From: a virus
DNA: 31,538 bases
Virus record (IMG/VR): IMGVR_UViG_3300028419_000015
Location: 1-31,538 of that record
Reading direction: 5' to 3' (one strand)
The translations under genes and the position numbers were made by a program. The notes below the pieces were generated by a model. The model was not told where the DNA came from, ran no database searches, and saw nothing but the letters and a program-made list of their open reading frames with translations. This document shows, one piece after another, positions 1-31,538 of this stretch; positions within the stretch are counted from its first letter, which is position 1; the number at the start of each line of letters is the position of its first letter.

Positions 1-1304
1 AAGCTGGACGCATCGGCGCTGATATCCACAAACGAACCCTCCACACATCTGCGTGGATGGATCTTATCAAGCAGTCACCCTTCCCTGAAGGCATGGGCTA
101 CACACAACAGACATTGATCTATGATCGTGCTCTTCCTACTACTTCTATTGGAGGTAGTGAGGGTGTTAACTGGCACGACATTGCTATCACTGAGACATCA
201 TCTACCCTAAACCAGTCTCAACTTGTAGGCAGTCAACCCCTTGAGGGCGCAGCTAATCAGTTTGCTGGTAACAACGGCGGTGATACTGCAAGCCCTGCTA
301 CAGACCTCGCTCAAGATCAGCGTTCTTACATCAACTTCAGCCGTAAGCTTAAGCCTTACACCCTACGTCGCGCTACTGTTGAGTCTCCTAAGATTTCTTT
401 GGAAGACCTTCGTTTCGCTGCCCACCGCCAAGACCAGCTCCGCGCTATCATGGATCTCATGACTGAGGCTACTGCCTACACATGGGAAAACCGTTATCGT
501 GACGAGTACGAGCGTCTTGCTGGTAACCTGCTGTGCGCTAAAACTGCTGGTTCCGCTGTCGTATCAACAGTAGACGCAAATGCCGATGGCACCGCTGCTG
601 AAGATTTCGAGGGTGTAGCTATCGCATCGCCACTTGACCTTGCAACTTCAGGAGTTGGAGGCACTGACATCACACCAGATGCCAATATCTCCAACGCTAT
701 CCTTGATAAGATTTACTACCAGAACGTCCGCAAGGGTGCTGGTCGTGATGCATATGGTCGTGAGAATGGTCGCCCAGTCTTCGCACTTGTCTGCTCTTCT
801 GAGGCATCATACGCCCTACAGACCGAAGCAGGTTTCCGTGATGATGTACGTTACAACGCTGCTAAGGTCAGTGAGCTCATCGCTCCACTTGGTGTCGAGA
901 AGTCCTTCCGTGGTTACTACCACATGGTTGACGATCTCGCTCCTCGTTACACCCTCGCAGGTGGTGTCCCAAGCCGCGTAATGCCCTACACCATGAGTGG
1001 CAGTGGCATCGTTGTTGACAACGCAGATTACGAGACCGCACCAATCGAAGCAGCATTTGTTCTTCACTCAGAGGTAATGGAGTCACAGATTCCTAACCCA
1101 TTCGGTGGTTCAAATGGTCTGAGCTTCAATCCTTGTGACTACAAGGGTAAGTTCAACTGGCTTAACATCCAGCACGAAGATAAGAACCCTGATGGAACCA
1201 CTGGTTTCTTCCGTGGTGTTCTTGCATCGGCTTCCAAGCCAATCAAGACTGAGTTCGGATACGTCATTCTGTTCAAGCGCGACTCTGCTACACCAGCAGC
1301 CTAA
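1..1304 (+). CDS. Major capsid protein-like, 5' truncated
   Basis: The frame is open from base 3 with no start codon before an ATG at 57. The 18 codons before that ATG read as ordinary protein, so the gene probably begins outside the window and the ATG at 57 is internal. About 433 codons are visible. The chain mixes a helical stretch (EDLRFAAHRQDQLRAIMDL, about 60 codons after the ATG at 118-136) with a beta-rich C-terminal half, and it has no signal peptide or membrane segment. I infer major capsid protein from size, composition, and position: it is followed by small acidic and beta-rich virion genes, then fibres. In a circularised map it would sit a few genes after the large terminase. No diagnostic motif proves this, and another abundant head protein is possible. 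A strong hairpin follows the stop codon, which fits a highly expressed gene. Confidence 0.68.
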   Translation, partial: AGRIGADIHKRTLHTSAWMDLIKQSPFPEGMGYTQQTLIYDRALPTTSIGGSEGVNWHDIAITETSSTLNQSQLVGSQPLEGAANQFAGNNGGDTASPATDLAQDQRSYINFSRKLKPYTLRRATVESPKISLEDLRFAAHRQDQLRAIMDLMTEATAYTWENRYRDEYERLAGNLLCAKTAGSAVVSTVDANADGTAAEDFEGVAIASPLDLATSGVGGTDITPDANISNAILDKIYYQNVRKGAGRDAYGRENGRPVFALVCSSEASYALQTEAGFRDDVRYNAAKVSELIAPLGVEKSFRGYYHMVDDLAPRYTLAGGVPSRVMPYTMSGSGIVVDNADYETAPIEAAFVLHSEVMESQIPNPFGGSNGLSFNPCDYKGKFNWLNIQHEDKNPDGTTGFFRGVLASASKPIKTEFGYVILFKRDSATPAA

Positions 1305-1323
1305 TCGCTAAAACAAACTAACC

Positions 1324-1365
1324 GTTGTGGGGGGTATAAAAACTATACCCCCCGCAACACCTTTT
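1324..1365 (+). terminator. Strong hairpin after capsid gene (terminator or attenuator)
   Basis: The left arm at 1324-1338 (GTTGTGGGGGGTATA) pairs with the right arm at 1344-1358 (TATACCCCCCGCAAC) over 15 bp with a single G-U pair. The loop is 5 bases (AAAAC). The downstream T run is short (CTTTT, 1361-1365), and the next gene starts only 11 bases after the stem. This could be a partial terminator that lowers expression of downstream genes relative to the capsid gene, or a stabiliser of the capsid mRNA 3' end. Confidence 0.6.
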
Positions 1366-1369
1366 ACCT

Positions 1370-1759
1370 ATGGACAACCAATCTACAGAAGAGCCCGACA
1401 ACTTCGCAGCTGCTATTGAAGCAGAACTAGCCCGCGCCAAAGCGGAAGTGCTACAACTCGAAGCACAACAAATGCAGATCAAAGCTGATAAGGCTGTCGC
1501 CGAAGCCGAGGCCCTGACCGAAGGAGGCGAAGAAGCCCCTGAAGAAGCCCCTGAAGAAGCCCCTGAAGAAGCCCCTGAAGCAGAGATGGCTGAAGAAGCC
1601 CCTGCCGATCCTGAGATGGTGGAGGAAATGTCCGAAGAAATGACCGAGGAGGAGCCCGAGGGTGAACCCGAAGAGGAAGACGCCGACTTCGCATCTGCGG
1701 TTGAGCAAGCCTTGACTGAAGACGACGAAGAAGACGAAGAAAAAGAAGAATACGCCTAA
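1370..1759 (+). CDS. Highly acidic repeat protein next to capsid gene
   Basis: The 129-aa product is extremely rich in Glu, with Asp, Ala and Pro. It has a short helical N-terminal part (about residues 8-50), a Pro-Glu-Glu-Ala repeat block at about residues 54-70, and an almost purely acidic tail. It has no Cys and no hydrophobic core, so it is probably disordered or extended. The start is ATG 1370, directly downstream of the hairpin and with no Shine-Dalgarno sequence; the next gene follows after 3 bases. I do not recognise a family. Its position beside the capsid gene suggests a head-associated role such as a scaffold-like or capsid-decorating protein, but that is inference from location and charge only. 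Confidence 0.75.
   Translation: MDNQSTEEPDNFAAAIEAELARAKAEVLQLEAQQMQIKADKAVAEAEALTEGGEEAPEEAPEEAPEEAPEAEMAEEAPADPEMVEEMSEEMTEEEPEGEPEEEDADFASAVEQALTEDDEEDEEKEEYA
1529..1576 (+). repeat. Four exact 12-bp tandem repeats
   Basis: GAAGAAGCCCCT is repeated four times without change inside the acidic protein gene, encoding a Glu-Glu-Ala-Pro period. A near copy follows at about 1591-1602. The DNA identity points to slippage expansion, and copy number may vary between relatives. Confidence 0.9.
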
Positions 1760-1762
1760 GCC

Positions 1763-2095
1763 ATGCCCGCCCCAGAGATTGAGATCAAGAGAGGTTCTAC
1801 ATTTTCTCAGACTTGTCTCTGTGTTGATGAGGTGGATAACCCTATTGATCTTTCTTCATGGTCGTTTGAAAGCGACCTTAAACTTGTTTCAAGTAACGAG
1901 AAACTTGTTACGTTCAGTATCGACGACACAGCAGCAGCGGTCGGACAAATCCGCGTGTCTGCACCCCCAGCCGATACTTTAAATTTACCCCCACAGATGT
2001 CGATGGTATTCGACATCAAGTTCACCGACCCAAGTGGTGACATTCATTATTCAGAGAACATTGTCCTGACAACATCTAAGCACATCACCCACTAG
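1763..2095 (+). CDS. Small beta-rich virion protein
   Basis: The 110-aa protein has the pattern 'IEIKRGSTF ... PIDLSSWSFESDLK ... GQIRVSAPP ... FDIKFTDPSGDIHYSENI'. This alternation of an N-terminal RGxTF-like start, a 'P-x-DLS' strand and a late 'DI.F.d..G' strand is common in small immunoglobulin-like beta-sandwich proteins of phage tails and baseplates (BppU N-terminal-like). I assign it by pattern only. It lies 3 bases after the acidic gene and one base before the fibre gene, so it is co-transcribed and probably part of the virion, perhaps a fibre-attachment or head-tail piece. It has no signal peptide or TM segment. Confidence 0.72.
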   Translation: MPAPEIEIKRGSTFSQTCLCVDEVDNPIDLSSWSFESDLKLVSSNEKLVTFSIDDTAAAVGQIRVSAPPADTLNLPPQMSMVFDIKFTDPSGDIHYSENIVLTTSKHITH

Positions 2096-2096
2096 T

Positions 2097-5000
2097 ATGG
2101 CCAACCCAATTAAAGTTATCAAGTTAACAGGGGTCTCAGGCTCCTTAGAAGGAAAAGCAGATGTTGTTCACACACATGTCTTAGCTGATATTACTGATGC
2201 AGGCACAGCAGCTGCCTCCGCCTCAGCCGACTTTGCGACCGCATCCCAAGGAACACTCGCTAGCAACTCCATCCAAGCTGGGACCTTGTCTTCAGTCAAC
2301 TCTCAGATCTCTGATGCTACCCTTATTGATACCACGGATTCCCGCCTTAGTGATGCGAGAACACCAACCACACATAGCCACACACTATCTCAGATTACGG
2401 ATTCTGGGAGTGCCGCTGGTCTTGATGTAGCTACAGTAGGTAATGCCGCAGCTGCCGAAGTTGTTAAAGGCAATGACACTCGTTTATCAGATGACCGTGA
2501 CCCGACGGCACACACCCACACCCTTTCTGACATATCCGACAGCGGCACCGCAGCTGCATCCGATACCACCGACTTTGCTGGCGCAGTCCATGCTCACACC
2601 CTTTCTGACATATCTGACAGCGGCACCGCCGCTGCATCCGATACCACCGACTTTGCTCAAGCAAGCCACACTCACACCCTTTCTGACATATCTGACAGTG
2701 GCACCGCAGCTGCAGCCGACACCACCGATTTTGCTCAAGCAGCCCACACCCACACCCTTGCCAATATTACCGATGGTAATGTCATTGTAAAAACCACGGA
2801 TGCAGATATTAGCGGAGCCTCATTTGTATTAAACGAAGCCACCTTGGTGAGCAACTCACAGACAAAAGTCCCAACACAAGCTAGTGTTAAATCCTATGTC
2901 GATAATGAGATCCTTCTAAGCGCATCAAGTTTCAAAGGAGCTTACAATGCTTCGACTAACACACCTGACTTAACATCACCATCAGCGATCGCAATTTCCG
3001 CAGGAGACACCTATGTCGTCGAGACAGAGGGTAGTTTTTATAGTCAAACATTATTACTTGGGACAACCATAATTGCAGAGGTTGACAGTGCATCCACGGA
3101 AAGTGACTGGACCATAGTCGGGAGTGGGTTAGACGCGGGAACCGTTAAGACAAAATACGAGTCCAATGCAGACACCAACGCCTTCACAGATGCTGAGCAA
3201 ACAAAACTGACAGGCATCGAAACCGCTGCGACAGCTGACCAGACAGGCGCAGAGATCAAAGTGGCTTACGAAGCTGAGGCAGACACCAACGCTTTCACGG
3301 ATGCTGAGCAAACAAAACTGACAGGCATAGAAACCGCTGCGACAGCTGACCAGACAGGAGCAGAGATCAAAGTGGCTTACGAAGCTGAGGCAGATACCAA
3401 CGCTTTCACAGATGCGCTGGCTTCAAAATTGAATGGGTTATCATCAGACCAAGTTTCATACAAAGGAGATTTTGATCCAACTGCATCGGGTGGACTCGGT
3501 TCCCCAAACCTGAATGTAATTACTTCCACTGTAGGTGACATTTACTACGTCACCGCAGCAGGAACATACAACTTCGTAACAGACCCAGACATAACCTTTG
3601 CGGTTGGTGATGTTTTAATAGCTAAATCATCGGGAGTCCTATCCGACTCAGCTGATTGGATAGTCATCACAAGCGACATCACCACCGATGCCTCATGGGC
3701 CACTAAAGGCGACTTAATTGCTGCAACTGGGGCAGGAGCCGCTTCAATACTACCTGCGCCTGTCACCGATGATTTAGTTTTAACGACCGATGCTGCTGAA
3801 GCCACTGGTCTTAAGTGGGCCGCCCCTTCTGGTGGCTTGGTAGACATAGTAGAGGACACGAGCCCCGAATTAGGCGGTAATTTAGATGTGGGAAACTTTG
3901 AAATACGGAAGTCAAACGCACCCTTCTTATCTTTTACTAGTTCAACCTTGGATGAGTTCAGTCTAGATATCCGATCAGGGACCTCATCAGGCTACGGCGC
4001 TCAAAACCCAACGACGATAAGTGTCGTTGATAACACAGGTAGTGGTTTTTATCGAAGTAATTTAAAACTCTCCTCAGCATCGGGAAATTTTGGAGCAGCA
4101 AGCATTGAATTAGATAACTATGTGTTCCAGAGTAATGAGAATCTATCTGGTAAAAGCGGGCAAGTCTTAACATACGATGGATCCGTCATCAAGCTCGCCC
4201 CAGCGGGAGGAGCAGCATCCGACCTTGCGTATGGGGTTGGGTGGAACGGAAACCAAGACGCTGCCACTAAGAATGCGATCTACGATAAGATTGAAACACT
4301 TGGTTGGGATATCACGACTGACACAGCCTTTGATGCTAAGGGTGATCTTATTGTCGGAACGGGTAATAACACAGCTGCCAAATTAACGGCGTTCCCTCAA
4401 GATGGTAAAGTTCTTACAACGGCATCGGGCTACGCAACAGGGCTGGCGTGGCAAGACGCAGCGACTGGTGGCACGACCCAAGGTTCAAGCTCAACTTATG
4501 ATATCTCTGCGGTAGCAAGAAGCTCCACACCTGATGCCCGAGGCAACTATTCGGTAGATCTTCAGATGCAGGGTAACGCTGATGATGTTGCAGCTGGTAC
4601 CCACTCTGCACTTATCGGTGGTAGCTTCAATAGCGCGGCAGGCACTCATGGCTTTATTACTGCTGGAACTGGTAATACTATTCCAGCAAACACATCGCGC
4701 GCATCAATTATTTCATCTACTAATTGTAGTATGGCTAATAGCTATGGCGATAACTCTGTTATCCTAGCACATGGGGGCAATACTCTTGTTACCACAATGT
4801 CCTCTTACAACAGCGCAATTATTGGTGGTCAGGGACACACTCTTGATGGGGGGATGGGTGGTGGAGGATACTGTGCTATTCTTGCAGGCCAGACCAACTC
4901 TGGAAATTATGCAGATAGCTCTATTATACTGGGTGGTAACAATAACAACATCAGTTATGGTTCAAATTGTGTTATCGCTGGAACCCGAGTCAAGGCTACT

Positions 5001-5420
5001 GGTGTGCCACTAGGTAGGTTGGACGGGGTATTTGCCTTCGCCGACACCACCGCCGCTGACTACACCATCACGCAAGAAAAGACAGCCAACTTCCGAGTGG
5101 CTAACGGAATGCACATCTCTGCTCCCTTGTTCATTGATGAGCGAGCCAGTGCATTAGCAGACATAGCAGGTCGCGGCCAAATCTGGGTTAAGACTGCGAC
5201 ACCAAACGAGCTTTGGTTTACTGATGATGCTGGTTCAGATATACCAATTAGTGAGGGTGTGTATACAGTAGCCACCTTACCAACTGGAGTGGCTGGTAGA
5301 AGAGCCTTTGTCACTGACTCAGGTAATACTTTAGCAAGCCACCACGGCCAAGTTGTCACAAACGGTGGAGCCAACTTCGTCCCAGTCTATCATGATGGGT
5401 CAGCGTGGCACGTCGGATAA
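2097..5420 (+). CDS. Large repeat-containing tail fibre
   Basis: The 1107-aa protein is low in Cys and rich in Ala, Thr, Ser, Asp and Gly. In order it has: an N-terminal 'SGSLEGKADVVHTHVLADI' segment of the kind found in many phage fibres; 26-residue repeats at about 139-226; 37-residue repeats at about 354-440; a segment with 'PELGGNLDVGN' (about 590), frequent in fibres; and at about 838-965 a region of repeated small-residue/hydrophobic strands (IIGG-, ILAG-, IILGG-like) resembling the beta-roll head of trimeric YadA-type adhesins. The C-terminal 'GRRAFVTDSG ... VPVYHDGSAWHVG' motif is typical of fibre ends. It is probably a trimeric receptor-binding or fibre-shaft protein. The ATG lies one base after the previous stop, with no Shine-Dalgarno sequence. 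Confidence 0.88.
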   Translation: MANPIKVIKLTGVSGSLEGKADVVHTHVLADITDAGTAAASASADFATASQGTLASNSIQAGTLSSVNSQISDATLIDTTDSRLSDARTPTTHSHTLSQITDSGSAAGLDVATVGNAAAAEVVKGNDTRLSDDRDPTAHTHTLSDISDSGTAAASDTTDFAGAVHAHTLSDISDSGTAAASDTTDFAQASHTHTLSDISDSGTAAAADTTDFAQAAHTHTLANITDGNVIVKTTDADISGASFVLNEATLVSNSQTKVPTQASVKSYVDNEILLSASSFKGAYNASTNTPDLTSPSAIAISAGDTYVVETEGSFYSQTLLLGTTIIAEVDSASTESDWTIVGSGLDAGTVKTKYESNADTNAFTDAEQTKLTGIETAATADQTGAEIKVAYEAEADTNAFTDAEQTKLTGIETAATADQTGAEIKVAYEAEADTNAFTDALASKLNGLSSDQVSYKGDFDPTASGGLGSPNLNVITSTVGDIYYVTAAGTYNFVTDPDITFAVGDVLIAKSSGVLSDSADWIVITSDITTDASWATKGDLIAATGAGAASILPAPVTDDLVLTTDAAEATGLKWAAPSGGLVDIVEDTSPELGGNLDVGNFEIRKSNAPFLSFTSSTLDEFSLDIRSGTSSGYGAQNPTTISVVDNTGSGFYRSNLKLSSASGNFGAASIELDNYVFQSNENLSGKSGQVLTYDGSVIKLAPAGGAASDLAYGVGWNGNQDAATKNAIYDKIETLGWDITTDTAFDAKGDLIVGTGNNTAAKLTAFPQDGKVLTTASGYATGLAWQDAATGGTTQGSSSTYDISAVARSSTPDARGNYSVDLQMQGNADDVAAGTHSALIGGSFNSAAGTHGFITAGTGNTIPANTSRASIISSTNCSMANSYGDNSVILAHGGNTLVTTMSSYNSAIIGGQGHTLDGGMGGGGYCAILAGQTNSGNYADSSIILGGNNNNISYGSNCVIAGTRVKATGVPLGRLDGVFAFADTTAADYTITQEKTANFRVANGMHISAPLFIDERASALADIAGRGQIWVKTATPNELWFTDDAGSDIPISEGVYTVATLPTGVAGRRAFVTDSGNTLASHHGQVVTNGGANFVPVYHDGSAWHVG
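2511..2774 (+). repeat. 78-bp tandem repeats in fibre gene
   Basis: There are three units of 26 codons, at 2511, 2589 and 2667, plus a partial fourth from 2745. Each begins H(T/A)HTLSDISDSGTAAA and has strong DNA identity. They lie fully in frame, so this is a protein-level repeat and not a CRISPR array. Confidence 0.9.
3156..3420 (+). repeat. 111-bp tandem repeats in fibre gene
   Basis: There are two nearly identical 37-codon units (3156-3266, 3267-3377) and a partial third (from 3378). Each carries 'ADTNAFTDAEQTKLTGIE', a motif common in phage fibre shafts. The very few base differences suggest recent duplication. Confidence 0.9.
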
Positions 5421-5426
5421 TTTACC

Positions 5427-5456
5427 CTGTCACTTTAACCCTGAATCTGATACCTT
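5427..5456 (+). promoter_or_regulatory. Weak candidate promoter before second fibre gene
   Basis: The 50-bp gap contains an extended -10-like TGATACCTT (box TACCTT, 5451-5456) with a poor -35 (CTGTCA, 5427-5432, 18-bp spacing). A second possible -10, TACAAT (5464-5469), sits one base from the ATG and has no good -35. The gap also holds TTTAACCCTGA (5434-5444), similar to elements before the genes at 11834 and 19636. The signal is weak. Confidence 0.3.
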
Positions 5457-5470
5457 AAACCCATACAATT

Positions 5471-6904
5471 ATGCCAGACGATGTCACAGTATCACAAGAT
5501 GTAGACACTTTCTTAAAGAGTGCCACAAAAGCGGTTGCACGCACGAACCTCGGGTTAGGAACAGCCGCACAGTCTGCTGTGGGGGACTTCGCCACGTCCA
5601 CACAAGGGGATTTAGCTGATACACTCAGCACCACTAAGCAGGACATTTTAACGGAAGGTGCCTTCGTAGATGGTGATAAGACTAAGCTTGATGGGATCAC
5701 TGGAACTAATACAGGAGATCAAGACCTGTCTGGTTTACAGTCTATTTTAACGGAAGGTGCCTTCGTAGATGGTGATAAGACTAAGCTTGATGGGATCACT
5801 GGAACTAATACAGGAGATCAAGACCTGTCTGGTTTACAGTCTATTTTAACGGAAGGTGCCTTCGTAGATGGAGACAAGACTAAGTTGGATGGAATCACGG
5901 GAACAAATACAGGAGATCAAGACCTTTCAGCACTAGCAACAAAAGCTAATGTGTTAGAGTTAGATAATACAGTTTCATTTATTCCTTCAGCAGACTTTCA
6001 TCCAGCAACTAAGAAATATGTAGATGATAACGCTGGGGGCGGTGGCAGCGCAGAGACAGCGGAAACTTCCGTTTATATTGATGCGGGAGCGATGCTAGCC
6101 AAAGACGGAGAGGCAGACGCAAGCACGGGAGCGGATAACGGAACTAATAACTCTGTTGATTGGTATAACGTAGCAACGGGAGAAACTTTATACGCTAAAA
6201 TTGCAATGCCCCCTCAATGGGATAAAGGCGTAATTGATGTGGAACTTTACTGGACAATCACAGGAGGCACAGTCGGAGAGAATGTAAAATGGGAAGTGGC
6301 TGCACAAGCTGGCGGCAATGATGATGCGTGGGATATTGCTTTCCCCGCTCCTACAGCAACGCTAGACGATCCTATTCTTGCAGATGGAGACATACACCAA
6401 ATCACAGCATCATCCATCACAGTGGGCGGTAGTGCCACAGATGGAGACATTCTCCACCTCGAGATTGCAAGGGCAGCAGCGGGAGCAACGGCAGCTTCAC
6501 AAGATGCAAGGTTACTTGGAATCCGCTTGAAATATTCCAATAGCCTTTTGCAGAATTGGTATAGTTGGAAGCTCGGCAATGAAACAGCAGACGCAACTAT
6601 TGGTATTAAAAATACTTGGTATGCCCCTGCAGCTGGAAAGGTCCACGCGGTCGCGGCAGGTGCAGCCAGCGCAACGAGCGGTAGCGCATTAGCTTTAGAT
6701 GTTCACAAGACAGGAGTAACCATTTTCTCAACTGGTATCACTATTGATGATGCACAAACGGATACTTCCAACGCAACCACTCCAGCAGTACTGACAACTG
6801 ATCCGACTACTTTTAATGCTGGAGATAAATTTGAATTTGAAGTAGATACAACTACAGCAGGGGGAGCGGGATTGCATTGCGATTTGCTTATCTCATGGGA
6901 CTAA
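5471..6904 (+). CDS. Tail fibre with triplicated 33-residue shaft repeat
   Basis: The 477-aa protein opens with 'VSQDVDTFLKSATKAVARTNLGLGTAAQSAVGDF', a segment typical of phage fibres that have a 'R-x-NLGLG' step. It then has three 33-residue repeats (about 59-155), a 'PATKKYVDDN' hinge typical of fibre shafts (about 178-187), a Gly-rich linker, and a beta-rich C-terminal half (about 200-477) without recognised catalytic residues. I infer a virion fibre or spike, with the C-terminal part as a possible receptor-binding domain. It follows the larger fibre after a 50-bp gap that may hold a promoter. There is no signal peptide or TM segment. Confidence 0.85.
   Translation: MPDDVTVSQDVDTFLKSATKAVARTNLGLGTAAQSAVGDFATSTQGDLADTLSTTKQDILTEGAFVDGDKTKLDGITGTNTGDQDLSGLQSILTEGAFVDGDKTKLDGITGTNTGDQDLSGLQSILTEGAFVDGDKTKLDGITGTNTGDQDLSALATKANVLELDNTVSFIPSADFHPATKKYVDDNAGGGGSAETAETSVYIDAGAMLAKDGEADASTGADNGTNNSVDWYNVATGETLYAKIAMPPQWDKGVIDVELYWTITGGTVGENVKWEVAAQAGGNDDAWDIAFPAPTATLDDPILADGDIHQITASSITVGGSATDGDILHLEIARAAAGATAASQDARLLGIRLKYSNSLLQNWYSWKLGNETADATIGIKNTWYAPAAGKVHAVAAGAASATSGSALALDVHKTGVTIFSTGITIDDAQTDTSNATTPAVLTTDPTTFNAGDKFEFEVDTTTAGGAGLHCDLLISWD
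5645..5935 (+). repeat. 99-bp tandem repeat, three copies
   Basis: Units begin at 5645, 5744 and 5843. Units 1 and 2 appear identical over all 99 bases. Unit 3 is the same length class but carries several, mostly silent, changes and diverges at its end. Each encodes ILTEGAFVDGDKTKLDGITG followed by TNTGDQDLS. Confidence 0.93.
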
Positions 6905-6923
6905 AACATAACAGAACATAAAA

Positions 6924-7499
6924 ATGGCTATCACATATCCAATCCAAGAATCAGACAGATTTACTGTCTATGACACGAACACTTCTGCCCCTCTCAAAGA
7001 TGGCAGCGGGAAACCAATGACAGGACTAAAATGGGGATCTAACGATACCTCTCAAATGATTCCTTTTTTGGCTGAAAACATTAAATGGCTTATCGAAGTT
7101 AAAGAAGCAAAGCCAAGTTATGATTCCTCAACTCAGAAAATCAAAAGGCTTCCCGTCAATTATGACGTAGCTAACGAGACTGCAACAATTCAAAGCTTTG
7201 AAGTTGTCGATCTAACACAAGATGAAATTGATGCAAAGATTCCACCACATTTCTTGAGTGATGGAGGCATTAAATACGATGTTGCCACAGATGCACAGAA
7301 CGCATTTACTCGTATGCTTACCTTGGTTGACCAAGCTCAAATGCCAGCAGAGGCAGAGCTTACAGTTAAAGATGTATTAGGCGAAGTTCAAACCCTAACA
7401 GTATCAGCATTTAAGTTAGACATGATTGCCTATGGTCTACATTGCTACGAGCTATTTAATTATGTTCCTCCTGTAGTTGATCCAGACGGCATCATTTAA
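6924..7499 (+). CDS. Possible tail fibre-associated or assembly protein
   Basis: The 191-aa protein sits between fibre genes, 19 bases after the preceding stop. It contains 'NIKWLIEVKEAKPSYDSSTQ' (about 52-71), 'DLTQDEID' (about 96-103), and a helical C-terminal half with 'LGEVQTLTVSAFKLDMIAYG'. This arrangement, a beta-rich front and then a helical part with a step where an amino acid is 'tested' before 'x-T-x-x-x-F-K/x-L', resembles small fibre-assembly or DUF4376-like proteins found beside fibre genes. I assign this only tentatively. Its TAA overlaps the next ATG by one base (TAATG), so translation is probably coupled to the LamG gene. It has no signal peptide. Confidence 0.6.
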   Translation: MAITYPIQESDRFTVYDTNTSAPLKDGSGKPMTGLKWGSNDTSQMIPFLAENIKWLIEVKEAKPSYDSSTQKIKRLPVNYDVANETATIQSFEVVDLTQDEIDAKIPPHFLSDGGIKYDVATDAQNAFTRMLTLVDQAQMPAEAELTVKDVLGEVQTLTVSAFKLDMIAYGLHCYELFNYVPPVVDPDGII

Positions 7500-9562
7500 T
7501 GAATCAAATCAATCCATACAGGCACGGGGGAGAGGCTCTAGCATTTGACGGCTTTGGTAATCGAAGCCGTAGCTTTAATGGTGTTGATGATTATATTTCT
7601 ATCCCAGATATTAATGAAAGCACTACTAATTTGAGTGTCGCTCTTTGGGTAAAAACTACGGATCAAGATTGGGTTACAACTCACCTTGCTCATTGGCGAA
7701 CATTAAGCAATAATAGAGCTTGGTGGATTGGACCTTCAAGAACAGCGGAAACCAATGGCAAAAAGTTGATGGTTTATTTGTCAGGTGATGGCGATGGAGC
7801 AGACCCAGTTAAAAGATATTACGGCACTACTGACGTTTCAGATGGGACATGGCATCATGTAGCGTTTACTTGGGATAACGGAACTCTTAAATTATTTGTT
7901 GATGGTTCAGAGGAAACAACCACTAAGGTTTTTGATCATGCAATGACAACAATTTACAACAGCGATGGGCCTATAACAGTTGGATGCACATGGGTGAATG
8001 ATGCACCTGCAAATTTGGGAAGTGGCGGTAAAGCAGATGTTAGAATCTACAACTCCACATTAACCGCTACTGATATATCAGACATCTACAACGGCACAAA
8101 CATCACAACTAATCTCGTAGGTCACTGGCTAACAGATGCAGACAACTTGCTAGACAACGCTGGTTCTAACAACGGCACTAACTACGGGTCAAAGTATTCT
8201 TATGATAACCCATCACCGCCTGTAGAGTTTGGCAGCGCAAGCCGTGACTTTAACGGGACAAGTGATTATATTTCAATCCCAGATATTAATGAAAGCACTA
8301 CTAATTTGAGTGCCGCTCTTTGGGTAAAGACAACGCAATCTGGCGCAGACAAACTATTTTTTAGTCATTGGGATGTTGGTGGCGCTACTAGGGCATGGAC
8401 AATGACAAATGGTGCAAATGGTCAATTTAGAGTTGCGATTGCAGCAACGGGTGATTCTGCCACTAGAAAAATTTACTACACAAATGGTTTATATATTAAT
8501 GATGGTTCTTGGCATCATGTGGCATTTACATTTTCAAATAACAACCTAAAACTTTTTGTTAATGGTGTTGAAGATGCTAACATCGTCAAGCAAGAAGACT
8601 CTACAGTAAATTCTATTTTTAATAGTTCTGCTAATTTATCTATTGGTGGCGCACTCAATAGTGGAAACTTGATATATCCATCAGCTTGCAAATTATCAGA
8701 TTGCAGAATCTATGACACTGACCTAACAGCTTCCCAAGTATCCGACCTATACGCTGGCACGGATGTTCGAACTAACCTAGTAGGACATTGGCTAACAGAT
8801 AACGATGACGTAGAAGACAAAGCTGGGACAAATGACGGCACTAACTTTGGCTCTACTTACTCATACGATAATCCTCCTATGGATCTAGTTCCATCTAGGC
8901 AAGCTTCACGAGATTTTAGTGGTGTAAGTCAGCACGTTGAAATGAGTGATGTTGTAAGCATAGGAACGGGCAGCTTGAGTTGGTCTTGCTGGCTTAACGC
9001 AGACAGCATAGTAAATACCAGAGGAATCGTTAGAATGGGGCGAGCCTCCTCAAGTGGAAATGCTCGTTACGATGGGTTACAAATATTGCTCGTTAATTCA
9101 AAAATCAGTGGATACTTAATTGACTATAACAATTCTGGAAACGTCTTTGCGATACAAAGTTCAAGCAATGTAGTTGTAGGAAAATGGCATCACGCAGTAG
9201 TATCTCTTGACGCAAACGCTAAGACATTAGAACTTTTTGCGGATGGAGTAAGTGAGGGTAGCGTATCACTTTCAAGCATACACCCGTGGGATATAACAGC
9301 ACAAGATCCTCCGAGCATAGGAGCAAGAGAGATTGCAGACGGAAATTTTACGGCTGATGAATTTAATGGAAGAATAGCTGATGTTAGATTATATGATTCT
9401 GCTTTAACATTAACAGAAGTGCTAGATATCTACAACGGCACAACAGATAGAACCAACCTTATTGGTCAGTGGCTAACAAACAGCGATGACGTTCTAGACC
9501 ATGCGGGAACTAATGACGGCACAAACAATGGTTCTACTTACTCAACAGATAGCCCTTCTTAA
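7499..9562 (+). CDS. Three-domain LamG-type fibre or adhesin
   Basis: The 687-aa protein consists of a short N-terminal segment (to about residue 20) and three concanavalin/LamG-like beta-sandwich domains at about 22-205, 247-430 and 472-665. Each domain begins with 'RxFxGxxxYI/V', has a middle 'G(T/S/K)WHHxVxxxD' strand, and ends with 'DxRxYxxxLTxxxxxDxYxGT..xTNLxGxWLT'. LamG folds usually bind glycans, so binding of host surface sugars is a reasonable inference. The N-terminal 'AFDGFGNRSRSFNGVDDYI' is shared with the next gene, which marks the two as paralogues. The region looks more AT-rich than neighbouring genes. Its start overlaps the previous stop. Confidence 0.85.
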   Translation: MNQINPYRHGGEALAFDGFGNRSRSFNGVDDYISIPDINESTTNLSVALWVKTTDQDWVTTHLAHWRTLSNNRAWWIGPSRTAETNGKKLMVYLSGDGDGADPVKRYYGTTDVSDGTWHHVAFTWDNGTLKLFVDGSEETTTKVFDHAMTTIYNSDGPITVGCTWVNDAPANLGSGGKADVRIYNSTLTATDISDIYNGTNITTNLVGHWLTDADNLLDNAGSNNGTNYGSKYSYDNPSPPVEFGSASRDFNGTSDYISIPDINESTTNLSAALWVKTTQSGADKLFFSHWDVGGATRAWTMTNGANGQFRVAIAATGDSATRKIYYTNGLYINDGSWHHVAFTFSNNNLKLFVNGVEDANIVKQEDSTVNSIFNSSANLSIGGALNSGNLIYPSACKLSDCRIYDTDLTASQVSDLYAGTDVRTNLVGHWLTDNDDVEDKAGTNDGTNFGSTYSYDNPPMDLVPSRQASRDFSGVSQHVEMSDVVSIGTGSLSWSCWLNADSIVNTRGIVRMGRASSSGNARYDGLQILLVNSKISGYLIDYNNSGNVFAIQSSSNVVVGKWHHAVVSLDANAKTLELFADGVSEGSVSLSSIHPWDITAQDPPSIGAREIADGNFTADEFNGRIADVRLYDSALTLTEVLDIYNGTTDRTNLIGQWLTNSDDVLDHAGTNDGTNNGSTYSTDSPS
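7589..8334 (+). repeat. Intragenic LamG domain duplication
   Basis: Bases 7589-7659 and 8264-8334 match over 71 bases with four differences. The offset is 675 bp (225 codons), so this is an in-frame domain duplication within one gene. DNA identity well above the protein similarity elsewhere in the domains points to recent duplication or gene conversion. Confidence 0.88.
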
Positions 9563-9567
9563 AAATA

Positions 9568-11772
9568 ATGAGTTCATATTTATCACATAGACGAAAAGGA
9601 TTCCAAGGCGGTGTTACTGCATTTGATGGCTTTGGTAATAAAAGTCGTAGCTTTAATGGTGTTGATGATTATATTGATTTAAATTCTACCAACCCCTTCA
9701 ATGGAAAAAATCAACTTACATTTTCGGCATGGATTAAGATGGATGTTGTTGATTTTGGGTTTGTAGCTGGTTCGCTCGCAAGCAATAGCGTATCAAGATT
9801 TAGAGTTATGATACGTGACACTGGTCTCATTCATGTTATATGGGGCGATGGTTCAAGTTTTTTAGTTTCTACTCAAGACGGGGCTGCCTTGCAAGACGGA
9901 GAGTGGGCGCATATAGCTGTAACCTTCAATAATTCTGGCAACATGACTCGTTATTTCAACGGAATACAGACAGGCACAATAGACGATTTATCTAGTTACG
10001 GGTCTCTATCAGTTACTGAAGATATGTTTATAGGCGCAAGGAACAGGGGGACAACAGCAACAGACATATATTTTAATGGAAACATCGCAGACGTAAGAAT
10101 ATATGATACAGAGTTTTCTGCGTCAGACATCTCCGACCTATACAACGGAACAAACGTAACCACAAACCTAGTAGGTCACTGGATCAAGGATACAGATGAC
10201 GTTTTAGATCATTCTGTTAATTCTAACAATGGTGAAAACTTCGGCAGTATTTTCTCACCCGATAACCCATCCCCAGCCATAGAGTTTGGGAGGGCTTCAC
10301 GTTTATTTGATGGTGTTGATGATCGAGTCAAACTTGGCGATTCGCTTGATTCTGTATTCGCTGGCACAGGCGCAGAGTTCACCATCAGTGCTTGGATCAA
10401 AGTTGATTTTAATAATTCACAAGCACACGGAATAATAACAAAAGATAACTATACAGGCTCATTAAGGCAGTTTAATTTCCAAGTTCTTTCGAGTGGTATT
10501 ATACGTGTTGTTGTAACTAATACGTCTGGAAGTATACAGCGTAGATTTGATTCTGTCGTTGGTCATATACAAGATGATGTTTGGTGTCATGTAGCATTTA
10601 CATACGATCAAACACAAGCTGATAATGATAAAGTTGTTGTTTATTATAATGGTTCTATTGTATCTACTAACATAACAAATAACAATGGCTCAAATGTAGT
10701 AATAGATGATACCTCAGCAGATCTTATTATTGGAGCGTTTCACAACAGTGTAAATGATCCTTTTTATTTTAATGGTAACATCGCAGATTGTCGCATTTTT
10801 GACTCAACATTAACATCCACAGACATCGCCAGCTTATACAACGGCACAGATGTTCAAACAAACCTTGTAGGGCATTGGCTAACAGATAACGATGACGTAG
10901 AAGACAAAGCTGGAACTAATGATGGAACTAACTTTGGTTCTACTTACTCGTATGATGCTCCGCTACCAGCTAACAAATTAATAGACACTTACGCTAGTGC
11001 TTGTGGTGCTTACTCACTCAGAGAGCTTACTACTGCTTGGGCTGGTCAACCAGTTGTTGAAGTAAGGAGAACCCTTGATGGAGCATATAGTGATTTTACA
11101 GCATCGGAAATAACCGACGGTACGCTGGCTACTTGGTGTCAAGGTACATCAGCTTTTGTTCGTACTTGGTATGATCAAAGCGGTAATGGTATAGATGTAA
11201 CACAAACCACGGAAGCCAGCCAACCAAGAATTGCTACCAATGGTGTTGTTGAATCAGAGAACGGCAAGCCAGCAATAAATTTTGATACAACTGCGGCAGG
11301 ATTTAGTAACGCTGGAAACTTTGATTATGAAGGTGGTGTTTCTTGGTATGCAGTCACACACACGACAGTCAATACTAGCCAAGATCGTGTTTGGTGTGAT
11401 GATATAATTGGTCAGCAAGGGTTTGTGATTTTCTATACAGATGGATCATATTATTTAAATGATGGTGCAGGGTATGAAACGTTCAATACTACAGGAGAAA
11501 CCACAAATCAGCAGTTAAGGTCATTTAACTTTGATGAGTCTCAAGGTTCATATAATTATGGTTTTAATGGATCATCTACAAGCGGTTCATTCGGAACATG
11601 GGCAGGTAGTATTGAAACTAGCGGTACTTCTAACATAGGTGTAGGTCAAGCAGGAAATGGAGGGCATAGTTACCAAGGCAAAATGCAAGAATTGATTATT
11701 TACCCTAACGATCAGCTACATAACAAAGAAAACATTGAGCGCAATATTAACGAGTTTTACAGTATTTACTAA
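9568..11772 (+). CDS. LamG fibre with arabinofuranosidase B-like C-terminal domain
   Basis: The 734-aa protein has two LamG-like domains (about 25-210 and 250-435) followed by a different C-terminal domain (about 470-734). That domain contains 'GAYSLRELTTAWAGQPVVEV', 'FVRTWYDQSGNG' and 'ASQPRIATNG'. These match the pattern of the alpha-L-arabinofuranosidase B catalytic/concanavalin fold, which recurs in phage fibre proteins. Whether it cleaves or only binds sugar cannot be seen. The N terminus is paralogous to the upstream gene, and a 41-base block (10873-10913) is identical to 8786-8826 there. It starts 5 bases after the upstream stop and ends the fibre region; a promoter follows. It is probably a receptor-binding or surface-glycan protein. 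Confidence 0.85.
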   Translation: MSSYLSHRRKGFQGGVTAFDGFGNKSRSFNGVDDYIDLNSTNPFNGKNQLTFSAWIKMDVVDFGFVAGSLASNSVSRFRVMIRDTGLIHVIWGDGSSFLVSTQDGAALQDGEWAHIAVTFNNSGNMTRYFNGIQTGTIDDLSSYGSLSVTEDMFIGARNRGTTATDIYFNGNIADVRIYDTEFSASDISDLYNGTNVTTNLVGHWIKDTDDVLDHSVNSNNGENFGSIFSPDNPSPAIEFGRASRLFDGVDDRVKLGDSLDSVFAGTGAEFTISAWIKVDFNNSQAHGIITKDNYTGSLRQFNFQVLSSGIIRVVVTNTSGSIQRRFDSVVGHIQDDVWCHVAFTYDQTQADNDKVVVYYNGSIVSTNITNNNGSNVVIDDTSADLIIGAFHNSVNDPFYFNGNIADCRIFDSTLTSTDIASLYNGTDVQTNLVGHWLTDNDDVEDKAGTNDGTNFGSTYSYDAPLPANKLIDTYASACGAYSLRELTTAWAGQPVVEVRRTLDGAYSDFTASEITDGTLATWCQGTSAFVRTWYDQSGNGIDVTQTTEASQPRIATNGVVESENGKPAINFDTTAAGFSNAGNFDYEGGVSWYAVTHTTVNTSQDRVWCDDIIGQQGFVIFYTDGSYYLNDGAGYETFNTTGETTNQQLRSFNFDESQGSYNYGFNGSSTSGSFGTWAGSIETSGTSNIGVGQAGNGGHSYQGKMQELIIYPNDQLHNKENIERNINEFYSIY

Positions 11773-11798
11773 GACTCAACATATTCCGCACTATAAAC

Positions 11799-11826
11799 TT
11801 GAACCCCTGACCCTGTAGCCTAAAAT
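11799..11826 (+). promoter_or_regulatory. Sigma70-like promoter, probably leaderless transcript
   Basis: The -35 TTGAAC (11799-11804), 16-bp spacing and -10 TAAAAT (11821-11826) are close to consensus. Only 7 bases separate the -10 from the ATG at 11834, so the transcript should start at or next to the start codon. It would drive the sulfotransferase and lysis genes. Confidence 0.65.
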
Positions 11827-11833
11827 ATGGGCC

Positions 11834-12640
11834 ATGGAGAAAGAGATACATTTTGTCTGCGGCCTACCAAGGAGCGGCTCGACCCTGCTCTGCAACCTTC
11901 TAGCACAGCACCCCGACGTCCACACTACCCCCACCAGCGCGTGCCATGAGTCTTTGTTCGTGTTACGAAATAACTGGAACCAGTGGCTGGAGCACAAAGC
12001 CTCTAAGGATTTAGCGGATGACAAGAACTTGCAGCGTGTGATGCACGCCATGATCCATGCTTACCATGATACTGATAAGCCCGTGGTTATAGATAAAGGC
12101 CGTGGCTGGACTAGTTTGCTCGAGATGGCAGAGTTTGCATTAGGTAGAAAAGCTAAGGTTTTAGTTCCAGTCCGCAACATTAGCCAGATTGTTTCCAGTA
12201 TGGAGAAGCTGCACCGTAAAGCAGCACACAAGAAACAGGATAGTGGTGACTATTTTGCGGCACAAACTGTAGATGGGAGGGCTAATCAAGTCCTAGCCAA
12301 AGACGGCGTGCTTGGTTTAGCTTACAACCGCCTTAAAGATGCGGCTCAGCGCGGACTCGCTGATCGATTATTGCTGGTCGAGTTTGATGCACTTACCTCT
12401 AAGCCTACCGAAACCATGGCAGAAGTATGGGATTTCCTCGGGATGGAGGCACCAGAACACAACTTCAACAACGTAGAGCAGACCACAACGGAGGACGACA
12501 GCGTCCACGGTCTTGACTTGCACACAATCCGACCTATAATAGAACCTGTCCCAGACGACAGCGAAGAAGTTCTAGGCACCACCTTGTGTAAGACATTAGA
12601 AGGAGCTGAATTTTGGAGACCTGCTTCACCCCCAGCCTGA
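11834..12640 (+). CDS. Sulfotransferase (PAPS-dependent family)
   Basis: The 268-aa protein has the 5'-phosphosulfate-binding loop GLPRSGSTLL (10-19) and a 3'-phosphate-binding segment VPVRNISQIVSS (111-122) with the expected Arg114 and Ser122 eight residues apart. A 'VVIDKGRGW' strand (84-92) also fits the fold. The family transfers sulfate from PAPS to hydroxyl or amino groups of sugars, lipids or proteins. Sulfotransferase genes are known in several aquatic phages, with largely unknown substrates. It lacks a signal peptide, so it would act in the cytoplasm, perhaps on host glycans or a virion component. It is the first gene after the candidate promoter; the next gene starts 2 bases after its stop, making it the head of the lysis operon. 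Confidence 0.88.
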   Translation: MEKEIHFVCGLPRSGSTLLCNLLAQHPDVHTTPTSACHESLFVLRNNWNQWLEHKASKDLADDKNLQRVMHAMIHAYHDTDKPVVIDKGRGWTSLLEMAEFALGRKAKVLVPVRNISQIVSSMEKLHRKAAHKKQDSGDYFAAQTVDGRANQVLAKDGVLGLAYNRLKDAAQRGLADRLLLVEFDALTSKPTETMAEVWDFLGMEAPEHNFNNVEQTTTEDDSVHGLDLHTIRPIIEPVPDDSEEVLGTTLCKTLEGAEFWRPASPPA

Positions 12641-12642
12641 AC

Positions 12643-13059
12643 ATGACACCCCCAAATCCAGACCTGCACACATACTATGACGGCGAACTAGGAGAGCGAG
12701 TGTTCTATTCTTGTGAGCCTATTGCTTACGACAGTGGACAAGAGCCTTTAATTGTAGTCCCACCCAAATTTATTAGCAATGGTCTGTCAATCCCACGTGC
12801 TGCACAACCCTTAATCAATACCCCAAAGGCCCCAGAGTGGGTGGGTGCAGGTATTTTACATGATTGGCTTTATTCCAAAGTGGAACGACATGAAAACATA
12901 TCCCGTAGAAAATGCGACCGCATCTTCTTGCTGTTCATGAAACTGTATGGCGTAGGGATCATTAAGCGTAGAATCATTTACTGGGCAGTCAGAGCAGCTG
13001 GCCGCCTTGCATTCCGAAAGAAAACCCCAAAATTCGCAACCCATAACCACCATGATTAA
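12643..13059 (+). CDS. DUF1353-like phage protein
   Basis: I chose ATG 12643 (138 aa), 2 bases after the sulfotransferase stop; a TTG at 12613 would overlap that gene. The motifs match the DUF1353 pattern of tailed phages: 'VVPPKFISNGLSIPR' (38-52), 'ILHDWLYSK' (71-79), then 'ISRRKCDRIF' (86-95) and a helical C terminus 'GVGIIKRRIIYWAVRAAGR'. The function of the family is not established. Members often lie close to lysis or tail genes. The conserved His73-Asp74, Ser87-Arg88 and Asp92 suggest a metal or catalytic site, but this is inference. The C terminus is basic and could lie on a membrane. It overlaps the following lipoprotein gene by 8 bases. Confidence 0.78.
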   Translation: MTPPNPDLHTYYDGELGERVFYSCEPIAYDSGQEPLIVVPPKFISNGLSIPRAAQPLINTPKAPEWVGAGILHDWLYSKVERHENISRRKCDRIFLLFMKLYGVGIIKRRIIYWAVRAAGRLAFRKKTPKFATHNHHD

Positions 13060-13213
13060 ATACATATTAGTAGCATTAGCAACCCTAGCACTCGCAGCAT
13101 GTGAGGGCCTTAGCGTCAACCTTGACAACGACAAGTTCAAAGGCTCTTATTCCGCCAAAGGTGGGTTAGTTATTTCACCTCAAGCAATTCGTATTATCGA
13201 GCCAGCTAAATGA
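13052..13213 (+). CDS. Small lipoprotein in lysis cassette
   Basis: ATG 13052 gives 53 aa. The upstream in-frame start at 13007 would add a polar extension that spoils the signal peptide, so I rejected it. The N terminus is a classic lipoprotein signal: Lys3, a hydrophobic stretch, then the lipobox LALAAC with Cys17, followed by Glu. The mature part is about 37 aa (SVNLDNDKFKGSYSAKGGLVI). Its location between the DUF1353 gene and the endolysin, with overlaps on both sides (the stop overlaps the amidase start as ATGA), suggests a lysis role such as an outer-membrane spanin-like partner. However, it lacks the Pro-rich body of typical Rz1, and no inner-membrane spanin is evident. A lipoprotein for superinfection exclusion is another option. 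Confidence 0.72.
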   Translation: MIKYILVALATLALAACEGLSVNLDNDKFKGSYSAKGGLVISPQAIRIIEPAK

Positions 13214-13842
13214 AGCGCATCTGCCTCGACGCAGGTCACGGCGGAAATGACGTAGGTGCCCTAGGGCCATCGGGTTTGGAAGAATCCGAGATGGCCCTCG
13301 ACGTGTGTGAACGCGCTAAGTTCATTCTATCTCCTTACGTAGAGGTAGTGATGACTCGCAGCAATGACACCTCCGTCAGCCTCACTGAGAGAGCTGATAT
13401 CTGTAATGCTGCGGATTGTGATATCTTTATCTCATATCATTTTAATGCAGCTACCAGCATGGTCGCAAACGGTTGGGAGATCTTTACTACTAAGAAAGAC
13501 AACAACTCAGATAAGCTGGCGACCTGCATCGGAGAGGCTCACGCTGCCCTGTTCCCGACTCAGAATGCTCGCCAAGACTGGTCAGATGGCGATCTTGACA
13601 AAGAAGCAGATTTTTCTGTGATACGCAGAGCCAACTGCCCCGCCGTGTTGATGGAAGGGGAGTTTATACATACCGCTCTGGGTGAGGCACTTATAAATGA
13701 TCCTAGCAATCGAGAGAAGATGGCGCGGGCTATAGCCGACGGATCATTGAAATACCTTGGTTTGCAGCCCATCACAAGCAAACCCGCATTGACATTAGAG
13801 GAACGGATTGCTAGAATCGAAAAAACCTTAGGGATATCATGA
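13210..13842 (+). CDS. N-acetylmuramoyl-L-alanine amidase endolysin (Amidase_3 type)
   Basis: The 210-aa protein has the zinc-amidase layout: LDAGHGG with His10, a Glu at 24/25, 'MTRSNDTSVSLTERADICN' (48-66), 'DIFISYHFNA' with His77, and 'AVLMEGEFI' with catalytic Glu149. It would cut the bond between N-acetylmuramate and the stem peptide L-Ala. There is no signal peptide or SAR anchor, so release to the cell wall should need a holin, and a candidate is the next gene (ATGA overlap). The C-terminal 'LTLEERIARIEKTLGIS' is a short coiled-coil-like tail, perhaps for oligomerisation or anchoring. The start overlaps the lipoprotein stop. Confidence 0.9.
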   Translation: MKRICLDAGHGGNDVGALGPSGLEESEMALDVCERAKFILSPYVEVVMTRSNDTSVSLTERADICNAADCDIFISYHFNAATSMVANGWEIFTTKKDNNSDKLATCIGEAHAALFPTQNARQDWSDGDLDKEADFSVIRRANCPAVLMEGEFIHTALGEALINDPSNREKMARAIADGSLKYLGLQPITSKPALTLEERIARIEKTLGIS

Positions 13843-14075
13843 GCGTGGAAGACAAACTCGAATCAATAATGTCGGAGCTACGCTCCATAAGAAAGACCAC
13901 GGAGAAGCTAGAAGAGCGGATCAATGGTAATGGGAGGGCTGGAGTATTCGAGCGCATAGTGTCCGTTGAGACTAGGATCAGTGAGGCAGAGAAGAACAAA
14001 TCAGCTTCGGTCGCACTGGGAACAGCAATCATGTCAGCCCTTGGTGTGATTGCCTCGTTGTTTTTTGGTAAATGA
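13839..14075 (+). CDS. Coiled-coil plus C-terminal TM protein, candidate holin (XhlA-like layout)
   Basis: The 78-aa protein has a heptad-like N-terminal region (about 3-53, 'LESIMSELRSIRKTTEKLEE') and a single C-terminal membrane segment (about 55-76, 'ASVALGTAIMSALGVIASLF') ending in GK. This is the layout of XhlA/hemolysin-type phage proteins, which accompany amidases and holins. Its start overlaps the amidase stop (ATGA). An AGGG lies 6 bases before its ATG, one of the few Shine-Dalgarno-like matches in the window. It is the last gene of the sulfotransferase/lysis operon. I infer a holin or a holin-partner role; no other membrane protein in the window competes for that role. Confidence 0.72.
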   Translation: MSVEDKLESIMSELRSIRKTTEKLEERINGNGRAGVFERIVSVETRISEAEKNKSASVALGTAIMSALGVIASLFFGK

Positions 14076-14099
14076 TCCCTCGTGTGCTGTGTTTTGAAG

Positions 14100-14128
14100 T
14101 TGGCTTTTTGCCGTGAGTGATGTAAACT
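14100..14128 (+). promoter_or_regulatory. Sigma70-like promoter before the 1308-aa gene
   Basis: The elements are TTGGCT (14100-14105), a 17-bp spacer and TAAACT (14123-14128). The -10 ends 6 bases before the ATG at 14135, again implying a leaderless mRNA. It would drive the genes from 14135 to 19586. Confidence 0.5.
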
Positions 14129-14134
14129 GCGCGT

Positions 14135-17100
14135 ATGCCTCTGAGTAGCCAACGTCAGCGTTTCTCTATATTTGTCAGTCCACGGAACGAGGACTTTTTA
14201 TTCTACGAAAAAGTAGACAAGCAGCGTGTACAGGAGTCTATCCCAGAATATGGCGACCCTCACCCTGATTTTAGGAAATACCCTAATCATTTCTTTACTC
14301 AAGCTGTTCAGGCCGACGAAGAGGGGCAGGTTTATTTTTATTACTATGCCGCAAAGCGCGATCACCAAGATGATTACAACTTTGAGCACTCCACTGTCAA
14401 TCATAAGTCTGGCACATATGATCAAGTAATAAGGACCTACATCACTCTACGGTCAGAATACGACGAGGATGCCCCAGCACTGGGATCCCCGATGCCTATT
14501 GTAGATGCTGACCCCTTTGATGCATCTGATAAGTATACCCTAATTTCTAGGGAGCAATCTCGTGTCGGTGAAACAGTAGGTATCTCATCGAAGAGAAACC
14601 CAGACGAGATGGACTCCATGTTTGTGCTGGAGAAATGTGTGTATCTCAAGAGGGCACCCATTACCACGACCTCATATGACAAAAACACAGGGGCTCATGT
14701 CTTTACTACGACAAACCTAGTTCACCGAGATGAGATAATATCGACCAAAGGCGCAGACGCACAAGAACTTTTTTACCTTCGTCCCGACAACGTCTCACAG
14801 TATTATCAGCCTGACGGTGTATCCCGATACGCCGTCTATGGCGCGACCTCAGGGGTTACAGGGTTTACTGTTGTCGAGCTATTAGACGATAGTGACAACC
14901 CTTTCTGGGAGGTAGACGAGGAGACAGGAGCGCACCAAACGGTTGAACAGGTTTCCGAAGAGTGGTTCTATGTGTCAGCTATCCAGAATGGCGAGGTCAA
15001 TGAGCGCCGCGTGTTCGTATACCTGACTCCAGACCAGAATGATTTTGTGTTCTATGAGCTGGTTGACCGTAAAAATGAGAAGCTAGAACCAGCCCCACTA
15101 CCAGAATTTGGGGAAGCACACTCCGAGTTTACAGACCACAAGTTCGTGGCCGCTGTCCCCAATGACAATATTGGAGACTTCTACAAGTTTTACTACGCTC
15201 GTGATCGGTTCAACGAAGACCAGTATAATTTCTCTGAGTCCTTCGTAGACATTGGCGGAGTCCGCGTATCCTTAGTCCGTCGCAGCTACGTCGTGCTCCG
15301 TGACTCCTATGACCCTGATGCACCTGTCGTTGGTGCGCCAATGTCACCTGAACCAAACAACAAGTTTACAGGCAACTACCTGCTCGTGGATCGTGTTCAA
15401 CGACCCATCGAAGATGAGACCTTGTCCTCGCTGTATGTATCGGAAGAGCGTATTTATGCTAAGACTCCAGACGTAGGGAATCAGGAAGGAAACTTCACGC
15501 TTCAGGAAGGAGGGTTGACGGTCACGCGCACATGGATCGTGCCAAGGGATCAGGTTGGAGCATTCCCTAGACCAGCAGTCGGAGCATCAGACTCTAAGTA
15601 TGGACAATATGAATACGCTACACGACGTATATCTCAGGAGACACCACCTGAGATAGACAGCTATTTCAGTGTAGTCTTGGACATTTATGCCAAGAAAGGT
15701 TGGGCCTTTCAAGAAGACCACCAGTATAACATCGGGTATAAGATTATCGAAACCTCCACCCTAGAGGATGAAAAGTACGGAGAGGGTAATTACACAGTAT
15801 CATTTGATGAGCGTGGGTGGCAGAGGAAGCAGCGTAGTGCCGAGCTCACTGGATTTGAATACGAATCACAAGTCGAGACCAGACCATATGGTAAGATAAC
15901 GACCAACACATCCGCGGGAACCGAGCCCATTGTAGGGCAGAACAACACCCGTAGTCGTATTGTGTTTGATGATGGCACCTTACAAATTTATCAACGCGAC
16001 GAAGACACCTTCACCATTAAAGAAGGCTCCGCAGGTCAGGAGAAGAATGAGCAGATCTACGCATCAATAACCACCAATAAGTTTTACAGATCAACGGGGG
16101 ATGTGCTGACTGACACGGGGTCTAGTCGGGTTATCTATGATGACGGGACTACACAAGTGTATGAAGTTAGCGAGGAGTCTGTAGTAGCCAAAGAAGGTGA
16201 CGCAGGTCAAACTATACAGAAGACCGCGTCGGCAATTATCACCACTAGCAGTATTTTCTCCCAGAATGGTGATGTCACAGGGGACACTGGTAGCTCTCGG
16301 GTCGTTTACCGCGGCGGCGGAGTAACTATTTATCAAATAGATAACGAGGTCGCTGAGTTACCTGCCGACACAGACGCTGGTGAGACCAAACAGCAGACTG
16401 TCTTCGCCGATATATCTACTGCAAGTGAGTTCAGACTTTCTCCTACGATCAACACAGACACTGGTAGCTCACGTGTAGCTTACCGCGGTGGTGGTGTTGT
16501 GATCTACCAAGTAGATGAAGAGACGACAACGATCACTACTAATACTGACGCTGGTGAGACAATACAAAAAACAGCTGCTGCCAAGATCACCACAACTAGC
16601 ACATATGCCCAGTCTGGTGATGTCACTGGTGACACGGGTAGCTCTCGAGTAGTTTACCGAGGTGGTGGTGTTATCCTTTACCAGATTGATAATGAGGTCG
16701 CTCAGTTACCCACTAACACAGACGCTGGACAGACTAAACAGCAGACTATATTCGCCGACATCACTACAACAAGCACATATGCAACCTCTGGCAATATCTC
16801 ATCCGCTACAGGAAGTTCACGTGTGGCTTACCGCGGAGGTGGGATTGTTATCTACCAAGTTGACAATGAGACTACAACAGTAGCCTCTAATAAAGATGCT
16901 GGTCAGACTAAAGAAGCCCGTTTATATGGCACGCTGACGACAACTAGTACATATAGCCAGAGCTCTAGCGTCACTGGAAACATTGGTAGATCAAGGGTAG
17001 TGTATCGGGGTGGTGGGACAATCATTTACCAAGTCGATGTAGAAGATCTTGTATTCAAAGCAGCGGAGAATGGGGAGACCAAAGAGTCTACTATATATGC

Positions 17101-18061
17101 CACGATTACCACTACGTCTAAGTTTGCCACTAGCGGAGCATTAACCAGCACGGGTAATTCTAGGTTGGTGTATAATGATGGCACCACCGAAGTATACCAA
17201 GTTGATGAAGTTACAGAGATAGACCCTAACGAGACTTATACCTACACCGTTATATCATCCGTTGATTGGGGACATCTGGAAGTTAAAACTTACTTTAATC
17301 AGACAGGTGTCGCTGAAGATCCAAATAAGATAAACCGCATCAGAGCAGTTTATAGGGGTGAGGTTACGGGAGCTTCGATTCAGGTGTTCCAAATTGACGA
17401 AGAAACCCCTGTTCCAGACACCGCAGAGTTCACGTCATCTAAGGAGACTAACCCATATTTCACTCGTGAAACATTCACTAAATATGATAAGACCCCCAAC
17501 TCAACTCCAGCGCCTACTGAGGAAGTAAGAAATACAGCGGTGTATAATAATGCGACCGATGTCATATACAGAATTGACAGGACGGTATTTACTCCAGAGC
17601 CCGCAGTTACGTATGAGAGCACCGTCAACAAAAAATGGCCAGCCGTGCTAGGGGGACTAACGCCCCAAAAATGGTCCCAGAGAGATGGCACCGACGTTTT
17701 CTCATATTTCCCGACATACATACAGGAAGAATATAGTGGGCCCTGCCGCGCTAGCGTGACTGAGACATGGTCTAAAGAAGCCCCAACAGGACAATCATCG
17801 GTAGGACCCTTCCTGAAGACGACCCCTGTTTTCTTTTCGTGCCCTTTGTTTAGGGTAAGTATCCCACCATGTTTACACACCGCACAGACGTTTTCAGGTA
17901 CTACTGGTACTACAAGTGACCAGTGGGAATACCTAGTGTGGAATGAGACAATACCAGCCACCGAGCAAACTAATTGGGTTAATGTTGTAATCTCAGACGA
18001 GGTGTCCCCCTTCCAAGGAGGTTTCCTCCAGAAAACAATAACGTGTTACCCACCAGTTTAA
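14135..18061 (+). CDS. Giant repeat-rich virion protein, family unrecognised
   Basis: I do not recognise the 1308-aa product. An N-terminal domain (about 8-150) with 'FSIFVSPRNEDFLFYEKVD' and 'ALGSPMP' is repeated at about 290-440 as 'VFVYLTPDQNDFVFYELVD' and 'VVGAPMS', so it is an internal duplication. Residues about 580-1040 hold eight tandem units of 56-58 residues, each with 'SR(V/I)xYxxGxxxxYQxDxE'; the cores begin at residues 607, 664, 721, 779, 837, 895, 953 and 1009, with two degenerate copies after. The rest is beta-rich and ends in a Cys-containing C terminus. There is no signal peptide or TM segment. Its size, repeats and neighbours argue for a structural component (tail, spike or fibre); this is inference. 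It is followed 4 bases later by the 204-aa gene. Confidence 0.82.
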   Translation: MPLSSQRQRFSIFVSPRNEDFLFYEKVDKQRVQESIPEYGDPHPDFRKYPNHFFTQAVQADEEGQVYFYYYAAKRDHQDDYNFEHSTVNHKSGTYDQVIRTYITLRSEYDEDAPALGSPMPIVDADPFDASDKYTLISREQSRVGETVGISSKRNPDEMDSMFVLEKCVYLKRAPITTTSYDKNTGAHVFTTTNLVHRDEIISTKGADAQELFYLRPDNVSQYYQPDGVSRYAVYGATSGVTGFTVVELLDDSDNPFWEVDEETGAHQTVEQVSEEWFYVSAIQNGEVNERRVFVYLTPDQNDFVFYELVDRKNEKLEPAPLPEFGEAHSEFTDHKFVAAVPNDNIGDFYKFYYARDRFNEDQYNFSESFVDIGGVRVSLVRRSYVVLRDSYDPDAPVVGAPMSPEPNNKFTGNYLLVDRVQRPIEDETLSSLYVSEERIYAKTPDVGNQEGNFTLQEGGLTVTRTWIVPRDQVGAFPRPAVGASDSKYGQYEYATRRISQETPPEIDSYFSVVLDIYAKKGWAFQEDHQYNIGYKIIETSTLEDEKYGEGNYTVSFDERGWQRKQRSAELTGFEYESQVETRPYGKITTNTSAGTEPIVGQNNTRSRIVFDDGTLQIYQRDEDTFTIKEGSAGQEKNEQIYASITTNKFYRSTGDVLTDTGSSRVIYDDGTTQVYEVSEESVVAKEGDAGQTIQKTASAIITTSSIFSQNGDVTGDTGSSRVVYRGGGVTIYQIDNEVAELPADTDAGETKQQTVFADISTASEFRLSPTINTDTGSSRVAYRGGGVVIYQVDEETTTITTNTDAGETIQKTAAAKITTTSTYAQSGDVTGDTGSSRVVYRGGGVILYQIDNEVAQLPTNTDAGQTKQQTIFADITTTSTYATSGNISSATGSSRVAYRGGGIVIYQVDNETTTVASNKDAGQTKEARLYGTLTTTSTYSQSSSVTGNIGRSRVVYRGGGTIIYQVDVEDLVFKAAENGETKESTIYATITTTSKFATSGALTSTGNSRLVYNDGTTEVYQVDEVTEIDPNETYTYTVISSVDWGHLEVKTYFNQTGVAEDPNKINRIRAVYRGEVTGASIQVFQIDEETPVPDTAEFTSSKETNPYFTRETFTKYDKTPNSTPAPTEEVRNTAVYNNATDVIYRIDRTVFTPEPAVTYESTVNKKWPAVLGGLTPQKWSQRDGTDVFSYFPTYIQEEYSGPCRASVTETWSKEAPTGQSSVGPFLKTTPVFFSCPLFRVSIPPCLHTAQTFSGTTGTTSDQWEYLVWNETIPATEQTNWVNVVISDEVSPFQGGFLQKTITCYPPV
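15950..17230 (+). repeat. Eight tandem ~171-bp protein repeats
   Basis: Conserved cores start at 15953, 16124, 16295, 16469, 16643, 16817, 16991 and 17159, a spacing of 56-58 codons. The middle five units share TACCGCGG(T/C)GG-type DNA and alternate in detail (3 resembles 5, and 4 resembles 6), hinting at duplication of a two-unit block. Confidence 0.88.
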
Positions 18062-18065
18062 TACA

Positions 18066-18680
18066 ATGCCCTATCCTGATTACAGCGGAGGACCCACGAA
18101 TTACTACCAAACGGACCCACTAGTTGACTTCCCACCATCAAGGTTTAGTGGTGGTAGTGGTGATGTACACCCATGGAAAATAACCATTATCAATGACCCA
18201 GATTTTCCTGAGACAGGAAGACCGAAGTGGGTGCTATCAACTACAGGGACATTGATTTATGACCCTTCACATCTCTCCCTTGTCACCGAGGATGGAGTCA
18301 CGAACGAAGGAGTGACAAAAGGAAAATATGTAAATATTGAGTTAGCCGCTCTGGGAATAGACATTACAGGAGAGTCAGTGATATATTTTCAGTATGGGAT
18401 TGAGGATAAAAATGTAACATTTGAAGTGGCATCAAGAGACGATGGGGAGACGGAGGTATGGAAAAGGTATCTGCCTGAAGATGCTTTTGCTGACCCAAAT
18501 AATATAAAAGACCTCACCCACTCTAAGACCCCAATTGCTCTAATACGGAACAACCCAGACTTACCAGACGATCCGACACCCGCAGACCGATACATAGTCA
18601 CGCAGTTGGTAAGGAGCAACATGGTCATTAATGATTCCTGCTTCAGGGGTGTTGCATTGCCAGCCTTTATCCCCCTTTAA
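18066..18680 (+). CDS. Unrecognised virion-region protein (204 aa)
   Basis: I do not recognise a family. The protein starts 'MPYPDYSGGPTNYYQTDPLV', then has a Gly/Ser-rich turn and a mostly beta-type pattern ('PWKITIINDPDF', 'VIYFQYGIEDKNVTFEVAS'). It has no signal peptide, TM segment or catalytic motif. It lies 4 bases after the 1308-aa gene and 3 bases before the 300-aa gene, so it is co-transcribed with both; it may be a partner of the giant protein, such as a chaperone or a minor structural subunit. No Shine-Dalgarno sequence precedes its ATG. Confidence 0.75.
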   Translation: MPYPDYSGGPTNYYQTDPLVDFPPSRFSGGSGDVHPWKITIINDPDFPETGRPKWVLSTTGTLIYDPSHLSLVTEDGVTNEGVTKGKYVNIELAALGIDITGESVIYFQYGIEDKNVTFEVASRDDGETEVWKRYLPEDAFADPNNIKDLTHSKTPIALIRNNPDLPDDPTPADRYIVTQLVRSNMVINDSCFRGVALPAFIPL

Positions 18681-18683
18681 GAT

Positions 18684-19586
18684 ATGGATGACGCTGTCCC
18701 AGAAATAACTGACCCGACCGAATCATTCTTACAGCAGAATTTACCCTTCTGCATTGAGAATATGGATGTCTCTAATTACGCATATGTTGAACCCATGACG
18801 CTAGAGCAAGCCTCTGCTTTGGTTTTTAACTTGGCTTCCGTTGAAATTACAGAAGACATACTTAAACTCCAAGTTGTTTTAATTCCCGCAGAGGCCGTGT
18901 ATCCTGATGGAAGCGAAGCGGAAGAAACAACTTATGAGCTCATCTTTACGGATGTCGCGTATCCTGATGGGGAAGAAGGATGGGGTGTGGAGCCCTTTAA
19001 GTTATCTACCATTCACTCTGAAGAACGTGGCGACGATTACTTCCAATATTTGAGGTATTCAGAGGAGGAGGTTGAGCCTCGACAGAGAGCAGCTTGTGGC
19101 CCAGCTGAATCCTCAAGAGAAATACACTCATTTACATTTCCAGGTGATGTATTTGCTTCAGTAAATTTTGGACCGTTTGTTAAGATGTATGATGGGGACG
19201 TTGACGACGAAGCAAACCATATTGGTTACGGATTCCCCATCGGAGCCCTCCAGATGCATAGTGGTGTTGAAGGTGTTGATGCTAATGGGGTTGCATATGG
19301 CAACTTCGCAGAAGACGGAGATTGGGAAAGTGACGGTGGATTATTTCCTTATCCGAACTGGTGGGCTGAGTTCGGACCGTTCTACGGCAACAGGCGCGAA
19401 AGACAAGCGCAACCTGATAACGTAACCACCGTGTCCATAGACGGGTTTCCATTTGTTGCAGCCTACTGGCAGGGCAGGGATGCCGATTTTTTTGCAGGCG
19501 AACGAACACAAACCACATGGACTGCTACTGGCTTACCACCCTCTGGTTCCTTTAACTTTTATACCTACGAGTCACAACAACCTTGA
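18684..19586 (+). CDS. Unrecognised acidic virion-region protein (300 aa)
   Basis: I do not recognise a family. The protein is acidic and rich in aromatic residues. The C-terminal half has many Gly, Phe, Tyr and Trp residues ('GGLFPYPNWWAEFGPFYG', about 212-229), the look of a beta-structured surface or knob domain. A small internal repeat, 'YPDGSE'/'YPDGEE' (about 72 and 92), is matched by a repeated GTATCCTGATGG in the DNA. There is no signal peptide or TM segment. It ends the operon that began at 14135; a candidate promoter follows. A tail or head-surface role is inferred from context only. Confidence 0.75.
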   Translation: MDDAVPEITDPTESFLQQNLPFCIENMDVSNYAYVEPMTLEQASALVFNLASVEITEDILKLQVVLIPAEAVYPDGSEAEETTYELIFTDVAYPDGEEGWGVEPFKLSTIHSEERGDDYFQYLRYSEEEVEPRQRAACGPAESSREIHSFTFPGDVFASVNFGPFVKMYDGDVDDEANHIGYGFPIGALQMHSGVEGVDANGVAYGNFAEDGDWESDGGLFPYPNWWAEFGPFYGNRRERQAQPDNVTTVSIDGFPFVAAYWQGRDADFFAGERTQTTWTATGLPPSGSFNFYTYESQQP

Positions 19587-19599
19587 TAATCCTCAGCCC

Positions 19600-19628
19600 T
19601 TGACCCTGATTCCTTAATCTGCTACCAT
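19600..19628 (+). promoter_or_regulatory. Sigma70-like promoter before the adaptor-like gene
   Basis: The elements are TTGACC (19600-19605), a 17-bp spacer and TACCAT (19623-19628), with 7 bases to the ATG at 19636. An overlapping TAAAAT (19629-19634) is another possible -10. The predicted start site again falls at the start codon. Confidence 0.55.
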
Positions 19629-19635
19629 TAAAATT

Positions 19636-20622
19636 ATGCCCGCGCTCACTTTATCAGCCATTAACCAGTCTCTAAATGACTACGTTCGCCCCGATTTTGA
19701 TTTCCTCACCAGCCTTAATATGGTGCTTCCGAGGATATATAGCATGGGCTACTGGCGTGATTTGGTGTATGAGGATACCGTGGTCACAGATCACCAATAC
19801 TTCTCCCTCCCTGATGGTGCCGAGTCCCTGATGGCAGCGACCATTGATGACAATACTACGGCTGTCAGATCCCTGTGGCATGATTACAAGTTAACGGGTT
19901 CAGGATCGAGCACAGTAGGCAGCGGCCCAGACCCATTGTATGGTGTGGTGGATGATGGCTACGCCCCCTCAATTATTGACCTCAATCGTTCCAAGCAATA
20001 CAAGCTCTACGCACGCCCACTTAAGGAAGGGGCTACACTACCAGATTGCGGGCGCGTTATTGTTAGCTACCTGAACACCAACGGGGAACTCGGCGAAGAG
20101 ATCTTCCAGCTTGATGAGTCTACTGCCATGGTCGGTGCCAACGTAGATGCAACTCGGATCACATCTATTGTATTTGAAACCGTCCCCTTCGACGTCAAGA
20201 TTGTAGCGGTAGACACTGACAACGTGGGAACCGTGGACTTTGCTGCTGATTCGGAGGACTGGAAAGGCGTCATACTGACGCTAGCGCGGGGGGAGGGCAA
20301 TCAAGTTGCCCGCTATCGCCGTCTCAGGCTCTCTAATCCAACCAATTTGACTAAACATGTGCGCCTTTTGATGAAACGGAAGTTCATCCCACTTCAATCA
20401 GTGCAGGATATTGTCCATCTTGGAAACCTCAATGCAATCAAACACGGGCTGCTTGGTTTCATTGCTGAGGATAATGCTGATGTTGAGCGTGCAAACTACC
20501 ACTGGGGTGTATGCCGTATCCTCCTTGAAGAGGAGATGGATGCTCACCGTGGGTCTGCTAAGCCCACAGTGAAGTTCCAACCAGCAGGTGCTGGGTCTAT
20601 GTCTGTGCCAAACTTGATGTAG
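19636..20622 (+). CDS. Adaptor-like virion structural protein
   Basis: The 328-aa protein starts with a helical 'SAINQSLNDYVRPDFDFLTSLNMVLPRIYSMGYWRDL' and ends with 'HVRLLMKRKFIPLQSVQDIVHLGNLNAIKHGLLGFIAEDNADVERANYHWGV' (about 242-293), split here only for description. This C-terminal layout ('KR(K/R)FxPL', 'GNxxAxKxGLL', 'E...D...A...W') recalls podovirus head-tail adaptor or tail-tube type virion proteins, from memory of such sequences; I cannot run a search. The middle is beta-rich. It is the last plus-strand gene before the convergent replication arm, and its last 26 bases overlap the primase-helicase gene tail to tail. It has its own candidate promoter. Confidence 0.7.
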   Translation: MPALTLSAINQSLNDYVRPDFDFLTSLNMVLPRIYSMGYWRDLVYEDTVVTDHQYFSLPDGAESLMAATIDDNTTAVRSLWHDYKLTGSGSSTVGSGPDPLYGVVDDGYAPSIIDLNRSKQYKLYARPLKEGATLPDCGRVIVSYLNTNGELGEEIFQLDESTAMVGANVDATRITSIVFETVPFDVKIVAVDTDNVGTVDFAADSEDWKGVILTLARGEGNQVARYRRLRLSNPTNLTKHVRLLMKRKFIPLQSVQDIVHLGNLNAIKHGLLGFIAEDNADVERANYHWGVCRILLEEEMDAHRGSAKPTVKFQPAGAGSMSVPNLM

Positions 20623-22774
20623 GAACTGTCTGACCCACTTTCTCGATATCGAATCTCTCTTCGAGATTGATAACCCATATCTTTCCACCACCGCGCCCCT
20701 CTGACCTTACAGGTCTGACGCTGGTGTTGGACTTGGTAGTTTCCTCCATCGTGCACATCCCACGTCGAACGAACTCGGGGTTGTTACTCCGACCGACTGC
20801 GCGTCCCTCATTGAAACCCATCGTAGAGATAAGGAACTCAGTCAGTGTCCCACGCCACTCAATGTCATCCGTGTAGTTCCTTGCCTGTTTGGCAAACCAG
20901 TCAACTAGCTCAGCCACACTACTGCGGCTTGAGTTGTCGTAGGCAGCCTCAGCGATCTTCTCGTCAATAAAGCTAACTACACCAAACCTAGCGGGACCGT
21001 CCATAATATCCTCATGTGGTTGGTGGTCTAGTAACCATCGAGCGAAGTGTGGTAGTTCCTGCTCGATTATATCTTCCAAGACGTGGTTTGGCGGGAAGCT
21101 ACTCGTCGCCTTGTCTGATATTCTCAGTGCCATAATCTTGTCACGGTTAGAAGAATCGAGGGCTGGAATAACCGACAGGCTATTAGCGTCTTCGTTAAGG
21201 GACATAATAACTCGACCAGTCCAAGGCACAGACATAGCATCCGCATACTTAGCCATGTATTCCATACGAGGGTTGGCTACAGCACGCTTGATAAGCTCGG
21301 TGGCTTTTAGCTGGTCTTGGAACGAAGCAGCCGAAGTGGTATCGTCTACCACCCATGCTGCAACTCGAGCTAGGTCCTTGTTGAACTGACTGATGCCACT
21401 GAGGTATTCACTCGCATCAGAGAAGCCGCCGACTAATGCAGCGATAACTTTGTTTGACAACAGAGACTTCCCTTTGTTGGTAGGACCCACTAACAATAGA
21501 GCTTGCCCTTGAGTTAGCTGGTGGTTCATCACGGCAATATAGAACCGCTGTAGCCAAGCAAAAAAGTATTCTACCGTAGGCCGCTGATCAGCACTATTGG
21601 CAAACAACTGGTGTAGCCACTCGTGTATAAAAGGCCACTTACTAATGTCACCATCACTGTCCGCTTGCGTGGGGCACAGGCAAGCCGTATTGAGAATACG
21701 ATTTGAGTTAAACTCCACGATTCGATCTGTGGAGAAGATGACAGGGGCTATATCATTTACTCGGTTCACGTTGCAGATGGCTAGAATAGCCTCGTCAATC
21801 TCCGAAGTGTTTTTGCCTTTGCTGGGCTTCTGAGAGAAACCAGCCTTCTTGAGCTCACGCATTACCTGCGCCTCATTGATGCTGACTGCTTGTCCATAGC
21901 TCATCTTGTAGTAGCTCTTACCGTTATACCAATAGTCGTCAAGCAAGCTACCTACTTTTTCTTGCTCATAATCTTGCACGAATTTACGTCCAAAGATCTC
22001 AGCCCATGTAACAAACCCTTTACCTGCACGGTCGGAATAACAGACAATACCATCTTCAACAACCTGACAACCATCCCTCTCAATGCCATCATTGATCCAG
22101 AACAGGGGTCCACGTTGCCCAACTTCAAATGGGTTGGTCCACCTAGCTGGGAATCTGCTTTCTACCTCAGCCGCAACGACGTCGATTGAGATAACCACAT
22201 CACCAGATCGGGGGGCTTGTGCGGACGCTGCTTTGATAGCTGCGGTTTGTGTCACAGACTTAGGTAGGGAAACCCCAATCTGCTTCCAGTTTGTCCCCAA
22301 GTCAAAATACTGGGACGACTTCATGGACGTGCTATCAAAACCTGCATGTAGCTTTTGCAGTGTCAGGATTCGCGCTATCTGTTTCATGAACGCTGGGAAC
22401 ATTTCATCAGACGTAGGGACAGGTGATTCAAACTCCCATACTAGACGCATGTACCCACTGTGTGTTTGTGAAATCCATGTCGGTGTGTATGCCGCCTTTT
22501 CTAGGACATCTTCAATTGCGCTCCAGTCTACCGCTGCATCATAGTCACCTACGACACCATAGATCAAGCGGGGTGGGTTATCAACTCCGACACGCTCCCG
22601 TGGAGAATCCGCTTCTACGGTATTGTAAAAGACATGCTTGGTGGACGGCTCAGCTGACCACTTACGGTGATCCGATTTGGTTTTGTGGTGGGGGACTTTT
22701 GATTTTGTCTTGGACAAATCTTTGACAATGGTGATGTCGGAACTTCTTAGATTCTCAATGTAAAAATATTTCAT
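20597..22774 (-). CDS. Primase-helicase (AEP-like N terminus, SF3/D5-type ATPase)
   Basis: The 725-aa protein has a C-terminal superfamily 3-type ATPase: Walker A GPTNKGKS (430-437), Walker B AWVVDD (473-478), and sensor-like VIMSLNED (522-529). Before it is the pre-helicase pattern 'TDRIVEFNSNRILN ... CLCP' (349-368) of phage primase-helicases. The N-terminal part contains 'GDYDA' (76-80), 'SGYMRLVWEF' (106-115) and 'AGFDSTSMKSSQYFDLGTNW' (144-163), compatible with an archaeo-eukaryotic primase fold (D-x-D, then a later D), but the usual S-x-H second motif is not clear. It would unwind and possibly prime phage DNA. It is the last gene of the minus-strand operon, 4 bases after the polymerase gene. 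Confidence 0.85.
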   Translation of the reverse strand: MKYFYIENLRSSDITIVKDLSKTKSKVPHHKTKSDHRKWSAEPSTKHVFYNTVEADSPRERVGVDNPPRLIYGVVGDYDAAVDWSAIEDVLEKAAYTPTWISQTHSGYMRLVWEFESPVPTSDEMFPAFMKQIARILTLQKLHAGFDSTSMKSSQYFDLGTNWKQIGVSLPKSVTQTAAIKAASAQAPRSGDVVISIDVVAAEVESRFPARWTNPFEVGQRGPLFWINDGIERDGCQVVEDGIVCYSDRAGKGFVTWAEIFGRKFVQDYEQEKVGSLLDDYWYNGKSYYKMSYGQAVSINEAQVMRELKKAGFSQKPSKGKNTSEIDEAILAICNVNRVNDIAPVIFSTDRIVEFNSNRILNTACLCPTQADSDGDISKWPFIHEWLHQLFANSADQRPTVEYFFAWLQRFYIAVMNHQLTQGQALLLVGPTNKGKSLLSNKVIAALVGGFSDASEYLSGISQFNKDLARVAAWVVDDTTSAASFQDQLKATELIKRAVANPRMEYMAKYADAMSVPWTGRVIMSLNEDANSLSVIPALDSSNRDKIMALRISDKATSSFPPNHVLEDIIEQELPHFARWLLDHQPHEDIMDGPARFGVVSFIDEKIAEAAYDNSSRSSVAELVDWFAKQARNYTDDIEWRGTLTEFLISTMGFNEGRAVGRSNNPEFVRRGMCTMEETTKSNTSVRPVRSEGRGGGKIWVINLEERFDIEKVGQTVPTSSLAQT

Positions 22775-22778
22775 GGTC

Positions 22779-24566
22779 TTATTTCTCGTAGTGTTTCAGG
22801 ACAGAACCCTCAGCGGACAGTGGGATGTTTGGTATCCACGGTGGCGGCTCCGACATTATTCTTACCACATCGCTCAAAGCCTCGGAAGCATTTTCGTCAT
22901 CAACCTCTAAAATAACTTCATCGTGAACGTGGAACAGGAGTTTATATCCAGCCTTATCAAGTGCCACCATCATGCCAGCAAATATGTCGCGGGCTAAACC
23001 CTGTGCTAAGTTCTCAGTTATCAAACCCTGCCAGATCCTGACATCAACTCGGCGCGAGTGCTTAATAATCTGAGTGATGTTCTCTGGATACCCAAACCTA
23101 CCTTTGACTAGCTTGGGCTTACCATACTTAATTTGCCTGAGGGGCAAGTCTTCCGCATGGTCTTTTCGTTCACAGTTTCTGTCATCCAGCTGGTGATACC
23201 CATTTAGGTTTTCCTTGAGGGTGTCCCATAACTTAACAACTTTTTTCATCTTGGCTCGGTAGAGGTCAATTGCGGATTGTGAATCTTCCTCACTGTAACC
23301 ATATGCTGCTGCGAAGGCTTTCGGACCTGCCATAAACCCAGCGCCCAATACAATTGCTTTTACTAAGTTTCTTGTGTCTGGGTCCTCAACCCTGAGAGAT
23401 CCTTTAGCTGGATCCCACATGTCAAATTCTATGGCAAATGCCTCGTAGATGTCATCAGACTGTTCAACAGTTTTAAGCATGTCCCAATCCTCTGCTAACC
23501 ACAGTAGCGTCCGCACCTCAATCTGAGACAAGTCAACTACGACTAGCTTCTTGCCTTCAGGGGCACAGATTAGTTTGCGTAGATCGGCCCCGAACATTTC
23601 TTTTCGGGGCAGGTTCTGTAGGTTAAAGTTACCGCCACCCCCTGAGAAGCGACCAGTGTGTGCCCCAAAATACATTATGTTTCCGTAATAGCGACCGTCT
23701 GGCATCGTGGCACAATCAATAGCTTCCAACTTCTTAAGTAAGGAGTTGATCCTACGCCACTCAGATACCGCCTGAATCCACTTATACTTCTGCCCATGCT
23801 CCTTAATCCATTCCTGTGCCTTAATGTCTGTTTTTGCTAGAGAGGCTGGTGGCTCTATGCCCATCTTCCGACATTCTTCATTGAAGGCTTTTCTCGATAG
23901 GGTCGGCTTCTCACCAAGCCATGGTATGTTAGCCTCCGCATCAAACAAGTATTGCTTAACACGTTCTTGTGCCATCTTGAGCTCTTCTTGATCAATGGGT
24001 ATGCCACGTTGTAGAGCCTCCCTATTGACACGGCTGATTTCTCTTTCGTGCTCTGGCCACTCGTCACCTATTTTCTGCCACAGCTGTAGGCAGAGACGTG
24101 AGTCTACTAATGCATATTCGGAGACCTCCGCCTGAAACTCTGGTGTCATGTTTTCCCAGAGCTTTCCTTTCATGTTGTCTCGGGTGGACTTGTCTGGCTT
24201 AACTCCGAGTGCATATTCTGAAGCACCAGCGAGGTTCCTTGGTATACCAACATAAGCCGCAAGATCTGCTGTGCAGTGCCATGCGGAGTATTTGACATCG
24301 GGCCACCAGCCTTGTGTGGTCCCATACTTGTAAAGTGTTTCATCAAAAGATGCATTGTGGGCGAGGACAACATTGTCAATTAGCATATCCCAATCGAAGT
24401 CTTTGGGGTGACCAACAAATTCGTATCCATCATCGCCGACAACCGAGACCATATAGGCATCAAATTCGTGGTGTGAGAAGTAGCCCAAGGGGCCGAGTGT
24501 TCTGATACTACAGTCGTTGCTGTAAAATGTCTCAAAATCTAACGCGTAAGTAATTTTATTATTCAT
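22779..24566 (-). CDS. Family A DNA polymerase with 3'-5' exonuclease
   Basis: I chose ATG 24566 (595 aa); an upstream in-frame start at 24647 would run through the palindrome at 24607-24640. The exonuclease motifs are ALDFET (Asp10, Glu12), 'AHNASFDETLYK' (Asp75) and 'YALVDSRL' (Tyr151, Asp155). The polymerase motifs are A 'LVVVDLSQIEVR' (Asp345), B 'RNLVKAIVLGAGFMAG' (Arg399, Lys403) and C 'FHVHDEVIL' (His548-Asp549-Glu550). The 5'-3' exonuclease domain of bacterial PolI is absent, as usual in phages. The residue matching E. coli Phe762 is Leu407 and that matching Tyr766 is Phe411. It is the replicative polymerase and lies between a small coiled-coil gene and the primase-helicase. Confidence 0.93.
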   Translation of the reverse strand: MNNKITYALDFETFYSNDCSIRTLGPLGYFSHHEFDAYMVSVVGDDGYEFVGHPKDFDWDMLIDNVVLAHNASFDETLYKYGTTQGWWPDVKYSAWHCTADLAAYVGIPRNLAGASEYALGVKPDKSTRDNMKGKLWENMTPEFQAEVSEYALVDSRLCLQLWQKIGDEWPEHEREISRVNREALQRGIPIDQEELKMAQERVKQYLFDAEANIPWLGEKPTLSRKAFNEECRKMGIEPPASLAKTDIKAQEWIKEHGQKYKWIQAVSEWRRINSLLKKLEAIDCATMPDGRYYGNIMYFGAHTGRFSGGGGNFNLQNLPRKEMFGADLRKLICAPEGKKLVVVDLSQIEVRTLLWLAEDWDMLKTVEQSDDIYEAFAIEFDMWDPAKGSLRVEDPDTRNLVKAIVLGAGFMAGPKAFAAAYGYSEEDSQSAIDLYRAKMKKVVKLWDTLKENLNGYHQLDDRNCERKDHAEDLPLRQIKYGKPKLVKGRFGYPENITQIIKHSRRVDVRIWQGLITENLAQGLARDIFAGMMVALDKAGYKLLFHVHDEVILEVDDENASEALSDVVRIMSEPPPWIPNIPLSAEGSVLKHYEK

Positions 24567-24606
24567 ATTTTTGGTGTGTGCCGTGATTGTAATTTGGCAT
24601 AAATTT

Positions 24607-24640
24607 ACCCACACCCCCATGACGTCATAGGGGTGTGGGT
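24607..24640. promoter_or_regulatory. 34-bp near-perfect palindrome centred on TGACGTCA
   Basis: Left arm ACCCACACCCC (24607-24617) pairs with right arm GGGGTGTGGGT (24630-24640). Between them is C-ATGACGTCAT-A, where ATGACGTCAT is self-complementary. Only the pair 24618/24629 mismatches (16 of 17 pairs). It lies in the 98-bp gap upstream of the polymerase gene. No T-run follows on either strand, so a simple terminator is unlikely. Options include a protein-binding operator, a replication-related hairpin, or an mRNA structure controlling polymerase synthesis. Confidence 0.75.
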
Positions 24641-24664
24641 GGGTCATGTATATTAAACTAGGGA

Positions 24665-24847
24665 TTACTCCTCTAGTGAAAGCTCTTCTTGGATATCAAA
24701 GAGCCCTTTGGCTTTCTCGAAGGCGTCAATGATAACGACCGTGCGAGCGTAATGTTCTTGCAGAGTTTTGATGTTGTCATCGAGATCTGAGAGCATTTTA
24801 TTGGCGGTTGCAATCTCCTCAGAGATCACGTCTAAATGGGAACTCAT
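24665..24847 (-). CDS. Small coiled-coil protein (60 aa)
   Basis: I chose ATG 24847 (60 aa), 4 bases after the upstream gene's stop; a start at 24883 would overlap that gene. The sequence is helical throughout with heptad-like Ile/Leu/Met spacing ('ISEEIATANKMLSDLDDNI') and an acidic end (QEELSLEE). It has no TM segment or Cys. The family is not recognised. It lies between the possible ssDNA-binding gene and the polymerase gene, and its acidic C-terminal tail recalls tails used by replication accessory proteins to contact partners. A role in the replisome is inference. Confidence 0.65.
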   Translation of the reverse strand: MSSHLDVISEEIATANKMLSDLDDNIKTLQEHYARTVVIIDAFEKAKGLFDIQEELSLEE

Positions 24848-24851
24848 ACAA

Positions 24852-25502
24852 CTATGCTTGGAATGAGTTTGCGAAGTCTGCAACTGCTTCTGGGACGTGC
24901 TCTTTAGTCACACTGAGGGTCGGGACATACCATGAGTATTTACCCTTGCTCATGATCTGAGACTCAAAGTTCCATAGACGGCTGTTCAGAGGTAGCCCAC
25001 GGTTGAAAGCAGCAAACGTCATAAGGCTTTTATAGGTCTTACGATATGCATCCTTCTGGACGTAGATCTTTCCGATACAGTAGTTGTTGTCACCAATTGG
25101 GAAGGGGAACGCATCATCATCCGTATTACCTTCTGGTTGGGCAAACATAAGAATTAGCTCGGCAAATTCTAGAATTTGATATTCTGAATCTATCTTAAGC
25201 TGTTCCATCTCTTGCTTTGTTCCTACGATCCGAGGCATCTCATCCGAGTCGAAGTCGATGTCCTCTTTCCATTTCTTAATTGCACCGAGGATGATGCAAT
25301 GTCCTTTAGTCTCCCGAGGTAAGATCTCGTGGGTCTTATCTAGGATAAGACTTCCGTGATCAAAGTCCCCAGTGGACATTTTCTGCACGACGTTAAGTCG
25401 TGGGATATCGATATCGTCGGCATCGATAGTAAGTTCTTGTCCGACGGTAGTGACAGCTGTGGTTGTTGCTGCTTCAATTTCTTCTTCTTTTGCTTTTGGC
25501 AT
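24852..25502 (-). CDS. Possible ssDNA-binding or replication accessory protein
   Basis: I chose ATG 25502 (216 aa); the longer frame from 25646 would overlap the nuclease gene. After a charged N terminus with Ala/Thr linker (1-25) comes 'DADDIDIPRLNVVQKMSTG' (27-45), then a beta-rich body. The 'IPRLxVVQ...G' opening, 216-aa length and location between polymerase and nuclease fit phage ssDNA-binding or accessory proteins I have seen in similar clusters, but I see no OB-fold signature I can defend, and the acidic C-terminal tail typical of SSB is missing. No other ssDNA-binding candidate is visible in the module, which is part of the argument. The assignment is tentative. Confidence 0.5.
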   Translation of the reverse strand: MPKAKEEEIEAATTTAVTTVGQELTIDADDIDIPRLNVVQKMSTGDFDHGSLILDKTHEILPRETKGHCIILGAIKKWKEDIDFDSDEMPRIVGTKQEMEQLKIDSEYQILEFAELILMFAQPEGNTDDDAFPFPIGDNNYCIGKIYVQKDAYRKTYKSLMTFAAFNRGLPLNSRLWNFESQIMSKGKYSWYVPTLSVTKEHVPEAVADFANSFQA

Positions 25503-25530
25503 ATTATTATATGGTTTATTGTTTTTTGGT

Positions 25531-26664
25531 TTAGCGGAGCGTGAATCGCTCCTTTTGTTTTTCGAGGGCACCTGCGTCTTTGCAAGTGTCCAGAAATTCT
25601 GCGGACTTCTGTCCTTTTTCGCCTTTGTCTGCGGTCTCACCGACAAGCTTAGCTGTCTTAGTTACTGCAAATGTGGCGCTGTCTAAAAGCTCATCAGTAT
25701 CAACACCCATGTCGGAGGCGATCTTAATGAACTTGTGGTTGTCTACGACTTTGGTAGGAGCTCCCATAGATGAGAGTCGAAGGGATGGGAACTCAGCACC
25801 TTCGTGCGCCATTTCCATAGCTCGGGCGCGTAGGCGTTTGGCCCACGCTTCTACGATCTTCGAGATGTTCCAGAGTTCCTCAATGGATGCTGGATCATCA
25901 ACAGCTTCAATGTCTATGTTTGTGAAGTCCTTGCGTTGTAAGTTAGAAGCCACATCCAGAACGAGACCACCTAAAGCGGGGCAACGATCTTCATGGCGAC
26001 AGAACCTACAATTCTGGGTAGGGTTACACTCCCCAGCTGGGGGGCATTGACCACCACCCCACATGGGACGGACACGTTCACCTTCCTTAATGACATTACC
26101 GAGAACCTCAATAAGGTCAGGTAGTTCAGTTCTTACAAAAGAACCGAGTAATGGTAATGAACCTCGTTGAGGAACATAGAACGCAAACATAATGGTCTCC
26201 AGATCAGGGAACTTTTGAAACACCCCAATGGTATATGCAATCGCTTGCATGTTCTCATGGGGTTTATCTATGGTGCTGATACCTGTCTTGTAATCCGCAA
26301 GGACTCCAAACTTACCATCTGATGATATACTCAGTCGGTCACAGGTGCCATAGGTTTGGGTTTCACCCAGATCTACGTCAACTTGCACTTCGTAGAACTC
26401 AGTGCGCTCGTCATCTGGTGGGAACGCATCAGCGAGAAACTCGTCTTCCATATCCGCACAGCGGTTATATAGATCCAGTTCCTCTTCGTTGTGTAATGCT
26501 GCTGGATCGCGCACTTCCAGTGCCTCGTGGATACGAGTACCCATTTCAGCGGCTGGAGATGAACCATCCTTGCCGTGGTAAGCAGCACACCCAGCCACAT
26601 ACTTCAGGGAAGATGGGCTGAACTCTGCGTGACCTCGGTCAGCGTGTGGCTGCTGCGTTGACAT
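25531..26664 (-). CDS. PD-(D/E)XK nuclease, RecB/Cas4-like with Cys cluster
   Basis: The 377-aa protein has the RecB-type order of motifs: 'MGTRIHEALE' (41-50, His46), 'FYEVQVDVDL' (90-99), 'YGTCDRLS' (105-112, Asp109), 'VLADYKTG' (121-128, Asp124 and Lys126) and 'ENMQAIAYTIG' (137-147, Gln140). The Cys residues 26, 207, 213, 219, 222 and 228 resemble the iron-sulfur staple of Cas4 and AddB-type nucleases, with one early Cys and a late cluster. It would be a DNA exonuclease for recombination or end processing. Its start overlaps the stop of the preceding 55-aa gene (TAATG). I see no annealing protein beside it. Confidence 0.86.
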   Translation of the reverse strand: MSTQQPHADRGHAEFSPSSLKYVAGCAAYHGKDGSSPAAEMGTRIHEALEVRDPAALHNEEELDLYNRCADMEDEFLADAFPPDDERTEFYEVQVDVDLGETQTYGTCDRLSISSDGKFGVLADYKTGISTIDKPHENMQAIAYTIGVFQKFPDLETIMFAFYVPQRGSLPLLGSFVRTELPDLIEVLGNVIKEGERVRPMWGGGQCPPAGECNPTQNCRFCRHEDRCPALGGLVLDVASNLQRKDFTNIDIEAVDDPASIEELWNISKIVEAWAKRLRARAMEMAHEGAEFPSLRLSSMGAPTKVVDNHKFIKIASDMGVDTDELLDSATFAVTKTAKLVGETADKGEKGQKSAEFLDTCKDAGALEKQKERFTLR

Positions 26665-26831
26665 TATCCTTTGTATGCGTCCTTTGCGCGTTGTACGATT
26701 TCGGAGTTTTCGAGATCACCCTTTTCATCACCTAAGGCAGTTCGGATGTCACTTACGAATTTAAGCAGCTCTTGCACAAACTGGTTTTTTAGGATTTCGT
26801 CGAGTTCGTTGTCTTTATTTTCTTCACTCAT
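26664..26831 (-). CDS. Small conserved-position protein (55 aa)
   Basis: This is a complete short frame from ATG (26829-26831) to TAA (26664-26666), 14 bases after the helicase stop and overlapping the nuclease ATG as TAATG. The product is hydrophilic and helical ('MSEENKDNELDEILKNQFVQ' to 'RAKDAYKG') with no Cys and no TM segment. A stretch AAAGGA near its stop is one of the few Shine-Dalgarno-like sites and may serve the nuclease. The tight fit between two real genes and translational coupling support it as a real gene. Function unknown. Confidence 0.7.
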   Translation of the reverse strand: MSEENKDNELDEILKNQFVQELLKFVSDIRTALGDEKGDLENSEIVQRAKDAYKG

Positions 26832-26845
26832 GGTGTTGTTTTGTT

Positions 26846-28150
26846 TTATTGGTTTTGGTTTTGGTTTTGCATTATTGCTAGGTTGTCGAGGCGACGTTGC
26901 ATCGAAGACATTACTGCCTCCTCTACGCTGCCACTTGCGACGAGAATCTTCTGAAGTGCATCTGACTTCATGCCATTGCGATGGATACGTCCTAGAACTT
27001 GGACATGATCCTTGGCGGAGAACTGTGGGGATATTAAGCTGACACGTGGTCGGTCACCCTTGACATCATGCAGGGAGATGCCTGTGCCACCCGCTGCCGT
27101 GTTGACAACCACGCATGTGGTCTTGTCATCTCGGAAGTCATCGATGACCTGCTGGCGGTCGGACTTCTGCCCACCCTCGATACGGTCACAGCAAAGCTTC
27201 TCACATAGAGCCTCCACGGTCTCCTTAAAGCTGACGAAGATAACAACGGACAAACCCTCAAGCATCAGGTCTTCTGCCATCTCCACTAGGTCTGGGACTT
27301 TCAATGACTCCGCTAACTGGCGTGCACGTATGATGTTAACGATCACGTGCTCACTGTTCTCGACGGTGCCGTGCTCGATATACTGCTCCAGTATTTCAGG
27401 TGTGAGACCTAAGTCTTTGTAAGCCTTCTTAATCTTGGCAAGATTCTTAAATTGGATTGGCTCAACGAAGATACGGTTCTTTTTAAAGGCGTCTGGTAGA
27501 TCCTGCACGGACAGTCGGTCAGTGCTTATGCCATACATGGCCGTCCTGAGCTCTTTAAGTTTGCTCTTTTTGACTAATCTCCACTGATTCCAGAAATCTT
27601 GTTCGCAACCAAAGTGCTTCATCCAGCCGAACCACGACCTAAGTGGTGCTTGGGCTTTATTAAGATTGTGGAGATTTAGCATATAACCAATAGCCCTCAT
27701 CTCGGTTGGGTCCTCAGCTGCGGTAGCTGACATCCCATGGATCTGGTATCCTTGGTTAACAAGTGATAGGATCATTTGCGCGTTCTGGGTGTAAGGACCT
27801 TTGCACTTATGGATCTCGTCAACCAGAACTAGTGTGCCCATGGGTAGAATCCACTTCATGATATTCTTACCCTTCTTGGTCATCCACTTGGTTCGACCAC
27901 CTCGGATCTTTTCGTAGTTAATTACGAATAGTGGCTCCACACCCATCTCCTTGAGCTCTCGCTCCCACGATGGTATGACTTGCTTCGGGCACAGGACAGC
28001 AACAGGGTGTCCTAATGATTTTGCTAACGCAGCGGCAACTACAGTTTTCCCAGTTCCAGCATCGCTGGTGTCTAGTGTGTTGCGTCCCTCCCGCTGGGTA
28101 ATAGTGAAAAACTTATGCGCGTCTTCTTGCTTCGGGAATAGTGATTTCAT
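26846..28150 (-). CDS. SF2 helicase (SNF2/DEAH-like)
   Basis: The 434-aa protein has motif I DAGTGKT (30-36), a 'VLCPKQVIPSWERE' Ia-like strand (52-65), motif II VDEIHK (110-115), motif III MSATAA (140-145), a second RecA-like lobe with 'VVIFVSFKETVEAL' and 'GGTGISLHD', and motif VI QVLGRIHR (384-391, Arg388 and Arg391). It belongs to the SF2 helicases near the SNF2 group and would remodel or translocate on DNA, perhaps working with the nuclease gene two places downstream. The C terminus is a (Asn-Gln) repeat coded by a GGTTTT-type repeat near 26849-26868 (plus strand). A candidate promoter lies upstream. Confidence 0.9.
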   Translation of the reverse strand: MKSLFPKQEDAHKFFTITQREGRNTLDTSDAGTGKTVVAAALAKSLGHPVAVLCPKQVIPSWERELKEMGVEPLFVINYEKIRGGRTKWMTKKGKNIMKWILPMGTLVLVDEIHKCKGPYTQNAQMILSLVNQGYQIHGMSATAAEDPTEMRAIGYMLNLHNLNKAQAPLRSWFGWMKHFGCEQDFWNQWRLVKKSKLKELRTAMYGISTDRLSVQDLPDAFKKNRIFVEPIQFKNLAKIKKAYKDLGLTPEILEQYIEHGTVENSEHVIVNIIRARQLAESLKVPDLVEMAEDLMLEGLSVVIFVSFKETVEALCEKLCCDRIEGGQKSDRQQVIDDFRDDKTTCVVVNTAAGGTGISLHDVKGDRPRVSLISPQFSAKDHVQVLGRIHRNGMKSDALQKILVASGSVEEAVMSSMQRRLDNLAIMQNQNQNQ

Positions 28151-28186
28151 TTACTGGCTTCATGGTTTCTGATTTATTGTGATCAA

Positions 28187-28227
28187 CACATACCAGCCCA
28201 TATAAAAACCGTCAAATAAAATCTCAA
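28187..28227 (-). promoter_or_regulatory. Candidate promoter(s) upstream of the helicase operon
   Basis: In the 84-bp gap between resolvase and helicase genes, the minus strand has TTGAGA (28222-28227), 17 bp and TATATG (28199-28204). An overlapping alternative is TTGACG (28210-28215), 17 bp and TATGTG (28187-28192). Either gives a leader of about 30-45 bases, unlike the leaderless sites elsewhere. A near-palindromic TGTTGATCACA lies just downstream of the boxes and could be an operator. Confidence 0.45.
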
Positions 28228-28234
28228 TTATTTT

Positions 28235-28729
28235 TTAATCTGCAAAGTGGATCTGATATTCTCTTGCTGCCATAAGGTAAGCATCCACAATCCCATCATG
28301 TGGTTTTTTGGAGCGTGGGGTTGCTAACCATTGCTCATCGGGATACAGCTCTTTGGCCTTTGCCAGCGCATACTTCTTCGATTGCCCGCGTGGAAACTTG
28401 CCCAGCATATCTTTCTGCCACTGCCTCACAGACAGCCCTTCCCAAGGCCACGCCATGCCTGTGCACAACCCAGTGATTTGCCCATAGCACAATGCCATGG
28501 ATCGCATGGACTGAGATGATGGCGCGTGATGCAGAGGCTCCTCGATGATAATATTGACGGGTGGTAGCTTGAATTCCAGCACCCAATCACGAAAACCGAT
28601 CATGTCGAGCTCAGTCTTTTTCCCCACCTTGTGGCTGGGCAACCTCGTGTATCCTAGCACCGCACCATCCCAGCTGCTAATCGCAACCGCTGCTCCAGAG
28701 CAAGCCCCATTATCGACGCCTACTATCAC
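28235..28729 (-). CDS. RuvC-like Holliday junction resolvase
   Basis: The 164-aa protein starts with GTG (28729), which overlaps the upstream gene by 20 bases. The RNase H-like fold is marked by 'IVGVDNG' (Asp6), 'NIIIEEP' (Glu63/64), 'SVRQWQKDMLG' (100-110) and 'KPHDGIVDAYLMA' (His144, Asp145, Asp149). These match the catalytic Asp-Glu-Asp-Asp set of RuvC. It would resolve branched DNA during replication or before packaging. The next gene on this strand, the helicase, is separated by an 84-bp gap with a candidate promoter, so the resolvase ends the TerS-led transcript or is read through. Confidence 0.88.
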   Translation of the reverse strand: MIVGVDNGACSGAAVAISSWDGAVLGYTRLPSHKVGKKTELDMIGFRDWVLEFKLPPVNIIIEEPLHHAPSSQSMRSMALCYGQITGLCTGMAWPWEGLSVRQWQKDMLGKFPRGQSKKYALAKAKELYPDEQWLATPRSKKPHDGIVDAYLMAAREYQIHFAD

Positions 28730-28967
28730 TGACAGCTGGGAGGAAGTCTGCTTTGACTAGAACACCGTCGCCGTGCCATGGAGCAAATAAGTTATAGCCT
28801 TTCTCAAGACTCTGTAGGAATGAGATCTCTTTCCATGTCGAGGGGATTACCCTGACAAAGTCTCCCGTGATCTGCTTAGCAGAGTAAAAGTAATCTAGGT
28901 TAGAGCGGATGCTCCCTTTGATGACGAAGGGGTTGGGCTCATGCGTGCGTGAGGCGAAGAATTTCAT
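28710..28967 (-). CDS. Small unknown protein (85 aa)
   Basis: The start ATG 28967 overlaps the preceding stop (ATGA), and the 3' end overlaps the resolvase start by 20 bases, a tight coupled arrangement. The product 'MKFFASRTHEPNPFVIKGSI' to 'GVLVKADFLPAV', ending in a basic SDSRRR, is a compact mixed alpha/beta sequence without TM or Cys. I do not recognise a family. Its location between TerS-like and resolvase genes suggests a DNA metabolism or packaging role, by context only. Confidence 0.7.
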   Translation of the reverse strand: MKFFASRTHEPNPFVIKGSIRSNLDYFYSAKQITGDFVRVIPSTWKEISFLQSLEKGYNLFAPWHGDGVLVKADFLPAVSDSRRR

Positions 28968-29647
28968 TGGTCTTTGTTGTCTTTTGGATTTGGGTCTACA
29001 TCGACAACTTTGGTGGGCCTCTTCCTTGAAGCCGCAGCTGCGTCATTTAGAATGTTTATGTCTATGCTTAGGCTGGTCGCGCCACCGCTTTGCTTTTCGT
29101 CTAAGCCAAAGTGGCGGCGAGCTATCTTATCTAGCACTTCCACTTCGCGGACGTTGGTTGGTGGTCTCATCTGAGCCATACCATCTCGCATCAGTCGGAC
29201 CGCTTGACTCGCCATGTAGCTCTGGTATTGCTCTGCTGGACTGGCTTGGGCAGAAGCTATCTCATCGATCCTGCCTTTCTCTTTTAGGTGCGCGTGCTCG
29301 GCAGCTTTGTCTACAGCGTGCTTAGTCTTATGCTCCTCCGTGCCATCAAAGATGGACTCTGGCTTAGGCGCTTCTTTATCAATCCACGGAGTTGGGTTCT
29401 CTTCCCACTTACTCTTCTTAGGTGGTGCACCTGCATCCCTGAACCATCTACGCAAAGTCGATACGTGGACTCCGCACTCCTTAGCAATTGCAGCAAAAGT
29501 ATACTGCTGCTCATAGAGCTCCATGGCTTTTGTAAACAGACGGCGCTTCTTACCATTCTGTCCGAATGGGTTACTGACTTTTTTATGGTGTAAAGGCAGC
29601 GGTTCTGGTCCTTTATTTTTATTGTCTTCAGGGTTGTCCTTCGCCAT
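28964..29647 (-). CDS. Small terminase-like HTH protein
   Basis: The 227-aa protein has a charged N terminus, a helix-turn-helix at about 40-71 ('YTFAAIAKECGVHVSTLRRW'), a long hydrophilic helical middle and a C-terminal 'SGGATSLSIDINILNDAAAA' followed by a Lys/Asp-rich tail. The HTH, length and position next to the large terminase fit a small terminase that recognises packaging DNA. It is unusual that it is transcribed away from TerL, as the first gene of the replication operon. A transcriptional regulator is therefore a real alternative. A strong promoter with its -10 only 7 bases upstream precedes it. Confidence 0.68.
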   Translation of the reverse strand: MAKDNPEDNKNKGPEPLPLHHKKVSNPFGQNGKKRRLFTKAMELYEQQYTFAAIAKECGVHVSTLRRWFRDAGAPPKKSKWEENPTPWIDKEAPKPESIFDGTEEHKTKHAVDKAAEHAHLKEKGRIDEIASAQASPAEQYQSYMASQAVRLMRDGMAQMRPPTNVREVEVLDKIARRHFGLDEKQSGGATSLSIDINILNDAAAASRKRPTKVVDVDPNPKDNKDQ

Positions 29648-29654
29648 GGGTTGG

Positions 29655-29683
29655 AGTATACTTGGTATTTACAATGTATTCAA
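29655..29683 (-). promoter_or_regulatory. Strong sigma70-like promoter of the replication arm
   Basis: On the minus strand, TTGAAT (29678-29683), a 17-bp spacer and TATACT (29655-29660) form the best promoter match in the window. The -10 ends 7 bases before the ATG at 29647, so the HTH/TerS mRNA should be leaderless. For TerL on the plus strand, a TATTCA at 29677-29682 lies 7 bases before ATG 29690 but lacks a clear -35. Confidence 0.7.
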
Positions 29684-29689
29684 TCTTTA

Positions 29690-31468
29690 ATGGACATTAA
29701 ATTAGACAGCAAATACGAGCCGCACATTAAACCATCCTCAACGGACATGGATGTAGGTGGTCTAATTATCCCACCAACCAGTTTGCTGACCGCCCTGCTC
29801 TTTGGCTTCGCAAACCATGAGCTTACAAAAGCCAAGGAGTATTACTTCTGGCGTATTTGTGACATCCTATGGAACCGCCCCGACATTCCTGAACCCTTAA
29901 TGCAGCAAAACCCATGGGCTAAGATGATTATCCGCAGCTGCCTTGAGAATAAGTTCCTCGCTGTGGGCGGTGCTGCATCCTCATCCAAGTCTCACACCAT
30001 GGCTGCTTATGCCATCGTTAACTGCTTGTCCCAGCCAAAGGATACCTTAGTCCTGATTACTTCAACCACGTTGCGTGAAGCACGAAAAAGGATTTGGGGT
30101 TCAATCATCACGTTACTGGCAGTGATAGATGATATGCCTTTCAGGATTCGGGATTCAATTGGTAACGTCGCTTATGTCAATGAGCACGGCACCCTGCTGG
30201 AGAAGTCTGGTCTGTCGCTCATTGCAGCTGAGAAGAGCAGGACTCGAGAGGCTGTTGGTAAGTTCATTGGTATTAAGAACAAGCGAGTGATTGTCATCGG
30301 GGATGAGCTGTCTGAGATCTCGGAGGCTGTAGTCCACGCTGGTCTGACCAACCTCTCAGCTAACCCAGAGTTCAGGATGATTGGCATGTCCAACCCTAGT
30401 TCTAAGTTTGATGCCTTTGGTGTGTGGTCTGAGCCAGAGGATGGATGGGACTCAGTAGATACCAACGTCGATGATGGCTGGCGCACCAAGTGGGGTGGTA
30501 AGTATATCAGGCTGGACGGTGAGCGTAGCCCCAACATCCTAGCTGGTGAGACCATCTACCCATACCTTCCGCGGGCTGATCAGATAGCTGAGAAGCGTGA
30601 GCTGCTCGGCACAGCGTCCCGTGGATACATGCGAATGGTGAGAGCCGTGTTCTTTGATAGTGATGAAGACGCTGGGATCTACTCTGAGAATGAGATCACC
30701 AAGAGTGGATGTATGCACAAAGTAAATTGGGGGTCACAACCTGTAAAGGTAGCTGGGCTTGACCCTGCCTTTACCAATGGTGGTGATAGAACGATTCTAT
30801 ACACAGGCTACGTCGGCACAGATGACAAAGGACAGTATGTGTTTGAGCTGGGTAAGAGCTTCCAGCTTAATGATGATGCTACCAACAAGGCGGTGCCACG
30901 ATCATACCAGATAGTCCAGCAGATCAAGAAGATCTGTGAGAAGGAAGGCGTAGCCCCAGATGATCTGGCGGTGGATGCTACTGGTGCAGGCTCCTCATTC
31001 TGTGACGTGCTGGCTGGTGAGTGGTCTCCTCGGTTCTTGCGTGTTACCTTTGGTGGCAAGCCTTCAGATAAGAGAGTCTCAGTAAATAGCCAACTCACTG
31101 GCATAGAGCTATATACCAACAGGGTTTCTGAGCTCTGGTTTGTAGGCAAGGAGCTCATGAGAACTCGCCAGTTCTTTGGGCTGGACAGTGATCTGGCGCA
31201 GGAGATCGTCGGTCGTAACTACGAGCTGGTTAAGACTGGCTCCTTAAAAGTGAGGATCGAATCCAAGCCTGAGTTCAAACAGCGGATTGGGAAAAGCCCT
31301 GACTTGGCGGATGCTGCGTTTCTTGCTCTTGACTGTGCGCGGCAAAGGCATGGTTTGATAGCCATGGAGCCAAAGATCGTAGACCCTAATCAATCCTACC
31401 GCAGGCCACCAAAATCCATGCAGCAGCTGAAAGCCGCACTACAGAATGATGCTGCCTATTTACCATGA
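29690..31468 (+). CDS. Large terminase subunit (packaging ATPase-nuclease)
   Basis: I chose ATG 29690 (592 aa); the frame is open to TTG 29651 but that part overlies the divergent promoter. The ATPase part has a Walker A-like VGGAASSSKS (92-101), Walker B VIVIGDELSE (200-209) and a motif III-like IGMSNPS (231-237). The nuclease part has VAGLDPAF (Asp358), GGDRT (Asp366), LAVDATGAGSSF (Asp429) and SPDLADA (Asp538, Asp541), the usual RNase H-like acidic cluster of TerL. The protein cuts concatemers and drives DNA into the head. The Walker A lacks the usual Gly before Lys100 (Ser99). It starts the plus-strand morphogenesis arm. Confidence 0.93.
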   Translation: MDIKLDSKYEPHIKPSSTDMDVGGLIIPPTSLLTALLFGFANHELTKAKEYYFWRICDILWNRPDIPEPLMQQNPWAKMIIRSCLENKFLAVGGAASSSKSHTMAAYAIVNCLSQPKDTLVLITSTTLREARKRIWGSIITLLAVIDDMPFRIRDSIGNVAYVNEHGTLLEKSGLSLIAAEKSRTREAVGKFIGIKNKRVIVIGDELSEISEAVVHAGLTNLSANPEFRMIGMSNPSSKFDAFGVWSEPEDGWDSVDTNVDDGWRTKWGGKYIRLDGERSPNILAGETIYPYLPRADQIAEKRELLGTASRGYMRMVRAVFFDSDEDAGIYSENEITKSGCMHKVNWGSQPVKVAGLDPAFTNGGDRTILYTGYVGTDDKGQYVFELGKSFQLNDDATNKAVPRSYQIVQQIKKICEKEGVAPDDLAVDATGAGSSFCDVLAGEWSPRFLRVTFGGKPSDKRVSVNSQLTGIELYTNRVSELWFVGKELMRTRQFFGLDSDLAQEIVGRNYELVKTGSLKVRIESKPEFKQRIGKSPDLADAAFLALDCARQRHGLIAMEPKIVDPNQSYRRPPKSMQQLKAALQNDAAYLP

Positions 31469-31476
31469 ATTTAACC

Positions 31477-31504
31477 TTGAGTTTGGAACCACAATGTATA
31501 TACT
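31477..31504 (+). promoter_or_regulatory. Candidate promoter before the next structural gene
   Basis: The elements are TTGAGT (31477-31482), a 16-bp spacer and TATACT (31499-31504) in the gap after TerL. A second -10-like TATAAG (31522-31527) lies 6 bases from the ATG at 31534 but has no good -35. The gap contains the TTTAACCTTGA-type sequence seen before other operons. Confidence 0.42.
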
Positions 31505-31533
31505 GACACTTAACTTGAACCTATAAGTTCCAT

Positions 31534-31538
31534 ATGGC
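31534..31538 (+). CDS. Possible start of next gene (portal expected)
   Basis: ATGGC at the window edge lies 65 bases after the TerL stop. Its spacing from a TATAAG box matches other operon-first genes here. Only the start is visible. In tailed phages a portal gene usually follows TerL, so that is the expectation, not an observation. Confidence 0.3.

What the first reader, a model, noticed from the sequence alone, without database searches (positions are those of the whole stretch)
7589..10913. Sequence exchange within and between the two LamG genes
A 71-base block with four differences repeats inside the first gene (offset 675), and a 41-base block (8786-8826) is identical to 10873-10913 in the second gene, while flanking sequence is much more diverged. 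This mosaic identity suggests gene conversion or recombination that reshuffles glycan-binding domains, a possible phage counterpart of receptor-domain swapping.
Basis: partly seen in the sequence, partly recalled or inferred. Interest (0 to 1): 0.55.

Follow-up and report, generated by a model that had tools for sequence, protein, structure and literature searches.

The report
Swappable lectin cassettes in phage adhesins
Two neighbouring genes of an uncultured phage encode a row of five lectin-like domains; the conserved linkers keep their places while the domain cores are swapped between positions, genes and otherwise unrelated phages, probably changing which cells the phage can bind.

Summary
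In detail: 7589-7659 repeats at 8264-8334 with 4 differences, and 8786-8826 equals 10873-10913, inside units only 55-58% identical. The 41-base block is not the exchanged domain. It lies in a linker found at 95-98% in three other phages at gene 1 slot b and in one at gene 2 slot b. The 71-base block does look like a chimera between slots a and b of gene 1.

The larger finding: each unit is a conserved, slot-specific linker plus a lectin core that behaves as a cassette. Over six phages, linkers are more alike in the same slot (0.79 versus 0.62; 0 of 5000 shuffles) while cores show no slot memory (0.327 versus 0.324; 1991 of 5000). Some cores changed slot or gene: E1b to F1c (94%), A1b to B2b (88%). 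The window's first core is shared with phage A at 88%. The whole module (about 5.6-11.8 kb) recurs in three otherwise unrelated phage backbones and replaces other genes in close relatives of this phage. Ligand binding was not tested. Phage adhesin shuffling is known; the slotted array is a new variant.

The parts
7499..9562 (+). LamG gene 1: three-slot lectin array (slots 1a, 1b, 1c)
   Evidence: ORF; Pfam Laminin_G_3 E 1.1e-63, 3 stretches
9568..11772 (+). LamG gene 2: two-slot lectin array (2a, 2b) plus C-terminal virion-protein-like domain
   Evidence: ORF; Laminin_G_3 E 2.5e-40, 2 stretches; phrog_10356 over residues 477-733
7571..8032 (+). core cassette 1a
   Evidence: 88% aa to A1a; four-fold sites same 53/62 against 49/123 in flanking genes, p=1.3e-9
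8246..8695 (+). core cassette 1b, chimeric: its start (about 24 codons) is 1a-like
   Evidence: 71-base block, 4 differences; segment profile
8912..9376 (+). core cassette 1c
   Evidence: Boundaries by conserved SR.F.G and AD.R.Y motifs; at most 34% aa identity to any other core
9649..10086 (+). core cassette 2a
10303..10782 (+). core cassette 2b
8033..8245 (+). slot-specific linker (right framework) 1a
   Evidence: 90% aa to A1a, 80% to E1a, 86% to F1a
8696..8911 (+). slot-specific linker 1b; holds the finding's 41-base block 8786-8826
   Evidence: 90% aa to E1b and F1b; 41-base block at 95-98% in A1b, E1b, F1b, B2b
9377..9559 (+). slot-specific linker 1c (end of gene 1)
   Evidence: 84-89% aa to A1c, E1c, F1c
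10087..10302 (+). slot-specific linker 2a
   Evidence: 83-86% aa to B2a and C2a
10783..10960 (+). slot-specific linker 2b; holds the second copy of the 41-base block 10873-10913
   Evidence: 84-87% aa to A2b and B2b
7589..7659 (+). 71-base block, copy in core 1a
8264..8334 (+). 71-base block, copy in core 1b
7541..7597 (+). left framework of gene 1, 93% to 9619-9675 of gene 2; phage C has a gene 1 leader joined to a gene 2 body across this block
9619..9675 (+). left framework of gene 2
5645..11772 (+). horizontally shared adhesin module (stalk protein from its 99-base repeats, 191-aa protein, two LamG genes); GC3 0.28-0.36 per gene against 0.41-0.56 elsewhere
   Evidence: blastn W 5645-7597 to phage E 85.3%, per-gene GC3; other backbone genes unmatched; replaced in close relatives
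6924..7499 (+). 191-aa protein travelling with the module (no family match)
   Evidence: 51-86% aa identity in five other module phages

Best explanation
The two genes encode a five-slot array of LamG-fold lectins that is probably part of the virion's host-recognition apparatus. Each slot has a fixed, slot-specific linker and a replaceable lectin core. Cores are exchanged as cassettes between slots, between the two genes and between co-infecting phages. In the best-resolved case the crossovers fall in the short conserved motifs at the first strand (SR.F.GV.D) and last strand (AD.R.Y) of the jelly roll. The whole module also moves between unrelated phages by replacement of the adhesin locus. 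SHOWN: slot-bound linkers, cores without slot memory, cross-slot and cross-gene cassettes, precise junctions in one pair, and module sharing across unrelated backbones. INFERRED: glycan or receptor binding, host-range consequence, and recombination in co-infected cells at 14-23 base identities by general phage or host recombination (no dedicated recombinase found).
For: Six phages, 23 units (J and the E-type gene 2 left out): same-slot against other-slot identity is 0.791 against 0.616 for linkers (0/5000 shuffles) and 0.327 against 0.324 for cores (1991/5000). On trees of 24 rows each, slot changes are 6 for linkers (shuffled mean 15.0, 0/1000) and 14 for cores (shuffled mean 15.0, 306/1000). 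Cassettes: E1b-F1c 94% aa with 63/63 four-fold sites, while F is 96.8% identical to E over the adjoining 2.8 kb; A1b-B2b 88% across genes, 49/58 against 113/179 in flanks, p=0.0014; W1a-A1a 53/62 against 49/123, p=1.3e-9; B1b-J1b 21/22 against 65/139, p=6.4e-6. F1c junctions. Module: of 24 window ORFs of at least 150 aa only 5 match A, B or E, all at 5459-11769 (one of them antisense); B and E share 22-23 ORFs with each other and C and J share 14, giving three backbones. L154 is 93.8% identical to W 1-5234, then carries different genes until W 11795. The predicted unit (pLDDT 77) is a jelly roll whose first and last strands match the cassette edges; structural neighbours are lectin-fold proteins.
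Against: No binding, virion location or host is shown. Linkers are not always better conserved at silent sites than flanking genes (W-E 57/88 against 145/216; W-B 70/129 against 54/123, p=0.064; A-B 61/124 against 113/179; E-B 27/73 against 58/124), so linkers as homologous crossover handles are not proven. The B1b-E1c pair (77% aa) shows no silent-site excess (15/44 against 58/124) and may be an old exchange. Only four core pairs at or above 60% support movement in the six-phage set, plus one cut pair (B1b-J1b). In the window, four of five cores have no close relative found. All sequences are metagenome contigs.
Confidence: 0.8

Rival explanations
1. Local gene conversion between the two neighbouring genes homogenises parts of the domains within one genome.
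For: Exact 41-base block. 71-base block with W1a-W1b 4, W1a-A1a 5 and W1b-A1a 9 differences. Short blocks exceed shuffles. The gene 1 and gene 2 starts share 57 bases at 93%.
Against: The 41-base block is 95-98% identical in three other phages at slot 1b and in one at 2b. Window linkers agree at only 12/23 four-fold sites with each other, against 22/33 and 24/33 with other phages. The clearest swaps are between phages.
Confidence: 0.2
2. Old duplication followed by very fast, positively selected divergence of the cores, with linkers under constraint; no exchange.
For: Linkers are conserved and cores diverged in most comparisons.
Against: Cores in different slots or genes that are 88-94% identical, with all 63 four-fold sites identical in one pair, cannot arise by divergence. 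Cores show no slot memory.
Confidence: 0.03
3. Metagenome mis-assembly at repeated linkers makes false chimeras.
For: All phages here are metagenome contigs, and several contigs end inside the array: C, 3300025809, 3300025654 and F, J, and the copy of W in 3300024320.
Against: A1b-B2b and W1a-A1a are 88% aa identical, so they diverged after the move. Exact identity at the E1b/E1c junctions is only 14 and 23 bases, and F1c has private differences there. Four other E-type contigs are 99.8% identical to E.
Confidence: 0.05
4. A dedicated diversifier (diversity-generating retroelement or site-specific invertase/shufflon) makes the variation.
For: These are known generators of phage adhesin variation (recalled; PMC10743442 and PMC6199706 seen as search listing and start of abstract only).
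Against: RVT_1, resolvase, tyrosine integrase and RecT each match 0 of 7 contigs. No inverted repeats at four of five boundaries; one imperfect 13-base pair in the other. Variation replaces whole cores and not single bases.
Confidence: 0.04

Closest known systems
Shared host-recognition modules of unrelated Alteromonas phages A5 and V22 (PMC10579305; passages read)
   Same: A homologous adhesin module is carried by otherwise distant, morphologically different phages.
   Different: There the module is a tail fibre plus chaperone; here it is a multi-slot LamG array whose cores also swap between slots and genes.
Recent domain shuffling in phage receptor-binding proteins (PMC10684548; passages read)
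   Same: Recent recombination swaps domains of receptor-binding proteins across taxonomic borders.
   Different: The terms lectin, laminin, concanavalin and tandem gave 0 matches in that main text; slot-specific linkers with position-hopping cores in tandem arrays were not among the passages seen.
Replacement of variable regions among concurrent marine phages (PMC3861242; passages read)
   Same: Near-identical marine phages differ by large replaced segments, some of them host-recognition genes; whether linker regions facilitate such recombination is raised there as an open question.
   Different: No slotted lectin array in the passages seen; here linkers and cassettes are resolved to codons.
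Cyanophage LamG virion structural proteins (PHROG 8510; Synechococcus phage ACG-2014h)
   Same: Same fold family and weak sequence relation (25% identity; PHROG match; fold match).
   Different: No close homology; cassette behaviour not examined there.

Membership tests
LamG / concanavalin A-like lectin domain (Pfam PF13385) | Score above the curated cut-off | tested here: met
   214 and 138 bits against cut-off 27.6, 3 and 2 stretches
LamG / concanavalin A-like lectin domain (Pfam PF13385) | Jelly-roll beta sandwich | tested here: met
   Unit model pLDDT 77, pTM 0.78; LamG and lectin-fold neighbours
Phage host-recognition (adhesin) protein | Binds host surface and sits on the virion | not testable with these tools
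   Only PHROG labels (virion structural, tail) and neighbouring fibre-like genes
Domain-shuffled receptor-binding protein | Near-identical domain in otherwise diverged proteins or contexts | tested here: met
   E1b-F1c 94%, A1b-B2b 88%, W1a-A1a 88%; silent-site excess for A1b-B2b and W1a-A1a
Mobile host-recognition module across unrelated phages | Homology confined to the module, backbones unrelated | tested here: met
Intragenomic gene conversion (41-base block) | Paralogues closer to each other at silent sites than to orthologues | tested here: not met
   12/23 within genome against 22/33 and 24/33 to other phages
Intragenomic exchange (71-base block) | Within-genome copies closest to each other | tested here: met
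   4 differences against 5 and 9; small numbers
Diversity-generating retroelement | Reverse transcriptase gene near the target | tested here: not met
   RVT_1 in 0 of 7 contigs, which may be fragments
Invertase/shufflon system | Site-specific recombinase and inverted repeats at segment ends | tested here: not met
   Resolvase 0 of 7, integrase 0 of 7; no inverted repeats at 4 of 5 boundaries

The most novel reading that the evidence does not exclude
At least three unrelated phage backbones draw on one common pool of lectin cassettes through a standard socket: slot-specific linkers conserved over long divergence accept any core at any of five slots. Binding repertoire would then be rebuilt combinatorially by ordinary recombination, without a dedicated diversifying enzyme.
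Probability: 0.45. Interest if true: 0.78.

Novelty: new variant of a known kind. Interest (0 to 1): 0.64.

Why it matters
Exchange of phage adhesins is well known, but what lets parts fit together after recombination is usually unclear. Here the answer is visible in sequence: fixed linkers, exchangeable cores, crossovers at the fold's edge strands. It gives a natural multi-slot system in which cassette, slot and donor can be read off, across phages that share almost nothing else. It makes testable whether host range in uncultured phages is set by recombining a shared pool of lectins, and whether tandem arrays give multivalent or multi-host binding.

Tried and rejected
Whole-protein structure of gene 1 gave pLDDT 52 and was not used; the single-unit model replaced it. 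Structural matches to clostridial neurotoxin receptor-binding domains reflect the shared lectin fold only; nothing suggests a toxin. A general claim that linkers are homogenised by recombination was dropped: pooled linkers exceed flanks at silent sites in W-A and A-E, not in W-E, W-B, A-B or E-B. Enrichment of contig ends inside the array was noticed but not tested. Host assignment was not reached: no isolate matches the capsid or terminase protein; capsid relatives lie in two metagenome-assembled genomes, with no LamG unit hit in the three loci. A genome scan with the gene 1 alignment found no relative. Rows left out of the counts: J from the six-phage test (slot b cut at the contig end), four near-identical E-type contigs (folded into E), the E/F/G-type gene 2 (different linkers), the ten distant loci (L014-L023), the five distant loci (L046-L050), K (L057), and the loci apart from C and the copy of W.

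Papers: 7 full-text searches showed no paper on slotted LamG arrays in phages in their listings; three papers were read in passages only. This is not proof that none exists.
Full report
WHAT WAS CLAIMED AND WHAT IS THERE. The window is a linear virus record of 31,538 bases. Gene 1 (7499-9562) and gene 2 (9568-11772) carry three and two Laminin_G_3 stretches. Both blocks of the finding are real: 7589-7659 against 8264-8334 with 4 differences, and 8786-8826 identical to 10873-10913. They stand out from units that are 57.7% and 54.9% identical; 0 of 20,000 codon shuffles match either. A third block, 57 bases at 93%, joins the starts of the two genes.

RELATIVES. Scans of viral contigs gave closely related arrays in a handful of phages. 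Here they are called A (L032), B (L039), C (L040), E (L037, with four contigs about 99.8% identical), F (L009, cut in slot a) and J (L055, cut in slot b); W is the window. In W, A and B gene 1 has slots a, b, c and gene 2 has slots a, b; E and F have the same gene 1 and a different gene 2. C has a single gene whose start is gene 1-like and whose linkers and tail are gene 2-like, so a join across the shared start block is likely.

LINKERS STAY, CORES MOVE. I cut each unit at conserved motifs into core and right-hand linker. In six phages and 23 units (42 same-slot and 174 other-slot pairs between phages), linkers average 0.791 identity in the same slot and 0.616 otherwise (0 of 5000 within-phage shuffles reach this). 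Cores average 0.327 and 0.324 (1991 of 5000). On trees of 24 linkers and 24 cores the slot label changes 6 and 14 times; shuffled labels average 15.0 on both, and 0 and 306 of 1000 shuffles do as well. Linkers therefore remember their slot and cores do not.

INDIVIDUAL SWAPS. In the six-phage set four core pairs reach 60%: E1b-F1c 94%, A1b-B2b 88%, W1a-A1a 88%, B1b-E1c 77%; three of the four lie in different slots and one of them crosses genes. B1b-J1b adds 86% over 77 residues. At four-fold sites W1a-A1a agree at 53/62 against 49/123 in flanking genes (p=1.3e-9), B1b-J1b 21/22 against 65/139 (p=6.4e-6) and A1b-B2b 49/58 against 113/179 (p=0.0014). B1b-E1c does not exceed its flanks (15/44 against 58/124). 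E and F show the cleanest case: F is 96.8% identical to E from linker 1c through the end of its contig (2.8 kb). Yet F slot c holds E's slot b core, with E1c-type frame before and after it. The switch lies in SRDFDGVSD on the left and around ADVRYYDT on the right. The exact identity between the two E contexts there is 14 and 23 bases, and F has private differences, which speaks against assembly error.

THE TWO BLOCKS REINTERPRETED. The 41-base block lies in the slot-b linker and is found at 98% in E1b, 95% in A1b, F1b and B2b, 88% in C2b and 85% in A2b. The window's two copies share 12/23 four-fold sites over the whole linker, no more than with other phages. It marks frame, not an exchanged domain. 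The 71-base block is different: it covers the start of cores 1a and 1b, the rest of these cores is diverged, and W1a-W1b is the closest pair (4 differences against 5 and 9). Core 1b is best read as a chimera whose start came from a 1a-type core within this lineage. These counts are small.

THE MODULE MOVES TOO. Of 24 window ORFs used as queries, only those of this locus, plus the small 1763-2092 gene (C, J) and parts of 2097-5417 (B, J), match the contigs of A, B, C, E and J. An all-against-all run with ORFs of at least 150 aa gives 5 of 24 window ORFs matching A, B or E (all inside 5459-11769, one antisense), 22-23 shared between B and E, and 14 shared between C and J. B and E have siphovirus-like head and tail families such as portal and tape measure; C has a PHROG 405 DNA polymerase and ribonucleotide reductase. 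There are thus at least three backbones. W 5645-7597 is 85.3% identical to E. GC3 of the window genes from 5471 to 11769 is 0.28-0.36 and 0.41-0.56 elsewhere. Conversely, close relatives of the window's backbone lack the array. Among 71 capsid relatives, L154 is 93.8% identical to W 1-5234, then carries other genes, and resumes at W 11795 with the sulfotransferase; L151 and L152 have repeat-rich proteins there. None of L151-L154 has a LamG-unit hit, though L153 ends before the LamG position.

STRUCTURE AND FUNCTION. A model of one unit (24 aligned units, pLDDT 77, pTM 0.78) is a beta-sandwich; residues 10-43, in the linker, are low in confidence. Core edges in that numbering are about 47 and 196, beside the first strand (55-57) and inside the last (194-202). 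Viral neighbours are LamG and concanavalin-like proteins. Binding of surface glycans is inferred from fold, PHROG labels (virion structural, tail) and position among fibre-like genes; it is not shown.

MECHANISM. Reverse transcriptase, resolvase, integrase and RecT each match 0 of 7 contigs, and inverted repeats are absent at four of five boundaries. The window encodes an exonuclease of PHROG 69. The simplest reading is ordinary recombination between co-infecting phages at short conserved motifs, with selection for intact folds; this step is inferred. Whether linkers guide crossovers or merely survive selection is open: linker silent sites exceed flanks in W-A and A-E but not in W-E, W-B, A-B or E-B.

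KNOWN OR NEW. [quoted passage not shown] replacement of large segments among marine phages too (PMC3861242, passages). The slotted array with position-hopping cores in at least three backbones was not found in seven literature searches. I rate it a new variant of a known kind.

Noticed in passing
L027 (contig 3300024320_000555, 20,326 bases): Its first 6.6 kb match window 11213-17769 at 99.97%, and its length equals that of window 11213-31538, so it appears to be the same phage from another dataset whose assembly stops inside LamG gene 2.
   Followed up: partly
window 14135-18061: 1308-aa protein with internal repeats at about 348-base offset (16198-16683 against 16546-17031, 70%).
   Followed up: no
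window 5645-5925: 99-base tandem repeat (2.8 copies, 96%) in the stalk-like protein; it is also where homology to phage E begins.
   Followed up: partly
window 11834-12640: Sulfotransferase-like gene directly after the adhesin locus, 83% conserved in backbone relatives L151, L152 and L154; role in a phage unknown.
   Followed up: no
L151 16117-17748, L152 9003-10748: Backbone relatives carry proteins rich in TASG..S.V.GG repeats (trimeric-adhesin-like, recalled) where the window has the LamG module; L154 has two short proteins there that look LamG-like by eye.
   Followed up: partly
L136, L137, L138: Capsid relatives of the window phage in metagenome bins named Blastopirellula and Opitutae, possible host leads.
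   Followed up: partly
L008 1677-3743: One E-type contig has gene 1 broken by a frame change in slot a; sequencing error or real is unknown.
   Followed up: no
window 10960-11769: The C-terminal domain of gene 2 belongs to a widespread family: 76 loci in viral contigs.
   Followed up: no
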